64,000 nt of DNA from Streptomyces kanamyceticus (GTDB lineage Bacteria; Actinomycetota; Actinomycetes; Streptomycetales; Streptomycetaceae): NCBI RefSeq assembly GCF_008704495.1, contig NZ_CP023699.1, forward strand, positions 5,146,001 to 5,210,000. The letters are read 5' to 3'. The notes under the pieces are model-generated. The model saw only the letters and a list, made by a program, of their open reading frames with translations, had not been told where the DNA came from and made no database searches. The position numbers and the translations under genes were made by a program. Every line of letters starts with the position of its first letter. Within the stretch, counting starts at the first letter, position 1. Of this stretch, positions 1-64,000 are shown one piece after another.

Positions 1-56
1 AGGAATGCACCCACCCCTTCCGCAGTCCGGCCTGTCGCACTTGTCAGACTGCTCGG

Positions 57-521
57 GTGATCGTCAGACCCGCGCAGGAGCGTGACCTCCCGAGTTTTCT
101 TGCCTTGGCCGCCCAGGTCGAGCACTGGTTCGGCCCGATGGTCGAGGAGCCCGGCTTCCATGACGCCGTGAACGAGCACATCCGGCGGGAGACGGCGCTC
201 GTCGCCGTCTCCGCGGAATCGAGCCTCCTCGGCGGGTTGTTGTTCGACGCGAAGCCGCCTGTCTTTCACGTCGACTGGCTGGTGGTCGCGGAAGAGGGCC
301 GTGGCAGGGGCGTCGGTCGCGCGCTGATGGCCGAGGCATCACGCCGGTTCGTACGGGGGCCGGGCACCGTCGAAGTGGTCACCTTCGGAGCCGACCACCC
401 AGGTGCTGTTTCCAGTGGCGCTCGCGTCTTCTACGAATCGCTGGGCTTCACCCCCGCCGAGGCGACGGAACCGGGACCGGAAGGTGGGTCACGGCAGATC
501 TATCGGCTGTCCGTCAGCTGA
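57..521 (+). CDS. GNAT-family N-acetyltransferase
   Basis: A 154-residue single-domain acetyltransferase. The acetyl-CoA pyrophosphate loop is visible as RGRGVGRAL (residues 82-90), followed by the usual helix and a C-terminal ARVFYESLGFTP stretch typical of GNAT folds. It should transfer an acetyl group to an amine, but the substrate cannot be read from the sequence. The start is GTG with only a weak ribosome-binding site. Its 3' end overlaps the convergent DUF6463 gene by 33 bp, so the two transcripts are antisense at their tails. The family call is safe; the role is unknown. Confidence 0.85.
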   Translation: MIVRPAQERDLPSFLALAAQVEHWFGPMVEEPGFHDAVNEHIRRETALVAVSAESSLLGGLLFDAKPPVFHVDWLVVAEEGRGRGVGRALMAEASRRFVRGPGTVEVVTFGADHPGAVSSGARVFYESLGFTPAEATEPGPEGGSRQIYRLSVS

Positions 522-950
522 GTCACGCGAGGACACTCGGGTGAGCCCGGCCTTGGGTGCGGGGTTGTCGTGGCTGTCGCGGCGGGCGCGGCGGGCTCCG
601 ACCAGCAGCAGGACGCACGCGAGCATGAAGAGCGGCCAGGGCGTGAACGGGAGGACCACGGCGTCGACGGCGGTCCAGGCCGCCAGCGTCCAGCCGATGA
701 ACGTCGGCGGGGTGATGCCGCGGCGGTCCAGCCACAGCACCGTCAGGCCGATCAGGACGAGCGGGGGGCCGAAGCTTTCCAGGCTCAGCCAGTACGCGCT
801 GCCCGCCGGGCTCATGTCGGCGAGGTCCTCGCTCCGCAGTCCGCCGCTGAACCACGTCCCGGCGTGCCGCGCGGCTTTCTCCAGGGTCAGGGCGAGGACG
901 GTGTGTGCGGCTCCGAGCAACGTGATGATCCAGCCGGCCCATTTGATCAT
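489..950 (-). CDS. DUF6463 family small membrane protein
   Basis: A 153-residue protein with about four hydrophobic segments: MIKWAGWIITLLGAAHTVLA at the N terminus, then helices around residues 45-70, 75-95 and 100-125, with a hydrophilic Arg/Asp-rich tail. I recognise it as the DUF6463 type found in actinobacteria, whose function is unknown. I chose the ATG at 950 because it opens the hydrophobic N terminus; in-frame sequence further upstream reads as random Arg/Pro-rich peptide. It is divergent from the TetR gene at 1034 across an 83-bp gap holding a perfect palindrome, so it is probably that regulator's target. Confidence 0.75.
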   Translation of the reverse strand: MIKWAGWIITLLGAAHTVLALTLEKAARHAGTWFSGGLRSEDLADMSPAGSAYWLSLESFGPPLVLIGLTVLWLDRRGITPPTFIGWTLAAWTAVDAVVLPFTPWPLFMLACVLLLVGARRARRDSHDNPAPKAGLTRVSSRDSADGQPIDLP

Positions 951-978
951 CCGTGTTCTCCGTTCTCGTCGCGAAGTC

Positions 979-992
979 GGAACCATGGTTCC
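979..992. promoter_or_regulatory. 14-bp perfect palindrome, likely TetR operator
   Basis: GGAACCATGGTTCC is a perfect palindrome in the middle of the 83-bp gap between the divergent DUF6463 and TetR genes. Its position suits an operator through which the TetR protein would control both directions. Binding is inferred, not shown. Confidence 0.55.
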
Positions 993-997
993 GGTAC

Positions 998-1033
998 TGT
1001 CGTTTCGATACTCTCGTTCCGTATAGTGCGGGC
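998..1033 (+). promoter_or_regulatory. possible leaderless promoter of the TetR gene
   Basis: TATAGT at 1022-1027 would place a transcription start at about 1034, the A of the TetR start codon, and no ribosome-binding site precedes that ATG. Two similar blocks (GTTTCGATA and GTTCCGTATA) lie in tandem just upstream and may be a second operator. Weak inference. Confidence 0.3.
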
Positions 1034-1672
1034 ATGACGGCGAGAAAGCAACGGGGCGGACGCCCCCGAGACAGTCGCGTGGACGACAAGATCCTCCGGA
1101 CCACCCGCGAGCTGATCGACGAGGTCGGCTACCCGGCACTGACCGTCGACCAGGTCGCGGCGCGCGCCGGAGTGGGCAAGGCGGCGATCTACCGCCGCTA
1201 CACGTCCAAGGCCGAGATGGCGTTCGCCGCCACCATGTTCGAACAGCAGCTGCCGCCGCTGGCCGGCACCGGCTCGCTGCACGGGGACCTGCTGGAGCTG
1301 GTCCGCGCGTTCCACGTCCGCATGGCCACCCCGGCAGCCCGACAGCTGGCACCGGTCCTCATCAGCGAAATCGCCGTCAACCCCGGGCTGGATACGCGGT
1401 TCCAGGAAACCTTCCTGGCCGCGGAACAGGCCCTCTTCGCCGACATCATCGAACAGGCCGTGGCCCGCGGTGAGTTGGCCGGGACCGTCGACCCCGCGAT
1501 GGCCCACCTGCTGCTGCTCGGCGCCCTGGCGTCCGCCCTGTACATCATCAACCTGCCCGTCGACGACGCGATGGTCACCGACCTCGTCACCGCGGCCACG
1601 GCGGGAATCACCGCCCTGGCCGACCGGCACCACAGCGCCGCCGACGGGGCAGCCGAGCCGCACGCGGAGTGA
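1034..1672 (+). CDS. TetR/AcrR family transcriptional regulator
   Basis: 212 residues. The N-terminal helix-turn-helix is clear: after a basic arm (MTARKQRGGRPRD) comes ILRTTRELIDEVGYPALTV, then DQVAARAGVGKAAIYRRYTSK, the classic TetR recognition helix. The C-terminal two thirds is an all-helical ligand-binding domain with a C-terminal block (MAHLLLLGALASALYIINLP) of the TetR_C type. It probably represses itself and the divergent DUF6463 membrane protein through the palindrome at 979-992. The inducer is unknown. The start is the first ATG giving the basic arm; it has no Shine-Dalgarno and may be leaderless. Confidence 0.9.
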   Translation: MTARKQRGGRPRDSRVDDKILRTTRELIDEVGYPALTVDQVAARAGVGKAAIYRRYTSKAEMAFAATMFEQQLPPLAGTGSLHGDLLELVRAFHVRMATPAARQLAPVLISEIAVNPGLDTRFQETFLAAEQALFADIIEQAVARGELAGTVDPAMAHLLLLGALASALYIINLPVDDAMVTDLVTAATAGITALADRHHSAADGAAEPHAE

Positions 1673-1803
1673 CGCGCCGACGGCTCACCCGATTGCCCGC
1701 CACGGGATTCCTTCGTCCGGCGCCTGCGAGATTCTCCTCAGAGGATGCCGGGGCGGCGTCGAGCCACCTCTCCGATGTGTGATCCGATGTGCGAAGGGAC
1801 GCC

Positions 1804-2523
1804 ATGAACCGACTCGGAGCCGCAGTCGTCATCGGGACGTTGCTCACCGTCCTCGTTCCGGTCACCGCGGCCGAGGCGGCGCCGGAGCGGGGCCGCTCCG
1901 GCGCCGCCGCGTGCACGGCCGACACCGGGCCCTACCAGTGGCAGCTGGAGCGCTATCTGGGCAGGAAGGCCGACGGCAGGCAGTCGGTCGCCGACTGCGA
2001 GGCGATCCGGCGCTTCCAGGCGAAGCACGAGGTCCGTCCGGCGAACGGCTACGCGAATCTGTGGACGTACCGCATGATGCTGGTGGCGCAGGCGGGCAAG
2101 AACCCGAACAAGGCCGGAAAGTGCCCTGTGCGGAGGTTCAAGGTGGTGTGCGTGGACATGAACCGGCAGCTGCTGTGGGTGCAGCGCGGGCGCAAGGTGC
2201 TCTTCGGCCCCGTCCCGATGAGGACCGGCAGGGACGGGCGGGAGACCCGCAGGGGATGGCACCGCATCTACATGAAGCGGAAGATCTTCTTCTCCAGTCT
2301 GTACAACAACGCGCCGATGCCGTACTCGCAGTTCTTCGACCGAGGTCAGGCGCTGCACGGCACCCCGCACGACCTGTACAACGGCGGCGGCTCGGCGGGC
2401 TGCGTCAATCTGCGATTGCCCGACGCGAAGCGGCTGTGGACGCTCCTGAAGGTGCGCAATTGGGTCTACGTGTGGGGCACCAAACCAGGGACGGTCCGGG
2501 GCGACCGGGCTGACCTGGGCTGA
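1804..2523 (+). CDS. secreted L,D-transpeptidase (YkuD domain)
   Basis: 239 residues. A signal peptide (MNRLGAAVVIGTLLTVLVPV, cleavage near AEAA) is followed by a short peptidoglycan-binding-like region (about 38-95) with two Cys, then a YkuD catalytic domain to the C terminus. Catalytic His185 and Cys200 sit in ALHGTP...GSAGCVNL, the family signature with Ala in place of the second His. The enzyme should act outside the membrane, forming 3-3 peptide cross-links or attaching proteins to peptidoglycan. ATG 1804 is preferred over the in-frame GTG at 1789 because it gives a normal signal peptide. A short tandem duplication (CTGACCTGGG twice) spans the stop codon. Confidence 0.87.
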   Translation: MNRLGAAVVIGTLLTVLVPVTAAEAAPERGRSGAAACTADTGPYQWQLERYLGRKADGRQSVADCEAIRRFQAKHEVRPANGYANLWTYRMMLVAQAGKNPNKAGKCPVRRFKVVCVDMNRQLLWVQRGRKVLFGPVPMRTGRDGRETRRGWHRIYMKRKIFFSSLYNNAPMPYSQFFDRGQALHGTPHDLYNGGGSAGCVNLRLPDAKRLWTLLKVRNWVYVWGTKPGTVRGDRADLG

Positions 2524-2551
2524 CCTGGGCATGTTCCCGTCCGGCCGCCGG

Positions 2552-3601
2552 TCAGCGCAGCTGGTCGCCGAGGGACCCGCCGGGGGGCGGGGCGGCGAGG
2601 ACGTACCCCACGGCGGAGGCGCGGTGCTCGACGAAGGCGTTCATGGCGTCGCCGGTGGCCAGCCGTTCCTGGACGCGGACGAACAGGGCCGGGTCGCGCA
2701 TGTACGCGAGGAAGAGCAGGCCCTGGTCGCCCGCGCCGTCGTCGTAGGAGTAGCCGCGGCGCAGTATCCGGGCCCCGCCGTCGAGGCGTGAGTGGGCCAG
2801 GCGCACATGGGCGTCGGCCGGAATGTCGTACCGGCCTCGCGGGGACTTGGCGTACAGGTCCACCGGATCGTGCTCGCGCTGGGCCCCCAGGGGGGCGCCG
2901 CTGGCGCGGTGGCGGCCGAGGACCTGTTCCTGGTGGGGCACGGGCAGGGCCGTGAAGGCGTCGACGGTCATGTGGATGCGGCGGTAGACGAGATAGGTGC
3001 TGCCGTCGCCGTCCCACACCCAGCGGGTGAGTTCGCCGGCCGCCGGGTTCTCCGTGCCGTCCTTGAACCCGAAGAGGTTGCGCGGGGTCTGCCCGGTGGC
3101 GTGGGCCGGCAGGAACCCGGTCTGCCGCCAGCGCGGGGACAGGACGCCCGCCGCCCTGGAGGTCAGCCGGGTGGCGGCGCGGTCGCAGGCGGCCGCGTCC
3201 TGCCCGCAGAGCTGGACCAGGACGTCGCCGCCGCCCCGGTCGGCGTCGAGGCGGTCGCGCGGGAAGCGCGGCAGGTCCTTGAGCCGGGACGGCGCGGTCA
3301 GGCCGAGCCCCCGGTAGAGACCGGGCCCGGCCGCAACGGTCAGGGTGACGTCCGGGGCGGGCCGCGACCACCAGGCGGACAGGGCGCGGCGGACGGCCGC
3401 CGTCGTCGGCCGGGTGGGCGCCAGGTCGTAGGCGGCCAGCAGGACACGGGCGGGTTGCGGAGTGGCGATGCCGTGCTGGACGCGGGCGAGCGGCCTGCCG
3501 TCGGAGGCGTCGGGGGACTTGGCGGAGGGGGCGCAGGCGGCGGCCGCGGCGAGCGGAGCGACCAGCAGGGCGCGGCGGCGGGGCGGGGGCAGGACGGTCA
3601 C
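2552..3601 (-). CDS. exported Dyp-type haem peroxidase (EfeB-like)
   Basis: 349 residues. The N terminus has RRR before a hydrophobic stretch ending AAAAACAPS, consistent with a Tat signal, as expected for a peroxidase exported with bound haem; a Cys at 23 could also make it a lipoprotein. The DyP signature GFKDGTEN (178-185, catalytic Asp181) is present, as is a later VRLAHSR segment holding the likely proximal haem His and the conserved ILRRGYSYDDG block. It most resembles the EfeB class. The EfeO and EfeU iron-uptake partners are not adjacent, so a role in iron import is unproven. GTG start. It is convergent with the L,D-transpeptidase and divergent from the beta-helix lipoprotein, with 68 bp between starts. 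Confidence 0.87.
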   Translation of the reverse strand: MTVLPPPRRRALLVAPLAAAAACAPSAKSPDASDGRPLARVQHGIATPQPARVLLAAYDLAPTRPTTAAVRRALSAWWSRPAPDVTLTVAAGPGLYRGLGLTAPSRLKDLPRFPRDRLDADRGGGDVLVQLCGQDAAACDRAATRLTSRAAGVLSPRWRQTGFLPAHATGQTPRNLFGFKDGTENPAAGELTRWVWDGDGSTYLVYRRIHMTVDAFTALPVPHQEQVLGRHRASGAPLGAQREHDPVDLYAKSPRGRYDIPADAHVRLAHSRLDGGARILRRGYSYDDGAGDQGLLFLAYMRDPALFVRVQERLATGDAMNAFVEHRASAVGYVLAAPPPGGSLGDQLR

Positions 3602-3669
3602 CAGGACTCCAGGGCAGGGAGAGCACAGGGTCTGCCGGACGGCGCGGCGTGACGATACACCTTCCCCCC

Positions 3670-5010
3670 ATGCGATCTCTTGTCAGGAAATGCCGGACAC
3701 ATCGATGGGGTTCGAGGGCCGGGTGGATCGCGGCGCCGGCCGCGGTGGCGCTGCTCGCGCTGGCCGGGTGCGGATCCACGGGCGCGGACGGCAAACCAGG
3801 GCCGACCGGACCGCCCGCCGTGCTGCGGGTGCCTGCCCAGTACCCGTCCATCCAGCAGGCCGTCGATGTCGCCCGATCCGGGGACGTGGTGCTGGTCTCT
3901 TCGGGTGTTTACCGGGAGAGCGTGGCCGTGCGACGGCCCGGTGTGGTGCTGCGCGGCGCCGACCGCGACAGGACCGTCATCGACGGGCAGTTCACCCGCG
4001 CCAACGGCATCACCGTCACCGGCGCGCGATCGGTGGTGGAGAACCTGACCGTACGCAATCACCTGGCGAACGGCGTGCTGTTCACCGGCGTCACCGACGA
4101 ACGGCTGCAGGGCAGGGGCGCGGGCGGCGCGGGCTACAACCCGCTGGACACCACCGAGTTCCCGCCGCTGAAGGGCTTTCGGGCGTCGTACGTGACCGCG
4201 TACAACAACGCCCTGTACGGCATCTACGCCTTCGACGCGCGCAGCGGCCTCATCGAGCACTCCTACGCCTCGGGGCAGTCCGACTCGGGCATCTACGTGG
4301 GGCAGTGCGACCCGTGCGACACCGTGGTGCGGCACAACACCCTGGAGCACAACGCGATCGGCATCGAGGTCACCAACGCCTCGCGGAAGCTGTACTTCCT
4401 GGCCAACACCGTGCGCCACAACCGGGTCGGACTGACCGTCAACTCCAACAACCTCGAAGCCCTCGGTCCGCAGCACGAGGCCGTCGTGGTCGGCAACACC
4501 ATCACCGGCAACAACGACGACCGCAGCCCGGAGCAGGCCGACGGCGGCTTCGGGATCGGCATCGGGATCGGCGGCGGCACCCGCAACCGCGTCGAACGCA
4601 ACCGCATCGAGGACCACCGCGTGGCCGCGCTCGTGCTGCGCGACGTGCAGGGCTATCCCGTCCGGGGCAACAGCGTCAGGAACAACGCCGTCGGGGGCGG
4701 CACCGCGCTCGTCCTCGCCGCCTCCCGCACCGGAGGCAACTGCTTCACCGGCAGCGGCTCCGCTCCCACCAGCCCGCGGTCGCTGCCGTCCGCCATGGCC
4801 TCCTGCCCGGGGCGGGACGTCCCGCTGTCCGCTCCGGGCGCCACCCCGTCGGTGGAGGTCCCGCCCGGGGTGTCGTTCAAGCAGGTCGCCGAGCCGCCCC
4901 CGCAGCGGCCGATGCCGGGGGCGCGGACCGCCGGGGCGCGACCCGCCGCGGGGCTGCCGGGGCCGGTCGCCCTGGAGCGCTATCGGCAGCCCGCACCGGT
5001 CACCGGCTGA
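3670..5010 (+). CDS. right-handed parallel beta-helix lipoprotein
   Basis: 446 residues. A signal sequence ends in a lipobox (LLALAGC), so the protein should be lipid-anchored outside the membrane. From about residue 50, an NosD/pectin-lyase-like solenoid is evident: YPSIQQAVDVARSGDVVLV opens it, then many turns with Asn ladders such as VVRHNTLEHNAIGIEV and VRHNRVGLTVNSNN. The last 90 residues are Pro/Ala-rich. Such folds bind or cleave polysaccharides, but no catalytic residues can be assigned. The start is uncertain: ATG 3670 is used; GTG 3649 adds seven residues and has no better ribosome site. The gene is divergent from the DyP gene. Confidence 0.75.
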   Translation: MRSLVRKCRTHRWGSRAGWIAAPAAVALLALAGCGSTGADGKPGPTGPPAVLRVPAQYPSIQQAVDVARSGDVVLVSSGVYRESVAVRRPGVVLRGADRDRTVIDGQFTRANGITVTGARSVVENLTVRNHLANGVLFTGVTDERLQGRGAGGAGYNPLDTTEFPPLKGFRASYVTAYNNALYGIYAFDARSGLIEHSYASGQSDSGIYVGQCDPCDTVVRHNTLEHNAIGIEVTNASRKLYFLANTVRHNRVGLTVNSNNLEALGPQHEAVVVGNTITGNNDDRSPEQADGGFGIGIGIGGGTRNRVERNRIEDHRVAALVLRDVQGYPVRGNSVRNNAVGGGTALVLAASRTGGNCFTGSGSAPTSPRSLPSAMASCPGRDVPLSAPGATPSVEVPPGVSFKQVAEPPPQRPMPGARTAGARPAAGLPGPVALERYRQPAPVTG

Positions 5011-5222
5011 CGGCCGCAGGGGCGCGGGCCCGCCCGGCCGCGGGCTTAGGCCGGGCGTGGGCACATCTGCCGCTGTTCGGGGAGACACCCCTGGCCGTTC
5101 AGCGGAGTCCGGGGTGTCGGTAACGGTCTCGCACGGGTGTTTTGGCTATGCCGGAACGGGTTCGCTTGTCCTATGAGGCGAGCGGACGCGATCCGTCCAG
5201 CTCCCTCACACATGGAGAGACG

Positions 5223-8129
5223 TTGCTGAGAAACCCAGATCCGGCTCGTCGCGACAGACGCCTGTCGCAGCGGGCCGTCTCGTTGGGGGTGGTGCTGCCG
5301 ATGCTCGCCACCGCCACCGCCTCCCTCGCCGCCGGCGCTCCGGCGCAGGCGGCCGCACCCGGTGACGGCACGGTCAAGGTCCGTGTCGTCCGTGAGGTCA
5401 ACGCCAACGGTTCCTGGGACAAGGTCCTGGAACCCGGCATGAACAGGGTGAAGGTCAACCTCACCGACGACGCGGGCACCACCATCACCGCCACCACCGA
5501 CGCGAACGGGGTCGCCACGTTGAACCCGGCCTCGTCGGGGCTCAAGGGCGGCAAGTACCGGGCCCAGGTCATCAACCCCAAGCCGGGCGTGCTGCACTCC
5601 GCCTTCGCCTCCCGTGAGGGACTGGACGGCGCTCCCGACAAGCTCAGCAGCACCGAGGAGTTCGTCGACGTCTCCGGAGGCAGCGACGTCGAGTTCACCA
5701 CGGCGTTCTGGAACCCGGCCGACTACTGCCAGAAGAACGCCGAACTGGTGACGGCGTGCATCGGCAGGGACGCCGTCCCGGGTGCCAACGAGGGAAGCGC
5801 GCGGACGCTGCTCGGCTTCCCGTACAACGCCCGTGGCGAGAACGACCAGACGACGGACCTGGCGGACAAGGACACCACGGGCGCCGTCTACGGCATCGGC
5901 TACAGCAAGCCGAAGAAGTGGATCTTCTCCGGGGCGATGGCCCGCCGCGGCTCCGCCTACGGTCCCGGCGGCCCCGGCGCCATCTACCTGACCGACCGGG
6001 AGAGCGCGCAGACCACGCAGTTCGCCACGGTCCCGAACGTCGGCAACACCGCGCACGTCCAGGACGTGGACCAGGACCTGGCGTTCCAGGCGGTGGTGGC
6101 CAAGGAGTCCCTCGGTGACGTCGAGGTCTCCGAGGACGGCAAGGACCTCTACGTAGTCAACCTCAACGACAAGAAGCTCTACCGCTACGACGCCACCAAG
6201 CGGACCGCGGACGCCCCCAAGGCGTCGTACGCGATTCCGGACCCCGGCTGCAAGACGGGCGGCGACTGGCGTCCGTACGGCCTCGGCGTGCAGGACGGCG
6301 ACGTCTTCGTGGGCGGCGTCTGCTCGGCGCAGTCGAGCGACGACAAGGCCGACATGCGGGCCGTGGTCCAGAAGTTCGACCCTGAGAGCGGCAAGTTCAC
6401 CGGCACGATCATGAACGAGAAGCTCGACTTCCCCCGCGGCCGGGCCGACAACCTCGTCCCCGCGGGCTGCCGGGGCGACCGCTGGTACCCGTGGGCCGAC
6501 GAATGGCGCGGTACGCAGGACGGGCGGACCTGCACCGCCCGAGGCGCCTACCCGCAGCCGATCCTCGCCGACATCGTCGTGGAGACCAACGGCGACCTGG
6601 TCCTCGGCTTCCGCGACCGGTACAACGACCAGCACGCCTCCGCGCTCATCAGGACGCCCGGCGGAGCCCCGTCCTCCGACCCGGTATCGGGCGGCGACCT
6701 GAACCGGGCGTGCCCCGGGGCGGGCGGCAAGTTCGTCCTCGACGGCAACGGCGGCTGCAAGAACAACGCCACGCCGCAGAACAGCAACCAGCCCGCGGAC
6801 CAGGACGTCAAGGAGTTCTACCCGGGTGACTGGCGGCAGGCCCTGCACATGGAGACCGCCTTCGCCGGTATCGCGCTGTCCAAGGTCGAGGAGACCATCG
6901 CGAGCAACGGCATCGACGTGACCGGTGACGTCTACAACAACGGCACCGAGTTCGTGAACCGCTGGGACGGCACCAGCGAGCGCGGGGCGCAGGGCGGCAA
7001 CGTACTCCTGCGCGGCTTCGGCAAGGGCGCGGCCATGGCCGACCTGGAGGTGCTGTGCGACGAGGCGCCGATCCAGATCGGCAACCGCGTCTGGTACGAC
7101 GTCGACAAGGACGGCATCCAGGACCCGGGCGAGAAGCCGGTCCCGGGCGCGACCGTCAACCTCTACGACGAGAACGGCGGTCTGGTCGCCACCACGACGA
7201 CCACGAGCCGCGGTGAGTACTACTTCGACAGCGTCAACGACGGTCTGAAGTTCCGCACCAAGTACACGATCAAGATCGACAACCCGGCGGACTACGAGGA
7301 GGGCGGCCCGCTCTACCGCTGGCGCGTCACCAAGAACGACGCCGGCAAGAACGACTTCATCGACAGTGACGGCAAGGTGCCGCCGGGCGGCGAGTTCCCC
7401 GAGCACACCATCACCACCGGCACCGCGGGCCAGGACAACCACACCTACGACTTCGGCTACAACCAGCCCACCGGCGAAGTCCGCGTGCTCAAGGTCGACT
7501 CCAAGACGGGCAAGCCGCTCGCGGGTGCGGTCTTCCAGCTGTGGCGCGAGGACAACGGGAAGCGCGGCCTGCAGACGAGCGGCAAGGCCGACACCAAGGT
7601 GGGCGGCACCTGCACGACCAACCGCCGCGGCCAGTGCAAGCGGGACGACCAGCCCCTGGGCGCGTACTACTGGCAGGAGACCAAGGCACCGGCGAGCCAC
7701 AAGCTGCCCAAGCCCAGCGTCTTCCCCGTGACCCTGACGTGGGAGAACCGCCGGGCGGGCGCGTCCGTCACCGCCAAGAACCAGCCCAAGCCGGGCGAGA
7801 TCGTCCTGATCAAGCGGGACGCCAAGACCCGCAAGGCCCTGCCCGGTGCCGTCTTCCAGTTCTGGCGGGAGTCCAACGGCCGGGCCGGTCTGCAGCGCAC
7901 CGGCGGGCGTCCCGACGCCCGGGTCGGCTCCTCCTGTGCCACCGACGGCCGCGGCCAGTGCCGCGTCACGGTCCCCAACGGCACGTACTACCTGTACGAG
8001 ACGGCCGTTCCGGAGGGCTACAAGCTGCCCGCGAAGCGGGTCTCCGGGCCGTACCGCATCACCGACACGACCAAGCGCATCGTCGCCACCCTCTCCAACC
8101 ACCGAGGTGAGACCGGAAAGAAGAAGTAG
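5223..8129 (+). CDS. large secreted SdrD-B/SpaA-like surface protein
   Basis: 968 residues, TTG start chosen because GGAGAG lies just upstream and it opens a signal peptide (RAVSLGVVLPMLATATASLA, cleavage near AQAAAPG). Residues about 40-610 resemble a beta-propeller (for example KDLYVVNLNDKKLYRYDATK). Residues 615-745 form an SdrD B-like Ca-binding repeat (GNRVWYDVDKDGIQDPGEK). Two SpaA/Cna-B-like prealbumin repeats follow (749-850 and 857-960), each with [VI]K[VR]D...TGKPLAGAVFQLW and a late E that could form isopeptide bonds. There is no LPXTG motif or C-terminal membrane anchor; it ends in GKKK, so attachment to the wall, if any, is non-sortase. Function unknown; adhesin or matrix role is a guess. 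Confidence 0.8.
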   Translation: MLRNPDPARRDRRLSQRAVSLGVVLPMLATATASLAAGAPAQAAAPGDGTVKVRVVREVNANGSWDKVLEPGMNRVKVNLTDDAGTTITATTDANGVATLNPASSGLKGGKYRAQVINPKPGVLHSAFASREGLDGAPDKLSSTEEFVDVSGGSDVEFTTAFWNPADYCQKNAELVTACIGRDAVPGANEGSARTLLGFPYNARGENDQTTDLADKDTTGAVYGIGYSKPKKWIFSGAMARRGSAYGPGGPGAIYLTDRESAQTTQFATVPNVGNTAHVQDVDQDLAFQAVVAKESLGDVEVSEDGKDLYVVNLNDKKLYRYDATKRTADAPKASYAIPDPGCKTGGDWRPYGLGVQDGDVFVGGVCSAQSSDDKADMRAVVQKFDPESGKFTGTIMNEKLDFPRGRADNLVPAGCRGDRWYPWADEWRGTQDGRTCTARGAYPQPILADIVVETNGDLVLGFRDRYNDQHASALIRTPGGAPSSDPVSGGDLNRACPGAGGKFVLDGNGGCKNNATPQNSNQPADQDVKEFYPGDWRQALHMETAFAGIALSKVEETIASNGIDVTGDVYNNGTEFVNRWDGTSERGAQGGNVLLRGFGKGAAMADLEVLCDEAPIQIGNRVWYDVDKDGIQDPGEKPVPGATVNLYDENGGLVATTTTTSRGEYYFDSVNDGLKFRTKYTIKIDNPADYEEGGPLYRWRVTKNDAGKNDFIDSDGKVPPGGEFPEHTITTGTAGQDNHTYDFGYNQPTGEVRVLKVDSKTGKPLAGAVFQLWREDNGKRGLQTSGKADTKVGGTCTTNRRGQCKRDDQPLGAYYWQETKAPASHKLPKPSVFPVTLTWENRRAGASVTAKNQPKPGEIVLIKRDAKTRKALPGAVFQFWRESNGRAGLQRTGGRPDARVGSSCATDGRGQCRVTVPNGTYYLYETAVPEGYKLPAKRVSGPYRITDTTKRIVATLSNHRGETGKKK

Positions 8130-8149
8130 CCCGCGCCGCACGGCGTAGC

Positions 8150-8183
8150 GGCGGCGGCCTTCCCGCGCGGGGAGGCCGCCGCC
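8150..8183 (+). terminator. terminator hairpin after surface-protein gene
   Basis: GCGGCGGCCT (8151-8160) pairs perfectly with AGGCCGCCGC (8173-8182), one further G-C pair outside, 20 bp after the stop codon. No T run, as is common in Streptomyces. Confidence 0.65.
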
Positions 8184-8252
8184 TCGCTCGTACCCCCCCG
8201 TGCGCATGCCCCCGGGCCCGCCGCCCCGCCCCGCCGAACCGGAGAGACCCTG

Positions 8253-9068
8253 GTGCCTGTGCTGTCCCGTCTGCGACGGACCGTCCCGTTCAAACTGCGC
8301 GTCGCGCTGCTCGTCCTCGCCGCGCTCGGCGCCCTCAGCGCCGCGGCCGCCGTGGCGCTGCCCGACGAGGAAGCGCCGCGCCCCGTCACCCTCGACGAGG
8401 CCCAGCGCCTGGCGATGGCCCGCTTCAGCGCGTACGAGAGCGGCACCATGCGGGTCGACGTCGTCCTCGACGACGGCTCGGGCACCACGTCGGTGCACGG
8501 CCTCGCCGACTTCCGCACGCACCACGCCGTCGGCCGGTACGCCGTGACCGGCTCCGGCGGCACGTCGGACGGACTGCTCGCCTGGGACTCCACCGGGCTC
8601 GCCGTGGCCTCCGCTCCGGCGCGCGTCGGCGGCGCCTCGGCCCGTGCGGACGGCGCGGCAGCCGCCGCGAAGGCCGCCGCGGCCGTCAAGCCGCGCGCCT
8701 GGTCGCCCCGCGCCTACACCGAGGACTCGCTCGACAGCGCACTGCGCCTGGTGATGGGCCTGGCCAACGACCGCCCCGACAACCCCCAGCTGCTGGCCCA
8801 GGGCGGACCGCGCCACCTGCGCGAAGAGACCCTCGACGGCACGTCCTACACCGTCTTCGCGGGGCCCCGGCCCCGCGGCAGCGCCCGCGACAGCCGCTCG
8901 CCCCTGACGTTCTGGGTCGACGGGCAGGGCCGCCTGGGCCGCGTGGAGGCGCGGATCGCGCCGCTGCCGCGCCCGGCACGCATCGACTTCGCCCCCGCGC
9001 CGGCCGGTCTGCGCGTACCGGGACAGCCCTGGGCCGCCGCGCCGGGGGGCGGCCCGGGCGGCCGGTGA
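8253..9068 (+). CDS. hypothetical protein with N-terminal membrane anchor
   Basis: 271 residues; GTG start with GGAGAG six bases upstream. A basic N terminus (MPVLSRLRRTVPFKLR) precedes one hydrophobic helix (residues 18-37), giving a signal anchor with the rest outside. The body has two readable parts: residues 45-150 (TMRVDVVLDDGSGTTSVHGLADF) and 170-250 (SYTVFAGPRPRG, LTFWVDGQGRLGRVEARI), which resemble LppX/LprG-like lipoprotein folds used to bind lipids, but the similarity is only impressionistic. It follows the surface-protein gene after a terminator and is convergent with the primase-polymerase gene. I do not recognise a specific family. Confidence 0.6.
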   Translation: MPVLSRLRRTVPFKLRVALLVLAALGALSAAAAVALPDEEAPRPVTLDEAQRLAMARFSAYESGTMRVDVVLDDGSGTTSVHGLADFRTHHAVGRYAVTGSGGTSDGLLAWDSTGLAVASAPARVGGASARADGAAAAAKAAAAVKPRAWSPRAYTEDSLDSALRLVMGLANDRPDNPQLLAQGGPRHLREETLDGTSYTVFAGPRPRGSARDSRSPLTFWVDGQGRLGRVEARIAPLPRPARIDFAPAPAGLRVPGQPWAAAPGGGPGGR

Positions 9069-9077
9069 GCGGGCACC

Positions 9078-9953
9078 TCACGCGTACCCCGAGAGCCGCG
9101 CCGCCGACGCGATCGTCGAGCGGGCCTCTCGGTCGGTGAGGCCGACGCGGAGGGCCGCGTCCGTGAGCTGAGGGGCCAGGAGTTCGCCGATGCCGTTCTC
9201 GTAGGCGCGGCAAGCGGCCCAGAAGAGGCGGGTGTTGCGCTGTCCCTCGTGCGCCGCGAGGACGAACTGGACCAGGCCCTGCCCTTGTTGGGCGGACGGC
9301 CGGTCGGTCGGCTCGGGCGCGGCGTGGTGGTGGCGCGGTGCGGGTGTGAGCAGGCGCAGCAGGGCGGGCGGGCAGGGGGCGGGCGGCAGTTGGGCGGTGC
9401 CGGGCACCGTGCCGTAGACGCCGTGCTCGGTGCGTGAGCCGGGTCCGACGAGGTAGCCGCCCGCGCCGCGGATGTCGATGCCGGGGGCCAGGCGGCCCGC
9501 CGAGTTGGGGATCACGGCGTCGGGCGGCCCAGCGAGCCAGATGTGGCGGCCGCCGCTCGGCGTGGTCACGACGACGGTGTCGGGGATCGTGAAGAGGTGC
9601 CGCAGCGCCAGTTCGCGCAGGGCGGCGGAGGCGTTTGCGCCCGACTTGGTGTCCAGGTCGATGCCGATCAGATGGTGCGGCGGCAGCCCGCAGGCGATGC
9701 CGTACCCGGTGGCCCAGGGCGCCGCGGCGAACAGCTCGCGGATGCGCCGGGGGTCGGTCGACGCGTCGTACACGCCGTGACCGAGCCGGCCGCAATCGCC
9801 GTGGCAGGGGGCGGGTGGCGGATCTTCGTGGTGGGGGGAGCGCAGGGCGGGGAGCTTCGCGCGGGACAGCGGGATCACCGCGAGACCCCGCTCGGCGGCG
9901 GACAGAGCGTGGGCGAGCGCCAGGGCGGTGGCATGGCGGTCGATGGTGGCCAT
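9078..9953 (-). CDS. bifunctional DNA primase/polymerase (Prim-Pol)
   Basis: 291 residues, AEP-superfamily primase-polymerase of the type often found on actinobacterial plasmids and chromosomes. The metal-binding motif is IGIDLDTKSG (Asp99, Asp101), followed by TPSGGRHIWL, whose His belongs to the third conserved motif. N-terminal residues 50-60 (CHGDCGRLGHG) could bind zinc. There is no helicase domain, so it is a stand-alone polymerase. The ATG at 9953 is chosen because conserved sequence (HATALALAHALSAAERGLAV) starts right after it. A one-mismatch LexA-type box lies 12 bp upstream of the start codon, suggesting induction by DNA damage. Convergent with the 8253 gene. Confidence 0.8.
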   Translation of the reverse strand: MATIDRHATALALAHALSAAERGLAVIPLSRAKLPALRSPHHEDPPPAPCHGDCGRLGHGVYDASTDPRRIRELFAAAPWATGYGIACGLPPHHLIGIDLDTKSGANASAALRELALRHLFTIPDTVVVTTPSGGRHIWLAGPPDAVIPNSAGRLAPGIDIRGAGGYLVGPGSRTEHGVYGTVPGTAQLPPAPCPPALLRLLTPAPRHHHAAPEPTDRPSAQQGQGLVQFVLAAHEGQRNTRLFWAACRAYENGIGELLAPQLTDAALRVGLTDREARSTIASAARLSGYA

Positions 9954-9964
9954 GACTTCAGTTT

Positions 9965-9978
9965 CGTACAAGTGTTCG
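9965..9978 (-). promoter_or_regulatory. candidate LexA (SOS) box
   Basis: CGTACAAGTGTTCG differs at one position from the Gram-positive LexA consensus CGAACNNNNGTTCG. It lies 12 bp before the primase-polymerase start codon, where bound LexA would block expression. Pattern match only. Confidence 0.4.
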
Positions 9979-10343
9979 AAGAAAGGAAGGGGGCGCACCG
10001 GCGGGCGGATGGGGCGGGTCCGATCTTGCGGCGTGGCGGTGGGCGCGCACGAAGAGTTGCCGGAACGCTTCACCTCTTGGGGCGCCCGGGATCTCTCGGG
10101 TTCGACCGGGTCGAACAGGGCTGAGCTGGTCGTTTGGGGGCGCGAAGATTGTTTATCGACATGTCATCACACTTGAGGGGGAATTGGGCCTTCCGGGCTG
10201 GTTCGCCGGGGATTCGGTGGGCAACTCTTGAGTCGCGACGTCGTGCAGAACTCCAAGGCGGTCGGCCAACTGCCTTGGGAAAAGCCGTACTTCTGGGTAC
10301 TCCCGGTCCGCCGGTGCGTACCTCCTGTTCTGGAGGAATTGAC
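9979..10343. other. 365-bp non-coding region between divergent genes
   Basis: Lies between the primase-polymerase gene and the Asn-rich peptide gene. Reading frames across it are short and overlap on both strands, with no good start signals. It is locally A/T-richer near 10140-10200. It should hold both promoters, but I cannot place either with confidence. Confidence 0.4.
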
Positions 10344-10655
10344 ATGGCAAGCATCCGTACCGCCCGCGTCATCGCCGCCGCCGCGGCCCTGCCCCTGGCC
10401 GCCGCGCTCTTCTCGGGAGTCGCGATGGCCGACAACGGCTCTTTCGCGGACAACGGATCGAACGCGGGGGTGGCGACGGTCAACGGCAGCGGTGTCGGCG
10501 GCAACAACCACGGCAACTCGAACACCACGCAGCAGCAGGCCGTCGGCAACGGCGCCTCGAACCAGAACAACAACGCCCAGGTGAACGGCTCCGGCTTCAC
10601 CGCGATCGACCAGTCGAACGAGAACATCGCGGTGAACTTCACCGAGCTCTGGTGA
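10344..10655 (+). CDS. small secreted Asn/Gly/Gln-rich peptide
   Basis: 103 residues with a strong ribosome site (GGAGGA, 10332-10337). A signal peptide (ARVIAAAAALPLAAALFSGV, cleavage after AMA) leaves a mature chain of about 74 residues beginning DNGSFADNGSNAG. It is dominated by Asn, Gly, Ser and Gln with spaced N-G-S and Q motifs (GVGGNNHGNSNTTQQQAVGN) and no Cys. It is not a chaplin (no GNV...CGN pattern) nor a rodlin by sequence. The composition recalls curlin-like amyloid repeats, but this is a compositional impression only. A single gene followed by two very strong hairpins suggests high expression. Function unknown. Confidence 0.75.
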   Translation: MASIRTARVIAAAAALPLAAALFSGVAMADNGSFADNGSNAGVATVNGSGVGGNNHGNSNTTQQQAVGNGASNQNNNAQVNGSGFTAIDQSNENIAVNFTELW

Positions 10656-10716
10656 GCCGACGGGGCCTCCAGGAGCTTGGGACGGCTCCCCGAGGCTGAC
10701 TCTGTGGGGTGTGACG

Positions 10717-10752
10717 GCCTGCGCGGCGGTACTTCGGTGCCGCCGCGCAGGC
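10717..10752. terminator. UUCG-capped terminator hairpin
   Basis: A 16-bp stem (14-bp core CTGCGCGGCGGTAC against GTGCCGCCGCGCAG, including one G-T pair) closes a TTCG tetraloop, 61 bp after the peptide gene. Very stable. Confidence 0.75.
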
Positions 10753-10757
10753 GTTTG

Positions 10758-10799
10758 CGCGTCCGGGGCGCCGGTACCGATACCGGCGCCCCGGACGCG
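10758..10799. terminator. second hairpin, 19-bp perfect stem
   Basis: A perfect 19-bp stem (10758-10776 with 10781-10799) closes a 4-base CCGA loop, five bases after the previous hairpin. It separates the peptide gene from the downstream fatty/steroid operon and would also block reverse read-through. Confidence 0.7.
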
Positions 10800-10826
10800 T
10801 GCGCGGGCCCGGCGTGGGGCGATCTC

Positions 10827-10862
10827 TTGACACCGGCACAGTTTCTGACGGACAGTCAGAAA
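10827..10862 (+). promoter_or_regulatory. promoter with inverted-repeat operator for igr-like operon
   Basis: TTGACA (10827-10832) is a consensus -35 box. A perfect inverted repeat, TTTCTGAC-5 bp-GTCAGAAA (10842-10862), sits where the -10 region would be, 32 bp before the GTG start. This is a typical TetR-family repressor site. It is not the KstR consensus known from mycobacterial cholesterol genes. No regulator gene is adjacent, so control would be from elsewhere. Confidence 0.6.
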
Positions 10863-10894
10863 AATTCGACGGTACGAGACGGAGAGGCCGCCCC

Positions 10895-12058
10895 GTGCAC
10901 CTCGCCCCCACCGAAAGCCAACAGCGCCTGCGCGCCGAACTGCGCGCGTACTTCCGGAAAGTGATGCCCGCGGGCCCGCCCGACAGCACCGATGTGACCG
11001 GACAGCGCAGGCTGCTGCGCAGGATCGGCGCCGACGGCATGCTCGGGATCGGCTGGCCCGTCGAGTACGGCGGCCAAGGGCGCGGCGCCGACGAGCAGTT
11101 CGTCTTCTTCGACGAGGCCTATCGCGCGGGCGCGCCCGTGTCGATGGTCACCCTGAACACCGTCGGGCCGACCCTCATGAAGTACGGCACCGAGGAGCAG
11201 AAGGCCGCCTTCCTGCCGCGCATCCTCAGCGGTGACATCGTCTTCGCGATCGGCTACAGCGAGCCGTCGGCGGGCACGGACCTGGCCTCGCTGCGGACCC
11301 GGGCGGTGCGCGACGGCGACGACTGGCTGATCGAAGGACAGAAGGTCTTCACCTCCAACGCGCAGAACGCCGACTGGATCTGGCTGGCCTGCCGCACCGA
11401 CCCCGAGGCCCCCAAGCACCAGGGCATCTCGATCGTCCTCGTCCCCACCGGCGCCCCCGGATTCTCCTGGACGCCGATCGAGACCGTCGGCGGCCTGACG
11501 ACGACGGCGACGTACTACGACGGGATCCGGGTCCCCGCGGGAAACCTCGTCGGCGAGGAGAACGGCGGCTGGGGCCTGATCACCAACCAGCTCAACCACG
11601 AGCGGGTGGCGCTCGCCGCGATCGGCATGCAGGCCGAGGACTTCTACGCGGCGGCGCTGGCCTCGGCCCGTACCCCCGATCCGGTGACGGGCGAACGTCG
11701 GATTGACGCCCCGTGGGTGCGATCCAGGCTGGCCGAGGCGCATGCCCTGCTCGCGGCAACGCGCCTGCTCAACTGGCGTTTGGTGGGTGATGTGGGGGCC
11801 GGGAGGCTGGCGCCCGGCGATGCGAGCGGCGTGAAGTTCGTGGGAACCGAATCGGCGGTGGAGGTGTATCGAATATGTCAGGAGATCGCGGGTGAGCAGG
11901 GCCTCGTGCGGGCCGGTTCGCCGGGTGATCTCGGGGGTGGCGATCTCGAGCGGATGAACAGGGCCGCGCAGATCAACACGTTCGGGGGCGGGGTGAGCGA
12001 GGTGCAGCGCGAGATCGTCGCGACGATGCGGCTCGGCATGCGGAGGGGGCGTCGGTGA
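10895..12058 (+). CDS. acyl-CoA dehydrogenase, FadE29/ChsE2-like
   Basis: 387 residues, the same length I recall for M. tuberculosis FadE29 (ChsE2). ACAD features: N-terminal helical domain, then IGYSEPSAGTDLASLRTRA (FAD/substrate loop) and a C-terminal helical domain ending AAQINTFGGGVSEVQREIVA. In mycobacteria this protein pairs with FadE28 as an alpha2beta2 enzyme that dehydrogenates the shortened steroid side chain (3-oxo-4-pregnene-20-carboxyl-CoA). GTG 10895 is chosen over upstream in-frame sequence because it follows GGAGAGG and begins the conserved HLAPTESQQRLRAELRAYF. First gene of a five-gene operon; its stop overlaps the next start by 4 bp. Actual substrate here is inferred. Confidence 0.83.
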   Translation: MHLAPTESQQRLRAELRAYFRKVMPAGPPDSTDVTGQRRLLRRIGADGMLGIGWPVEYGGQGRGADEQFVFFDEAYRAGAPVSMVTLNTVGPTLMKYGTEEQKAAFLPRILSGDIVFAIGYSEPSAGTDLASLRTRAVRDGDDWLIEGQKVFTSNAQNADWIWLACRTDPEAPKHQGISIVLVPTGAPGFSWTPIETVGGLTTTATYYDGIRVPAGNLVGEENGGWGLITNQLNHERVALAAIGMQAEDFYAAALASARTPDPVTGERRIDAPWVRSRLAEAHALLAATRLLNWRLVGDVGAGRLAPGDASGVKFVGTESAVEVYRICQEIAGEQGLVRAGSPGDLGGGDLERMNRAAQINTFGGGVSEVQREIVATMRLGMRRGRR

Positions 12059-12999
12059 AGGACATCGCGTACGAGGATCTGAAGGACATCGCCTACGAGG
12101 AGTTGCAGGCCTTCGAGGGCAGGGCCGCGGAGGAGACGGGGCACGGCAAGGACCCGGTCAACGGACCGATGATCAGGCACTGGTGCGAGGCGATGGGCGA
12201 CACCCATCCCGCGTACACGGGCGGCGACGCGGTGGCGCCGCCGACGATGCTGCAGGCCTGGACGATGGGCGGCCTCTCGGCGAACGGCGGCCGGTTCGTG
12301 GCCCACGACGAGCTGTTCGCGCTGCTCGAAGGCGGTGGCTACACCTCGGTGGTGGCCACCGACTGCGAGCAGGAGTACCTGCTGCCGCTGCGGCCCGGCG
12401 ACGAGATCACCTTCGACGCGGTGATCGAGTCGGTCTCCGAGCGCAAGACGACCAAGCTCGGCACGGGCCACTTCATCACCACGCGGATGGACGTCAGGGC
12501 AGGCGGAGAGCTCGCGGGGACCCACCGCTTCCGGATCCTCAAGTACGCACCGGCGCAGCGGAAACCGCAGGGCAAGCGCCCACGCCCCGTCATCAACCGG
12601 GACAACGCGGGATTCTGGGACGGCGTCGCCGCCCACCGCCTCCTGATCCAGCGCTGCGGAGGCTGCGACGCCCTGCGCTTCCCCTGGCTCCCGGGGTGCA
12701 ACGCGTGCGGGTCAGCCGAGTGGGACACGGTCGAGGCGAGCGGCGAGGGCACCGTCTACTCGTACGTCGTGATGCACCACCCGCCCTTCCCCGCCTTCGA
12801 CCCGCCCTATGCCGTCGGACTCATCGAGCTGGCGGAAGGCGTGCGGATCGTCAGCAACGTGATCGGGGTGCCGTACGACAAGGTGCGGATCGGGATGCCG
12901 GTGCGACTCGAAATCCAGCGTGTCGACGACGAGTTGGAGCTGCCGATGTTCCGGGCCGTGGACGTCTCCGTGGACGGCGCGGCAGAGGGCGAGGGCTGA
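12055..12999 (+). CDS. MaoC-like/DUF35 OB-fold fusion, ChsH2-like
   Basis: 314 residues. Residues 1-165 are a MaoC-type hot-dog domain (DTHPAYTGGDAVAPPTMLQAW). Residues 190-305 are a DUF35 domain: a zinc ribbon with paired Cys (CGGCDALRF, GCNACGS) followed by an OB fold. This matches ChsH2, which in mycobacteria forms an enoyl-CoA hydratase with ChsH1, while the DUF35 part docks the Ltp2 aldolase. GTG start within a 4-bp overlap with the upstream stop. The first 16 codons contain a tandem duplication (KDIAYEDL / KDIAYEEL), so an alternative internal start 24 bp downstream is possible. Confidence 0.83.
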   Translation: MKDIAYEDLKDIAYEELQAFEGRAAEETGHGKDPVNGPMIRHWCEAMGDTHPAYTGGDAVAPPTMLQAWTMGGLSANGGRFVAHDELFALLEGGGYTSVVATDCEQEYLLPLRPGDEITFDAVIESVSERKTTKLGTGHFITTRMDVRAGGELAGTHRFRILKYAPAQRKPQGKRPRPVINRDNAGFWDGVAAHRLLIQRCGGCDALRFPWLPGCNACGSAEWDTVEASGEGTVYSYVVMHHPPFPAFDPPYAVGLIELAEGVRIVSNVIGVPYDKVRIGMPVRLEIQRVDDELELPMFRAVDVSVDGAAEGEG

Positions 13000-13000
13000 C

Positions 13001-14161
13001 ATGGACTTCACGCCCACGGAGGAGCAGGCGGCCGCGCGCGACCTCGCCGGAGAGATCTTCGGCGACCTGGCCACCCCCGAGCGGCTCGCGGCGGCGGGCA
13101 CCGGGTCGGACGCCGAGCTGTGGAAGGCGCTGTGCGCGGCGGGACTGCCCGGCGCGGTGGAGGACGTCGGGCTGCTCGGGCTCGTGCTGCTCCTGGAGGA
13201 GCAGGGCAGGGTGACGGCCCAGGTGCCGTTCGCGGCGAGCTGTGTCTTCGGCCTGCTCGCGGTCGCCGCGCACGGCACGGACGAGCAGCGCTCCCGGCTG
13301 CTGCCCGCGCTGCGCGACGGCACATCGGTCGCCACCGGGGCCTTCCCCGCCCGGGGCTCGATGGTGGCGGACGAGACCGGGACGCTGACCGGCACAGTGC
13401 CGTGGGTGCCCTGGCTGAGGGACGCCACACACGTCTTGGTGGCCGCGGCCGACGCAAGCCTGTGGTGGGTGCCGGTGGCCGCAGCGCGGGTGGAGCCGGT
13501 CGAGCTGACCGCGCCCTGGTCGGCCGGGCGGCTCGTCCTCGACGGCGCGAAGGGAGAGCGGATCGGCGGGCCGACGACCTACGAGGACGTACGGGCGACG
13601 GCGCGCACCGCCTTCGCCGGGCTGCAGGCCGGGGTGTGCGCGGGCTCGCTGGCCCGAGCCGTGGCCCACACCAACGAACGGGAGCAGTTCGGCCGCCCCC
13701 TGGCCGCCAAGCAAGGGGTCCAACTCCGCGCCGCCGACGCGTACATGGACACCGAGGCGATCCGGGTCACGGCGTACGAGGCGGCCTGGCGCCGCGACGC
13801 GGGCCTGGCGTACGGGACACATGCGCTGACCGCCGCCTGGTGGGCGTCGGAGGCGGGCAAGCGCGTCGTGCACGCGGGCCAGCACCTGCACGGCGGCATG
13901 GGCGCCGACCTCGACCACCCGGTGCACCGGCACTTCCTGTGGGGGCGCCAGCTGGACGCGTATCTGGGCTGCGGGAGTGAGGTCCTCGAAGAGCTGGGAG
14001 AACTGATCGGCCGCCAGGGCGAACTCACTGGGCAAGAGGCCGCGTCCGGAGAGGTCGGACCCAGAGATGACGGACCCGGAGAAGCCGCGCACGAAGAAGC
14101 CGCACCCGAAGAAGCCGCGCACGGAGAGCTGAAGGACAAGGACAAGGAGGGGACGGTATGA
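13001..14161 (+). CDS. acyl-CoA dehydrogenase, FadE28/ChsE1-like
   Basis: 386 residues: an ACAD core of about 340 residues (the usual length for FadE28) plus an extra acidic tail of about 45 residues rich in Glu, Ala and His (GEAAHEEAAPEEAAHGELKD), which is probably disordered. The core starts MDFTPTEEQAAARDLAGEIF and includes the C-terminal GMGADLDHPVHRHFLWGRQL block. It lacks the YSEPSAGTD-type FAD loop of its partner, as in the half-degenerate ChsE1 subunits, so it likely works only as a heteromer with the 10895 product. ATG one base after the upstream stop; its own stop overlaps the next ATG. Confidence 0.8.
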   Translation: MDFTPTEEQAAARDLAGEIFGDLATPERLAAAGTGSDAELWKALCAAGLPGAVEDVGLLGLVLLLEEQGRVTAQVPFAASCVFGLLAVAAHGTDEQRSRLLPALRDGTSVATGAFPARGSMVADETGTLTGTVPWVPWLRDATHVLVAAADASLWWVPVAAARVEPVELTAPWSAGRLVLDGAKGERIGGPTTYEDVRATARTAFAGLQAGVCAGSLARAVAHTNEREQFGRPLAAKQGVQLRAADAYMDTEAIRVTAYEAAWRRDAGLAYGTHALTAAWWASEAGKRVVHAGQHLHGGMGADLDHPVHRHFLWGRQLDAYLGCGSEVLEELGELIGRQGELTGQEAASGEVGPRDDGPGEAAHEEAAPEEAAHGELKDKDKEGTV

Positions 14162-14577
14162 GGGCCGGTGACGCGCTGCCGCCGCTGGAGATTCCGATCA
14201 CCCGCACCCTGATCGTCGCCGGGGCCGTCGCGTCCCGCGACTACCAGGACGTGCACCACGACGCGGAGCTGGCGAAGGCCAAGGGCTCCCCCGACATCTT
14301 CATGAACATCCTCACCACGAACGGACTGGTGGGCCGGTACATCACCGACCACTTCGGCCCCACCGCGGTCCTGCGCAAGGTGGCCATCCGGCTCGGTGCG
14401 CCCAACTACCCGGGCGACACGATGGTGTTGACGGGCGCCGTCGAGCACGTGGACGCCGCGCCCGGCGGACGGACGGCCACGGCCACGGTCAAGATCGTCG
14501 GGGCCAACGGCATCGGCAAGCACGTCACCGGCACGGTGACGGTGACGGTGACCGGCTCCGAAGGAGGTGCCGCATGA
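14158..14577 (+). CDS. MaoC-family hydratase, ChsH1-like
   Basis: 139 residues, single hot-dog domain. It carries DYQDVHHDAELAKAKGSPDI, the hydratase-2 region with Asp and His catalytic residues (the His-His pair after DxxD/V), then MNILTTNGLVGRYITDHFGP. In mycobacteria ChsH1 supplies the catalytic residues and ChsH2 the acyl pocket; together they hydrate the steroid enoyl-CoA. ATG overlaps the preceding stop (ATGA) and its own stop overlaps the following ATG in the same way, so all four joints of this operon are translationally coupled or nearly so. Confidence 0.82.
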   Translation: MRAGDALPPLEIPITRTLIVAGAVASRDYQDVHHDAELAKAKGSPDIFMNILTTNGLVGRYITDHFGPTAVLRKVAIRLGAPNYPGDTMVLTGAVEHVDAAPGGRTATATVKIVGANGIGKHVTGTVTVTVTGSEGGAA

Positions 14578-15740
14578 GTGTCCGGGGGCGGGACAGCCTC
14601 GGCGGGCGGGCCGCGATCGTCGGCATCGGGGCGACGGAGTTCTCCAAGGACTCGGGGCGCAGCGAGCTCAAGCTGGCCGTGGAGGCCGTGCACACCGCGC
14701 TCGACGACGCCGGACTCACCCCGGCCGACGTCGACGGCATGGTCACCTTCACGATGGACACCAACCCGGAGATCACGGTCGCGCAGGCGGCAGGCATCGG
14801 AGAGCTGTCCTTCTTCTCCCGCGTGCACTACGGAGGCGGTGCGGCCTGCGCCACCGTCCAGCAGGCGGCACTCGCCGTGGCGTCCGGAGTCGCCGAAGTC
14901 GTCGTCTGCTACCGCGCGTTCAACGAGCGGTCGGGGCGCAGGTTCGGCTCGGGGGTGCAGCGGCGCGAGCCGTCCGCGGAGGGCGCCGCGCTCGGCTGGA
15001 ACCTGCCGTTCGGCCTGCTGACCCCCGCCTCCTGGGTGGCGATGGCGGCCCAGCGCTACCTCCACGCGTACGGCCTGACCCCCGACGCCTTCGGCCACGT
15101 CGCCGTCCTGGACCGGAAGTACGCGGCGACGAACCCCGCGGCCTACTTCCACGGCAAGCCGATCACGCTCGCCGACCACGCGGCCTCGCGCTGGATCGTC
15201 GAACCGCTGCGGCTCCTGGACTGCTGCCAGGAGACGGACGGCGGCCAGGCCGTCGTCGTCACGACCCCGGAGCGGGCCCGCGATCTGCCGCACCCTCCTG
15301 CGGTGATCACGGCGGCGGCGCAGGGGGCGGGCCGGGCGCAGGAGCAGATGACCAGCTTCTACCGGGACGACCTCAGCGGGCTGCCCGAAATGAGCGTGGT
15401 GGCACGGCAGTTGTGGCGGACCTCGGGGCTCGGCCCGGCGGACATCGACGTCGGCATCCTGTACGACCACTTCACTCCGTTCGTGCTGATGCAGCTGGAG
15501 GAGTTCGGGTTCTGCGGGTCCGGGGAGGCCGCGGACTTCGTCGCCGAGGAGCGGTTGCCGATGAACACGCACGGCGGGCAGCTCGGGGAGGCGTACCTGC
15601 ACGGGATGAACGGCATCGCCGAGGCCGTGAGACAACTGCGCGGGACGTCGGTGAACCAGATACCCGGCGCCTCGCGGGCACTGGTCACCGCGGGCACGGG
15701 TGTCCCCACATCGGGGCTGATTCTGGGGTCGGACGGCTGA
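14574..15740 (+). CDS. lipid-transfer thiolase-like protein, Ltp2-like aldolase
   Basis: 388 residues, thiolase superfamily of the SCP-x/lipid-transfer type: GGRAAIVGIGATEFSKDSG at the start, YGGGAACATVQQAALAVASG in the region where true thiolases keep the nucleophilic Cys, and NTHGGQLGEAYLHGMNGIAE near the end. Mycobacterial Ltp2 (386 residues) is a retro-aldolase that releases propionyl-CoA from the steroid side chain in complex with the ChsH2 DUF35 domain, which is encoded upstream here. Last gene of the operon; a small hairpin follows at 15754-15776. Family and partner set are convincing; the exact substrate is inferred. Confidence 0.83.
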   Translation: MSVRGRDSLGGRAAIVGIGATEFSKDSGRSELKLAVEAVHTALDDAGLTPADVDGMVTFTMDTNPEITVAQAAGIGELSFFSRVHYGGGAACATVQQAALAVASGVAEVVVCYRAFNERSGRRFGSGVQRREPSAEGAALGWNLPFGLLTPASWVAMAAQRYLHAYGLTPDAFGHVAVLDRKYAATNPAAYFHGKPITLADHAASRWIVEPLRLLDCCQETDGGQAVVVTTPERARDLPHPPAVITAAAQGAGRAQEQMTSFYRDDLSGLPEMSVVARQLWRTSGLGPADIDVGILYDHFTPFVLMQLEEFGFCGSGEAADFVAEERLPMNTHGGQLGEAYLHGMNGIAEAVRQLRGTSVNQIPGASRALVTAGTGVPTSGLILGSDG

Positions 15741-15753
15741 ACGCGGCGCGTGT

Positions 15754-15776
15754 CCCGGGCCTGTCGCGGGCCCGGG
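15754..15776 (+). terminator. hairpin after igr-like operon
   Basis: CCCGGGCC (15754-15761) pairs with GGCCCGGG (15769-15776) around a 7-base loop, 13 bp after the operon's last stop codon. Confidence 0.5.
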
Positions 15777-15792
15777 CCCGTTCACTCGCCCT

Positions 15793-16644
15793 ATGCGTCT
15801 GCGAAGGATGATCATTGGACTTGTCCTCGCCCTTGCGGCGGTGACCACCCTGGCCCCGGACCCGGCGGGGGCGACGTCAGGGGCCATGTCAGGGGCGACG
15901 TCAGAGGCGGCGGCCGGGAGAGCCGGGGTGTCGACGTTCCGCGGCTGGGCCTTCGACACCTGTCTGACCCAGTCGCTCGACACCATGAAGCGCTGGCGGC
16001 ATTCCAAGTACAGGGCGGTCGGCATCTACTACGCGGGCCGCGGCCGGGCCTGCAAGCGGCAGCCGCATCTCGACCGGGGCTGGACGCGCGCGGTGCAGCG
16101 GATGGGCTGGCGGGTGCTCCCGGTGTACGTCGGTTCGCAGTCGCCGTGTGTGACCGCGGAGAACAAGAAGGAGGTACGGATCGGAAAGCACCCCCTGAGG
16201 CAGGGGAAGCGGGAGGGACGTGACGCGGTACGCAAGGCGAAGGCACTCGGCATCAAGCGGCGCAGCCCGCTCTATCTGGACATGGAGGCGTACGCCTACC
16301 GCGAGCAGGCGTGTGCGCGCACCACGCTCTCCTTCGTGCGGGCCTGGGACCGCGAAGTGCGCAGGCACGGATACGTCCCCGGGTTCTACAGCAGCGCCGA
16401 CTCCGGCGTACGGCACATGGAGGCGGCGCGGCGGGCGGGCGTGCGGGATCTGCCCGCGGTGCTGTGGTTCGCGCGCTGGCACACGCGACCCCACCTCTAC
16501 GCGGAGCGCGGGCTCGCGCGGCACGCGTGGCATCCGGCCCGGCGCATCCACCAGTACGCGGGTAACGTGAAGGAACGGCACGGCGGACGCACCCTCCTGA
16601 TCGACCGAAATCTGGTGCACGCCCCGGTGGCTCGCATCCGATAG
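15793..16644 (+). CDS. secreted DUF1906 glycoside-hydrolase-like protein
   Basis: 283 residues with a signal peptide (MIIGLVLALAAVTTLAPDPA). The mature part begins GVSTFRGWAFDTCLTQSLDT and runs as a TIM-barrel-like DUF1906 domain, related to Rv2525c: YRAVGIYYAGRGRACKRQPH, GWRVLPVYVGSQSP, SPLYLDMEAYAYR (with the acidic residues expected in the active site) and RIHQYAGNVKERHGGRTLLIDRN at the end. Family members are exported and thought to act on or sense the cell wall; activity is unproven. The conserved DMEAY/Y and IDRN motifs make the fold call good. ATG start 52 bp after the igr-like operon. Confidence 0.78.
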   Translation: MRLRRMIIGLVLALAAVTTLAPDPAGATSGAMSGATSEAAAGRAGVSTFRGWAFDTCLTQSLDTMKRWRHSKYRAVGIYYAGRGRACKRQPHLDRGWTRAVQRMGWRVLPVYVGSQSPCVTAENKKEVRIGKHPLRQGKREGRDAVRKAKALGIKRRSPLYLDMEAYAYREQACARTTLSFVRAWDREVRRHGYVPGFYSSADSGVRHMEAARRAGVRDLPAVLWFARWHTRPHLYAERGLARHAWHPARRIHQYAGNVKERHGGRTLLIDRNLVHAPVARIR

Positions 16645-16720
16645 CGCCGCCAGTGACGGTGTCGACGACCGCGTATCGATGTGGTTCCTGGGGGTGACCC
16701 CTCAGGGATGTGCTCCGCCC

Positions 16721-16743
16721 CCTCCACCTGTAGGAGGTGGAGG
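16721..16743. other. hairpin in the sigma-factor leader
   Basis: CCTCCACCT (16721-16729) pairs perfectly with AGGTGGAGG (16735-16743) around a 5-base loop, about 90 bp before the ECF sigma gene. It may end the DUF1906 transcript or act in the sigma gene leader. Confidence 0.4.
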
Positions 16744-16830
16744 CAGCACCACTCGTACAACCTGAGGCGGACACCGCTTCGGGACCTGCGGCCGATCCGG
16801 AGAAGTAGGGGGCGCTTCTAGCGTGGAGCC

Positions 16831-17412
16831 ATGACCGCATCCATGGTGTCCGTGTGCACCAGCGCATCGAAGGCCGCGACGCGGGGCACGGGTCCGGCGC
16901 GGGCCACCGTGCCCTCGGCGTACCCGTCGTTCGCGTCCTACGTCCGGGCCCGCCAGCCCGTACTGCTGCGCACCGCCCGCTCGCTGACCGCGAATCCGAG
17001 CGATGCCGAGGACCTGCTGCAGACCGCGCTCACCAAGACGTATGTCGCGTGGGACCGGATCGAGGACCACCGTGCCCTCGACGGTTACGTGCGCCGTGCG
17101 CTGCTGAACACGCGTACGTCGCAGTGGCGCAAGCGCAAGGTCGACGAGTTCGCGTGCGACGAGCTGCCGGAGCCCGATGTGGTGCCCGCGGGGGACCCGG
17201 CCGAGCAGCAGGTGCTCCGTGACGCGATGTGGCGCGCGATCATGAAGCTGCCGACGCGGCAGCGGGCGATGGTCGTCCTCAGGTATTACGAGGACCTCAG
17301 CGAGGCCCAGACCGCCGAGGTGCTCGGGGTCTCGGTCGGCACGGTCAAGAGCGCGGTGTCGCGTGCGCTCGGCAAGCTCCGCGAGGACCCGGAGCTCACC
17401 CCGGTGCGCTAG
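16831..17412 (+). CDS. SigE-family ECF RNA polymerase sigma factor
   Basis: 193 residues. Region 2 is RQPVLLRTARSLTANPSDAEDLLQTALTKTYVAWDRI (about 42-78) and region 4 is LPTRQRAMVVLRYYEDLSEAQTAEVLGVSVGTVKSAVSRAL (about 138-180), the pattern of the actinobacterial SigE-type ECF group. The N-terminal 30 residues are a Ser/Thr/Ala-rich extension. No anti-sigma gene is adjacent. ATG 16831 is used; ATG 16843 is also possible. It should direct transcription of an unknown regulon. Confidence 0.85.
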   Translation: MTASMVSVCTSASKAATRGTGPARATVPSAYPSFASYVRARQPVLLRTARSLTANPSDAEDLLQTALTKTYVAWDRIEDHRALDGYVRRALLNTRTSQWRKRKVDEFACDELPEPDVVPAGDPAEQQVLRDAMWRAIMKLPTRQRAMVVLRYYEDLSEAQTAEVLGVSVGTVKSAVSRALGKLREDPELTPVR

Positions 17413-17570
17413 GACCCGGAGTTCACCCCGGTCGGCTGGGTGCGGTAACCGTCGGGAACACGCGGTTGTTGATCGATCATCCCTGGGAGTAGTGACATAC
17501 CACGCGGTACGCGCGCAGAATCAGCGCAACCCTTACTGCCGCGTAGGCGATGTCGCCCCAGGAGGACGCC

Positions 17571-19220
<1,650 letters not shown>

Positions 19221-19228
19221 CGTCGGCC

Positions 19229-19256
19229 CGGACGGCCCGCCGGTGCGGGCCGTCCG
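19229..19256. terminator. bidirectional terminator
   Basis: GGACGGCCCG (19230-19239) pairs with CGGGCCGTCC (19246-19255) around a 6-base loop, with one more C-G pair outside. It fills the 36-bp gap between two convergent genes. Confidence 0.7.
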
Positions 19257-22200
19257 TCAGTTCGTGCCGATCTTCGCGAGGAGGTCGACGATCCGGCTCT
19301 GCACCTCGCCGCTGGTGGAGCGCTCGGCGAGAAACAGGACCGTCTCACCCGCCGCCAGGCGCGGCAGCTCCGTCTCGTCGACGGCCGCGGTGTAGACGAC
19401 CAGGGGCGTGCGGTTCAACTGCCCGTGCGCGCGCAGCCAGTCGATGATCCCCGCCCTGCGGCGGCGGACCTGGAGCAGATCCATGACCACCAGGTTCGGC
19501 CGCATCTGGGCCGCGAGAGTGACGGCGTCCGCGTCGCTCTCGGCCCGTGCGACCTGCATGCCGCGCCGTTCGAGGGTGGCGGTGAGCGCGAGCGCGATCT
19601 CCTCGTGCTCCTCGATCAGCAGGACGCGCGGCGGGTGCTGCTCGCTGTCGCGCGGCGCGAGGGCCTTGAGGAGTACGGCGGGGTCGGCGCCGTACGCTGC
19701 CTCGCGCGTCGCCTGCCCGAGGCCCGCCGTCACCAGGACGGGCACCTCGGCGGCCACGGCGGCCTGCCGCAGCGACTGCAGCGCCGTCCGTGTGATCGGC
19801 CCGGTCAGCGGGTCCACGAACAGCGCGGCGGGGAACGCCGCGATCTGCGCGTCGACCTCCTCGCGGGAGTTCACGATCACCGGCCGGTAGCCGCGGTCGC
19901 TCAGCGCCTGCTGCGTGGTGGCGTCGGGCGCGGGCCACACCAGGAGGCGCCGCGGGTTGTCCAGCGGCTCCGGGGGCAGCTCGTCGTCCATCGGCTGCGG
20001 CTGGGGCCGGTTCGAGATCTCGACGGCGCCGCCGGGGCCGTCCAGCGGCTCGGGGCCCTCGTCGGCGTCCTCGTCGGGGGCCCCGATCGCGTACGACCTG
20101 CCGGTGCCCTCGGTGGCGGCCGCGATGCGCGACTGGGGGTGCGCGGGCGCGGACGGCTGCGGGTGCGGCCGCGCCGACGACTCCGGACGCTCCTCGCCGG
20201 CGGGATCGGGCGGCGTGGCCAGCCTGCGCCGCCGCCCGGAGCCACCGAGCGTGTGCGAGGAGGAGGGCGCGGGCTCGCCGGATGACGGCTGCGGCATCGG
20301 GCCCGGGGTGTTCCCGGTGCTCGGGGTCTCCTCCTGCGGACCCGCCTGGGCGGGCTGCGCGGGCCGGGGCGGCAGCGGAGGCTGCGGCGACTGCGGGATG
20401 CGCGCGTTCCGCGGCGGCTGCTGCCCAGGCTGCTTCGTCTGACCTGCCTGACCTGCCTGACCTGCCTGACCTGGCTGTCCCGGCTGTCCAGGCTGACCAG
20501 GCTGTCCCTGCGGCGAGGGCGCGCCCTGCTGACGGCGCTGCTGCTCCGAGATCTGCTGTCCGAACGGCACGCCCTGCCCGAGCGTACGCACGCTGATCGC
20601 GCGCCCCTGCGTCGAGTTGGGGTCGCCGGGCGCGGCCTCCGCGGGCAGCGGCTGGGCGGCCCTCGCTTGCCCCTGCCCCTGCCCCTGCCCCTGCGCGCCG
20701 CGCTCGGGCGGCAGCGCCGTGCCCCCGCCGGGCGTCGTGGCGCCCGGGGCCGGGTTCTCGGGCCACGGCTGCGGCGCGGGCAGGGGCCCGGGACCGGCGT
20801 CGGCGTCGGGCGCACCCGGCACCGCGGGGTTCCGGGCGGCCCGGCCCGCCGGATGCGGCTGCGACGGGGTGTGGTCGTCGGCCTGGTCGTGCGGCGCCTG
20901 GTCGTGCTGACCGGGGCCGTGCGCGGTGGCGCTGTGCGCGGCGGTGTCGTTCGGGTCGGCCGGGTGCTCCTGGCCGGGGGCGCGGTCGGCCGGGGCGGGC
21001 GGCAGGGCGAAGACGCGTCCGTTGTTGGCCTCCTCCGCGGCGGCCCGCTCCTTGGCGGCGGCCAGCGCACGCCGGGCACGCCGACCTGTGCCGGGAGCAC
21101 CGGGCGCGTCGGCTGTGCCGGACTGCCCGGCCTCCGAAGGCGCGGGCCCGGAAGCCAGCGCGGGCAGGGCAGGAAGCGCGGGCTGTTCGCCGGTCCGCCG
21201 CGCGCGACGGCCGGTCCCGTCGGCGGGTACGGGCACGCCCTGCGGCGGCACCGTCTGGCCCAACGCGGCCGATCCCGCGGCGTGTTCGGCCGCCGTCATG
21301 ACGGCGCCCTCGGCGGGACTGGGCCGCCCGCGCCGACGCCCCGTACCGCCTGCACCGCCCGTGGCACCTCCGGCGCCTCCCGCGGTGTCACCGGCGGCCA
21401 TCGCGGCCGTGTCGGACGCGGCAGCGGGTCCGCCCGCCGCCTCGGCGTTCACCGCGTCGCCGATGGTCTCCGGGGAGTTCGCCTCGGCCGCGCGCCGCCC
21501 CCTGCGCCGTCCCGTCCCGGTCGGCGCGGGCTCGGCCGCCGCCTCCGGAGCCCCCGGCTCACCGCTCTCCAGGAAGGAGTCCACGGAGGGCCGCCGGGCC
21601 CGCCGACGCCCACCCCCCGACGTACCGGCGCCCTGCGCGGGCACGACGACACCGGCACCCGCACCCGCACCGGAAGCCGGACCGGAAGCGGAAGCCTGAC
21701 CGGAAGCGGAAGCCGAACCGGAATTGGAGGCCACAGCCCCCGCCCCGATCGGCACCTCAAGAACGTACGCACTGCCGCTCATCCCCGGCACCTCATGCGT
21801 CTGCAGCACCCCGCCGTGCGCCCGCACGATGCCCCGGACGATCGGCTCGTGCACCGGGTCGCCGCCGGAGTAGGGCCCCCGCACCTCGATGCGGACGACC
21901 TCGCCGCGCTGGGCCGCGGCCACGACGATGGTGGAGTCGACGTAACCGCCGCCGGGAGCGCCCGTGCCGACGCCGGTCCTGGTGCTGCCCGTGGCGTCGA
22001 TGCCCGCGACGTCCGCGACGAGGTGCGCGAGCGCCGTGGCGAGCCGCTCGGCGTCCACCGCGAGCTCGATCGGCGGCGCGTGCACCGCGAACTGCGCACG
22101 CCCGGGGCCGATCAGCTCGACCGCGCCCTCGACGCCCGCCGCGACGACCGCGTCGAGCATGACCGTCGTACGGGAAAGGTCTTCGTCGCCCGCGTCGAGG

Positions 22201-23414
22201 CGCTGGTAGCCGAGGACGTTGTCGACGAGCGTCGTCATCCGGGCGTATCCGGCCGACAGGTGGTGCAGGACCTGGTTTGCCTCGGGCCACAGCTGTCCCG
22301 CGTCGTCCGAGGCGAGCGCGTTCAGTTCGCGGCGCAGCTCGTCGAGGGGGCCGCGCAGGGAGGAGCCGAGTACGGCGAGCAGTTGCTCGTGCCGCGCGGA
22401 CAGCGCCTCGTACCGCGTCTTCTCGCGCTCGGCCAGCTCCTCGAAGCGGTCCTTCTCGCGCTCGCCGAGCGCCGCGTACCGCTCCTGCTCGGCGGCGAGT
22501 TCCTCGGCCCGCTGCTCCTCGGCGGCCTTGATCTCCTCGGCGCGCCGCTCGGCGGCCGCGGCGGTTTCCTCCGCGTGCCGGGCGAGGGCGGCCTCGTGCT
22601 TCTCGGCCAGTTCGTCGTAGGGCCTGCGGTCGGTGAACGTCATCACCGCGCCGACCAGTTGGTCCCCGTCGCGCACCGGCGACGTCGTCAGGTCGACCGG
22701 CACCTTGGCGCCGCTCTTGGACCACAGGACCTGCCCGCGCACCCGGTGCTTGCGCCCGGAGCGCAGCGTGTCGGCGAGCGGGGACTCCTCGTAGGGGAAG
22801 GGCTCCCCGTCGGCGCGCGAGTGGAGGACGAGCGGGTGCAGTTCCTGCCCGCCGAGGTCGCTCGCCCGGAAACCGAGTATCTGGGCGGCGGCCGGATTGA
22901 CGAGGACGACCCGTCCATCGGTGTCCGTGCCGACGACGCCTTCCGCCGCGGCGCGCAGGATCATCTCGGTCTGGCGCTGCGAACGGGCCAGCTCCGCCTC
23001 GGTGTCCACGGTGCCCGAAAGGTCGCGGACGACCAGCATGAGCAGTTCGTCGCCGGTGTAGCCGTGGTTGTCGTACGCGGCCCTGCCGTCCTCCAGCGGG
23101 GAGCTGGTGACCTCGACGGGGAACTCGCCGCCGTCGGTGCGCCGCGCCACCATCCGGGTCGGCTTGGTGCGTCCGCGCTCGTCGATGGTGTCGGGACGCC
23201 GCATGGAGCCGGGGATGAGCCGGGAGTCGAACTCGGGCAGCAGATCGAGCAGTCCGCGCCCCACGAGCGCGGTGCCGGGCGCCTCGAACGCCTCAAGTGC
23301 GATGGCGTTGGCGTTCACGACGGTGCCGTTGGCGTTGACGAGGACCAGCGCGTCCGGGAGCGCGTCGAGTATCGCTGCGAGGCGAGCAGCGCCTCGGGAT
23401 GGCCTGCTGCTCAC
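19257..23414 (-). CDS. PAS-domain hybrid sensor with degenerate kinase core
   Basis: 1385 residues, GTG start after an excellent ribosome site (GGGAGGAA). Order: PAS 1 (10-135), PAS 2 (145-265), an Ala/Glu/Arg coiled coil (266-345), a DHp-like helix pair (343-400), an ATPase-like domain (425-556), about 600 residues of Pro/Ala/Gly/Gln linker with GQPGQ repeats, and two receiver-like domains at the C terminus. The phospho-His position reads LGSSLRGPLDEL, that is, no His; the N box (ALAHLVADVA) lacks its Asn and the second glycine loop is missing. The last receiver keeps VVMDLLQ (candidate phospho-Asp) but its acidic pair is EE. Probably a non-catalytic scaffold or sensor. Cytoplasmic; no membrane segment seen. 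Confidence 0.8.
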   Translation of the reverse strand: MSSRPSRGAARLAAILDALPDALVLVNANGTVVNANAIALEAFEAPGTALVGRGLLDLLPEFDSRLIPGSMRRPDTIDERGRTKPTRMVARRTDGGEFPVEVTSSPLEDGRAAYDNHGYTGDELLMLVVRDLSGTVDTEAELARSQRQTEMILRAAAEGVVGTDTDGRVVLVNPAAAQILGFRASDLGGQELHPLVLHSRADGEPFPYEESPLADTLRSGRKHRVRGQVLWSKSGAKVPVDLTTSPVRDGDQLVGAVMTFTDRRPYDELAEKHEAALARHAEETAAAAERRAEEIKAAEEQRAEELAAEQERYAALGEREKDRFEELAEREKTRYEALSARHEQLLAVLGSSLRGPLDELRRELNALASDDAGQLWPEANQVLHHLSAGYARMTTLVDNVLGYQRLDAGDEDLSRTTVMLDAVVAAGVEGAVELIGPGRAQFAVHAPPIELAVDAERLATALAHLVADVAGIDATGSTRTGVGTGAPGGGYVDSTIVVAAAQRGEVVRIEVRGPYSGGDPVHEPIVRGIVRAHGGVLQTHEVPGMSGSAYVLEVPIGAGAVASNSGSASASGQASASGPASGAGAGAGVVVPAQGAGTSGGGRRRARRPSVDSFLESGEPGAPEAAAEPAPTGTGRRRGRRAAEANSPETIGDAVNAEAAGGPAAASDTAAMAAGDTAGGAGGATGGAGGTGRRRGRPSPAEGAVMTAAEHAAGSAALGQTVPPQGVPVPADGTGRRARRTGEQPALPALPALASGPAPSEAGQSGTADAPGAPGTGRRARRALAAAKERAAAEEANNGRVFALPPAPADRAPGQEHPADPNDTAAHSATAHGPGQHDQAPHDQADDHTPSQPHPAGRAARNPAVPGAPDADAGPGPLPAPQPWPENPAPGATTPGGGTALPPERGAQGQGQGQGQARAAQPLPAEAAPGDPNSTQGRAISVRTLGQGVPFGQQISEQQRRQQGAPSPQGQPGQPGQPGQPGQAGQAGQAGQTKQPGQQPPRNARIPQSPQPPLPPRPAQPAQAGPQEETPSTGNTPGPMPQPSSGEPAPSSSHTLGGSGRRRRLATPPDPAGEERPESSARPHPQPSAPAHPQSRIAAATEGTGRSYAIGAPDEDADEGPEPLDGPGGAVEISNRPQPQPMDDELPPEPLDNPRRLLVWPAPDATTQQALSDRGYRPVIVNSREEVDAQIAAFPAALFVDPLTGPITRTALQSLRQAAVAAEVPVLVTAGLGQATREAAYGADPAVLLKALAPRDSEQHPPRVLLIEEHEEIALALTATLERRGMQVARAESDADAVTLAAQMRPNLVVMDLLQVRRRRAGIIDWLRAHGQLNRTPLVVYTAAVDETELPRLAAGETVLFLAERSTSGEVQSRIVDLLAKIGTN

Positions 23415-23616
23415 GACGACGCTTCCTCCCTGATTACCGCTGCTTGCCGACCCGCTCAGGCCATCTTGCCCCTCGGCCCGTGGCGTGTCACGGGAGGGAG
23501 TCTACGGGGAGCGGTCGCGCGCGCGACGCCGGATGAGAGGGAGGTCGCACGCAGAAGATGTGAGTTTTCGGTACCGCCTGGTCACAGGACGGTAGAGGTC
23601 GCCGCAGGTCGGGCGG

Positions 23617-24051
23617 TCAGGCGGAGGCCGAGGGGAGCACCGGCACGAGGGCGTCCCAGCGGCCGATCTCACAGCCGTTGCCGCGGTCGTACGTCGCGTC
23701 CACGGGCCGCCCCTGCCAGGTCCCCGTGATGTGCGCGGTGGCGGGACCGCCGTACTGCATCGTGCACATGGCGTCAGGGGCGACGGGCGCGAACGGGTCC
23801 TTCCCATAGACGGTGACCTCGTCGAGCCGCGCGCACGCGTCGGCCGCGTCGGGGTGGGTGCCGCCCGTCGGGTGGCAGTTCAGCTCGTACGTCCCGTCGC
23901 CGGTGCCGCCCGATCCGGTGACCGTCACGGTGAGCCGGTCGGTCGGGGCGACGACGTCTGTGGCGACACCCGTGGCGGCGTGCGCGGTGGCGGACAGCGC
24001 GGCGACGGAGGTGAAGGCGGTGAGGGCGGTGAGGGAGAGACGGCGCGGCAT
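23617..24051 (-). CDS. subtilisin inhibitor-like (SSI) secreted protease inhibitor
   Basis: 144 residues with a signal peptide (cleavage after HAA). The mature chain has the SSI layout: four Cys (59, 73, 96, 127) forming two disulfides and the closing GRWDALVPVLP motif. By alignment to SSI, the reactive loop is MCTMQYGG, placing Met98 at P1 and Gln99 at P1'; SSI itself has Met at P1. It should inhibit subtilisin-type serine proteases outside the cell. Single gene. Confidence 0.9.
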   Translation of the reverse strand: MPRRLSLTALTAFTSVAALSATAHAATGVATDVVAPTDRLTVTVTGSGGTGDGTYELNCHPTGGTHPDAADACARLDEVTVYGKDPFAPVAPDAMCTMQYGGPATAHITGTWQGRPVDATYDRGNGCEIGRWDALVPVLPSASA

Positions 24052-24063
24052 GGTGGCTCCACT

Positions 24064-24114
24064 GGGTGCGGGTGGGTGCGGGTGGGTGCGGACGGCCGGG
24101 TAGGGACGGCCGGG
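24064..24114. repeat. short tandem repeats upstream of SSI gene
   Basis: GGGTGCGGGT-type units repeat three times, followed by two copies of GACGGCCGGGT. They lie just upstream of the SSI start codon, where its promoter should be. Confidence 0.5.
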
Positions 24115-24311
24115 TCACGGCGTGCGGACAGGTGGCGGACAGGGGATCCGCCACCTCCTCTAACGCCGTGGATCGCGCCGCGTTGCGGGCTCCGGAGACG
24201 CTTTGCCCTGGGGGCCGCGTGACTAGTACCGTGGGGGCCGCGATTGGTGACACACCACCTGGCTGTGTCATCATCTGCACGCACCCCCGCGCTCGCGCAG
24301 GTGTGCAAGCT

Positions 24312-24402
24312 GGAGGCGTCGCCTAGTCCGGTCTATGGCGCCGCACTGCTAATGCGGTTTGGGACTTAAATCCCATCGAGGGTTCAAATCCCTCCGCCTC
24401 CG
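24312..24402 (+). tRNA. tRNA-Ser(GCT)
   Basis: Acceptor arms GGAGGCG/CGCCTCC with discriminator G, anticodon stem CCGCA/TGCGG around CTGCTAA (anticodon GCT), and a long variable arm (GGGACTTAAATCCC), all as expected for a class II tRNA-Ser of 91 nt. No encoded CCA. Confidence 0.93.
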
Positions 24403-24412
24403 CTTACAAGAT

Positions 24413-24446
24413 CCGAAGCCCCGGTCCCTGCGGACCGGGGCTTCGG
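24413..24446 (+). terminator. terminator of tRNA-Ser
   Basis: A perfect 15-bp stem (CCGAAGCCCCGGTCC, 24413-24427, with 24432-24446) closes a CTGC loop, 10 bp after the tRNA. Confidence 0.8.
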
Positions 24447-24609
24447 TGCGTCCCGGCCGGTTGCGCGGAGGGGTGCGGGGCGGTGTTTTCGCAGCTCACA
24501 ACGGGTGCGACTAACGGATTTCACATGGCGGCGGCGGTCATGTAATGTTCTTCCTGTCGCCGCGAGCGGGCCGCAAGGCCGGGGAGCGAAGACGGAAAAC
24601 AAAAAACAA

Positions 24610-24682
24610 GCACTCGTAGCTTAACGGATAGAGCATCTGACTACGGATCAGAAGGTTGCAGGTTCGAATCCTGCCGAGTGCA
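24610..24682 (+). tRNA. tRNA-Arg(ACG), element integration site
   Basis: 73 nt: acceptor GCACTCG/CGAGTGC, discriminator A, anticodon stem TCTGA/TCAGA around CTACGGA (anticodon ACG), T-loop GTTCGAATC. From position 24641 onward the gene is also the first copy of the 44-bp att core, so its 3' half was restored by the incoming element. Confidence 0.93.
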
Positions 24683-24684
24683 CA
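24641..24684 (+). repeat. att core copy 1 (attL in tRNA-Arg)
   Basis: 44 bp beginning CTACGGATCAGAAGG and ending CCGAGTGCACA, identical to the copies at 30979 and 35083. It covers the anticodon loop to just past the tRNA 3' end, the usual target of tyrosine integrases. Confidence 0.92.
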
Positions 24685-24689
24685 CAGGT

Positions 24690-24719
24690 CAAAGGCCCCG
24701 GATCTCTCCGGGGCCTTTG
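24690..24719 (+). terminator. terminator just inside element 1
   Basis: AAAGGCCCCGGA (24691-24702) pairs with TCCGGGGCCTTT (24707-24718), with one more C-G pair outside. It lies 7 bp after the tRNA end, on element DNA, so the element brought a terminator for the tRNA it rebuilt. Confidence 0.75.
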
Positions 24720-24732
24720 GCGTTTCAAGGGC

Positions 24733-24756
24733 GTACAGCAGCGAAGTACAGCAACC
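24733..24756 (+). repeat. left 24-bp direct repeat, likely integrase arm site
   Basis: Identical to 30873-30896. It begins GTACAGCAGCGAAGTACAGC and contains GTACAGCA twice. It lies 49 bp inside att copy 1, just after the integrase stop codon. In the circular form it would flank the core on one side. Confidence 0.7.
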
Positions 24757-24764
24757 GGCTTCGA

Positions 24765-25997
24765 CTAGTCGGTGCCGCTGCCTCCCATCGCGTCCGACAG
24801 CTTGCCGATCGCGGCGCGCACCTCCTCCTCGCTCGCTTCGGCGTAGACCTCCATCGTCATGGCGATCTGGGAATGACGGAGGATGCGTTGCGCGACCTTC
24901 GGGTGCACCTTCAGCGCGACCAGGAGCGAACTGCATGTGTGCCGGGTGTTCCGCAGCGGGATGACCCGGACGCCAGCGCGACGGGCCCGCAGGGCGAACA
25001 TCCGGGTGAGGTTGCCCGGTTCGATCGGGGTGCCGTACTTCGTCGTGAAGACCAGTCCGACAGTGTCCTGCCAGAGCTCCCCGGCCGCTTTCCGGTCGCC
25101 GATCTGCTGTGCGCGGCGCATCCGAAGTGCCTTGGCGCAGAGCCCCGGCAGGGGCAGGAAGTCGTCGGATTCCTCGGTCTTGGTCTCGCGGTGGAGGATC
25201 TCCCGCCCAGCCCGCTGGATCTGGTGATCTACGTAGATCTCACCGGTCTCGAAGTCGACCGACTTCCAGGTCAGGCCCAGCACCTCACCACGGCGAAGAC
25301 CGAGGCACAGCACGAGCATCCAGGCTGCGAACAGGTGATCTCCGCGAGCGGCGCAGTCCGCGAGGAACCGGCCCGCTTCGGCAACCGACCACGGCTTGAT
25401 CCTCTTGCGCCGAGGCTTGGGGACCCTGACCAGAGAGGCCACGTTCTTGCTGATCTCTTCCTCGGCCACGGCATGCGTGAGAGCCGCCCGGAGGGCATCG
25501 CGAGCCGCTTGGACGACGCGTCGTGACGGGTGAGCCTCGCAACACTCGCCGATGGCGCAGCACCGCTGAGCCTCGCGCCGACGCTTGGCGTCCTTGCCCT
25601 GGACGCAGCACTGGCAGGTGGCCGCGAGCTTGTTGATCCACTCACGCACGTCCCGGACGGTGAGCTTGTCGAGCCGCTTCGCGCCAAGGTGCGGATTGAT
25701 GTAGAGCCGCACGGAGCCCTCGTACGAGACGTACGTCAACGGTGCGAGGTTCGGCTTGACGATCTCGCCGAGCCAGTACGCGAGGAAGACAGAGAGGGTC
25801 CGGTGCCGCGTGACCACCGGCCCGTTCTTGGCCTCGGTGTGCAGCTTGATCCACTTATCGTGGACCTCTTCACGGGTCTTGCCGTAGACGTACTTGCGCT
25901 TGCGCTTGCCGTCCGGGGTGTCGACCCAGACGTACGCGGCGAAGCCGTTCTTGTACGGGTAGATCGAACCCTCACCATTCGCACGCTTGCCGCTCAT
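24765..25997 (-). CDS. int: tyrosine site-specific integrase
   Basis: 410 residues. Residues 1-55 are an arm-binding N-terminal part (GEGSIYPYKNGFAAYVWVD), 65-190 the core-binding domain and 200-400 the catalytic domain. Catalytic residues visible: Arg235 (GLRRGE), Arg352 and His353 (RNTRHT), His375 (LRHSQ) and the nucleophile Tyr385 (MEVYAEAS). The box II His is replaced by Arg349. An insert at 128-153 holds seven Cys (CQCC, RCC, ECC) and may bind metal. It catalyses integration between attP and the 3' end of tRNA-Arg. Its ATG overlaps the excisionase stop, and its 3' end faces the att core. Confidence 0.92.
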   Translation of the reverse strand: MSGKRANGEGSIYPYKNGFAAYVWVDTPDGKRKRKYVYGKTREEVHDKWIKLHTEAKNGPVVTRHRTLSVFLAYWLGEIVKPNLAPLTYVSYEGSVRLYINPHLGAKRLDKLTVRDVREWINKLAATCQCCVQGKDAKRRREAQRCCAIGECCEAHPSRRVVQAARDALRAALTHAVAEEEISKNVASLVRVPKPRRKRIKPWSVAEAGRFLADCAARGDHLFAAWMLVLCLGLRRGEVLGLTWKSVDFETGEIYVDHQIQRAGREILHRETKTEESDDFLPLPGLCAKALRMRRAQQIGDRKAAGELWQDTVGLVFTTKYGTPIEPGNLTRMFALRARRAGVRVIPLRNTRHTCSSLLVALKVHPKVAQRILRHSQIAMTMEVYAEASEEEVRAAIGKLSDAMGGSGTD

Positions 25998-26200
25998 GCT
26001 GACACCCCCTCAGCTTCGGAGGTGACGCGCCGGACGTAGTCGTCGACCCATTCCGGCAGGATGCGCCGGTTGCGGCCGACCTTCACGGAGCGGATCTCTC
26101 CGGTGAGTACGAGCATCTTGGTCTTGGAGAGGCCGAAGCCGAGCATGGCCGCGACGTCCGCCACGGTGTGCCACTTCGGCTGGATCACGGTCGTGGTCAT
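25994..26200 (-). CDS. xis: excisionase-like helix-turn-helix protein
   Basis: 68 residues. It has the MerR/Xis-like winged HTH of plasmid excisionases: WHTVADVAAMLGFGLSKTKM, then VLTGEIRSVKVGRNRRILPEWVDDYV. It should bend att DNA and direct the integrase toward excision. It is wedged between rep and int, overlapping both by 4 bp, so the three proteins are translationally coupled as in pSAM2-like elements. The ATG at 26200 is chosen because upstream in-frame sequence lies inside rep. Confidence 0.88.
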   Translation of the reverse strand: MTTTVIQPKWHTVADVAAMLGFGLSKTKMLVLTGEIRSVKVGRNRRILPEWVDDYVRRVTSEAEGVSA

Positions 26201-27618
26201 GCTGCGAGTTCCTCCCATTCGAGCTGGTCTTGCCGGACTTCGCGTGCGATCTCTCGGTTCAGTCGCATCTCCTTTGCGATCGTGGCGGCGAGCCAGGACT
26301 CTCCCGGGGTGTGGCCTTGTCCGGCGTAGGTCCAGTGGGCGAGCACGAGCGTGGAGCCCTCCGAGTCGTCGAGATCTTCGGGAAGGCCCCGCTCGCGGCG
26401 TTCCTGGCGGGCGCGGTAGTCGGCGCGGACCTGACGACGTTCGGACAGGGTGGTGGAGTAAGCGCGCGACTTGGTCATGAAGTGCCCGCGGAAGCCGAGC
26501 ATGTGAGCCCAATGCCACAACAGCCGATCCGGGTAGGCGTCATCGAGCGTCCGGCAGGCTTCGATCAAGTGGCGCGTGTGCGCGGGCAGGGACAGCTTGT
26601 CGAGCTCGGAGAGCTCCCCGATCCGGCGGTCCACGGTCTCGGTCGTCTCAGCGGCCTTGGTGGCGTACTTGGCGACGTAGGAGGCGACTGCCGTATCAGT
26701 CAGCTCCACCCCGTCCATGCTGCCGATGGGCTGCACGTCGACCTGTGAACCCCACCGCAGCTCTCGGGAGGGGAAGGCGCCGACGGACGGCACCGGCACG
26801 GCCACCCGGGCGGCAGCGGCACGGATCGCGTCGTCCAGGAGGTCGACGGTGGCCCAGGACGGGGGCGGGGAGTCGGGCCCGTCGGGACCGTCCAGGCGCA
26901 CCACGGCGTGGAAGTGCACGGCGCCGCGTTTCTGGAATTCGGCGACCTTGCCGAAGGAGACCCGGCACTCTTCCTTCATGGCCGACTGGCTCAGCCCGGC
27001 ACGGGCGGCGACTTCCCGGCGCAGGTAGATCGTGAACCGGCGCCACAGATCCCCGGCATGGTTGTTCCACAGCACCGCACCCGCGTAGTCGTACCGGCCA
27101 GAGTCGAGGGCCGTGCCGAGTGCCGGGTCATCGTCGGCGTGGGAGCTCCCGCAGCGGCACCGTCCGGAAGCGGGCCGGTTGTGCACGGGCCCGAACGAGG
27201 GTGCGGTCAGGGTGGCGAACACCCCGGGGTGCTGGCGGATCTCTCCGGAGATGCCCATCCGGCTGTCGCCGGTGATCCCGGCACGGATCAGGTGGTACAC
27301 GTCCCCGGCGTACGTCCAGGCGCAGGCCGGGCAGCGCGAGGCACGACGGTTGCCGCAGGCGACCCGGAGCATGCCACCCGGCTCAGCCTCCGTACTGTAG
27401 GCGTAGAGGACATCCCCGGACTTGGCGTCCCGGGTGGTCGTCTGGCCCATCAGGCGGATCGGGTGCGCGCAGCCCCCGGTACGGCGGACCTGCTCTTGCC
27501 AGCGCTCGAAGCCCGGGGCGTTGGCCACCCGTAAGAGATCAGCGAGCGTGAGTGGATCGGTGCCCAGGGAGGCCGCAGCACCGGCCACGGCCTCCGGGGC
27601 GATGGGGAAGACCGTCAC
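26197..27618 (-). CDS. RepSA-like rolling-circle replication initiator
   Basis: 473 residues. A zinc-finger-like N-terminal region (CGNRRASRCPACAWTYAGDVYHL) is followed by the HUH metal site GAVHFHAVVRLDG (His235, His237) and a downstream SYVAKYATK segment whose Tyr314 or Tyr318 should be the nicking nucleophile. This order is that of the RepSA family of pSAM2 and relatives. It would nick the element's double-strand origin after excision and drive rolling-circle copying. GTG start overlapping the preceding stop (GTGA); stop overlapping the xis start (ATGA). Confidence 0.88.
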   Translation of the reverse strand: MTVFPIAPEAVAGAAASLGTDPLTLADLLRVANAPGFERWQEQVRRTGGCAHPIRLMGQTTTRDAKSGDVLYAYSTEAEPGGMLRVACGNRRASRCPACAWTYAGDVYHLIRAGITGDSRMGISGEIRQHPGVFATLTAPSFGPVHNRPASGRCRCGSSHADDDPALGTALDSGRYDYAGAVLWNNHAGDLWRRFTIYLRREVAARAGLSQSAMKEECRVSFGKVAEFQKRGAVHFHAVVRLDGPDGPDSPPPSWATVDLLDDAIRAAAARVAVPVPSVGAFPSRELRWGSQVDVQPIGSMDGVELTDTAVASYVAKYATKAAETTETVDRRIGELSELDKLSLPAHTRHLIEACRTLDDAYPDRLLWHWAHMLGFRGHFMTKSRAYSTTLSERRQVRADYRARQERRERGLPEDLDDSEGSTLVLAHWTYAGQGHTPGESWLAATIAKEMRLNREIAREVRQDQLEWEELAA

Positions 27619-28355
27619 GCCGTCACCGCCCGGAGTGGCACGACCGGGGCGGGCGTGCAGGGCTCAGCGCTCATGACGAGGTGATCGAGGCTGGCCAGGT
27701 AGCCACCGGTCAGCGGGGCCGGGCCCAGACGCCGCAGGTGCAGGACCGGAGCCAACGAGGGGATCATGCCGTCCACCGGGGTGGAGACCAGCAGGTCATC
27801 GTCGGCGCGCAATACGTCAGCGACGAGCCCGGCATGGGTGGCGATCTGGATGCCGGGATGGTCGGCCAGCGCCAGCAATGCGTCAGCGATCTGGAGAGCG
27901 CGGCCGGTCAGCGTTTCGGGGATCACCACGCGCACCCGGACCCCGCAGGCCGCCTTGTCGGCGAGCAGCGCGGGCAGGTCACCGACCACATGGGCCACGA
28001 AGGCGAGGTTGGCCACGGCGAGATCCAGGGTGGCCGTAGCGGAGTCGAGCACCTGCCGCCACAGGTCCATGGGGACCATCGAGCGGGTCGCGTAGGAGGC
28101 GACCACCTCAGCCTGCGGAGCGACGACCGAACGGCGGCGCTCACCCATGACGGGCCACAGGTGGTAGGCGTCGGCGTCCAGGCGCCGCGCGGCAGCGTGT
28201 GCGTGCCGGGCATGCGGCGTGCGGCCGGTGGACAGCCACCGTTCGACACTCTTGGGGTCAATACCCAGGTGACCGGCCAGGGCCTCGATCGTCACGTTCG
28301 CGGCCGTCATCGCACCGCGCAGCCGCTCATTCCCGGTGATCGTCGCGGTAGTCAC
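27615..28355 (-). CDS. HTH protein with C-terminal phospholipase-D-like domain
   Basis: 246 residues. N-terminal Xre-type HTH: GAMTAANVTIEALAGHLGID then PKSVERWLSTGRTP (about 14-46). The C-terminal part (105-230) alternates hydrophobic strands and helices (TLDLAVANLAFVAHVVGDL, GVRVRVVIPE, DDDLLVSTPVDG) like the DUF5919/PLD-like region found in other streptomycete HTH proteins, but I see no HKD catalytic motif. Commonly next to rep in such elements; likely regulatory. GTG start; both ends overlap neighbours by 4 bp. Confidence 0.65.
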   Translation of the reverse strand: MTTATITGNERLRGAMTAANVTIEALAGHLGIDPKSVERWLSTGRTPHARHAHAAARRLDADAYHLWPVMGERRRSVVAPQAEVVASYATRSMVPMDLWRQVLDSATATLDLAVANLAFVAHVVGDLPALLADKAACGVRVRVVIPETLTGRALQIADALLALADHPGIQIATHAGLVADVLRADDDLLVSTPVDGMIPSLAPVLHLRRLGPAPLTGGYLASLDHLVMSAEPCTPAPVVPLRAVTA

Positions 28356-28714
28356 GCGGCCACCTCCACCGGGGCAGGAAGCCCGGGGGTGAATGACTGG
28401 GCGCGGTAGCCGGGCATCGGCTCATCCTCAGGACCGATCTCGACCGGGAAGACGATCTCGCTGCACACGCAGGGGATCACCAGCCCGACCGTGCCGGACA
28501 CGGAACCGTCATCGTCGATCAGGGTTCCGGCGCCCTTGCAGTCCTCACAGACCAGGAAGCCAAACGAAGGGTCGGAGGGACAGAGCGTGCCCCCGTCATG
28601 GGTGAGCACCTCCACCTCATCCACCAGGACACGCGTCCACAGCGGGAAGCGGTCCGAGCGGCAACCGGGGCAGGCCGGGCGGGGCAGACCGTTCAAAATC
28701 GATCGCGTCATCAC
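28352..28714 (-). CDS. hypothetical Cys-rich zinc-ribbon-like protein
   Basis: 120 residues, first gene of the element 1 operon. It has CPGCRSDRF near the N terminus, CEDCKGAGTLIDDDGS in the middle and CVC later, so it probably binds zinc as a DnaJ-like or rubredoxin-like ribbon. No catalytic motif is seen. GTG 28714 or ATG 28711 can start it; GAGGG lies 9-12 bp upstream. It overlaps the HTH/PLD gene by 4 bp. Function unknown; such small Cys-rich proteins are common upstream of rep in actinomycete elements. Confidence 0.65.
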   Translation of the reverse strand: MMTRSILNGLPRPACPGCRSDRFPLWTRVLVDEVEVLTHDGGTLCPSDPSFGFLVCEDCKGAGTLIDDDGSVSGTVGLVIPCVCSEIVFPVEIGPEDEPMPGYRAQSFTPGLPAPVEVAA

Positions 28715-28838
28715 GCGGCACCACCCTCGGGCGGGAGGTGCAAAGCGTTCAGCGTCGCAGGCATCATGGAGATTCCCTCCGGGGACGAAGGGGCGGCGGC
28801 TTGCTTGGCGGTAGGGCGCCGCCCCAGGCGAACGTGTA

Positions 28839-28914
28839 CTAGCTCACGTTCATGTATACGCGTACTAGTACGCGATGGCAAGGCTATTTGGGGGTACCCT
28901 TGTCCGTGAGCTAG
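28839..28914. promoter_or_regulatory. operator cluster between element operon and GntR gene
   Basis: A 16-bp perfect palindrome, CGCGTACTAGTACGCG (28859-28874), is flanked by an inverted pair CTAGCTCACG (28839-28848) and CGTGAGCTAG (28905-28914). All share ACTAG/GCTAG half-sites. GntR regulators bind such dyads, so this is the likely switch that keeps the int-xis-rep operon silent. Confidence 0.6.
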
Positions 28915-28933
28915 CAGACGATCTGGAGGAGAG

Positions 28934-29671
28934 ATGACACCGCGAGTTCAGCGGGCCGCGCCGCCGTTCATGCAGATCGCGGACCACTTTCGACAGCAGA
29001 TCATTGACGGTGTACTGACCCAGGACACGAAGTTGCCGTCAGTTGCCGACATTGCTGAGGAGTGGGGTGTAGCTACGGCTACCGCCGCCAAGGGGCTGAA
29101 GCAGCTCCAGGCGGAGGGGTACGTGCGCGCGTCGACCCAAGGAACCTTTGTCGACCTTGGGCGTAAACTCACAAGTGGCTCTGATCGTTTGCAGCTCCAG
29201 CGAGCCACGGGGAGCGGATTCCGCCCCGGAGAGCGAGTCGAGATCGTTGCAGCTTCTCTTATGCCAGCACCGGCCGAAGTGGCCGAAGCGCTAGGACTCG
29301 AAGAGGGAGCTTCCGTGATCCGGCGCCAGCGTCGGTACCTGGACGACGAAGGGGTAATCACCCTCTCTACGTCTTGGCTTTCAGGAGGGCTGGCGGAGCA
29401 GGCCCCGGAGTTGGCCGTAGCTGAGACTCTGCCGAAGATGACATTCGGGCTGATCGAAGATCGCACAGGGCGCCGTACGGTTCGGCGTCGCGATGTTGTG
29501 GGGTTGAAGCCCGTACCCGAAGACGCCGCAGAGCTCCTCGGTGTCGAGGCTGGGTCACCTGCCCTCACCATGACCAACTATTACTGGGACCAAGACGGAT
29601 CCATGGTCGAGTACGCCACCGACTACCTAGGGGCTGGCCGACAGCTCACGGCGGAGTACGACATCACCTGA
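28934..29671 (+). CDS. GntR/UTRA regulator, KorSA-like
   Basis: 245 residues with a strong ribosome site (GGAGGAGAG). N-terminal winged helix: PPFMQIADHFRQQIIDGVLT, LPSVADIAEEWGVATATAAK, GLKQLQAEGYVRAS. C-terminal UTRA domain (about 80-240) with VIRRQRRYLDDEGVITLSTSW and YYWDQDGSMVEYATDYL. In pSAM2 the GntR protein KorSA represses the activator of replication and transfer; this protein is divergent from the replication operon and probably does the same through the dyads at 28839-28914. The UTRA domain suggests a small-molecule ligand. Confidence 0.87.
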   Translation: MTPRVQRAAPPFMQIADHFRQQIIDGVLTQDTKLPSVADIAEEWGVATATAAKGLKQLQAEGYVRASTQGTFVDLGRKLTSGSDRLQLQRATGSGFRPGERVEIVAASLMPAPAEVAEALGLEEGASVIRRQRRYLDDEGVITLSTSWLSGGLAEQAPELAVAETLPKMTFGLIEDRTGRRTVRRRDVVGLKPVPEDAAELLGVEAGSPALTMTNYYWDQDGSMVEYATDYLGAGRQLTAEYDIT

Positions 29672-29787
29672 TGTGAGGGGCTGGCCGTTACAGGTTTCTC
29701 TACCTCATCAAGGCTCGCTGCGCTCGCGGCCGCCCGTGTCGACCGCGAGCGTCCACCATCGGGTATGAGGCTTCGGCCCCTGGTGAC

Positions 29788-30156
29788 GTGGGCAAGCCCG
29801 CCGCGCACCGCCACCGCGATCCGACCTTGCAGGGGAAAAGACCTCAGCAGCCGTAGGACCACAACCGCGCGCACGAGCACACAAGACCCCCATCAAGACC
29901 ACGGACCCGAGCCGTCCCAAAGGGATCAGTCCGAAGAACCGAGGGCCCCGAACGGGGCGGCGCCGGTCGGCCGCCGCCCCGCCGCCTCCATGTCTACGCC
30001 AACGGCCGCGTGTCGCCGTCCGCCCGTCGCCCCCAAGGGGCCACAAACCCAGCACCGGGTCACAGGGCACAGGGGATTGCCGCACAGCAGGCCACCGACG
30101 CTTTGGGTTACCGAATAGGCCGGATCGCGGTGGCGGTGCGCGGCGGGCTTGCCCAC
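29788..30156. repeat. 36-bp perfect inverted repeat flanking 297 bp
   Basis: 29788-29823 and 30121-30156 are exact reverse complements over 36 bp (arm begins GTGGGCAAGCCCGCC). The enclosed, apparently non-coding 297 bp includes a 9-bp GC stem (29954-29962 with 29972-29980). Six-frame reading gives only implausible Pro/Arg-rich peptides. With a rep gene nearby, this may be a replication or transfer origin, or a decayed insertion with terminal repeats. Confidence 0.7.
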
Positions 30157-30441
30157 TCCCCGTGGCCAGGCCCCACACCCGGATGATCGACACCACCGAC
30201 GCCATGGGTACCCCCGTGCCGCACGCCTCGAAGGCAGCGAACCGACCACCCCACCGCACCCGAGCAGGCCCGTGCAGGCTGCCGACGTCCAGAGCTTCGA
30301 GCGCGAGCCCGCAGCAGGCGACCGCCCCGCCGATCGGTCCACCACGCGCCGCGGGGAGCAGGAGGCGGAGGGAAGGGGAGGTAGGGAGAGGGTGGGGATG
30401 GTGGGGGCTGGGGCGGTCGGCTCCACGGCTTTAGGCAGCCA

Positions 30442-30550
30442 CTTTGGGGCGAGCCTCTAAGATCATGGCCCCGATTCGGACCTTGCGGGCAGGTCCAGTG
30501 ACTGCCCGAATCGCGATGAGCTTAAGGGGCCATGATCACTCGCCCCAAAG
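30442..30550. repeat. nested hairpin, about 109 bp, possible single-strand origin
   Basis: CTTTGGGGCGAG (30442-30453) pairs with 30539-30550, and GATCATGGCCCC (30461-30472) with 30526-30537. Inside are GATTCG/CGAATC and GGGCAG/CTGCCC pairs. Extruded as single strand this forms a long multi-stem hairpin, as in the lagging-strand origins of rolling-circle replicons. Confidence 0.6.
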
Positions 30551-30653
30551 CAGCTCCCGCCCAAAGCCGCTCCACCGACCTCAGTCGCGATCCATCCCGC
30601 CAAGGGAGCATCCTGGAGAGTGAGAGCCTCAGGCCGGAGCACCGGAGGTCACC

Positions 30654-30857
30654 ATGGGTACATGGGTTGATCAAATCTTTGGAGCTGCACAAGCGCAGCA
30701 AGGCGGAGTGGTCCGAAGATCAATTGACGACATCGAGCGGTTTACTTCTCTCGAAGAGATCGTTCGCATCGCGCGAGGGCGTAAGTTCCACGTCCTGGAG
30801 ACCGGGGATCAACTGGTGATCCTTTGCCACGAAGGCGAACTAAAGATCCACTGCTAG
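30654..30857 (+). CDS. small hypothetical protein in element 1
   Basis: 67 residues, ATG with GGAGG five bases upstream. It is soluble: MGTWVDQIFGAAQAQQGG, then IDDIERFTSLEEIVRIARGR and a strand-rich end (KFHVLETGDQLVILCHEGEL). Codon use is less G/C-biased than the host, in keeping with transfer. It sits between the nested hairpin and the right arm site, a place where such elements often carry small unidentified genes. No family recognised. Confidence 0.6.
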   Translation: MGTWVDQIFGAAQAQQGGVVRRSIDDIERFTSLEEIVRIARGRKFHVLETGDQLVILCHEGELKIHC

Positions 30858-30872
30858 GTCCCGCAGGTTGCG

Positions 30873-30896
30873 GTACAGCAGCGAAGTACAGCAACC
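30873..30896 (+). repeat. right 24-bp direct repeat, likely integrase arm site
   Basis: Identical to 24733-24756 and 83 bp inside att copy 2. A further CAGCAACC follows one base on. Together the pair would bracket the core in the circular attP. Confidence 0.7.
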
Positions 30897-30978
30897 ACAG
30901 CAACCGAGCATGACTGGTAACGCCTGTTAGCCCCCTTCAGGCAGCCTGTATGACCGTCAATGTCTGATCTCTGTAGAG

Positions 30979-31022
30979 CTACGGATCAGAAGGTTGCAGG
31001 TTCGAATCCTGCCGAGTGCACA
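30979..31022 (+). repeat. att core copy 2 (junction of the two elements)
   Basis: The same 44 bp as copy 1, here without the 5' half of a tRNA. Upstream sequence differs entirely, so this is an attachment-site junction, not a tRNA gene. Confidence 0.92.
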
Positions 31023-31027
31023 GTGGA

Positions 31028-31063
31028 CCAGAGGCCCCGACGAGAAATCGTCGGGGCCTCTGG
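31028..31063 (+). terminator. terminator hairpin next to att copy 2
   Basis: A perfect 16-bp stem (CCAGAGGCCCCGACGA with its complement) closes a GAAA loop, 5 bp after the core. It occupies the same place relative to the core as the hairpins at copies 1 and 3. Confidence 0.75.
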
Positions 31064-31222
31064 CTTTTGCGATGGTGACAGTGGCTGACGGCAGCCGCCC
31101 GTCCCACCTACCCGGCCATCGCCGTGCAGTCCCCGACCCCAATCCGGGCGGGACACCGGCCACAGCCGCCAGCGCCGGCCGCGTGGGTCAGCGGACCATT
31201 CATCGGGCTGGAGAACGACACA

Positions 31223-32563
31223 TCAACCGACCAGTGCCGGAGGTGCGAGCGTCCGCGCGCGGTCGTACAGATCACGGGCCGACGCGTTCCGCAGATGCGG
31301 GCGGATGAGGCCGAACATGGCTTTCACGCGGTCGTCGGCCCGTCCGGACTGCACCATGGGGTAGTCGTCGAGCGCTTGGTGCCAGGTGGTGCAGGCAGCT
31401 TCCAAGTGCCCTATCTCCAACTGACGCTCAGCGAGCAAGCCGCGTCGATGGACCCGCGTACGACGGTAGACGCTCGGGCGGAGATCATCTGCATGGCGCA
31501 TGGCCTCAACTGCCCCTGGCCTGTCGCCGAGTTCGTAGCGCACTTGGCTGGCGTGGTAGTTGAGCGACGACGGATCGTACGAGCCGAACGCCTTGCCGCG
31601 GGACTCGGCACGGTCCATGGCGGCTTCCGCCTCCCGGATATACCGCAGCGCGCTCGTACGGTCGCCGGTTTGGGCAGCGGTGTGCGCTTGCTGTCCGGCG
31701 AGGAAAGCCCGCATCCGAGGCCCGGCTTTCGGGGATGCTGCGGCGGCAGCGTCCGCCAGCTCCATGGCTTTGGACCCATGACGCAGGTCGACCGCCTGCA
31801 CGCTCATGCCACGCAAGGTCGTGCAGTACGTGAGGTGATCCTCTGCTGCCCCAGCCAGCTCCAGGGCCTTGATGTAGTAGCGCTGCGCGAGCCCGTGGAG
31901 TCCTTCGTCCACGGCCATGTAGCCAGTCAGGTAGAGCAGATCCGATGCGGCGGACTGCATCGCTTGCCGGACATCCTCGGGGGCGTCGGCGCGCAGATAC
32001 GCGGCGACCGTGTTGACCATGAACGAGGCCGCCATGGGGCGTGCGTGACGGCCGCCGAACTGGTCATCCAGGTCTGAGACGCGCTCGGTCATCGCTATGA
32101 CCATGTCCACTTCGTTCATGCCGATGCGCGACGTGCGGCCGGACTCCACGGCCTCGGCGCGTCCGATGACGTCGGGCCATCCGGGGATCGTCAAGGCGAC
32201 CGAGAACAGGCCCGCACCGAGGACTCCGCGGCGGGACGGGTCCATGTCTTGCCTCCCCAGGTCGATCAGCCCTTCCACGGTATCCATGGACGCAGGGGAG
32301 CGACCGAGGGGAACGGGCAGGCCCGCTTCAGCATGCGTGACCGGGCGGCCCAGCCGACGGGAGAAGGCTTCGAGGATGCAGCTCCGCACGGCATCGCGCG
32401 GAACGGTGCCGCCAAGCCAGTGGCTCACGGCCGACTCGTCGTAGCGCAGGGGAGTGCCGGTTTCCGTGCCTATGCGGTTCACGGCCCGTGCGAACTGGCG
32501 GTACGTCCAGCGGCTCTCGGTGAGCAGGTGGCCGAGCGCTGCGTTCGGTTCGCGCTTCGCCAT
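31223..32563 (-). CDS. HTH-TPR transcriptional regulator of element 2
   Basis: 446 residues. The N-terminal HTH (about 5-60: ALGHLLTESRWTYRQFARAV, YDESAVSHWLGGTVPRDAV) is of the type seen in streptomycete NsdA/BldD-like regulators. Residues 130-440 are all-helical with tetratricopeptide-like repeats (GLAQRYYIKALELAGAAEDH, DRTSALRYIREAEAAMDRAE). Such proteins sense peptides or protein partners. The ATG at 32563 is preferred over TTG 32572 because GGGGAG precedes it. Divergent from the small gene at 32725; three GCTTTCAAG repeats lie in its leader. Confidence 0.8.
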   Translation of the reverse strand: MAKREPNAALGHLLTESRWTYRQFARAVNRIGTETGTPLRYDESAVSHWLGGTVPRDAVRSCILEAFSRRLGRPVTHAEAGLPVPLGRSPASMDTVEGLIDLGRQDMDPSRRGVLGAGLFSVALTIPGWPDVIGRAEAVESGRTSRIGMNEVDMVIAMTERVSDLDDQFGGRHARPMAASFMVNTVAAYLRADAPEDVRQAMQSAASDLLYLTGYMAVDEGLHGLAQRYYIKALELAGAAEDHLTYCTTLRGMSVQAVDLRHGSKAMELADAAAAASPKAGPRMRAFLAGQQAHTAAQTGDRTSALRYIREAEAAMDRAESRGKAFGSYDPSSLNYHASQVRYELGDRPGAVEAMRHADDLRPSVYRRTRVHRRGLLAERQLEIGHLEAACTTWHQALDDYPMVQSGRADDRVKAMFGLIRPHLRNASARDLYDRARTLAPPALVG

Positions 32564-32590
32564 GGCTCTCAACTCCCCACGCTCTTGCGC

Positions 32591-32617
32591 GCTTTCAAGG
32601 CTTTCAAGGCTTTCAAG
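32591..32617. repeat. three tandem 9-bp repeats
   Basis: GCTTTCAAG is repeated three times without spacers, 28 bp upstream of the HTH-TPR start codon. A 9-bp period puts the copies nearly on one DNA face, as expected for an operator array or iteron. Confidence 0.75.
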
Positions 32618-32724
32618 TCCTGAGGGTGCTGCAACGGTACCGCCGTGCGTGGTCGCACGGTTGCGTAGAGCACACGGAAGATCGGCGAACCGCTCGCCAC
32701 AGACATCCCCCGAGGGGCTGAGTC

Positions 32725-32958
32725 ATGAGAAACGAAGTGCGGGAAGAGCTTGCCCGGATGACCGAGGAACAGGGCACGGACGGCGTGCTGAAGGTCGACA
32801 GCTTGGATGCCTACGAGCTGCCCCCTGGATCCATGAAGTACCCGCCGTGCCAGTGCCCCCAGCACCGAGCCGCCCCGGCTCAAGAGGCCGCCAGCGACGC
32901 GCACGGGGGCAACGCCGGTGAGGCCGGCATGGCCGCCGTGAGCTCGATCACCCCATGA
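32725..32958 (+). CDS. small acidic/Cys-containing protein of element 2
   Basis: 77 residues, ATG with GAGGGG upstream. A helical N terminus (MRNEVREELARMTEEQGTDG) is followed by PPGSMKYPPCQCPQHRAA, where Cys-x-Cys and His could bind a metal, and an Ala/Gly-rich tail. It is divergent from the HTH-TPR gene and followed by a strong hairpin. In other streptomycetes, small genes next to HTH-TPR regulators can be their signalling partners, but I see no family match here. No secretion signal. Confidence 0.55.
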   Translation: MRNEVREELARMTEEQGTDGVLKVDSLDAYELPPGSMKYPPCQCPQHRAAPAQEAASDAHGGNAGEAGMAAVSSITP

Positions 32959-32961
32959 ACT

Positions 32962-33006
32962 CCCGTCCGACTGCCGTTGCGTGACGGCGGTTGGCAGCCG
33001 GACGGG
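32962..33006 (+). terminator. hairpin between two element 2 genes
   Basis: CCCGTCCGACTGCC (32962-32975) pairs with GGCAGCCGGACGGG (32993-33006) with one mismatch. It starts 3 bp after the upstream stop codon and ends 38 bp before the next start. Confidence 0.6.
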
Positions 33007-33043
33007 TCCACCGATGCACCAACCGACGAAGGAGAGTGCAGCA

Positions 33044-33625
33044 GTGTCCGCAACGCTAGTACGGCCCGCCCCGGAGGTCGTCGCTCGGCGAGCCCGCGAG
33101 ATCCTCGCGATCGTCGAGGGCGACCGGGAGTTCGACCGCTTGCGCACGGCGTGCGCCAAGTACGACGAAGATTGGCAGTGCTTCATGGGCTACGCCCTGG
33201 TGGACGGGTTCGACGTCGCGAAGGACACCGAGCCCCTGTTCCCCGAGGCCATGCGTGCCATGGCGATCAAGTCGGCCATCTACGAGATGACGGACGACGA
33301 GGAGGCCGCCGAGATCCCCGTGTCCGTCCCCGTGGACGAGATGGTCCACGCACTCGCCGCTCAGTTCACCGTGCTCTGCCGCATCCAGGCCCGCACCGGG
33401 ATCAAGTTCGTGCACGCCACGGACCGCGAGGCCATCGGCGAGTGGGACCACGGTGACTACACCCACCAGGTGTACCGCTCGGCGTGGGGCCCGATGAACG
33501 AGCGCTACTGGTTCGACAAGGACGAGACCGCCAGGCGCAAGGCCATCGTGGCGGCCAAGTACGAGCCGCTCGGCATCCTTGATGGTGGCCGCCGTTTTGC
33601 CCCCGGATTCCCCATGGCCAGCTAG
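33044..33625 (+). CDS. hypothetical protein of element 2
   Basis: 193 residues; GTG start supported by GGAGAG 7 bp upstream. Soluble and acidic, mostly helical: VVARRAREILAIVEGDREFD, AKYDEDWQCFMGYALVDGFD, then VHALAAQFTVLCRIQARTGI and a strand-rich end (GDYTHQVYRSAWGPMNERYW). No known motif and no membrane segment. It is convergent with the Cys-containing gene at 33632, leaving only 6 bp. I do not recognise it. Confidence 0.65.
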   Translation: MSATLVRPAPEVVARRAREILAIVEGDREFDRLRTACAKYDEDWQCFMGYALVDGFDVAKDTEPLFPEAMRAMAIKSAIYEMTDDEEAAEIPVSVPVDEMVHALAAQFTVLCRIQARTGIKFVHATDREAIGEWDHGDYTHQVYRSAWGPMNERYWFDKDETARRKAIVAAKYEPLGILDGGRRFAPGFPMAS

Positions 33626-33631
33626 GGGGGG

Positions 33632-34033
33632 CTAGTTGAAGGCGCGGCGCAGTGCCAGGGTCGCATCGACTTCCGGGAAGGCCCGCCGGATCTCACGGTC
33701 GGCCAGGTCGATCAGCAGCTCCAGCGCGCCCGGTGCTGCGCCGTGCACCAACTCCCGTAGGTACTCATCGAGTTCGGCGACATCATCGGGCAGCGAGACG
33801 CCCGCCAGCAGAGCCACGCCGTCCGTCTTGTACGGCGCGGGCGGTAGTCCCACCTTCTCCGGGTGCACGCAGACAGGCACACCACGCAGGGTGTACCTGT
33901 GGCCGTCATCTGGATTGAAGGGGCATTCGCGAGACGGACCCTCGGCCACGTCGAACTCGCCGAGAGGGAAGCGGCGGGACGGGCAGATGCCGCATGCGCG
34001 GTGGCCGTCACTGGAGACGAAAGCCTGAGCCAT
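33632..34033 (-). CDS. hypothetical protein with N-terminal Cys motif
   Basis: 133 residues. The start reads MAQAFVSSDGHRACGICPSR, with CGIC plus later ECPFN and VPVCVHPEK, which could form a zinc site. The C-terminal half is helical (DDVAELDEYLRELVHGAAPG). ATG 34033. It lies downstream of the nuclease-like gene on the same strand with 68 bp between them, so the two may be cotranscribed. Function unknown. Confidence 0.6.
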   Translation of the reverse strand: MAQAFVSSDGHRACGICPSRRFPLGEFDVAEGPSRECPFNPDDGHRYTLRGVPVCVHPEKVGLPPAPYKTDGVALLAGVSLPDDVAELDEYLRELVHGAAPGALELLIDLADREIRRAFPEVDATLALRRAFN

Positions 34034-34101
34034 GGCCCGCAGGGTAACGTCTTCCGTTTGGTTGCACGGGCGCCTAAGTAACGGTGAGAGCGAGCGGTTA
34101 C

Positions 34102-34911
34102 CTACCCACCGAGACGCTTGAGGAAGGTGGCCACGAACTTCTCCACCTCTTCCTTCTTGGTCGAGTCCCGTACGTCGAGGCGGTCAACGTAGTGGACACC
34201 GGCGTTCTGCATGAGGCGGTCTCTGCTCTTATCGGAGGACGCACGCTCCTTGTGATGCGGGCCGTCAATCTCGATGACACCAGCACGGCCCCGATAGGTG
34301 ACGAGCAGGTCCGGTTCATACGTGTGGCCACGGACACGCATGGCGCCGAGCGGGACTATGCCTATCGTGTCGTCGTCGGGAAGGGCTGCCTGTCGTTCCT
34401 TTAGGACCCTGTAGACGCCCTGTTCCCACACATTGGTGAAGTGAAGGCCGTCCTCCATCGGGTGTTGGGGTTCGAGTCGAACGCGTCGAGCTTGATTGGT
34501 TGGACTTGGGCCAGTCGCGGCACGCAACTGTTTGCGCCAATCGACGCTGACTTCTGGGATGGTCGGCAGAACCTCCATGAGACCGACCGACAGGTCTCGA
34601 TTCCTCGCGGTGACCGTGCGCATGGCCTCGCGTATCCGCTCCTGGGCTTCCTCCGTGAAGCGGGGGAGCAAGTGCGGCTCTACCTCCAACACCGCCTTGT
34701 AGGTGTCTATCCCGAAGTCCGAATCCCAAAGAGTCAGGTGCGCCGTGGTCACGTCTACCGCGATGCCCGCAGTTTCGGCGTCGCCCTGCCTGTGGAGCAG
34801 CGTGGCGGCAGCCCCGAGTACCTGCTCGCCTCGGAGCCGGTCGAGCTCACTTTCGGAAAGCCCCTCAGGGTTCGCCAGGATCTGATCCAGTGAGCGCAGG
34901 TCATCACTCAT
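34102..34911 (-). CDS. putative DUF559-like PD-(D/E)XK nuclease
   Basis: 269 residues. The C-terminal third has a restriction-endonuclease-like core: YEPDLLVTYRGRAG (Asp201), GVIEIDGPHHK (Glu214, Asp216) and SDKSRDRLMQNAGVHYVDRL, the pattern of DUF559/Vsr-related nucleases. The N-terminal 160 residues are helical and unassigned, perhaps a partner- or DNA-binding part. The ATG at 34911 is chosen as the first after a non-conserved upstream stretch; no strong ribosome site is visible. As cargo of an integrative element next to att copy 3, it may be a defence or DNA-processing nuclease; this is inference. Confidence 0.6.
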   Translation of the reverse strand: MSDDLRSLDQILANPEGLSESELDRLRGEQVLGAAATLLHRQGDAETAGIAVDVTTAHLTLWDSDFGIDTYKAVLEVEPHLLPRFTEEAQERIREAMRTVTARNRDLSVGLMEVLPTIPEVSVDWRKQLRAATGPSPTNQARRVRLEPQHPMEDGLHFTNVWEQGVYRVLKERQAALPDDDTIGIVPLGAMRVRGHTYEPDLLVTYRGRAGVIEIDGPHHKERASSDKSRDRLMQNAGVHYVDRLDVRDSTKKEEVEKFVATFLKRLGG

Positions 34912-34976
34912 AGTCAGATGGTGGCATCTGCCACTGACAACTAGGCAGAGCTCGGTGCCGATTGGCGTCGTGACGG

Positions 34977-34997
34977 TGACGGCAATCCTGACGGCAA
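34977..34997. repeat. paired TGACGGCAA repeats near right end of element 2
   Basis: TGACGGCAA occurs at 34977-34985 and 34989-34997, and TGACGGCA at 31086-31093 near the opposite end. These could be arm sites for the integrase that first inserted element 2, differing from those of element 1. Confidence 0.35.
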
Positions 34998-35082
34998 CGA
35001 CGGCACACGCAGGCTGGTGACCACCACCGCCAGCGGCCACCGTTCCAGGTGGGAGAGCCCTCTCCCGGCCCCCCGCCCCAAC

Positions 35083-35126
35083 CTACGGATCAGAAGGTTG
35101 CAGGTTCGAATCCTGCCGAGTGCACA
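35083..35126 (+). repeat. att core copy 3 (right end of the array)
   Basis: The third identical 44-bp copy. What follows is ordinary chromosome, so this is the outer right boundary of the tandem array. Confidence 0.92.
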
Positions 35127-35132
35127 GCAGAT

Positions 35133-35166
35133 CGAAGGCCCTGACGAAAAATCGTCAGGGCCTTCG
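35133..35166 (+). terminator. hairpin after att copy 3, likely the original tRNA-Arg terminator
   Basis: CGAAGGCCCTGACGA (35133-35147) pairs perfectly with 35152-35166 around AAAA. Lying on host DNA beyond the array, it is probably the terminator that followed tRNA-Arg before any insertion. Confidence 0.7.
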
Positions 35167-35205
35167 GTCGTTCTTGTGTGGCTGTTCTGTGCGACTGCGG
35201 CCGTC

Positions 35206-35235
35206 TTGACATGGGCAGCACAATGGTCCGGACCA
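35206..35235 (+). promoter_or_regulatory. chitinase promoter with DasR-type operator
   Basis: TTGACA (35206-35211) is followed by TGGTCCGGACCA (35224-35235), a perfect palindrome matching the Streptomyces dre/chitinase-repeat pattern TGGTCTAGACCA at 10 of 12 positions. It predicts repression by the GntR regulator DasR and release by GlcNAc-derived sugars. Confidence 0.65.
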
Positions 35236-35266
35236 ATTGATGTCCGTACCCGAGGGGTGGTTGCCG

Positions 35267-36019
35267 ATGTCCAGGCGAGGCTCAAGAGGTGTGACGGCCG
35301 TGCTGGCCGTGCTGATGGTGCTGGGTGGGTTCGTGTTCGGCGGGGTGCCCGGTGGGGGGTCCGTCGCGGTGGCCGCCGGTGGCGGGGCGGCGCACAAGCC
35401 GCGGTTCGTCGTCAGTGAGCGGCAGTTCGAGCGGATGTTCCCGGAGCGGAACTCCTTCTTCACGTACGAAGGTCTCGTGGCGGCCACGCGCGCGTACCCG
35501 GAGTTCGCGCGCACCGGCGGCAAGGCGCTGCGCAAGCGCGAGGCCGCCGCCTTCCTGGCCAACGTCAGCCATGAGACCGGCGGGCTCTTCTACGTCGTGG
35601 CGCAGAACAAGGACACGTATCCGATCTTCTGCGACGAGACGCAGCCCTATGGGTGTCCGGCCGGGCACGACGCCTACTACGGGCGCGGCGCCATCATGCT
35701 GAGCTGGAACTTCAACTACAAGGCGGCCGGTGACGCCCTCGGGATCGATCTGCTGAACAACCCCTGGCTCGTCGCGCGCGATCCGGAGGTCGCCTGGATG
35801 ACGGCCCTTTGGTACTGGAACACGCAGAGCGGCCCCGGCACCATGAGCGGGCACGAGGCGATGGTGAAGGGCGCGGGCTTCGGCGAGACCATCCGCAGCC
35901 TGAACGGGACCGCCGAGTGCGACGGCGGCAACCCGCGGCAGATGCGGCACCGCGTCGACCTGTACGTGGGGTTCAGCGAGGTGCTGCGCGTCCGGCCGGG
36001 GCGGCACCTCACCTGCTGA
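35267..36019 (+). CDS. secreted GH19 chitinase
   Basis: 250 residues with a signal peptide (GVTAVLAVLMVLGGFVFGGV). The rest is a bacterial GH19 catalytic domain: VSERQFERMFPERNSFFTYE at the start, FLANVSHETGGLFYV with the catalytic acid Glu103, and YYGRGAIMLSWNFNYKAAGD, the GH19 signature. There is no chitin-binding module, so it should cleave accessible chitin. ATG 35267 (GAGGGG 9 bp upstream) is chosen over ATG 35240, which has no ribosome site and almost abuts the operator. The stop codon lies inside a 21-bp tandem repeat. Confidence 0.9.
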   Translation: MSRRGSRGVTAVLAVLMVLGGFVFGGVPGGGSVAVAAGGGAAHKPRFVVSERQFERMFPERNSFFTYEGLVAATRAYPEFARTGGKALRKREAAAFLANVSHETGGLFYVVAQNKDTYPIFCDETQPYGCPAGHDAYYGRGAIMLSWNFNYKAAGDALGIDLLNNPWLVARDPEVAWMTALWYWNTQSGPGTMSGHEAMVKGAGFGETIRSLNGTAECDGGNPRQMRHRVDLYVGFSEVLRVRPGRHLTC

Positions 36020-36070
36020 GCCGTGCCGGTCACCTGCTGAGCCGTGCCGGTCATCCGCTGAGCCGTGCCA
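36010..36070. repeat. 21-bp tandem repeat spanning two stop codons
   Basis: CACCTGCTGAGCCGTGCCGG-T occurs twice exactly and a third time with changes. The first unit holds the chitinase stop and the third the stop of the convergent response regulator. Confidence 0.75.
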
Positions 36071-36731
36071 GGCCCGACTCCCAGGCCCAGGCCGCGATGC
36101 CGACCCGGTTGCGGACCTGCAACTTGCCCTGAATGTTGGCGATATGGGTCTTCGCCGTACCCGGCGAGATGAAGAGCGCCGCACCGATCTCGGTGTTCGT
36201 GAGGCCGTCCGCGACCAGCCGGGCTATCTCCTCCTCCCGGGTGGTGAGGGGGGAGGGGGTGGCGTCTTGTGCGGGGGCGGATTCGGGAGTGGGTGTCGTG
36301 CGCAGGAGGCGCAGTGTGATCTGCGGGCTGATCAGCAGGTCGCCCGCCATCGCCGCGCGTACGCCCTCGATGAGGAGCCCCGGGCCCGAGCGCTTGAGCA
36401 GGAAGCCGCAGGCGCCGTCGCGCAGGGCCGTGCGGACGTAGTCGTCGTGGTCGAAGGTCGTGACGACCAGGACGCGGGTCGGGTCCGCGACGTCGGGGCC
36501 CGCGAGGCGGCGGGTGACCTCCAGGCCGTCGAGGCCCGGCATGCGGATGTCCGCGATGAGCAGGTCGGGGCGCAGCCGGTGCGCGAGCTCCACCGCGGCC
36601 AGGCCGTCGGCCGCCTCGCCGATCACCGTCATGTCCGGCTGGGAGTCGAGGATCAGGCGGAATCCGCTCCGGACGTCGTCCTGGTCGTCGGCGAGGACGA
36701 TGCGGGTCTGCGGGGCGGCGGTCGTCGTCAC
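36051..36731 (-). CDS. NarL/LuxR-type response regulator
   Basis: 226 residues. Receiver domain (9-125) with the acidic pair in VLADDQD, phospho-acceptor Asp61 (LIADIRMPG), Thr in VVTTFD and Lys in FLLKRS. A Pro/Ala-rich linker precedes a LuxR-type HTH (LTTREEEIARLVADGLTNTE, SPGTAKTHIANIQGKLQV). It should bind DNA when phosphorylated by the histidine kinase encoded just upstream, whose stop overlaps this start by 4 bp. The regulon is unknown. Confidence 0.92.
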   Translation of the reverse strand: MTTTAAPQTRIVLADDQDDVRSGFRLILDSQPDMTVIGEAADGLAAVELAHRLRPDLLIADIRMPGLDGLEVTRRLAGPDVADPTRVLVVTTFDHDDYVRTALRDGACGFLLKRSGPGLLIEGVRAAMAGDLLISPQITLRLLRTTPTPESAPAQDATPSPLTTREEEIARLVADGLTNTEIGAALFISPGTAKTHIANIQGKLQVRNRVGIAAWAWESGLARLSG

Positions 36732-37882
36732 TGCTTCGGCTCCTGGGTGGGGGTGAGTACGGGTGTGGGGGTGGGTGCGGCGGTTCTGGGGAGTGTTGCT
36801 GTCAGGCGCCAGCCGTCCGTGCCGTGCGGGCCCGCCGTGAGGGTGCCGCCCAGGGCCTCCGCGTGTTCCGTCAGGGCGGGGAGGCCCAGGCCGCCGCGGG
36901 TGGCGCGTCTGCGGGGGAGCGGTACGCGGTGCGTGCCGGGGGCGTCGTTGGACACCTGGAGCTCCACCGACGTGGGCGTGGGGGTCAGGGTGATCTTGAC
37001 CAGGGTGGCCGCGGGCGCGTGTCTGCGGATGTTCGTCAGTGCCTCGACGACGATGCGGTACGCGGCCGCGCCCGCCTCGCGGGAGAGCGCGTCGGCGGTT
37101 TCCGGAGGCAGCCTGAGCTCGACCCCGATTCCCCCGATTCCCCCGGCGCCCCCGGCGGCCGTGAACTCGTCCACCAGGGAAGGGAGGTGGTCGAGTCCGG
37201 GCAGCGCCACGGCGGGGGAGTGCGCCGGGCCGTGCAGCATCTCCACCGTGCGGTCCATCGACTCAAGCGCGTTCAGGCCCGCCTTCTCGATGCGCTCGAG
37301 GGCGAGCATCGCCTGCGCCGGATCCGTGGCGGCGACGAACCGGGCCGCCTGCGCCTGGACGACGATGCCGCTGATGTCGTGCGCCACGAAGTCGTGCAGG
37401 TCGCGGGAGAGTTGGAGCCGCTGGGCGCGGCGCGCCTCGGTGATGTCGGTCCTGCGGCGCAGCTCCACGCGGCGCGGGTAGGCGCCCGCCGCCACCGCGG
37501 CGACGGCGGGCAGCAGCCAGAACGCCGCCGCGCCCGTCCGTTCCAGGAATGACCCGTCCACCAGCGGGAACGGCCACGCGGCGGTCGCCGCCGCGGTGAG
37601 CGGGGCGACGGCCCTGGCCTCGCGCCACGGTGACCAGCGGACCACGGCGGCCAGCAGGAGCAGCAGCAGCGCGGCCTCCGCGAGCTTCCAGGCGGGGGCG
37701 GTGCGCAGGCCGACCGCCGGGTAGCCGAAGGCGGTCGCCAGGGAGAGGGTCGCGCAGATCGCGGCGGGCGGCGCGAGCCGGTCCAGGCGCCCGCGGGCCA
37801 GCGGCACGGCCGACGCGCAGAGGGCGGCCGCGGTGGGCAGTGCGCCGAGTGCCAGTGCAAGTGCTGTCGTCGTCATCGTCAT
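36728..37882 (-). CDS. NarL-type sensor histidine kinase
   Basis: 384 residues. Four to five N-terminal membrane helices (1-135) with no large extracellular domain, then HisKA_3 with phospho-His163 in SRDLHDFVAHDISGIVV, and a HATPase domain (VVEALTNIRRHAP N box, GGLGLPALTEHAEAL G box). The C-terminal tail is a Pro/Thr repeat. It probably senses a membrane or envelope signal and phosphorylates the downstream regulator. Several in-frame ATGs lie at the start; 37882 follows GGGGGAG. Confidence 0.9.
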   Translation of the reverse strand: MTMTTTALALALGALPTAAALCASAVPLARGRLDRLAPPAAICATLSLATAFGYPAVGLRTAPAWKLAEAALLLLLLAAVVRWSPWREARAVAPLTAAATAAWPFPLVDGSFLERTGAAAFWLLPAVAAVAAGAYPRRVELRRRTDITEARRAQRLQLSRDLHDFVAHDISGIVVQAQAARFVAATDPAQAMLALERIEKAGLNALESMDRTVEMLHGPAHSPAVALPGLDHLPSLVDEFTAAGGAGGIGGIGVELRLPPETADALSREAGAAAYRIVVEALTNIRRHAPAATLVKITLTPTPTSVELQVSNDAPGTHRVPLPRRRATRGGLGLPALTEHAEALGGTLTAGPHGTDGWRLTATLPRTAAPTPTPVLTPTQEPKQ

Positions 37883-37940
37883 CGTCGTCTCCCCCGTCGG
37901 GCCCCTGGTGGGCCCGCTGGTCAGCGTACGAGGGGGAGAT

Positions 37941-37966
37941 CAGAGGGTGCCCTCTGCCGAACGGCA
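37941..37966. promoter_or_regulatory. overlapping dyads between kinase and secreted-protein genes
   Basis: CAGAGGG-TG-CCCTCTG (37941-37956) overlaps TGCCGAACGGCA (37955-37966). The half TGCCGAACG recurs inverted at 38047-38055 (CGTTCGGCA). A plausible binding region for the divergent two-component regulator. Confidence 0.4.
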
Positions 37967-38083
37967 TAGGGATCGGGGAAGCCGTCCGGATCTCTGTGCT
38001 GATCGGCGGATGGGCCTGGGTGGTGGCCGCGGGCGAGGCTGTTCCTCGTTCGGCAAGGAGCCGTAACGGGAGGGGAGTTCAGC

Positions 38084-38737
38084 ATGCGAATCAGTTCCGT
38101 GAGTTCGGTGCGCAGGGTTCGTTTCATCGGTGTGGCGGGTGCGGTCGCCGTGCTCGCCGGAGTCGTGGCGGCGGGCCCCGCCCCCGCGGATGCGGCGGCA
38201 CACGGCGCCAAGGGCGAGGCGCAGGCCCGGGTCCAGGGTTCCGGACAGATCTCGTACGCCTACTCGCCCGACGACACCATCAAGTTCACCGTCGACGCCA
38301 AGGCCGCGCCGTTCACCCGGCCCATGCCCGGGCTCCCTCTGCCGGGGCTGCCCACGGACGCCCGGGGCACCGTGAAGTTCTCGCACGCGTCGGAAGGCAG
38401 GAAGACCGGCTGGAGCCGGGCGCGCGTGGACTGCATGGTCACCGGCGGCGGGACCGCGACGCTCACCGCGATCGTCACGAAGTCGAACGTCGGGGAGGTG
38501 GGGAAGCGGTTCGGGATCAGCGTGCAGCAGGGGCACGGCGGCGAGCCCGACCGGCTCGGGTTCGGGTGGGACATCGTGAACTTCGAGCCGCGCGAGACCG
38601 ACAAGAAGGGGAACGCGGTCGAGTCGAAGGTCGGCACCTGTATGGCGCCCGCGCCGTTCGCGCCGGTCGTCAAGGGCGGGTTCGACGTCGTGCACGTCGA
38701 CCTCCCGCCGCTGCCGGGGGCGGTGCGTCGTGGCTGA
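38084..38737 (+). CDS. hypothetical secreted protein
   Basis: 217 residues, ATG with GGGAGGGGAG upstream. A signal peptide (FIGVAGAVAVLAGVVAAGPA) ends near ADAAA. The mature protein looks beta-rich: GQISYAYSPDDTIKFTVDAK, GTVKFSHASEGRKTGWSRAR, with two Cys (VDCMVTGGG, VGTCMAP) able to form a disulfide. No known domain. It is divergent from the two-component genes and its stop overlaps the membrane-protein start by 8 bp, so the two are cotranscribed and possibly controlled by that system. Confidence 0.7.
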   Translation: MRISSVSSVRRVRFIGVAGAVAVLAGVVAAGPAPADAAAHGAKGEAQARVQGSGQISYAYSPDDTIKFTVDAKAAPFTRPMPGLPLPGLPTDARGTVKFSHASEGRKTGWSRARVDCMVTGGGTATLTAIVTKSNVGEVGKRFGISVQQGHGGEPDRLGFGWDIVNFEPRETDKKGNAVESKVGTCMAPAPFAPVVKGGFDVVHVDLPPLPGAVRRG

Positions 38738-39383
38738 GGCAGCCGTGGCTGAGACCGGCGTGCCTGGGCCCGTCGTCGTACCGCGCTGGGTCCGCTGGGC
38801 CGCCCACGGCGCCGCGCTGAGCGTCCTGCCGTCCGGGTTGTGGCGGATCGCCATCGCCTTCGGGTGGGACTCCGGGTTCGGGGGATTCCTCGCACCGGCC
38901 AACTTCCCCGGACCGGGTTCCTTCTACCTGATCGGTCTCAGCCTCTTCGCGGAGGCGCTCGGGCTGCTCACCCTGGGGCTCGTGCACCGGTGGGGCGAGG
39001 TGCTGCCCGGCTGGGTGCCGTCGCTCGGCGGGCGGCGGATCCCCACGGCGGCCGCCGTCGTGCCCGCCGCGCTCGGGGCGGCCGCCGTCACCCTCGTCAC
39101 GGTATCCGGCGCGCTCACCTGGACCGACTCGGAGAACATGGGGTCACCCGACGCGCCCGACGGAGCGTTGTGGTGGGTCATGACGCTCTGCTACGCGCCG
39201 CTGCTCGCCTGGGGACCGCTCCTCGGGGCCGTCACCGTGGCGTACGGGCTGCGTCGGCGGCGCGGCGGGCACGCGGCGGGGCGAGGACGAGGACGAGAAC
39301 GAGGGGAACAGCACGGTGGAGTGGCGTTGCGCGGGGCTCGGCTGGCCGGACGGGAGGCCCGTGCTGCGGTGGGCGGGAGGTAG
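38730..39383 (+). CDS. hypothetical membrane protein
   Basis: 217 residues, GTG start overlapping the upstream gene. Four transmembrane helices: about 25-45, 65-90 (SFYLIGLSLFAEALGLLTLG), 105-128 (AAAVVPAALGAAAVTLVTVS) and 148-172 (WWVMTLCYAPLLAWGPLLGA). The Arg/Gly-rich C-terminal 40 residues overlap the DUF2797 gene by 68 bp, so the true end may be a non-conserved read-through tail. It resembles annotated streptomycete hypothetical membrane proteins only. Probably works with the secreted protein encoded upstream. Confidence 0.65.
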   Translation: MAEAAVAETGVPGPVVVPRWVRWAAHGAALSVLPSGLWRIAIAFGWDSGFGGFLAPANFPGPGSFYLIGLSLFAEALGLLTLGLVHRWGEVLPGWVPSLGGRRIPTAAAVVPAALGAAAVTLVTVSGALTWTDSENMGSPDAPDGALWWVMTLCYAPLLAWGPLLGAVTVAYGLRRRRGGHAAGRGRGRERGEQHGGVALRGARLAGREARAAVGGR

Positions 39384-40239
39384 GCGGAGCGACCTTCCGT
39401 ACGGGAAGGACATCGGGTTCCGGGCCGTCGGCGAACGGCGGTGTGTGGGGGCGCGGGGGAACCCGTGCCCCCACCGGGCCGTGGTGCCGGGGCGTGCCAC
39501 GCAGGCGCGCTGCCCGGAGTGCGCGCGGCTCGACCGGGCGTTCTCGGTCGCGGCGGACGGGGTGCCCGACGATCCGCGCACGTACCGGGTGTACCTGGCG
39601 TGGTTCGGTCCCGGTCTGCTGAAGGTCGGCATCACGGCGGAGGAGCGGGGTTCCGTGCGGCTCCTGGAGCAGGGGGCGGTGGCGTTCTGCTGGCTGGGGC
39701 GCGGGCCGCTGATGGCGGCGCGGCGCACGGAGGAACTGCTGCGGGCCGCGCTCGGAGTGCCGGACCGGGTCTCGTACGACAAGAAGCGGTCGGTGCGGAC
39801 GGCGCTGCCCGAACGGGCCGAGCGGGCACGGGAGTTGGCGGAGCTGCACCGGCGGGCGGTCGCGCTCGACGGCTGGGCGGAGACGCTGGAGCGGGTGGCG
39901 TTCGAGGCCGTCGACCACGCGGAGGCCTTCGGCCTGCCGGAGCTCCGGGCGGCCACGGGGCTCCGGGCGGCCACGGGGCTCGGGGCGGCCACGGGGCTCG
40001 GGGCGGCCACCGGGGTCGTGCGGGAACTGGTCGACGGCGGGACGGTGGCGGGCCGCCTCGTCGCGGCGGCCGGGCCCGATCTGTATCTGGCGGGCGACGG
40101 CGGGGTGTTGGCCGTGGACGCCCGGGTGCTCGTGGGGTGGGAGCTGGCGCGGGCCGAAGCGGGCGCGGGGGTGACGGTGCCGGTGGTGCAGGGCAGGGAC
40201 GGTGGCGGGAACGGGGGCGAACAGGCGGGGCTGTTCTGA
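39316..40239 (+). CDS. DUF2797 family protein
   Basis: 307 residues, GTG start with GAGGGGAA upstream. The N-terminal half has two Cys pairs (RRCVGARGNPCPH and RCPECARLD) that may bind zinc, then YRVYLAWFGPGLLKVGITAE, a GIY-YIG-like core (YLAWF...LKVGIT), followed by MAARRTEELLRAALGVPDRV. The fold suggests a nucleic-acid-related function, but none is established. Four copies of an 18-bp unit insert RAATGL-like repeats at about 210-233. Overlaps the upstream gene by 68 bp. Confidence 0.72.
   Translation: MEWRCAGLGWPDGRPVLRWAGGRRSDLPYGKDIGFRAVGERRCVGARGNPCPHRAVVPGRATQARCPECARLDRAFSVAADGVPDDPRTYRVYLAWFGPGLLKVGITAEERGSVRLLEQGAVAFCWLGRGPLMAARRTEELLRAALGVPDRVSYDKKRSVRTALPERAERARELAELHRRAVALDGWAETLERVAFEAVDHAEAFGLPELRAATGLRAATGLGAATGLGAATGVVRELVDGGTVAGRLVAAAGPDLYLAGDGGVLAVDARVLVGWELARAEAGAGVTVPVVQGRDGGGNGGEQAGLF
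39943..40014. repeat. four tandem 18-bp coding repeats
   Basis: CTCCGGGCGGCCACGGGG twice, then two variants, encode LRAATG-type hexapeptides inside the DUF2797 gene. The length is a multiple of three, so copy number can change without frameshift. Confidence 0.85.
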
Positions 40240-40310
40240 GGCCTCTCCTCCTGAAGCGCATCCCTGAAGAGGGTGGACAACATCGTCGCCAGGGGCCGAG
40301 GGTGGTGGCC

Positions 40311-41204
40311 ATGTGTGATCCGTCGGGGGCGACCGAGTCCAACACCAGCACCGAGGCCGCGGAAGTCCGCCGCTTCGCCGAGCGCCTCGGCGTGCCGGGC
40401 CTGATCGACGTACACACGCACTTCATGCCGGAACGCGTCCTGAACAAGGTGTGGGCGTACTTCGACGGCGTCGACTGGGCCATCACCTACCGGCACGAGG
40501 AGGAGCGCAGGGTCGCGCTCCTGCGGGAGTTCGGGGTGCGGGCCTTCACCTCGATGCTCTATCCGCACAAGGCGGGCATGGCGCAGTGGCTCAACGGCTG
40601 GTCCCGCGATTTCGCGCGGCGCACGCCCGACTGTCTGCACACCGCGACGTTCTTTCCCGAGCCGGGCGTGGAGACGTACGTGCGGGAGGCCGTCGAGTCC
40701 GGCGCCCGGGTCTTCAAGTCGCACATCCAGGTGGGTGCCTACGACCCGAACGACGTACTCATCGACGGCGTCTGGGGCCTGCTCGCCGAGGCCGGGGTGC
40801 CGATCGTCATCCACTGCGGCTCCGGGCCCTACCCGGGCAAGCACACCGGTCCCGAGCCGATCGGCAAGCTGCTCGCGCGGCATCCGCGGCTGCGGCTCGT
40901 CGTGGCACACATGGGCATGCCCGAGTACGCCGAGTTCTTCACGCTCGCCGAGCGGTACGAGGAGGTGCGGCTCGACACGACGATGGCGTTCACGGACTTC
41001 AGCGAGCGGCTCATGCCCTTCCCGCCCGGCGAGGCGGGGCGCCTCGCCGACCTGGGCGACCGGGTGCTGCTCGGCTCGGACTTCCCGAACATCCCGTACC
41101 CGTACACCCATCAGCTCGACTCGCTCGAACGGCTCGGCCTGGGGGACGACTGGCTGAGGGGCGTCGTGTACGGGAACGGGGCCCGGCTCTTCGGGCTTGA
41201 GTGA
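40311..41204 (+). CDS. amidohydrolase (TIM-barrel metal hydrolase)
   Basis: 297 residues of the amidohydrolase-2 family. Metal ligands are visible in order: DVHTHF (His35, His37), FKSHIQ, VIHCGSGP, VVAHMGMPE and the final Asp in LLGSDFPN. This fits a zinc-dependent hydrolase or decarboxylase on small ring or amide substrates; the substrate is unknown. ATG 40311 is used; GTG 40305 is a near alternative. It is 71 bp downstream of DUF2797 and may be in the same transcript. Confidence 0.85.
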   Translation: MCDPSGATESNTSTEAAEVRRFAERLGVPGLIDVHTHFMPERVLNKVWAYFDGVDWAITYRHEEERRVALLREFGVRAFTSMLYPHKAGMAQWLNGWSRDFARRTPDCLHTATFFPEPGVETYVREAVESGARVFKSHIQVGAYDPNDVLIDGVWGLLAEAGVPIVIHCGSGPYPGKHTGPEPIGKLLARHPRLRLVVAHMGMPEYAEFFTLAERYEEVRLDTTMAFTDFSERLMPFPPGEAGRLADLGDRVLLGSDFPNIPYPYTHQLDSLERLGLGDDWLRGVVYGNGARLFGLE

Positions 41205-41302
41205 TTCCGACCCGCCCCCCTCCGGACCCCCAAGCCCCTTTCTCAGGGAATTCACAGGTTCAGAAAAGGGAGCTCTCAGAGCCGCCGAGCAGTCTTTCGA
41301 GC

Positions 41303-42052
41303 ATGACCACGACCTCGCCCCAGGCGCGTACCGAACTGCTCAGGCCGGACGGCAGCCCCGTCCGCGTGCTCGTGGTGGACGACGAGGAGTCGCTCACCGA
41401 GCTCCTTTCGATGGCCCTGCGCTACGAGGGTCTGGAGATCCGCAGCGCGGGCGACGGCGCGGGCGCGGTGCGGGCCGCGCGCGCGTTCCGGCCCGATGCC
41501 GTGGTGCTCGACATGATGCTGCCCGACATGGACGGCCTCTCGCTGCTCGGCAGGCTGCGCCGGGAGATGCCGGACGTGCCCGTGCTGTTCCTGACCGCGA
41601 AGGACGCGGTGGAGGACCGGATCGCCGGGCTCACCGCGGGCGGCGACGACTACGTCACCAAGCCCTTCAGCCTGGAGGAGGTCGTGGCGCGGCTGCGCGG
41701 CCTGATCCGGCGGGCGGGCGCCGCGGGCAAGCGCGGCGAGTCCACCCTGGTGGTCGGCGATCTGACCCTCGACGAGGACAGCCACGAGGTGACGCGGGGC
41801 GGCGCCGGCATCCACCTCACCGCCACCGAGTTCGAGCTGCTCCGCTATCTGATGCGCAATCCGCGGCGGGTGCTCAGCAAGGCGCAGATCCTGGACCGGG
41901 TGTGGAACTACGACTTCGGGGGCCAGGCCAACGTCGTCGAGCTCTACATCTCGTATCTGCGCAGGAAGATCGACGCGGGGCGCGAGCCGATGATCCACAC
42001 GCGCCGCGGGGCGGGTTACCTGATCAAGGCCGCCGTGCCCGTGCCCACGTGA
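41303..42052 (+). CDS. OmpR-type response regulator
   Basis: 249 residues. Receiver domain with LVVDDEE, phospho-Asp70 (VVLDMMLPD) and DDYVTKPFS; C-terminal winged helix (LTATEFELLRYLMRNPRRVL, VVELYISYLRRKI, GAGYLIKA). ATG 41303 is chosen because it gives a standard N terminus; in-frame upstream sequence is Pro/Ser-rich and non-conserved. First gene of an operon with its kinase (4-bp overlap) and two glycosyltransferases, which suggests control of envelope glycosylation. CACAGGTTCAG-like repeats upstream may be its own sites. Confidence 0.92.
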   Translation: MTTTSPQARTELLRPDGSPVRVLVVDDEESLTELLSMALRYEGLEIRSAGDGAGAVRAARAFRPDAVVLDMMLPDMDGLSLLGRLRREMPDVPVLFLTAKDAVEDRIAGLTAGGDDYVTKPFSLEEVVARLRGLIRRAGAAGKRGESTLVVGDLTLDEDSHEVTRGGAGIHLTATEFELLRYLMRNPRRVLSKAQILDRVWNYDFGGQANVVELYISYLRRKIDAGREPMIHTRRGAGYLIKAAVPVPT

Positions 42053-43587
42053 GACGCCTCGTGGGCGCGCGGCGGCGCGGCCCGCGCACCCTGCGCACCC
42101 GGCTCGTGCTGTCCGCCGTCGCGCTGATCGCCGTCGTGTGCGCGGTGATCGGGACCGTCACCACCATCGCGCTCAAGTCGCATCTGTACGAGCAGCTGGA
42201 CAGCGCGCTCGGCGGCATCGCCAAGCGCGCGGCGGGGCCCGCGGGTCCGGACGGGCGGCGCGATCCGCTGGAGTTCGTGTCCCGGGGCCCGCAGGAACTC
42301 GGCACCATCGGCGCCGAGGTGCACGAAGGATCCGTCGGGCGCGCCCTCGTCAGCACCGAGCCCGACAGCGGCAGCGGGAGCCCGCTGCCGGACGCCACGG
42401 AGCTGGACGACGACCAGGTCGCCGCGCTCGCCACCGTGCCCAGGGACGGCGACCCGCACAACGTCGACATCCCGGGGCTCGGCGAGTACCGCGTGACGTA
42501 CACGCCCGGCCTCACCGGCGACTTCCTCGTCGGCGTCCCGACCACCAAGGTCCAGAACACCCTCAACACCCTGATCGTCGTCGAGGTCAGCGTCACCGCG
42601 GCAGGTCTCGTCGCCGCGTCGCTCGCCGGTGCCGCCATGGTCGGTGTCGCGCTGCGCCCGCTGCGCAGGATCGCCACCACCGCGACCCGGGTCTCCGAAC
42701 TCCCGCTGCACAGCGGCGAGGTGGCCCTCCACGAGCGCGCCCCCGACGCCGATCCGTGCACCGAGGTCGGGCAGGTGGGCGCCGCGCTCAACCGCATGCT
42801 CGACCACGTCCACTCGGCACTCGACGCGCGCCAGCGCAGCGAGACACGGGTACGGCAATTCGTCGCGGACGCCAGCCACGAGCTGCGCACGCCGCTCGCC
42901 TCGATCCGCGGCTACGCCGAACTGACGCGCAGGGGAAGGGAGTCCACGGGGCCCGACACGCGGCACGCGCTCGGCAGGATCGAGTCCGAGGCCGAGCGGA
43001 TGACCGGGCTCGTCGAGGACCTGCTGCTGCTCGCGCGGCTCGACGCGGAACAGCCGCTCTCGTACGAGAGCGGTGATCTCGCCCCGCTCGTCGTCGACGC
43101 GGTCAGCGACGCGCGCGCCGCGGGCCCCGACCACCACTGGCGCCTCGAACTGCCCGACGAACCGGCCCTGGTGCGCGCCGACACCGCCCGTCTGCACCAG
43201 ATCGTCGTGAACCTCCTCGCCAACGCCCGCACCCACACCCCGCCAGGTACGACGGTCACGGCCCGGGTACGGCGCGAGGACCCCCGCGTACGCCAGGACC
43301 CCCGCGTACGCCTGGAAGTCCAGGACGACGGCCCCGGCATCCCGCGGGACCTGCTGCCCGCGGTCTTCGAACGCTTCGCACGCGGCGACGCGTCCCGCTC
43401 GCGCCACGCGGGCTCCACGGGGCTCGGCCTCGCCCTCGTACGCGCCATCGTGACGGCGCACGACGGCACGGTGACCGTCGAGAGCGCGCCGGGCCGCACG
43501 GTGTTCACCGTCCTGCTCCCGGCCGTCCGGAGCGCCGGGCCCGACCACCTCTCACAGGCGGACCACAGGCTCACCACACAGCCCTGA
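42049..43587 (+). CDS. OmpR-type sensor histidine kinase
   Basis: 512 residues, GTG overlapping the regulator's stop (GTGA). TM1 (about 22-44), an extracellular sensor region (45-160), TM2 (about 175-200), HAMP (200-260), HisKA with phospho-His277 in ASHELRTPLAS, and a HATPase domain (VNLLANARTHT, DDGPGIP, GLGLALVRAIV). The sensor region has no recognised fold. Together with the 41303 product it likely controls the downstream glycosyltransferases, 26 bp away. Confidence 0.92.
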   Translation: MRRLVGARRRGPRTLRTRLVLSAVALIAVVCAVIGTVTTIALKSHLYEQLDSALGGIAKRAAGPAGPDGRRDPLEFVSRGPQELGTIGAEVHEGSVGRALVSTEPDSGSGSPLPDATELDDDQVAALATVPRDGDPHNVDIPGLGEYRVTYTPGLTGDFLVGVPTTKVQNTLNTLIVVEVSVTAAGLVAASLAGAAMVGVALRPLRRIATTATRVSELPLHSGEVALHERAPDADPCTEVGQVGAALNRMLDHVHSALDARQRSETRVRQFVADASHELRTPLASIRGYAELTRRGRESTGPDTRHALGRIESEAERMTGLVEDLLLLARLDAEQPLSYESGDLAPLVVDAVSDARAAGPDHHWRLELPDEPALVRADTARLHQIVVNLLANARTHTPPGTTVTARVRREDPRVRQDPRVRLEVQDDGPGIPRDLLPAVFERFARGDASRSRHAGSTGLGLALVRAIVTAHDGTVTVESAPGRTVFTVLLPAVRSAGPDHLSQADHRLTTQP

Positions 43588-43613
43588 CAGCCCGCTTGGC
43601 GAGTGTCGCTCCC

Positions 43614-44918
43614 ATGCGAACCGACACTTCCCCGGGCGTCCTGCCGTCGCGGGAACACCTCCCCGCCGCATGGCGCGAAGTGCCCGTCCTGGACGTCGTG
43701 ATCCCGGTCTACAACGAGGAGAAGGACCTGCGGCCGTGCGTCCTGCGGCTGCGCGACCACCTCTCACGCACCTTCCCCTACCCCTTCCGCGTCACGGTCG
43801 CCGACAACGCGTCCACGGACCGCACCCCGCACATCGCCGCCGAACTGGCCGCCTCCGTACGGGAAGTACGGCACGTCAGGCTCGACCAGAAGGGCCGGGG
43901 CAGGGCGCTTCGCGCCGTCTGGTCCGCGTCCGACGCGCCGGTCCTCGCCTACATGGACGTCGACCTCTCCACCGACCTCAACGCGCTGCTCCCGCTGGTC
44001 GCCCCGCTGATCTCGGGCCACTCCGACCTGGCGATCGGCTCACGCCTCGCACGCAGCTCGCGGGTGGTGCGCGGACCCAAGCGCGAGCTGATCTCCCGCG
44101 CGTACAACCTCATCCTGCGCGGCTCCCTGCACGCCCGCTTCTCCGACGCCCAGTGCGGCTTCAAGGCGATCAGGGGCGATGTGGCCCGGGTCCTGCTGCC
44201 GCTGGTCGAGGACACCGGCTGGTTCTTCGACACGGAGCTCCTCGTCCTCGCCGAGCGCGCCGGGCTGCGCATCCACGAGGTCCCTGTCGACTGGGTCGAC
44301 GACCCCGAATCCACCGTCCATCTGGTGCGGACGGCCACCGACGACCTCAAGGGCGTCTGGCGGGTGGGCCGCGCGCTCGCGGTCGGCGCGCTGCCCCTCG
44401 ACCGCCTGGCCCGCCCCTTCGGTGACGACCCGCGCGACAGGGAGCTGACCGGCGTCCCCGGCGGCCTGGCCCGCCAGCTCGTCGGCTTCTGCGTGGTCGG
44501 CGCCCTCTCCACCCTGTTCTACCTGCTCCTCTACAGCGGATTCCGTACGTTCACGGGCTCCCAGGCGGCCAACGCGCTCGCCCTCTTGGTCTCCGCCGTC
44601 GCCAACACCGCGGCCAACCGGAGACTCACCTTCGGGGTACGCGGCCGCGACCGCGCGATGCGCCACCAGGCGCAGGGCCTGGTGGTCTTCGGCATCGGCC
44701 TCGCCCTCACCAGCGGCTCGCTCGCCGCGCTCGACGCCGCGTCCGGATCCCCCGCGCACTCCACCGAACTCGCGGTCCTGATCGCGGCGAACCTCGCGGC
44801 GACGGTCCTGCGGTTCCTGCTCCTGCGCGCCTGGGTGTTCCCCGACCGCGCCGCGGTGACAGCGACGCCTTCGTACGACATGACGCCCCACACACCCGAT
44901 CCGAGGAACGCCCGATGA
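43614..44918 (+). CDS. GT2 glycosyltransferase fused to GtrA membrane domain
   Basis: 434 residues. Residues 25-270 are a GT2 domain of the dolichyl-phosphate sugar synthase type: DVVIPVYNEEKDLRPCV, YMDVDLSTD with the metal-binding DxD, and GFKAIRGDV. Residues 290-420 form a four-helix GtrA domain (LVGFCVVGALSTLFYLLLYS, LLLRAWVFPD). It should make an undecaprenyl-phosphate-linked sugar and help flip it outward. The next gene, a GT39 transferase, overlaps by 4 bp and would use that donor, as in the ykcC-ykcB pair of Bacillus. Confidence 0.87.
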   Translation: MRTDTSPGVLPSREHLPAAWREVPVLDVVIPVYNEEKDLRPCVLRLRDHLSRTFPYPFRVTVADNASTDRTPHIAAELAASVREVRHVRLDQKGRGRALRAVWSASDAPVLAYMDVDLSTDLNALLPLVAPLISGHSDLAIGSRLARSSRVVRGPKRELISRAYNLILRGSLHARFSDAQCGFKAIRGDVARVLLPLVEDTGWFFDTELLVLAERAGLRIHEVPVDWVDDPESTVHLVRTATDDLKGVWRVGRALAVGALPLDRLARPFGDDPRDRELTGVPGGLARQLVGFCVVGALSTLFYLLLYSGFRTFTGSQAANALALLVSAVANTAANRRLTFGVRGRDRAMRHQAQGLVVFGIGLALTSGSLAALDAASGSPAHSTELAVLIAANLAATVLRFLLLRAWVFPDRAAVTATPSYDMTPHTPDPRNAR

Positions 44919-47026
44919 CGACGACTCCCGCCGCGCCGGCGGCACTTCACGACACGCGGGCGGAGGGGGCCCGCGGCCGCGCGGCGGCGCCGCTCGCCCG
45001 GCTGTGGCGCGGCCGCGCCGACGACCCGCGCTGGGCGCGCCCCGCCCTGCTCGGCCTGCTGCTCGCCACCGCGGTCCTCTACCTCTGGAACCTCAGCGCG
45101 TCCGGCTACGCCAACTCCTTCTACTCGGCCGCCGTCCAGGCGGGCAGCCGGAGCTGGCAGGCCCTCTTCTTCGGCTCGCTCGACGCGGGCAACGCGATCA
45201 CCGTCGACAAGCCCCCGGCCGCGCTCTGGCCGATGGCCCTCTCCGTACGCCTCTTCGGGCTCAACTCCTGGGCGATCCTCGTCCCCCAGGTCGTCATGGG
45301 CGTGGCGACGGTCGGCGTGCTGTACGCCGCCGTACGACGCCGCTTCAGCCCGGCGGCGGGGCTGATCGCGGGCGCGGTGCTCGCGCTGACGCCGGTCGCC
45401 GCGCTGATGTTCCGCTTCAACAACCCAGACGCGCTGCTCGCGCTCCTGATGACCGTCACGGTCTACTGCGTCCTGCGCGCCCTGGAACACGGCCGCACCA
45501 AGTGGCTGGTGTGGGCGGGCGTCGCGGTCGGCTTCGCCTTCCTCACCAAGACGCTCCAGGCGTTCCTGATCCTGCCGCCGCTCGCGGTCCTGTACGCAGT
45601 GTGCGCGCCGGTACGGCTGCGCAAGCGCCTCGGTCAACTCGCCCTGTCGGTGGGCGCGATGGTGGTCGCGGGCGGCTGGTGGGTGGCGATCGTCGAACTG
45701 TGGCCCGCGTCCTCGCGCCCGTACATCGGCGGCTCGCAGAACAACTCGTTCCTGGAGCTGACCTTCGGCTACAACGGCCTCGGCCGCATCAACGGCGAGG
45801 AGACCGGCAGCGTGGGCGGCGGGGGCGGCCCTGGTGGTGGCGGTCCCGGCGGTGGCGGTGGCGGTCAGTGGGGTGAGACGGGCCTCGGCCGGATGTTCGA
45901 CTCCGAGGTCGGCGGCCAGATCTCCTGGCTGCTCCCCGCGGCGCTGATCCTCCTCGTGGCGGGCCTCGCGCTCACCCGGCGGGCCCGCAGGACGGACACG
46001 GCGCGGGCGGCGTTCGTCGCCTGGGGGAGCGCGCTCCTGATGACCGTCGGGGTCTTCAGCTTCATGGCGGGGATCTTCCACCAGTACTACACGGTGGCCC
46101 TGGCCCCCTACCTCGCGGCGCTCGTCGGCATGGGCGCCACGGTCCTGTGGGAGGAGCGGGCCAAGTGGTGGGCGTGCGGGGTGCTCGGCGCGACCGTCGC
46201 GGGCACCTCGGTCTGGGCGTACGTCCTGCTGGGCCGCACGCCGGACCACCTCCCTTGGCTGCGCACGACCGTGCTGGTCGCGGGACTCGCGGCGGCCGTG
46301 GGCCTGCTGTTCGCGGGCCGCGCGGGCCGTCACCTCGCCCTGGCGGCGGCGGGCCTCGGCCTCGCGGCGTCCGTGGCGGGCCCGGTGGCGTACACCTTGT
46401 CGACGGTGGACAGCGCGCACACGGGCTCGATCGTGACGGCGGGGCCCGCGTCGGCGGGGCGGATGGGCGGACCCGGGGGTGGCGGAATGCGCCAGCCGCC
46501 GGGCGGCTTTCCCGGCGGACCGGGCAACGGACCGGGCAACGGACCGGGGACCGGGCCCGGAAGGGCGAACGGAACCGGAACCGGACCCACCACCGGCATG
46601 CCCCCCGGCCAGGGCGGCGCCACCCGCGAGGGCGGCGAGGGCGGCGGCATGCGTGGCGGCATGGGCGGCCTGCTCGACGGCGCGCAGGTCTCCGCCAAGG
46701 CGAAGAAACTCCTGGAGACGGACGCGGCGGACTACACCTGGGCGGCCGCGGCCATCGGCTCGCAGAACGCGGCGAGCTACCAACTGGCCACCGGCGACCC
46801 GGTGATGGCGATCGGCGGCTTCAACGGCAGCGACCCGTCGCCGACGCTCGCGCGGTTCAAGCGGTACGTGGCGGACGGCGAGATCCACTACTTCATCGCG
46901 GGCGGGACGGGCGGCATGGGCGGCGCGGGCGGGTCCTCCAAGATCACGTCCTGGGTCGAGGACACCTTCGAGAAGGTGACGGTCGGCAGCGCCACGTTCT
47001 ACGACCTGACGAGCCCCAAGGCGTAG
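44915..47026 (+). CDS. GT39/ArnT-like membrane glycosyltransferase
   Basis: 703 residues. The N-terminal 530 residues hold about 12 membrane helices with the PMT_2 pattern: GSLDAGNAITVDKPPAALWP (the first periplasmic loop, with its Asp and Lys), then FRFNNPDALLALLMT. A Gly-rich extracellular loop occurs at 300-325, and a long Gly/Pro/Asn linker near 515-580 precedes a soluble C-terminal domain (590-703) as in B. subtilis YkcB. It should move a sugar from a polyprenyl-phosphate carrier to an unknown wall or lipid acceptor. Overlaps the GT2/GtrA gene by 4 bp. Confidence 0.87.
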   Translation: MTTTPAAPAALHDTRAEGARGRAAAPLARLWRGRADDPRWARPALLGLLLATAVLYLWNLSASGYANSFYSAAVQAGSRSWQALFFGSLDAGNAITVDKPPAALWPMALSVRLFGLNSWAILVPQVVMGVATVGVLYAAVRRRFSPAAGLIAGAVLALTPVAALMFRFNNPDALLALLMTVTVYCVLRALEHGRTKWLVWAGVAVGFAFLTKTLQAFLILPPLAVLYAVCAPVRLRKRLGQLALSVGAMVVAGGWWVAIVELWPASSRPYIGGSQNNSFLELTFGYNGLGRINGEETGSVGGGGGPGGGGPGGGGGGQWGETGLGRMFDSEVGGQISWLLPAALILLVAGLALTRRARRTDTARAAFVAWGSALLMTVGVFSFMAGIFHQYYTVALAPYLAALVGMGATVLWEERAKWWACGVLGATVAGTSVWAYVLLGRTPDHLPWLRTTVLVAGLAAAVGLLFAGRAGRHLALAAAGLGLAASVAGPVAYTLSTVDSAHTGSIVTAGPASAGRMGGPGGGGMRQPPGGFPGGPGNGPGNGPGTGPGRANGTGTGPTTGMPPGQGGATREGGEGGGMRGGMGGLLDGAQVSAKAKKLLETDAADYTWAAAAIGSQNAASYQLATGDPVMAIGGFNGSDPSPTLARFKRYVADGEIHYFIAGGTGGMGGAGGSSKITSWVEDTFEKVTVGSATFYDLTSPKA

Positions 47027-47053
47027 CGCGGGAGGCCCGCCCGAAAACTGTCT

Positions 47054-47111
47054 TGTACGCCGTATGGGAACTGCTCTACGGTGTACGTCGCACCAGCCTC
47101 GTACACCGTAG
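47054..47111 (+). promoter_or_regulatory. efflux promoter with 12-bp inverted-repeat operator
   Basis: TTGTAC (47054-47059) and TACGGT (47077-47082), 17 bp apart, form a promoter. CTACGGTGTACG (47076-47087) is repeated inverted at 47100-47111, overlapping the -10. The TetR protein from 48742 is the obvious candidate to bind it. Confidence 0.6.
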
Positions 47112-47146
47112 AAGCGGGCGTACCCGCAGTTTGAGAAGGAGCGCGC

Positions 47147-48649
47147 ATGACGGCGCCGACCGCCGAGTCCCCGACCGCCACACAAAGGCACCCGCAGCGC
47201 TGGCTGATCCTCGGCGTCATCTGCCTGGCCCAGCTCACCGTGCTGCTCGACAACACCGTCCTGAGCGTCGCGATCCCCTCCCTCACCCGGGAACTGGACG
47301 CGTCGACGTCGGACATCCAGTGGATGATCAACGCGTACTCGCTCGTGCAGTCCGGCCTGCTGCTCACCGCGGGCAGCTCGGCGGACCGCTGGGGCCGCAA
47401 GAAGATGCTGGCCACCGGCCTCGCCCTGTTCGGCATAGGTTCGCTCTGCGCGGGCCTCGCGCAGTCGTCGGGTCAGCTCATCGCCGCCCGCGCGGGCATG
47501 GGCATCGGCGGCGCGCTGCTGATGACCACGACCCTCGCCGTGGTCGTGCAGATCTTCGACGACACCGAGCGCGTCCGGGCCATCGGCCTCTGGGCGACCA
47601 TCAACTCCCTCGGCTTCGCGGCGGGACCGCTGCTCGGCGGCTTCATGCTCAACCACTTCTGGTGGGGCTCGATCTTCCTGATCAACATCCCGGTGGCGCT
47701 GATCGGCCTGGTCGCGGTCCTCAAGATGGTGCCCGAGTCCAAGAACCCGCAGGGCGACCGCCCCGACCTGATGGGCGCGCTGCTCTCGACCATCGGCATG
47801 GCATCGGTGGTCTACGCGATCATCTCCGGTCCTGAGCACGGCTGGACGTCGGCGCAGGTCCTGGTCGCCGCGGCGGTCGGCGTGCTGGTCCTCGGCGCCT
47901 TCGCGCTCTGGGAGCTGCGCGTCCCGTACCCGATGCTCGACATGCACTTCTTCCGCAACCAGCGGTTCATCGGCGCGGTGGCGGGCACGATCCTGGTCGC
48001 CTTCGGCCTGGCGGGTTCGCTCTTCCTGCTGACCCAGCACCTCCAGTTCGTGCTCGGATACGGGCCGTTGGAGGCGGGCCTGCGCACGGCGCCGCTCGCG
48101 GTGACCATCGTGGCGCTCAACCTCGCGGGCATCGGCGCGAAGGTGCACGCGAAGCTGGGCACGCCCCCGACGATCCTGGCGGGCATGAGCCTGTCCGCGG
48201 CGGGCCTCGCGGTGATCGCGCTGTTCGGCGGGGACGACTACACCGGCATGCTGGTGGGTCTCGTCATCATGGGCGCGGGCATCGCCCTCGCCATGCCCGC
48301 CATGGCCAACGCGATCATGAGCGCCATACCGCCGGAGAAGGCGGGCGTGGGCGCCGGAATCAACGGCACGCTCGCGGAGTTCGGCAACGGCCTGGGCGTC
48401 GCCGTCCTCGGCGCGGTCCTCAACTCCCGCTTCGCGTCGCTCGTCACGGTCTCCGCGGTGTCGTTCCCCGCGGCCATGGCGGCGGCGAAGACGACGGGGG
48501 AGCGGGAGGAGATCGCCGACGCGTTCGCCTCGGGCCTGGAGACGAGCCAGCTGGTCGGCGCGGTGGCGGTGTTCCTCGGAGGTGTCCTCGCGGCGGCGTT
48601 GCTGCGGCGGGCGGAGCGGGCAGGATCTGTGCGGGAGAACGCGGCATAG
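47147..48649 (+). CDS. DHA2-family 14-TM drug efflux transporter
   Basis: 500 residues, ATG with AAGGAG upstream. Major facilitator of the EmrB/QacA type: motif D1 at VLLDNTVLSVAIPSL, motif A at SSADRWGRKKML, motif C around GFAAGPLLGGFMLNHFWWGS and about 14 hydrophobic helices. It should export drugs or hydrophobic metabolites using proton motive force. It carries its own promoter/operator (47054-47111) and is followed 92 bp later by a TetR gene. Confidence 0.9.
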   Translation: MTAPTAESPTATQRHPQRWLILGVICLAQLTVLLDNTVLSVAIPSLTRELDASTSDIQWMINAYSLVQSGLLLTAGSSADRWGRKKMLATGLALFGIGSLCAGLAQSSGQLIAARAGMGIGGALLMTTTLAVVVQIFDDTERVRAIGLWATINSLGFAAGPLLGGFMLNHFWWGSIFLINIPVALIGLVAVLKMVPESKNPQGDRPDLMGALLSTIGMASVVYAIISGPEHGWTSAQVLVAAAVGVLVLGAFALWELRVPYPMLDMHFFRNQRFIGAVAGTILVAFGLAGSLFLLTQHLQFVLGYGPLEAGLRTAPLAVTIVALNLAGIGAKVHAKLGTPPTILAGMSLSAAGLAVIALFGGDDYTGMLVGLVIMGAGIALAMPAMANAIMSAIPPEKAGVGAGINGTLAEFGNGLGVAVLGAVLNSRFASLVTVSAVSFPAAMAAAKTTGEREEIADAFASGLETSQLVGAVAVFLGGVLAAALLRRAERAGSVRENAA

Positions 48650-48741
48650 CATCGGAGGCGGGCGGAGGAGTGCGTTCCAGATAGCTCTCGGCCGCCCGCC
48701 CCGAACCGCTCACCCACCGAGGACTACGAGGAAGGCGCGCC

Positions 48742-49554
48742 ATGGCGAAGACGGCGGCCGCGCGCACGCAGCGGCAGGCGCGGACGAGTGTCTGGCTGCA
48801 GGAGAAGACACCACGCGGCCGCGGCCGCAAAGGTGACCATCCGAGCGGTCTCGACAGGGACCGGATCACCGAGGCCACGATCCGCCTCCTGGACGCGGAG
48901 GGCCTCGCCAAGTTCTCCATGCGCAGGCTCGCCGGGGAGCTCGACGTCACGGCGATGTCCGTCTACTGGTACGTCGACACCAAGGACGACCTGCTCGAAC
49001 TCGCCCTCGACGCGGCCTGCGGCGAGATGGTCCTGCCGGACACGGACACGGACACGGACACGGACGCGGACGCGGCGCCGCCCGGGGGCTGGCGGGAACA
49101 ACTGCGCGAGCTCGCGGACCAGTACAGGGCGCTCCTGATCCGGCATCCGTGGGTGTCGCCGCTGGTCGGCAAGTACCTCAACGTGGGCCCGAAGTGGCTG
49201 GAGTTCGCGCTCGCGGTGCAGCGGGCGGTACAGAACACGGGTCTTTCGGCGGATCGCCAGAACGGGGCGATCGCGGCGGTCTTCCAGTTCGTCTACGGCT
49301 TCGGAACCATGGAGGGCCTGGTCACCGCGCGGAGCCGGGCGGCGGGGATGACGCAGGACGAGTACTACCGGGAGGCGGTCGACGCCGTCCGGGAGGGACT
49401 CAGGTCGCACGAGCTGATGCAGAGCGCGGACCGGCTGCTGGAGGCGCGGGGCGGGGCGACCGTGGCGGAGATGTGGGACCGTGACTTCACCACGGCGCTG
49501 GATCTTTTGATGGCTGGCATTGAGGCGCTCCTCGGCGCGGAATCCTCCCTGTAG
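48742..49554 (+). CDS. TetR family regulator with TetR_C_1 domain
   Basis: 270 residues. The HTH is preceded by a long basic arm: ITEATIRLLDAEGLAKFSMR, RLAGELDVTAMSVYWYVDTK. The C-terminal domain (HPWVSPLVGKYLNVGPKWLE, FQFVYGFGTMEGLVTARSRA) is of the TetR_C_1 class typical of drug-responsive repressors. A hexanucleotide repeat encodes DTDTDTDTD near 100-108 in a loop. It probably represses the efflux gene upstream through the inverted repeat at 47076-47111. Confidence 0.9.
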   Translation: MAKTAAARTQRQARTSVWLQEKTPRGRGRKGDHPSGLDRDRITEATIRLLDAEGLAKFSMRRLAGELDVTAMSVYWYVDTKDDLLELALDAACGEMVLPDTDTDTDTDADAAPPGGWREQLRELADQYRALLIRHPWVSPLVGKYLNVGPKWLEFALAVQRAVQNTGLSADRQNGAIAAVFQFVYGFGTMEGLVTARSRAAGMTQDEYYREAVDAVREGLRSHELMQSADRLLEARGGATVAEMWDRDFTTALDLLMAGIEALLGAESSL

Positions 49555-49593
49555 GAGCAACCCGCCTTGGCTTCGGCTGTGGGGCGGGGCCGC

Positions 49594-49684
49594 GGCGGTA
49601 TGTCCGTCCTCGCCGTCCCAGAGCCTTGCCACACTTCGGGCACCTCGGTACGTGGCCCCCAGTGCTCCGGGCGGACATACCGCC
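49594..49684. repeat. 13-bp inverted repeat in a 333-bp gene-free gap
   Basis: GGCGGTATGTCCG (49594-49606) is repeated inverted at 49672-49684. The gap 49555-49887 has no convincing gene; on the minus strand a fragment reads RCPKCGKAL, zinc-ribbon-like, perhaps a gene remnant. Confidence 0.45.
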
Positions 49685-49768
49685 ACGTCCCCTCAGGCCG
49701 GGATGGCGACTGCGGGCCGGTGGGGGTCCGCCGCTGTGGGCAGATGTTCCGCAGGGCGAGTGGGGTCT

Positions 49769-49799
49769 CCCCTGCTCGAGCGAAGCCGAGAGCTTGGGG
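49769..49799. repeat. imperfect hairpin resembling a dispersed Streptomyces repeat
   Basis: CCCC and GCTC pair with GAGC and GGGG around a loop (TGCTCGAGCGAAGCCGAGAG). I remember this motif recurring between genes in many Streptomyces genomes; that is memory, not a search. Confidence 0.4.
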
Positions 49800-49887
49800 A
49801 AGGGTGGGCACAGCCCCCGTCGCCGAGGGGCGGAGCGGGGGCACAAGCACGGTGCGGGTGGAGGAAGGCACCGGCGCCGAGGGGACG

Positions 49888-50343
49888 TTACTTCGCCGGA
49901 AAGCCCCCCGTGGCCACCGGCCCCCACCGCTCCGGTGTCACCCGGATGATCGACTTTCCCTGTGACAGCATCGCCGCCCGGTACTCGGCCCAGTCAGGAT
50001 GCTCCCCGGAGATGTTCCGGAAGTACTCCACCAGCGGCTCCACGGACTCCGGAGCATCGAGCACCTCCGCCGTACCGTCGATCTGAACCCACGGCCCGTT
50101 CCACTCGTCACTCAGCACCAGCACACTGACCCGAGAATTCCGCTTGGCGTTCCGCGTCTTGGCCCGCTCCGGGTACGTGGAGATCACGATGCGTCCCGAG
50201 TCGTCGACCCCGCAGGTCAGGGGCGAACCCTGCGGCGCCCCGTCGGCCCGTGCGGTCAACAGGACCGCACGGTGCCGAGGCCGGACGAAGTCCAGCAACT
50301 CATCAAGGGTGACAGAGGTGTTGGTAGCGATGTTGGGTGCCAT
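49888..50343 (-). CDS. PPOX-class F420-dependent oxidoreductase
   Basis: 151 residues, split-barrel flavin/F420-binding fold. LLDFVRPRHRAVLLTARADG and GSPLTCGVDDSGRIVISTYP open the barrel; RNAKRNSRVSVLVL and WVQIDGTAEVLD complete it, matching the PPOX F420 family (TIGR03618 type). Such enzymes reduce diverse substrates with F420H2, which streptomycetes make. The substrate is unknown. ATG 50343; single gene 34 bp downstream of the YceI gene on the same strand, so possibly cotranscribed. Confidence 0.85.
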   Translation of the reverse strand: MAPNIATNTSVTLDELLDFVRPRHRAVLLTARADGAPQGSPLTCGVDDSGRIVISTYPERAKTRNAKRNSRVSVLVLSDEWNGPWVQIDGTAEVLDAPESVEPLVEYFRNISGEHPDWAEYRAAMLSQGKSIIRVTPERWGPVATGGFPAK

Positions 50344-50376
50344 GCGAGCACCCTAACGACGGGGCCGACCCGATCC

Positions 50377-51195
50377 TCAGACCTGGGGCAACGCGTCCCC
50401 CTGCACGGCCTGAATGTCCAGCTCCACCTTCAGCGTCGTGCCGATCGCCGAGATCCCCGCCTGCACCACCTGGTTGTAGTTCATCGCGAAGTCCTCCCGG
50501 CGCAGCTCGGCCGTCGCCCGGAACGCCGCTCGCGTCCCGCCCCAGGGATCCGCCCCGGTCCCCAGGTAGCTCAGCTCCAGGTCCACCGGGCGTACGACCC
50601 CGTGCATCCCCAGCTCCCCGTGCACCGTCCACCGGTCCGTCCCCGAGGGGGTGAGCCCGCTGGAGCGGTAGGTGATCTCCGGGTACTGGTCGACGTCCAG
50701 GAAGTCGGGGGACTTCAGGTGCCCGTCCCGCATCCCGTTGCCCGTGTCGATCGAGGCCGATCGGATGACCGCCTCGACCCGTGACTTCTCGACGTCCTCG
50801 GCGATCTCGACCCGCCCGCCGAACTCCGTGAACCGCCCGTGCACGCTGGTGATCCCGAGGTGCTGCGCGACGGCGCCCACCGTGGAGTGCGCGGGGTCGA
50901 CGGTCCACGGCCCGGGCGGCGGCAGCTCCGTGCCGCCCTGCCGGGCGAGGACGACGTTGCCGACCTCGGCGCGGCCGCTCGCGGTGACGAGCGCGGTCGA
51001 GGCGACCGGGGCGTAGCCGACGGCGGTGACGATCACCGTGTACGGCCCGGACGGGAGCACCGTGGCGTCTCGTACGGCGCCCTCGTCGTCCGCGTCCACG
51101 CGCAGCACCTGCGTCCCCGTCATGTCCGTCACCGTGACGACGGCGTGCGGCACGGCCCAGCCGTCACGCGTGCGGATCCGAGCGTTCAGTCCCAT
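50377..51195 (-). CDS. YceI-like protein with N-terminal carboxypeptidase-regulatory domain
   Basis: 272 residues. Residues 1-90 are a carboxypeptidase-regulatory-like beta-sandwich (RDGWAVPHAVVTVTDMTGTQ, LPSGPYTVIVTAVGYAPVAS). Residues 95-268 are a YceI lipocalin-like barrel: WTVDPAHSTVGAVAQHLGIT, VEAVIRSASIDTGNGMRDGH, FLDVDQYPEITYRSS. YceI proteins bind isoprenoid or other lipids. No signal peptide is seen. The same N-terminal module occurs three times in the efflux pump encoded upstream, which suggests a functional link. Confidence 0.85.
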   Translation of the reverse strand: MGLNARIRTRDGWAVPHAVVTVTDMTGTQVLRVDADDEGAVRDATVLPSGPYTVIVTAVGYAPVASTALVTASGRAEVGNVVLARQGGTELPPPGPWTVDPAHSTVGAVAQHLGITSVHGRFTEFGGRVEIAEDVEKSRVEAVIRSASIDTGNGMRDGHLKSPDFLDVDQYPEITYRSSGLTPSGTDRWTVHGELGMHGVVRPVDLELSYLGTGADPWGGTRAAFRATAELRREDFAMNYNQVVQAGISAIGTTLKVELDIQAVQGDALPQV

Positions 51196-51393
51196 CCCGT
51201 TTACTCCTTGCCCATACCAAGCTCAAAAGAACGGGGCCACAGAACCGCGACCCCAGAAAGCGCAAAAAGAACGACCCCCGGCGGCGATGACCGGCTGTCC
51301 CCTGCCGTGAACGCCACCGCCGGCCCGGGGGCCCCTCCGCAACCGGCCCGTGGCCACGCCTCCGCTCGGGGCGCGGCCACGGGCCGGGGTCGG

Positions 51394-53946
51394 TCACTCG
51401 CCCGGGTGGGCGAGTTCGATGTCGTGGTTGTCGACACCGCTGCCGGTCACCGTGAGACCGGTGGCCACCGGCGGGTACCCGGTCGCGATGACCGTGTACT
51501 CACCACTGTCCAGGTCGGTGAAGGCATAAGCCCCGTCCGCCCCGGTGGTCGCGGTGGCGACGACGTTGCCCGCCGCGTCGACGAGCGTGACCCGCGCGTC
51601 GTTCAGCGGCCCGGCGCCGGCCCGCACCGTGCCAAGCACCTGGGAACCGGAGTTGAGCTCGACCTCGACGCGGGTGACCCCGGCGCCGCCGACCTCGACG
51701 GGCAGGGCGAGCGGCCGGTGCCCCGCGGCGTTCACCGCGACGGTGACCGTGCCGGGGACCAGCTCGGCGAAGGTGAACTCGCCCTGCTCACCGGAGACTC
51801 CGGTGGCGAGCACATCGCCGCGCACGTCGGTGATGATGACCATCGCGCCGTGGACGGGCAGCTTGCTGTCCACGTTGCGCACCACACCGGTGAGCCCGCT
51901 GGTGCCGCTCAGGAGGATGTCGTACGCGAGGGGATCCGCGCCCACGACGACGGTGGACGCCTGCGGCTGGAACCCGTCGGCGGAGGCGATGAGGACGTAC
52001 GACCCGGCGCTGGGGGCGTCGATCGCGTAGGACCCGTCGCCCTGCGCGACCGCGCGGCCCAGCTGCCGTCCCCCGAGGGAGATCAGTGTGACGGCGGCGC
52101 GGGGCACCGGCACACCCTCGGCGCCGCGGACGAAGCCGCCCACCGGGATGCCGCCCGTGACCTGCGGGGGAAGCCCTCCGGCCCCGGCGACGGACGCCAC
52201 GGCGGCGAGCTTCTGCGTGCCCTCGGGCCCGGCCTCGGCGGACGAGGCGGCAGAGGTGGCAGAGGCGACGGAGGCGAGTACGGGCTCGTCGGCGACGGCG
52301 GTCGCGGCGGGAGCCGCGGCCGGAGCCACACCGTCCGCGGAGTCACCGGCGGCGGCCTGGGCCAGCGCGCCGGAGGTCCGCAGCGGCACCTCCTTGATGA
52401 ACAGCGTGATCAGGAAGGCGATGAACGCCAGCGGCGCGGCGATCAGGAAGACATCGGCGATGCCGTGCCCGTACGCGCTCTCCATGACCGTGCGGAACGG
52501 CTCCGGGATCTTGTCGAGGTCCGGGATGCCGCCGCCGCCCGTGCCGCCGTGGCCGAACTGTGCCGCGGCCTTCGGGCCGAGGTCGGTGATGCCGTCCTTG
52601 ACGTAGTCGGTGATGCGCGTGGCCATGATGGCGCCGAGCGCCGAGACGCCCATCGCACCGCCGAGGGAGCGGAAGAACGTGACGGTGGAGCTGGCGGAGC
52701 CGAGGTCCTCGGGAGCGACCTGGTTCTGCGTGCACAGGACCAGGTTCTGCATCATCATGCCGATGCCGAGACCCATCAGGGCCATGAAGATCGCGATGTG
52801 CCAGTACTCGGTGTCGTACCGGATGGTGCCGAGCAGTCCGAGCCCCGCGGAGACCAGCAGACCGCCCGCGACCAGCCAGGCCTTCCACTTGCCCGTCTTG
52901 GTGATGACCTGCCCGGAGACGGTCGACGAGACGAACAGGCCGCCGATCATCGGGATCGTCATGACGCCGGACATCGTCGGGGACTCGCCCCGCGCCAGCT
53001 GGAAGTACTGGCTGAAGAAGACCGTGCCCGCGAACATCGCGACACCCACGAAGAGCGAGGCGAGCGAGGCGAGCGTGATGGTGGGGTTGCGGAAGAGCCG
53101 CAGCGGGATGATCGGCTCGCTCGCCCTGGACTCGACGAATACGAAGATCAGCGCGAGCAGGACGGATCCGCCGACCATGGCGCCGGTCTGCCAGGACATC
53201 CAGTCGTACTTGTCACCGGCGAAGGTGACCCAGACGAGCAGCAGGCAGACGGCGGCGCTGATGAAGAAGGCACCGGCCCAGTCGACCTTGACGTTCCGCT
53301 TCACGACGGGGAGCTTCAGGGTCTTCTGCAGGACGATGAGCGCGATGATCGCGAAGGGCACGCCGACGTAGAAGCACCAGCGCCAGCCGAGCCACGAGGT
53401 GTCGGTGATGACGCCGCCGAGCAGCGGACCGCCGACGGTGGCGACGGCGAAGGTCGCGCCCAGGTAACCGGAGTAACGCCCGCGCTCGCGCGGGGAGATC
53501 ATCGCGGCCATGACGATCTGCGCGAGGGCGGAGAGACCGCCGACGCCGATGCCCTGGACGACGCGACAGGCGATCAGCATCCCGGCGCTCTGGGAGAGCC
53601 CGGCGACGACCGATCCGCCGACGTAGATGATCAGGGCTATCTGGACCAGGGCCTTCTTGCTGAAGAGGTCCGAGAGCTTGCCCCACAGGGGCGTCGTCGC
53701 GGTCATCGCGAGCAGTGAGGCGGTGACGACCCAGGTGTAGGCGGACTGGCCGCCGCCGAGGTCACCGATGATCTCGGGCAGGGCGTTGGAGACGATCGTC
53801 GACGACAGGATCGCCACGAACATGCCGAGCAGCAGCCCGGACAGCGCTTCCATGATCTGCCGGTGCGTCATCGGAGCGTTCTCGTCGTGATGCGCTCCGT
53901 GCTTGGCGTGGCTGCCCCGCACACCGGCTGGTGTGGTTGTTGCCAT
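51394..53946 (-). CDS. DHA2 efflux transporter fused to carboxypeptidase-regulatory-like repeats
   Basis: 850 residues. Residues 25-540 are a 14-helix DHA2 transporter (FVAILSSTIVSNALPEIIGD, GKLSDLFSKKALVQIALIIY motif A, GGPLLGGVITDTSWLGWRWC motif C). After an Ala/Ser-rich linker (540-610), three carboxypeptidase-regulatory-like sandwiches follow (about 612-690, 693-770, 773-850), each with V..G.....A.VTL.D..G and G.Y......G.Y.....A.G. Transporters of this class normally end near 520 residues, so about 300 residues are extra. The C terminus should be outside or inside depending on helix count; even number predicts cytoplasm. Behind the MarR gene (13 bp gap). Confidence 0.87.
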   Translation of the reverse strand: MATTTPAGVRGSHAKHGAHHDENAPMTHRQIMEALSGLLLGMFVAILSSTIVSNALPEIIGDLGGGQSAYTWVVTASLLAMTATTPLWGKLSDLFSKKALVQIALIIYVGGSVVAGLSQSAGMLIACRVVQGIGVGGLSALAQIVMAAMISPRERGRYSGYLGATFAVATVGGPLLGGVITDTSWLGWRWCFYVGVPFAIIALIVLQKTLKLPVVKRNVKVDWAGAFFISAAVCLLLVWVTFAGDKYDWMSWQTGAMVGGSVLLALIFVFVESRASEPIIPLRLFRNPTITLASLASLFVGVAMFAGTVFFSQYFQLARGESPTMSGVMTIPMIGGLFVSSTVSGQVITKTGKWKAWLVAGGLLVSAGLGLLGTIRYDTEYWHIAIFMALMGLGIGMMMQNLVLCTQNQVAPEDLGSASSTVTFFRSLGGAMGVSALGAIMATRITDYVKDGITDLGPKAAAQFGHGGTGGGGIPDLDKIPEPFRTVMESAYGHGIADVFLIAAPLAFIAFLITLFIKEVPLRTSGALAQAAAGDSADGVAPAAAPAATAVADEPVLASVASATSAASSAEAGPEGTQKLAAVASVAGAGGLPPQVTGGIPVGGFVRGAEGVPVPRAAVTLISLGGRQLGRAVAQGDGSYAIDAPSAGSYVLIASADGFQPQASTVVVGADPLAYDILLSGTSGLTGVVRNVDSKLPVHGAMVIITDVRGDVLATGVSGEQGEFTFAELVPGTVTVAVNAAGHRPLALPVEVGGAGVTRVEVELNSGSQVLGTVRAGAGPLNDARVTLVDAAGNVVATATTGADGAYAFTDLDSGEYTVIATGYPPVATGLTVTGSGVDNHDIELAHPGE

Positions 53947-53959
53947 GGACTTCCTTTTT

Positions 53960-54463
53960 CTACGCGGGTGTACGGGTGGTCTCTGGGGTGGTCTGTGTGT
54001 CGTGGGGGGATAGGGGCAGCCGGGCCGAAGCCGCGCGGCAGTCCCCGAAGCTGTCGCGCAGGCGCGCGAGCAACGTGCTGAGCTGGACCACTTCGTCGTC
54101 CGTCCAGTCGTGCAAGTAATGGGTGAGCGTCCGGATGGAGAGCTCGGAGAGCTCGTCCACCTTGGCCTTGCCGGTGGGCGTGAGGCGCAGGATCCGGGAG
54201 CGCTTGTCCGCGGGGTCGGGATCCCGGTGGATCCACGCCCTCTCCGCGACGTGGGCGACGTGCCTGCTGGTCACCGACATGTCGACGGCGAGCAGCTCCG
54301 CGAGCCTGCTCATCCGCATCTCGCCGTGCCGGTCGAGCAGGATGAGTACGGCGGCGGATCCGGCGGGGCAGTCGTGCGGCAGGCCTCGTCCGAGTCCGCG
54401 CTTCACGGCACCGATGGCGCTGAGCTGTCGGGCCAGCTCCTCGTACTGACGCTGCGCGGCCAC
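53960..54463 (-). CDS. MarR family transcriptional regulator
   Basis: 167 residues, GTG start after an ideal AGGAGGTG. Winged helix: AAVLILLDRHGEMRMSRLAE, LLAVDMSVTSRHVAHVAERA, then the wing DPDPADKRSRILRLTPTGKA. The tail is Pro/Thr-rich. It is the first gene of the MarR-efflux unit and probably represses it through two GTTGC...GGCAA dyads at 54486-54529, with release by a phenolic or drug ligand. Confidence 0.92.
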   Translation of the reverse strand: MAAQRQYEELARQLSAIGAVKRGLGRGLPHDCPAGSAAVLILLDRHGEMRMSRLAELLAVDMSVTSRHVAHVAERAWIHRDPDPADKRSRILRLTPTGKAKVDELSELSIRTLTHYLHDWTDDEVVQLSTLLARLRDSFGDCRAASARLPLSPHDTQTTPETTRTPA

Positions 54464-54485
54464 GGCACCTCCTGTGGATTTGTTT

Positions 54486-54529
54486 GTTGCTTAGGGCAAC
54501 GATAGAAGCAGTTGGTTGCCGCAGGCAAA
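54486..54529 (-). promoter_or_regulatory. twin MarR operator dyads
   Basis: GTTGCTTAGGGCAAC (54486-54500) and GTTGCCGCAGGCAAA (54515-54529) share GTTGC-n5-GCAA(C/A) and have centres 29 bp apart, about three helical turns. They lie 23-66 bp upstream of the MarR start. Confidence 0.7.
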
Positions 54530-54642
54530 CTAAAACGGGACCAAGGTCCTAAAGAGTCGGCAAAGGTCTGGGGCCTCGCTCGTAAAGTCGCTGGCCAGAG
54601 GGGGTTGGGCGGAGAGCGGTGGATTCGCTAGGGTCCTGCTCC

Positions 54643-54843
54643 ATGGCACATAACCCCCAGGGTCCCCAGGGCAACCCCGACCCCGCCGGCAGCACGCAGA
54701 TGTTCCGCGCCTTCGTGGACGAGTCGCCGCAGGGTCAACGGCAGCAGGCTGCCGCCTCCTCCGGGCCGCGCGTCGGCCTGATCGTCGGCGTCGTCCTCGC
54801 GATCGTCGTCGTGGCCGGTGTCGCGTGGCTCGCGCTTAAGTAA
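54643..54843 (+). CDS. small C-tail-anchored membrane protein
   Basis: 66 residues. The first 42 are hydrophilic (HNPQGPQGNPDPAGSTQMFR, then a Gln/Ser/Gly stretch) and the rest is one membrane helix (VGLIVGVVLAIVVVAGVAWL) ending ALK, so the N terminus should be cytoplasmic or the protein a simple anchor. ATG 54643 is used; GTG 54619 is possible. Conserved-looking small streptomycete protein of unknown role. Divergent from the MarR gene. Confidence 0.65.
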   Translation: MAHNPQGPQGNPDPAGSTQMFRAFVDESPQGQRQQAAASSGPRVGLIVGVVLAIVVVAGVAWLALK

Positions 54844-54916
54844 GACCTTCGCCGCACGTCCCGTGCGGGTGCTTCGTGGCTGGGCGCGCAGTTCCCCGCG
54901 CCCCTACGGGGCGCCC

Positions 54917-55702
54917 CTACTTCCAGTCCACCGAGACGTCCTGCGTCTCCACGTGCATACCGGGCGGAACGCGCCACGCGTCGACGCATACCGGCCAGGT
55001 TTTCTCCTTCTTCCGGCCGGGGGCGATCGGCGCCGGAAGCTTCACGGTCGACTCGATCGTGGCCCAGTCGATGCCGAGCGCGCCGATGATGTGCGTGCCG
55101 AAGGTGACCGTGCCCGAACGCACCGGCGAGCCGCCGGTGTTGCGGAAGGTGACGGTCACCTTCTCGCACCAGCGCTTGTCGGCGGGCTTCCGCTCCGGGT
55201 CGCCGACGTCGAGCTTCGCGGGCCCGCTCGGGGGCGTGGGCTTGTCCGTCCCTGGCGGCGACGACGGGGTGCCGGAATGCCCCTCCGTGGGACCGGAGCC
55301 GCCGCGTCCGCCCGGGGAGTGGCTCGACGAGGGCGCGCCGCCGCTCGGGTCGGCAGGGCCCGTCGAGCCAGTTGAGCCCGCCGCGTCCGAACCGGCCTTG
55401 CCGCTGGGCGACTTCCCCTCCGCGTCACCCGAGCCGCCCGCGTCCCTCGCGTTGTCGCCCGCCCCGGCGCTCGACGGCGCCCCTGAGCCGCTACCGCGCT
55501 TGCCGCCGCCCGCGTCGAGCGGCACGAGATCCACGTCGCCGGTCGGCGCCACCGTCTTCCCCGGCGCCCGCTCGGGGGAGGCCCCGGCCGGTCCTGTCGC
55601 CACATAGCCGTCTCCGCTGTCGCCTCCGCAGGCGGACAGCAGACCGCCGAGGCAGAGCGCGGCGGCACCGGCACCGAGCACACTTCGCACAGCACGTCGC
55701 AT
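54917..55702 (-). CDS. hypothetical lipoprotein
   Basis: 261 residues. Signal sequence with lipobox LLSAC, then about 140 residues of Gly/Ser/Pro/Asp low complexity (a spacer through the wall), then a beta-rich C-terminal domain (about 165-261): KRWCEKVTVTFRNTGGSPVR, SGTVTFGTHIIGALGIDWAT, WPVCVDAWRVPPGMHVETQD, with two Cys. The C-terminal part looks like an Ig-like or DUF4352-type sandwich. Lipid-anchored outside the membrane; function unknown. Codes alone. Confidence 0.72.
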   Translation of the reverse strand: MRRAVRSVLGAGAAALCLGGLLSACGGDSGDGYVATGPAGASPERAPGKTVAPTGDVDLVPLDAGGGKRGSGSGAPSSAGAGDNARDAGGSGDAEGKSPSGKAGSDAAGSTGSTGPADPSGGAPSSSHSPGGRGGSGPTEGHSGTPSSPPGTDKPTPPSGPAKLDVGDPERKPADKRWCEKVTVTFRNTGGSPVRSGTVTFGTHIIGALGIDWATIESTVKLPAPIAPGRKKEKTWPVCVDAWRVPPGMHVETQDVSVDWK

Positions 55703-55779
55703 CGCGCCAGTGTGGCTGACGGTCCGTCAATTAGGAACCCCGTCAGCAACACCGGTCACGTAGGCGGCTGTTGAAGCCC

Positions 55780-56643
55780 TCAGTCCGCGATCAGACCCTC
55801 CCGCAGCTGCGACAGCGTCCGCGTGAGGAGGCGGGAGACGTGCATCTGCGAGATGCCGACCTCCTCGCCGATCTGCGACTGCGTCATGTTGGCGAAGAAG
55901 CGCAGCATGATGATGCGGCGCTCGCGCGGCGGCAGCTTGGCGAGCAGCGGCTTGAGGGACTCGCGGTACTCCACGCCCTCCAGGGCCGTGTCCTCGTACC
56001 CGAGGCGGTCCGCGAGGGAGCCCTCGCCGCCGTCGTCCTCGGGGGCCGGTGAGTCGAGCGAGGAGGCGGTGTAGGCGTTGCCCACCGCGAGCCCGTCGAC
56101 GACGTCCTCCTCCGAGACGCCGAGCGCCGCGGCGAGTTCGGGGACGGTCGGCGAGCGGTCGAGCCGCTGGGCGAGCTCGTCGCTGGTCTTCGTCAGTGCG
56201 AGGCGCAGCTCCTGGAGGCGGCGCGGGACGCGCACCGACCAACTGGTGTCCCGGAAGAAGCGCTTGATCTCGCCGACGACCGTCGGCATCGCGAACGTCG
56301 GGAACTCCACGCCCCGTTCGCAGTCGAAACGGTCGATCGCCTTGATCAGGCCGATCGTGCCGACCTGGACGATGTCCTCCATCGGTTCGTTGCGGCTGCG
56401 GAAGCGGGCCGCCGCGTACCGCACGAGCGGGAGGTTGAGCTCGATGAGCGTGTCGCGTACATAGACGCGCTCCGGGCTGTCCTGGTCGAGTGCGGCGAGC
56501 CGCAGGAACAGGGAGCGGGACAGGGTCCTGGTGTCGATGGCTTCCGGGGCCGTTGAACTGCGAAGCGCGTCGGGCGCGGATTCACTCGGGCTCTTGGTGA
56601 GCGTGAGTGTGAGCACCTTCGAGCTGCCCTGGTCTGCGGACAT
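55780..56643 (-). CDS. sigN: SigB/SigF-type stress sigma factor (probably SigN)
   Basis: 287 residues. Region 2: [60 protein letters not shown]; region 3 from [12 protein letters not shown]; region 4: [37 protein letters not shown]. This is a group 3 sigma factor of the SigB family. From memory, S. coelicolor has sigN next to sigF in this order, so SigN is the best name, not proven here. A SigB-type promoter (GTTT-16-CGGTAT) precedes it, suggesting control by itself or a paralogue. Confidence 0.82.
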
Positions 56644-56711
56644 GCCACCCCCTTGAGGTCGCGGACGGTCGCGGCGGGCGCTCCCGTCGGAGGAACGCAG
56701 CCTCCACCTGA

Positions 56712-56737
56712 ATACCGGAGGTGGGGCTACGGCAAAC
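56712..56737 (-). promoter_or_regulatory. SigB-type promoter of the sigN-like gene
   Basis: On the minus strand, GTTT (56734-56737) and CGGTAT (56712-56717) are 16 bp apart; the Streptomyces SigB-family pattern is GTTT-14/16-GGGTAT, so one mismatch. It lies about 70 bp upstream of the start codon. Confidence 0.5.
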
Positions 56738-56842
56738 GCGGTTCCAGCAGAATGTCACATGTCGGCAACACGCTGTAGTTACTTGTCGACAAACAAGGGT
56801 GACATCCGTGCAGGAAAGAGGGGGTCTGGGGCTTTTAACGAA

Positions 56843-56876
56843 GGAGTGCCGTCGGGAACAGTCCCGACGGCACTCC
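56843..56876 (-). terminator. terminator after sigF-like gene
   Basis: A perfect 15-bp stem (GGAGTGCCGTCGGGA with 56862-56876) closes an ACAG loop, 11 bp beyond the sigF-like stop codon. Confidence 0.8.
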
Positions 56877-56887
56877 ACTCGATACGG

Positions 56888-57763
56888 TTACGCCTCGATC
56901 CGATTTGCGGATCGAAGCCGAGCGAAGCTCCTGGCGAGCAGTCTCGACACGTGCATCTGGGAAACGCCGAGTTCCGCGCTGATCTGGGACTGCGTCAGAT
57001 TGCTGTAGTAGCGCAGGAGCAGGATCCGCTGTTCGCGCTCGGGCAGTTGGACGAGGAGATGGCGTACGAGGTCGCGGTGTTCGACGCCGTCGAGCGCGGG
57101 GTCCTCGTAGCCGAGCCGGTCGAGCAGTCCGGGCAGCCCGTCGCCCTCCTGGGCGGCCTCCAGCGACGTCGCGTGGTACGAGCGTCCGGCCTCGATGCAG
57201 GCGAGCACCTCGTCCTCGGTGATGCGCAGGCGCTCGGCGATCTCCGCGGTGGTCGGCGAGCGCCCGAAGGCGGTGGTGAGGTCCTCGGTCGCGCCGGTCA
57301 CCTGCACCCACAGCTCGTGCAGTCTGCGCGGCACGTGGACGGTGCGGACGTTGTCGCGGAAGTACCGCTTGATCTCGCCCACGACGGTCGGCATCGCGAA
57401 GGTCGGGAACTGCACGCCCCGGTCCGGGTCGAACCGGTCGATGGCGTTGATGAGCCCGATGGTCCCGACCTGGACGACGTCCTCCATCGGCTCGTTGCGG
57501 CTCCTGAAGCGCGCGGCCGCGTACCGCACGAGCGGGAGGTTGGCCTCGATGAGCGCGCCGCGCACGCGGCCGTGCTCGGGGCCGCCCGGTTCCAGCTCCT
57601 TGAGCTGGCCGAAGAGGACCTGCGTCAGGGCCCGGGTGTCGGCACCGCGGGTGCTCCCGGTGCTCGGTGCCGCCTTTGCGGGTGGCGCCTGCGCGGGGGG
57701 AGCTTCGGGCGCGTTCACGGGTGGAGCTTCGGGCGCAGTACTGGCCGGCACGGTCAACGCCAC
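56888..57763 (-). CDS. sigF: SigB-family stress sigma factor, SigF-like
   Basis: 291 residues, GTG start just after AGAAGG. A Pro/Ala-rich N terminus (about 45 residues) precedes [18 protein letters not shown] and the conserved core [60 protein letters not shown]. Region 4: [40 protein letters not shown]. It matches my memory of SigF from streptomycetes, which acts in late sporulation (spore wall and pigment). No anti-sigma gene is adjacent. Separated by terminators on both sides, so transcribed alone. Confidence 0.85.
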
Positions 57764-57911
57764 CCCTTCTCAAACAAGCACGGTCAAGCTCGGTCGACCC
57801 TGATCAACTCATCCGTCAAAAGCGGTCATAGCATCACAAGACATGTGCACTGTGTGCAAGCACCCGATAACTACGTGTTGAGGGAGGAGTTGGGGCACAA
57901 GACGCAGAAAA

Positions 57912-57936
57912 GCCCCTCACCGTTCCGGTGAGGGGC
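57912..57936 (-). terminator. intrinsic terminator after Dabb gene
   Basis: GCCCCTCACCG (57912-57922) pairs with 57926-57936 around TTC and is followed on the minus strand by TTTTCTG. It lies 16 bp beyond the Dabb stop codon. Confidence 0.8.
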
Positions 57937-57952
57937 CGACGTGTCGGAGGGG

Positions 57953-58246
57953 TCAGAACTCGTAGTCCGCGATCACCCACGTGGCGAACTCGCGCCACAG
58001 CGCGACGCCCGCCTGGTGGGCCGGGTGCTCGATGTACCGCTTCAGCGCATCGGTGTCCTCGACCGCCGAGTTGATGGCGAAGTCGTACGCGATGGGGCGG
58101 TCGGTGATGTTCCAGTCGCACTCCCAGAACGTGAGCTCCGGGATCTGCCCGCCGAGCGCGCGGAAGGCTTTGACGCCCTCGACCACGCGCGGCTCGTCGC
58201 GCGTGACGCCGTCGTTGAGCTTGAAGAGGACCAGATGGCGGATCAC
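57953..58246 (-). CDS. Dabb (dimeric alpha-beta barrel) family protein
   Basis: 97 residues: VIRHLVLFKLNDGVTRDEPR, then FRALGGQIPELTFWECDWNI and YDFAINSAVEDTDALKRYIE, HPAHQAGVALWREFATWVIA, the full Dabb pattern. These proteins form dimers with a central pocket; some are stress-responsive, some act on polyketides. GTG 58246 is chosen over GTG 58252 because AAGGAG then has 5-bp spacing. It lies upstream of sigF on the same strand but is cut off by a terminator. Confidence 0.85.
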   Translation of the reverse strand: MIRHLVLFKLNDGVTRDEPRVVEGVKAFRALGGQIPELTFWECDWNITDRPIAYDFAINSAVEDTDALKRYIEHPAHQAGVALWREFATWVIADYEF

Positions 58247-58301
58247 GGGCACTCCTTGGAGAAGGCTGGGGCGGTACGGCGTCGGCGGCCCTGGCGGCCG
58301 C

Positions 58302-58481
58302 TCAGTCCTTGCCTCCGTTGGCGACCCAGGTCATGAAGTCGCCGATGCTCTGAGCGGCGCTCGAGACGCCTTCGAAGCCTATCTGCACGTAGTCCGCGGC
58401 CTTGGCCGGGTCGGTGATGATCACATAGAGCACGAAGACGACCACGACGAAGAGGCCGAGCTTCTTCCACTGCACTGCCAC
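58302..58481 (-). CDS. 59-residue single-pass membrane protein
   Basis: A short gene read directly from the minus strand: GTG start at 58481 with AGGGGAGG upstream, stop at 58302. Product begins MAVQWKKLGLFVVVVFVLYV, one membrane helix, then IITDPAKAADYVQIGFEGVS and a soluble end (FMTWVANGGKD). The strong ribosome site, clean signal-anchor layout and typical codon use make it a real gene. I recall similar small proteins next to the Dabb gene in other streptomycetes. Function unknown. Confidence 0.75.
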   Translation of the reverse strand: MAVQWKKLGLFVVVVFVLYVIITDPAKAADYVQIGFEGVSSAAQSIGDFMTWVANGGKD

Positions 58482-58689
58482 GATCTGGCCTCCCCTTACC
58501 CGCGCCCCATGTGACCCCTGTGACGGCGGTGAGTCTAACCCGGAGCGCCCTCACGGGGCTTTTAAGGACCAACGGCCCGGCAGCAGAGGCCCTTTGCCCG
58601 GCCCTTCCCGGTGGCGCGCGGAGCAGGATGGGTGATGAGCCCAGCGGATCTGGCAGGAATCCGCGGGCGAAGGGACTGCCCCTACTGCG

Positions 58690-58834
58690 GGGTTCGCGCC
58701 GTCTGCTTCCCCCCTGACGGCGGCGCTGACTTGAGGGACAGTCCTCGTCGGGGGAAGCGGCTTGTCCCCCCGATGCCGCTTCCCCCGTCCTGACGGGAGA
58801 GAGCCCCGGCGCCTTGTGCGGGCGCCGGGGCTCT
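58690..58834 (+). ncRNA. 6C RNA
   Basis: Two hairpins each present a run of six C in the loop, the defining trait of the actinobacterial 6C RNA: CGCCGTC (58699-58705) with GACGGCG (58718-58724), loop TGCTTCCCCCCT; and GGGGGAAGCGGC (58750-58761) with 58775-58786, loop TTGTCCCCCCGAT. Between them GAGG/CCTC may pair. A strong terminator follows at 58800-58834. The mycobacterial homologue (B11) is a base-pairing small RNA using its C-rich loops. The 5' end is approximate. Confidence 0.75.
58800..58834 (+). terminator. terminator of 6C RNA
   Basis: AGAGCCCCGGCGCC (58800-58813) pairs perfectly with 58821-58834 around a 7-base loop, followed by TCG. Two GGGGCTCTTCGCGTA copies follow. Confidence 0.75.
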
Positions 58835-58892
58835 TCGCGTATCCGGGGCTCTTCGCGTACGCGCGAGAACGACTCCCCTGTGCGCGAGAACG

Positions 58893-58926
58893 ACGAAGGG
58901 CCCGTCCGCGTGGACGGGCCCTTCGT
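58893..58926 (-). terminator. terminator of tRNA-Ser(CGA)
   Basis: ACGAAGGGCCCGTCC (58893-58907) pairs perfectly with 58912-58926 around GCGT, 8 bp beyond the tRNA 3' end. Confidence 0.8.
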
Positions 58927-58934
58927 ATCAAGAG

Positions 58935-59019
58935 CGGTAGCGGTGGGATTTGAACCCACGGTGAGTTTCCCCACACTCGCTTTCGAGGCGAGCTCCTTCG
59001 GCCGCTCGGACACGCTACC
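58935..59019 (-). tRNA. tRNA-Ser(CGA)
   Basis: Minus strand, 85 nt: acceptor GGTAGCG/CGCTACC with discriminator G, anticodon stem CTCGC/GCGAG around CTCGAAA (anticodon CGA), a long variable arm, and GGTTCAAATCC T-loop. Decodes UCG, a frequent Ser codon in high-GC genomes. Confidence 0.94.
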
Positions 59020-59050
59020 GAGAGGAACTCTAGCCCAAGGTGGGCCGTGG

Positions 59051-59575
59051 TCAGAAATCCGATTGGCCCAGCGCCTCCGGAGAGCCCCGACGGCCCTCCC
59101 GGAAGAAGCGCCTGAGGAGTTCCGACGCCTCCTCGTCGAGGACGCCCTGAATGACTTCGGGCCGGTGGTTGAGCCTCCGGTCGCGTACGACGTCCCAGAG
59201 CGAGCCCGCAGCGCCCGCCTTGTCGTCCCTGGCCCCGTAGACGACCCGGGCGACACGGGACTGCACGATCGCGCCCGCGCACATCGTGCAGGGCTCCAGG
59301 GTCACCACGAGCGTGCAGCCGGTGAGGCGCCACTCCCCGAGCCCGGCGGCGGCCCTGCGCAGCGCGAGGACTTCCGCGTGCGCGGTCGGGTCGCCGGTCG
59401 CCTCGCGTTCGTTGTGCCCGACGGCGAGCACCGTCGTGCCGTCCGGGGACAGCACGACGGCACCGACCGGGACGTCACCGCCCCGGACGGCGAGTCCGGC
59501 CTCGGCCAGCGCACGCCGCATGGGCGCGCGCCACGGGTCGCGCAGGGGATCGGTCGTCTCCGGTCGGTCGGTCAC
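59051..59575 (-). CDS. tadA: tRNA-specific adenosine deaminase TadA
   Basis: 174 residues, cytidine-deaminase fold. The zinc site is complete: HAE (His66, catalytic Glu68) and PCTMC (Cys96, Cys99). It converts A34 of tRNA-Arg(ACG) to inosine; the substrate tRNA is encoded in this window at 24610. GTG start. Next to tRNA-Ser(CGA) and downstream of its associated protein gene on the same strand, with 24 bp between. Confidence 0.92.
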   Translation of the reverse strand: MTDRPETTDPLRDPWRAPMRRALAEAGLAVRGGDVPVGAVVLSPDGTTVLAVGHNEREATGDPTAHAEVLALRRAAAGLGEWRLTGCTLVVTLEPCTMCAGAIVQSRVARVVYGARDDKAGAAGSLWDVVRDRRLNHRPEVIQGVLDEEASELLRRFFREGRRGSPEALGQSDF

Positions 59576-59599
59576 ACCGGGAACCTACGGCACGCGCGG

Positions 59600-60157
59600 C
59601 TAGCGCACCGTTTCGAGCACCTCCGCAGCTCCGAGGATCTCGGCGATCTCGTTGAGCGCGTCACCGCTCTCCAGGCCGATGAGGTCCTTCCGCGGCACAC
59701 CGAGGTCCGCGAGGATCTCCGTGTCGCCGAGCGGGCCCGCGGGCACCGCGTCACCGGTGTCGGCGTCCGCGTCCGGATCGTCGGCGGGGTCGGCGTCCGC
59801 CGGTTCCCCGTCCTCCGTGCCGTCGAGGTCGAGGGCGTCGAGGTCGGCGGCCGGGTCGTCGGCCCCCGGGTCCCGGCCGAGCATCTCGTCGGTGAGCAGG
59901 ATCTCCCCGTACGAGCTGCGGGCGGCCGCGGCGGCGTCCGAGACGTAGATGCGAGGGTCCTCCTCGCCGTCCACGCGGACGACGCCGAACCACGCGTCTT
60001 CCTGTTCGATGAAGACGAGCACTGTGTCGTCGTCGTAGTCAGCCGTGGCTTCACGGGCCAGGTCGGCCAGATCCGCCAGGGTCTCCACATCGTCGAGCTC
60101 CGTGTCGCTCGCTTCCCACCCGTCTTCGGTGCGCGCGAGCAGTGCGGCGAAGTACAC
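59600..60157 (-). CDS. tRNA adenosine deaminase-associated protein
   Basis: 185 residues. Begins YFAALLARTEDGWEASDTEL, followed by DVETLADLADLAREATADYD and DAWFGVVRVDGEEDPRIYVS. A highly acidic Asp/Ala-rich stretch (about 115-155) precedes LGVPRKDLIGLESGDALNEI. It is the protein annotated beside tadA in actinobacteria; its role is not established. GTG 60157 is chosen because GGGAGAG lies upstream and conserved sequence starts there; ATG 60178 would add seven residues. Confidence 0.8.
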   Translation of the reverse strand: MYFAALLARTEDGWEASDTELDDVETLADLADLAREATADYDDDTVLVFIEQEDAWFGVVRVDGEEDPRIYVSDAAAAARSSYGEILLTDEMLGRDPGADDPAADLDALDLDGTEDGEPADADPADDPDADADTGDAVPAGPLGDTEILADLGVPRKDLIGLESGDALNEIAEILGAAEVLETVR

Positions 60158-60372
60158 CGTGACTCTCCCACTGGTCATAGGCAGTGCCGGTTGGCGGTTT
60201 TGGGGTCCCCCCGGCGAGGTCGGGGAGCGGGGAGCACTGTGCCGAGCCCCGCCCATTCGGAATCGTGGCAGAAACAGCGCCGTCAGGAGAGGTCTTCCGC
60301 CCGCTGTGTCCGCGTCGCGTTTTTCCTGACGTCCCGCTGACGCTTCGCGAGACGTGTCGCGTACGGGTCCCG

Positions 60373-60543
60373 CTACCAGCGGAACGTACGCATACGCATC
60401 GCCCGACGCGCGCGTGCCGCCCGGGCGCGCCGCGGCTTCACGCGCTCGCGCAGCTCGATGGCCTCGGTGCGTTCGCGCAGGAACTGGGCACGACGCCTGC
60501 GGCGCTCCGCGTCCGTCTCGTCTTCCGGCTTGCGCTCCGCCAT
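60373..60543 (-). CDS. 56-residue basic protein
   Basis: A small gene with ATG 60543 and stop at 60373, in the tadA-upp interval. The protein starts MAERKPEDETDAERRRRRAQ and is almost entirely Arg/Ala/Glu, a helical, highly basic tail ending RARRAMRMRTFRW. It probably binds nucleic acid or ribosomes, by composition only. GAGGTGG upstream could serve as ribosome site. Moderate confidence because of its composition. Confidence 0.5.
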   Translation of the reverse strand: MAERKPEDETDAERRRRRAQFLRERTEAIELRERVKPRRARAARARRAMRMRTFRW

Positions 60544-60643
60544 GGGCCACACCACCTCAGTCCGTACGTCCCCACCTTCCCCCCGGCGGCCGGGTTGATG
60601 CCAGCGCGGGGCGAGGGGGCCGGGCCCGGTTACTGTTGACGTC

Positions 60644-61279
60644 ATGCGGATCCACGTCGTCGACCACCCGCTGGTGGCGCACAAACTCACCACGCTGCGC
60701 GACAAGCGCACCGACTCCCCGACCTTCCGGCGCCTCGCCGACGAGCTGGTCACCCTGCTCGCGTACGAGGCCACCAGGGACGTGCGCACCGAGCAGGTCG
60801 ACATCGAGACCCCCGTGACGCGGACGACCGGCGTGAAGCTGTCGTACCCCCGTCCGCTGGTCGTGCCGATCCTGCGCGCAGGTCTCGGCATGCTCGACGG
60901 CATGGTGCGGCTGCTCCCGACCGCCGAGGTCGGCTTCCTGGGCATGATCCGCAACGAGGAGACCCTGGAGGCCTCCACGTACGCGACGCGCATGCCCGAG
61001 GACCTCTCCGGGCGTCAGGTGTACGTCCTGGACCCGATGCTCGCCACGGGCGGCACGCTCGTCGCGGCCATCCAGGAGCTCATCAAGCGCGGCGCCGACG
61101 ACGTGACCGCCGTGGTGCTGCTCGCCGCCCCCGAGGGCGTCGAGGTCATGGAGCGCGAGCTCGCGGGCACGCCGGTGACGGTCGTGACGGCCTCGGTCGA
61201 CGAGCGGCTCAACGAGCACGGGTACATCGTGCCGGGGCTCGGTGACGCGGGGGACCGGATGTACGGGACGGCGGAGTAG
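60644..61279 (+). CDS. upp: uracil phosphoribosyltransferase
   Basis: 211 residues, type I PRTase fold. Matches Upp throughout: [39 protein letters not shown] and the PRPP-binding loop [20 protein letters not shown], ending [20 protein letters not shown]. It salvages uracil to UMP with PRPP. ATG start. Single gene, divergent from the 56-residue basic protein. Confidence 0.95.
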
Positions 61280-61326
61280 TACCCGTTCCCGTTCCTGCTC
61301 CCGTCCCCGTCCCCGTCCCTACGGGG

Positions 61327-61998
61327 TCAGCAGTTCTTGTCGCCTGACTTCGCGGGCGTCGGCTCGGGCTTGGCGAGTTCCGCCAGGGCCTTGTCGGCGT
61401 CCGCTTTCTTCGCCAGGTCCTTGAACTTCGTACCGAGGATCAGATCGACCTCGCCGCCCTTGCGCCCGTCGGTCCTCGGCTCGGCGCCCGCGAGCTGCGT
61501 GCCGAGGACGGGGAGCGCGGTGTCGGCGGCCGACTTGGCGCCGAGCAGTATCCCGGTGCCCTTCACCTTCTTGTCGAACGCCTTCGTGGCGTTGCCGACC
61601 TCGCCGATGGCGAAACCGCGCTTCTTCAGCTCGTCCGCGGTGTCCTTGGCGAGGCCGCCGCGGGGCGTCGCGTTGAAGACGTTGACCGTGATCTGACCCG
61701 GCTTGGGCAGCGGCTTCGGTTTCGGCTTCGCCTCGGAAGGACTGGCTGGGGCGGCCTGCTTGCGGTCGCCGTCGCGGTCGCAGTCCGAGGCCGCGGGTGC
61801 TGCCGCCGATGCCTTGTCGCCGCCCGTGAAGACCTGGATGAGCTGCAGCGTGCCCCAGCCGATCAGAGCCAAGGCCGCGGCGGACGCGATGACCGCGAGC
61901 ACGATCCTGCGGCGCCCGCTGGGTCGGCGCATGCGCGGATATTTGTCCCCCGTGATGCGGTACTTGCCGCCCATGCCGGGGGGAGTGAGCATGCTCAT
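61327..61998 (-). CDS. membrane protein with LytR_C domain
   Basis: 223 residues. Starts MSMLTPPGMGGKYRITGDKY, a basic cytoplasmic segment, one membrane helix (IVLAVIASAAALALIGWGTL), a Lys/Pro linker, then an extracellular LytR C-terminal domain (about 115-205): ITVNVFNATPRGGLAKDTAD, GILLGAKSAADTALPVLGTQ. It ends GDKNC with a final Cys. LytR_C domains occur on wall-polymer ligases, but no catalytic LCP domain is present, so this may be an accessory protein. A C/T-rich repeat separates it from upp. Confidence 0.8.
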   Translation of the reverse strand: MSMLTPPGMGGKYRITGDKYPRMRRPSGRRRIVLAVIASAAALALIGWGTLQLIQVFTGGDKASAAAPAASDCDRDGDRKQAAPASPSEAKPKPKPLPKPGQITVNVFNATPRGGLAKDTADELKKRGFAIGEVGNATKAFDKKVKGTGILLGAKSAADTALPVLGTQLAGAEPRTDGRKGGEVDLILGTKFKDLAKKADADKALAELAKPEPTPAKSGDKNC

Positions 61999-62118
61999 GG
62001 GCGCAGCGTAGTGCCGGGCGGCGACGATGCCTACTAAATGATCATTGCCCCGCGCCGACTCCAACCCAAAAGGGCCAATGCGGATGTGTGGCGGGGCTCG
62101 CGCGCGGGAGCGGAGACG

Positions 62119-62415
62119 TCAGCCCAGTTCGAGCACGCGCGCGTGCAGCACCTGGCGCTGCTGGAGCGCGGCGCGGACCGCGCGGTGCAGCCCGTCCTCC
62201 AGGTAGAGGTCGCCCTGCCACTTCACGACGTGCGCGAAGAGGTCGCCGTAGAAGGTGGAGTCCTCGGCGAGGAGGGTCTCCAGATCCAGCTGGCCCTTGG
62301 TGGTGACGAGCTGATCGAGGCGGACCGGGCGCGGCGCGACGTCCGCCCACTGCCGGGTGCTTTCCCGGCCGTGGTCGGGGTACGGCCGGCCGTTTCCGAT
62401 GCGCTTGAAGATCAC
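62119..62415 (-). CDS. VapB-like conserved small protein
   Basis: 98 residues, GTG start: IFKRIGNGRPYPDHGRESTR, DQLVTTKGQLDLETLLAEDS, HVVKWQGDLYLEDGLHRAVR. I recall this streptomycete protein annotated as a VapB-family antitoxin. No VapC/PIN toxin gene is adjacent, so a toxin-antitoxin role is doubtful. Divergent from the HerA-type ATPase gene. The conserved sequence suggests a host function. Confidence 0.65.
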   Translation of the reverse strand: MIFKRIGNGRPYPDHGRESTRQWADVAPRPVRLDQLVTTKGQLDLETLLAEDSTFYGDLFAHVVKWQGDLYLEDGLHRAVRAALQQRQVLHARVLELG

Positions 62416-62535
62416 ACGGAAAGCCTACCGGGCAAGGCTCTCCGGGCGCAGCCATGGCGACGGAGTGCGACTCTGGGAAATGACGCTGTATATCGGGGCA
62501 AACCGGGAACACTCAAGCCGGGAACAGGGGCCGAA

Positions 62536-64000
62536 GTGAGCGACAGCCAGCCGATGCCGTCCATGTCCGACAGTGGAAACCGCCCGAACGTGTCAGAGGT
62601 GGGTGCGGGGGTGACGGGCGGAAGCGGGGGTTCCGTGGGGGCCCCGGGTTCTGCGGGAGATGTGGGCTCTGGAGCGGGTGGAGGTGGGCGGGGGAGATTC
62701 GTGCCGCCTGTGGCTGGAGGGGGTGAGGGTGCGGGTGCGAGCGCCGGTGTGGGTGCTGGTGCCCCGCCCGAGACGGTTCCCGGCGGTGCCCCGTCCGAGA
62801 CCGTTCCCGGCGGTGCGGGTGCCGGTGCTCTGCCCGAGACCGTTCCCGGCGGTGCCGCCCTGCCTCAGGAAGCCATGGAGATCGCCGCCGGGTACGCCTT
62901 CACCGGGCCCGCCCTCGATCTGGGCGCCCTGCTCTGGGACGGGCAGTGCCTCGCCGACGCGCAGATCCGCATCCCGTTGCCCATGCTCAACCGGCACGGT
63001 CTCGTCGCGGGGGCCACCGGTACGGGCAAGACCAAGACCCTGCAGCTCATCGCCGAGCAACTGGCCGCGCAGGGCGTTCCCGTCTTCCTCGCCGACATCA
63101 AGGGCGACGTCTCCGGCATCTCCGCCCCCGGCGAGGCGGGCGCCAAGGTCGCCGAGCGCGCCGCCGACGTGGGCCAGCGGTGGGCGGCCACCGGGTTCCC
63201 GAGCGAGTTCTACGCCCTGGGGGGCATCGGCACCGGGATCCCCGTGCGGGCCACGATCACCAGCTTCGGCCCCGTACTCCTGTCGAAGGTCCTCCAGCTC
63301 AACCAGACCCAGGAGCAGTCGCTCGGGCTGATCTTCCACTACGCCGACCAGAAGGGCCTCGAACTGGTCGACCTGAAGGACCTGCGGGCGGTCGTCACCT
63401 TCCTGACGTCCGACGAGGGCAAGCCGGAGCTCAAGGGCATCGGCGGGCTCTCGACGGTGACGGCCGGGGTGATCCTGCGGGCGCTCACCGCCTTCGAGGC
63501 GCAGGGCATGGCCGACTTCTTCGGAGAGCCCGAGTTCGACACGAGCGAGTTCCTGCGGACGGCGCGGGACGGGCGCGGCATGGTGTCCGTCCTCGAACTG
63601 CCCTCCGTACAGGACAAGCCCCAGCTCTTCTCCACGTTCCTGATGTGGCTCCTCGCCGACCTCTACAACGACCTGCCCGAGGTCGGCGACATCGAGAAGC
63701 CGAAGCTCGTCTTCTTCTTCGACGAGGCGCATCTGCTCTTCAACGGGGCGTCGAAGGCGTTCCTGGAGGCCATCACGCAGACCGTGCGGCTCATCCGGTC
63801 CAAAGGCGTCGGCGTCTTCTTCGTCACGCAGACGCCCAAGGACGTGCCCGCCGATGTCCTCGCCCAACTGGGCAACCGCGTGCAGCACGCGCTGCGCGCC
63901 TTCACCCCCGAGGACCAGAAGGCCCTCAAGGCCACGGTGCGGACCTTTCCCGATTCCCCGTACGACCTGGAGGAGATCCTCACCGGAATCGGCACCGGCG
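62536..64000 (+). CDS. HerA-type/DUF853 ATPase, 5' part
   Basis: At least 488 residues; the reading frame is open to the window end. The N-terminal 115 residues are Gly/Ala/Pro-rich with three PETVPGGA-like repeats. The ATPase starts at YAFTGPALDLGALLWDGQCL, with Walker A GATGTGKTK (159-167) and Walker B KLVFFFDEAHLLF, plus FVTQTPKDVPADVL. This is the HerA/DUF853 class of putative DNA translocases. GTG start; no clear ribosome site but it begins the only open frame. The rest lies beyond 64000. Confidence 0.85.
   Translation, partial: MSDSQPMPSMSDSGNRPNVSEVGAGVTGGSGGSVGAPGSAGDVGSGAGGGGRGRFVPPVAGGGEGAGASAGVGAGAPPETVPGGAPSETVPGGAGAGALPETVPGGAALPQEAMEIAAGYAFTGPALDLGALLWDGQCLADAQIRIPLPMLNRHGLVAGATGTGKTKTLQLIAEQLAAQGVPVFLADIKGDVSGISAPGEAGAKVAERAADVGQRWAATGFPSEFYALGGIGTGIPVRATITSFGPVLLSKVLQLNQTQEQSLGLIFHYADQKGLELVDLKDLRAVVTFLTSDEGKPELKGIGGLSTVTAGVILRALTAFEAQGMADFFGEPEFDTSEFLRTARDGRGMVSVLELPSVQDKPQLFSTFLMWLLADLYNDLPEVGDIEKPKLVFFFDEAHLLFNGASKAFLEAITQTVRLIRSKGVGVFFVTQTPKDVPADVLAQLGNRVQHALRAFTPEDQKALKATVRTFPDSPYDLEEILTGIGTG

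Follow-up and report, generated by a model that had tools for sequence, protein, structure and literature searches.

When several mobile elements share an att core in tandem, they are often described as a common pool from which a single integrase can mobilize any combination. The tRNA-Arg(ACG) locus of Streptomyces kanamyceticus, in which two units lie side by side between identical cores, raises the question of whether one integrase could mobilize both units or whether they belong to separate lineages that share a core. In this study, we analyzed a window of 64,000 nucleotides (GCF_008704495.1, contig NZ_CP023699.1, positions 5,146,001 to 5,210,000), to which all coordinates below refer. The reading that we favor, with a probability of about 80%, is a heterotypic accretion in which a putative decayed remnant of a class II AICE and a class I element occupy the same 44-bp core. 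It seems that the left element would be able to excise while having no transfer gene of its own, and that the right one is a stranded remnant carrying the end signals of another integrase.

Att cores and the tRNA-Arg gene

A sequence-only reading of this locus had described a 44-bp core present in identical form at 24641, 30979, and 35083, with a complete tRNA at the first copy alone, and both observations are borne out. Exact 15-mer matches were found at the three positions, against a mean of 0.10 matches in shuffled sequences with two mismatches allowed; all 44 bp are identical in the three copies, and the sequence diverges on both sides of each. These are the sole copies in the 10.13-Mb genome, as the complete assembly (one contig, 10,133,897 bases), searched at up to three mismatches, yielded the three cores and no others. 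Both ARAGORN and Rfam place a complete tRNA-Arg at the first core only, the anticodon ACG being assigned by ARAGORN, and the 5′ half of the tRNA was not found upstream of copies 2 and 3 (27/31 and 23/31 mismatches, respectively). A fourth att copy between 35127 and 39400 was considered and rejected; the best ungapped core match there was 24/44, compared with 21 and 22 in two control stretches.

Table 1. Positions of the att cores, arm-type repeats, and genes of the two units in the window
Feature	Position	Strand	Basis
tRNA-Arg(ACG), complete; 3′ half is att core copy 1	24610..24683	+	ARAGORN; Rfam
att core copy 1, attL of left unit	24641..24684	+	core matching
Class I arm-type pair GTACAGCA..CGAA..GTACAGCAACC, left end of left unit	24733..24756	+	class comparison
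Tyrosine integrase (class I), 410 aa	24765..25997	-	PF00589, PF14659
Excisionase, 65 aa	25994..26191	-	TIGR01764 over cut-off
RepSA rolling-circle initiator, 473 aa	26197..27618	-	PF20199; NF041486, 804 bits (cut-off 700)
HTH protein adjoining rep, common to Tra-less group	27615..28355	-	weak HTH_31; relatives
ORF, 120 aa, no family match	28352..28714	-	family searches
GntR/UTRA regulator	28934..29671	+	family match
Strongly folding, conserved block; may act as single-strand origin or transfer locus	30405..30590	.	putative function
Class I arm-type pair, right end of left unit	30873..30896	+	exact repeat of 24733..24756
att core copy 2, shared by left unit (as attR) and right unit (as attL)	30979..31022	+	core matching
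Class II arm-type pair, left end of right unit, half decayed	31072..31097	+	7/26 mismatches to L078
NsdA-family TPR regulator, right-unit cargo	31223..32572	-	NF053720, E = 1.9e-134
Small ORF, 77 aa, possibly not a true gene	32725..32958	+	no PADLOC match
ORF, 214 aa, no assigned family	32981..33625	+	ORF list, family searches
ORF, 133 aa; similar-sized hypothetical protein at same place in plasmid cassette	33632..34033	-	
DUF559-like protein (weak match), 267 aa	34102..34905	-	DUF559, E = 0.0088, below cut-off, longer ORF
Class II arm-type pair, right end of right unit	34977..35008	+	2/32 mismatches to L078
att core copy 3, attR of right unit	35083..35126	+	core matching

The left unit and the Tra-less RepSA group

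The left unit (6.3 kb) carries int, xis, RepSA, and regulators between class I arms, which are exact at both ends and have no further copy in the window with up to three mismatches. The int, xis, and rep genes expected from the earlier reading were matched to a tyrosine integrase, an excisionase, and RepSA, and the integrase is 82%–85% identical, over nearly its full length, to the integrases found at the same core in seven relatives (L056, L060, L065, L079, L094, L096, and L107). The features of AICEs that are present include a tyrosine integrase adjoining one att site and a RepSA-type rolling-circle initiator. Conjugation in actinobacteria relies on one FtsK-like protein that moves double-stranded DNA; in the left unit, tblastn with three transfer-protein queries gave no match to an FtsK/SpoIIIE transfer protein, and none was among the Pfam hits of its proteins. 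With the FtsK/SpoIIIE transfer gene absent, the left unit is, judged by its sequence, no full AICE. Tested as an integrative mobilizable element, it has its own integrase, att at both ends, and no transfer machinery of its own; three loci in the same genome that combine Rep with FtsK (L130, L131, and L132) are possible helpers. The missing transfer gene was not mentioned in the sequence-only reading. Defence cargo was sought with PADLOC and set aside: the best match was to the HTH protein (E = 0.00092), the GntR regulator gave weak CRISPR-regulator matches, and the five right-unit proteins given had none.

The Rep of the left unit groups with compact Tra-less elements located in other sites. 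It forms one clade (support 100/98) with the Reps of L134, L135, L137, and L139, of which L134 and L137 are near copies, and FtsK was not found near any member. Moreover, the five fetched loci with the rep–HTH gene order have no FtsK (0/5), in contrast to 64/73 of the other loci, and complete att repeats flank L135 at tRNA-Ile and L137 at tRNA-Ser. These three observations speak against the alternative that the left unit is an AICE whose transfer gene was lost recently rather than a member of a Tra-less lineage, an alternative that we regard as unlikely but which keeps some weight. In favor of such a loss, an FtsK-like gene is present in seven of nine relatives of the same integrase class (L060, L065, L079, L085, L094, L096, and L107) and was not found in the other two (L056 and L103). 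L136 is Tra-less, yet its Rep groups among those of Tra+ elements, which breaks the one-clade picture and indicates that Tra loss can occur more than once; L103, likewise without FtsK nearby, is placed elsewhere in the Rep tree. The FtsK family search of five genomes reported FtsK copies on numbered contigs, not assigned to loci, and these copies were left out of the evidence.

The folding block near the right end of the left unit is palindromic, is 97% identical to two others in the same genome, and is present also in Tra+ neighbors. We set aside its reading as a MITE because 43 of the 78 relatives fetched for the HTH protein have a copy, in most cases at about the same distance from the HTH gene. 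Against this rejection, less than half of the block was matched in 14 of 18 plasmid records, several of the matches lying some 2 kb away from the terminus of a large record.

Arm-type classes and predicted excision

Three families of paired arm-type repeats can be distinguished in the sequences flanking this core in relatives, and every family goes with an integrase of its own. Class I and class II integrases are 42%–45% identical in three stretches, whereas identity within class I is 75%–90%. No integrase close to class II was found in the S. kanamyceticus genome, where the best match to the class II integrase is the class I integrase of the left unit (44%). At both L078 and L106 there is an AICE that combines class II arms and integrase with a RepSA-like Rep and an FtsK-like gene. 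Both ends could be assigned to a class in 23 of 25 neighboring core pairs (54 sequences), and in 20 of the 23 the two ends agreed, a level that none of 200,000 shuffles reached; the arm consensus was composed after the flanks had been read, and this test was not blind. The other three classed units (L093, L104, and L105) have mixed ends, which may reflect deletion across neighbors or some cross-recognition. In the right unit, the class II arm on the left scores exactly at the set threshold, and 14 of 2,493 random stretches likewise reach class II. The exact class II pattern missed G032 and G030, both of which are called class II by flank scoring.

Each integrase would contact the shared core together with its own paired arm-type repeats. 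If an integrase needs its own arms, then att1 × att2 would be the sole matched attL/attR pair at this locus. The earlier proposal was that the integrase could release either unit or the two together; the arms support the predicted excision of the left unit and do not support that of the right unit, or of both jointly, by the left integrase, with class I arms at the ends of the left unit only. It is improbable that the class I integrase uses all three cores and releases left, right, or both, the right unit being a cis-mobilizable element. Such use is suggested by the identity of the cores, by tandem Frankia AICEs that are excised singly and together according to the available text of PMC3218068, and by the similar proposal for AICE/DAICE tandems in the available text of PMC9513070, and the mixed-end units could reflect cross-recognition. 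However, no class I arm accompanies att copy 3, the right unit ends in class II arms, and the integrases of the Frankia pair are closely related, unlike the present case.

Origin of the right unit

Class II arms bound the right unit (4.1 kb) on either side, one of the arms being half decayed, and the unit contains no integrase. The statement that it is devoid of int, xis, and rep agrees with our searches, which gave no such match among the right-unit proteins tested; an integrase was found neither in its proteins with Pfam nor by tblastn with three integrases, and the matches listed for a genome search with the class II integrase include neither that integrase nor its fragments within the unit. 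For its DUF559-like protein, 108 homologs were listed, some of them named DUF559. The last 150 bp, core included, are 81% and 79% identical to class II element ends in G002 and G016, respectively, and with the core removed 74/106 and 75/106 positions agree. In G006 (L093), an NsdA-family gene that is 82%–88% identical lies beside a class II arm and integrase fragments, which are 89%–90% identical to the class II integrase as against 35%–57% to class I. The G006 unit is likely an intermediate state in which class II integrase fragments are retained.

Tested as a CIME, the right unit is bounded by att and has no integrase, but its ends appear not to be those of its neighbor's integrase, the arms being class II and not class I. 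Given its class II ends and the lack of a class I arm at att copy 3, the right unit is better read as a presumptive integrase-less remnant of another AICE lineage than as a cis-mobilizable element derived from the left unit.

That the right unit is chromosomal sequence or a product of homologous recombination, with its bounding cores incidental, is very hard to maintain. The cargo cassette is found also on large plasmids, away from the core, but both ends of the unit match class II element ends, the related G006 unit holds class II integrase fragments, and its interior was matched over at least 150 nt in L093 (G006) alone among 52 fetched regions. Moreover, the relative G019 has a near-empty site, in which the region conserved at window position 39317 begins about 76 bp past the core, and this contradicts an ancestral origin of the whole block. 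The core joined to the GH19 gene, which would be the exact right-flank empty allele, was not among the matches listed for 391 other genus genomes. An assembly artefact, for which no supporting point was found, is a practically negligible explanation because the three cores lie on one contig, each with its own flanks, and multi-copy cores occur in 21 of 61 genus genomes (across two contigs in G022, G035, and G060).

Proposed history of the locus

The accretion of two tandem units at tRNA-Arg, one of them RepSA-type, is supported by these findings, and we infer the following order of events. A class II AICE would have integrated into the 3′ end of the tRNA-Arg(ACG) gene, and its decay would have left the 4.1-kb remnant, with an NsdA-family regulator, three or four further ORFs, and no integrase. 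The 6.3-kb class I element would have used the same 44-bp core and settled beside the remnant; it is probably the later arrival because it is intact. The order of the units in the array is no proof of their order of arrival, because a newcomer could use the distal core too. Int and Xis would most likely excise the left unit as a circle, RepSA would replicate the circle by rolling circle, and the element would reach other cells only with the TraB-type protein of another AICE. The right unit would remain in place unless a class II integrase is supplied in trans.

Relation to known systems

The left unit resembles the pSAM2-type AICE in its RepSA, tyrosine integrase, excisionase, GntR-family regulator, and location at a tRNA 3′ end, but differs in that no FtsK/SpoIIIE transfer protein was found in it. 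In CIME/ICE accretion of the ICESt1 type, an integrase-less att-bounded unit likewise adjoins an integrase-bearing one, and the ends of the remnant derive from the neighbor's own family, whereas here the ends of the right unit belong to another arm class than the neighbor. NZ_CP108973.1 (L086) from S. longwoodensis, 14.3 kb and deposited as a circular plasmid, has the same core with one mismatch at both record ends, its first and last 50 bases being identical; it differs in having class III arms and integrase, a Prim-Pol protein, and annotated traA/traB.

Accretion of AICEs with different integrases at tRNA-Arg has already been published for a Streptomyces population, in which the available text of PMC9513070 reports one to three elements with identical flanking repeats, integrases of 39%–88% identity, and an old remnant without traB. 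That system is alike in its tRNA-Arg site, identical repeats, different integrases, and old remnant; the same text names no arm-site classes and expects that an integrase may mobilize the tandem too, against which the arms argue for the present pair. Sav3708/Sav3728 of S. avermitilis are also tandem AICEs at tRNA-Arg with integrases of two sub-families and, in the available text of PMC3218068, which also cites ICESt1, are described as AICEs, whereas here a transfer gene was found in neither unit and one has no integrase. What is new here is the arm typing and the Tra-less group.

Stacking of arm classes across the genus

Among 382 genus genomes, different arm classes co-occur about as chance predicts. 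No adjacent same-class pair was found by exact patterns in these genomes, though near-identical tandems may collapse in fragmented assemblies; decayed pairs exist in G004 (L105), which has a second, decayed core and a class I-like arm 3.1 kb on, and in G032 (L056), with class I integrase fragments, one of them 83% identical, beyond its class I unit. In addition, G047 (L094) has half a class I arm after the distal core, and G148 has two class III attL 246 kb apart. It is tempting to see in these data an arm-type stacking code, by which intact elements of different classes would pile up freely at one tRNA core and a second intact element of the same class would be excluded or decay, combined with compact Tra-less RepSA conjugation satellites that would ride in such stacks, share a palindromic locus with their Tra+ neighbors, and borrow the TraB of these neighbors. 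We offer this only tentatively and rate it lower because decayed same-class cases exist. Same-class exclusion is directly testable from the 382-genome counts. If arm class decides which core pairs recombine, the mobile and the stranded pieces of an array would be readable from sequence. If true, the Tra-less RepSA lineage would be its own class of satellites for actinobacterial conjugation.

Results

The three 44-bp core copies (att1 to att3, table) are identical, as the sequence-only reading had claimed, and they are the only ones found in the single-contig genome of 10,133,897 bases in a search allowing up to three mismatches. It had also placed a complete tRNA at the first core alone, and tRNA-Arg(ACG) is indeed whole at copy 1 and not at copies 2 and 3. 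A GC-rich, hairpin-like stretch, different in sequence from copy to copy, lies 3′ of every core. At the same tolerance the core occurs in 55 of 61 genus genomes, our own included, with two to four copies in 21. Besides our own, 54 genomes contain the core, and the 52 regions fetched around it come from 51 of these; G018, G035 and G060, whose cores are 3 bases off, and a second G022 core on another contig were left out. The conserved region that follows the array starts approximately 76 bp past the core in genome G019 and approximately 74 bp past the last core in G030, and from this short spacing we conclude that the empty-site allele anticipated for relatives does exist. In our genome an extra 4.2 kb separates att3 from the conserved region; it has no recognizable further core and, past its first 40 bp, no match of at least 150 nt in the 52 fetched regions. 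This segment holds a GH19-like gene, an apparent two-component system and other DNA.

Coordinates of features of the tRNA-Arg array (window positions)
Feature	Position
att1	24641
att2	30979
att3	35083
Left unit	24641-30978
Class I arm pair	24733 and 30873
HTH protein beside rep	27615-28355
Inverted repeat	29788-29827 / 30117-30156
Folding block	30405-30590
Right unit	30979-35082
Extra DNA past att3	35127-39315
Conserved region	39317

The integrase, excisionase (TIGR01764) and RepSA (NF041486, 804 bits against a cut-off of 700) attributed to the left unit were all identified there in uninterrupted open frames; no FtsK/SpoIIIE transfer gene was found in it. Each end of the unit bears one copy of an exactly repeated 24-bp arm pair, for which neither the rest of the window (up to three mismatches) nor shuffles gave another copy. 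Past the GntR of this unit there is a 40-bp inverted repeat, 98% complementary, with its halves 289 nt apart.

Three arm families flank the core, namely class I (GTACAGCA...), class II (TGACGGCA...) and class III (TGACATCAAC...). They were compared in 54 sequences (the window, the 52 regions and the S. longwoodensis record L086, NZ_CP108973.1), giving 25 neighbouring core pairs. A class was assigned at both ends of 23 pairs, and the ends agree in 20 of these (10 I, 5 II, 5 III), a number reached 0 times in 200,000 shuffles (mean 8.6). Two units are unclassed and three have mixed ends (L093 and L104, II/I; L105, I/III), possibly through deletions across neighbouring elements or as hybrid elements. 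Among 2,493 stretches of 100 nt drawn at random from the window, array excluded, 14 were called, every one as class II. Over three stretches, in the pairs tested, integrases are 75-94% identical inside one class, and 42-45% (I vs II), 39-50% (I vs III) and 44-52% (II vs III) between classes. Judged by these sequences, every arm class has its own integrase. Next to class II arms, integrase fragments share 80-91% identity with the class II integrase in L093, L063, L077 and L056, 62% in L059 and 63-90% in L103. Record L086, a circular plasmid according to its deposition, resembles a class III AICE targeting the same tRNA-Arg core; its first 50 bases, core included, equal its last 50, which makes a free circle likely, although the terminal overlap may be an untrimmed record end.

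Both ends of the right unit score as class II. Its right arm has 2/32 mismatches to an AICE in L078 and its left arm 7/26, with a score at the class-calling threshold. The final 150 bp, core included, are 81% identical to G002 and 79% to G016; without the core, the agreement is 74/106 and 75/106 positions, respectively. Class II AICEs are present in L078 and L106, where they comprise an integrase, an FtsK-like gene and a RepSA-like Rep. In one unit of G006 (L093), a class II arm occurs along with integrase fragments (89-90% identity to class II) and a gene that shares 82-88% identity with the NsdA-family regulator of the window. This is the state expected prior to integrase loss; however, the far end of the unit is class I-like. 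No integrase of our genome is nearer to class II than 44%, and that match is the left unit's own. The right-unit cargo comprises the NsdA-family regulator (NF053720) and a 133-aa ORF, whose counterparts, approximately 80% similar, are carried jointly by large Streptomyces plasmids; the single plasmid of these with inspected annotation is linear.

When genome contigs were searched with the HTH protein, 78 loci were kept of 232 relatives. The rep gene directly adjoins the HTH gene on the same strand in five, in none of which FtsK was found, compared with FtsK in 64 of the remaining 73; contig ends truncate some of the loci. In a 59-row tree, the window's Rep clusters with those of L134, L135, L137 and L139 in a single Tra-less clade (support 100/98), within which L134 and L137 are near copies; L136 and L103, likewise with no FtsK nearby, fall outside it. 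Complete repeats bound the elements of L135 (46 bp at tRNA-Ile, ~6.9 kb) and L137 (73 bp at tRNA-Ser, ~7.0 kb).

The ~180-bp folding block, which RepSA-type elements conserve, folds strongly on the two strands (-101 and -113 kcal/mol, RNA parameters). It has four more genome copies, two at 97%; three belong to loci that also have Rep and FtsK (L130, L131, L132), and one to a locus showing a GntR gene only (L129). It is present in 43 of the 78 HTH-protein relatives and has no match in the class I AICEs L060, L065, L079, L096 and L107, so it does not simply track Rep. Partial matches occur on large plasmids, several ~2 kb from the record end. We favour a candidate single-strand origin or transfer locus.

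Exact attL patterns, which miss decayed ends, placed class I in 57, class II in 50 and class III in 24 of 382 genus genomes. Two different classes share a genome in 12 (6 I+II, 4 I+III, 2 II+III) against 14.2 predicted by independence; in 10 the two attL share a contig and lie less than 20 kb apart, and in G101 and G406 they are on separate contigs. With the exact patterns, neither class I nor class II attL occurs twice in any genome, and only G148 has two of class III, that is, 1 same-class genome against 8.7 predicted (P(at most 1) = 0.0016, a Poisson estimate ignoring kinship and assembly collapse). The G148 pair (C1:4901892 and 5147920) shows identical displayed sequence on one strand, 246 kb apart; a large duplication and a very large accretion are candidate readings. 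Decayed same-class ends do occur: under a looser score, two class I-like attL lie 3.1 kb from each other in G004, the second core with 5 mismatches; fragments of a class I integrase persist past the class I unit of G032; and G047 has half a class I arm 3′ of its distal core. For this reason the fair statement is limited to intact same-class neighbours, of which no pair was seen. By coordinates, class I precedes class II in the window, and II precedes I in G230, G375 and G392.

Discussion

Attachment sites of this type need arms as well as cores, as established for lambda-type integrases. The integrase had been proposed to excise the left unit, the right unit or both together. Since att1 x att2 is the only pair with class I arms on both partners, we would expect only the left unit to be excised; the other two events are not upheld, as the arms at att3 are of class II and none there is of class I.

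PMC9513070 describes tRNA-Arg accretion in which the integrases differ and one remnant lacks traB, and PMC3218068 lists Sav3708/Sav3728 in tRNA-Arg and Frankia elements without tra or rep. The literature searched, with most subscription papers outside its scope, contained nothing on arm classes at the tRNA-Arg site or on a Tra-less RepSA clade, and is for that reason weak evidence that both are new.

In L135, class III-like arms adjoin the tRNA-Ile core. Because of this pairing, arm and core specificity look separable and appear to be exchanged independently.
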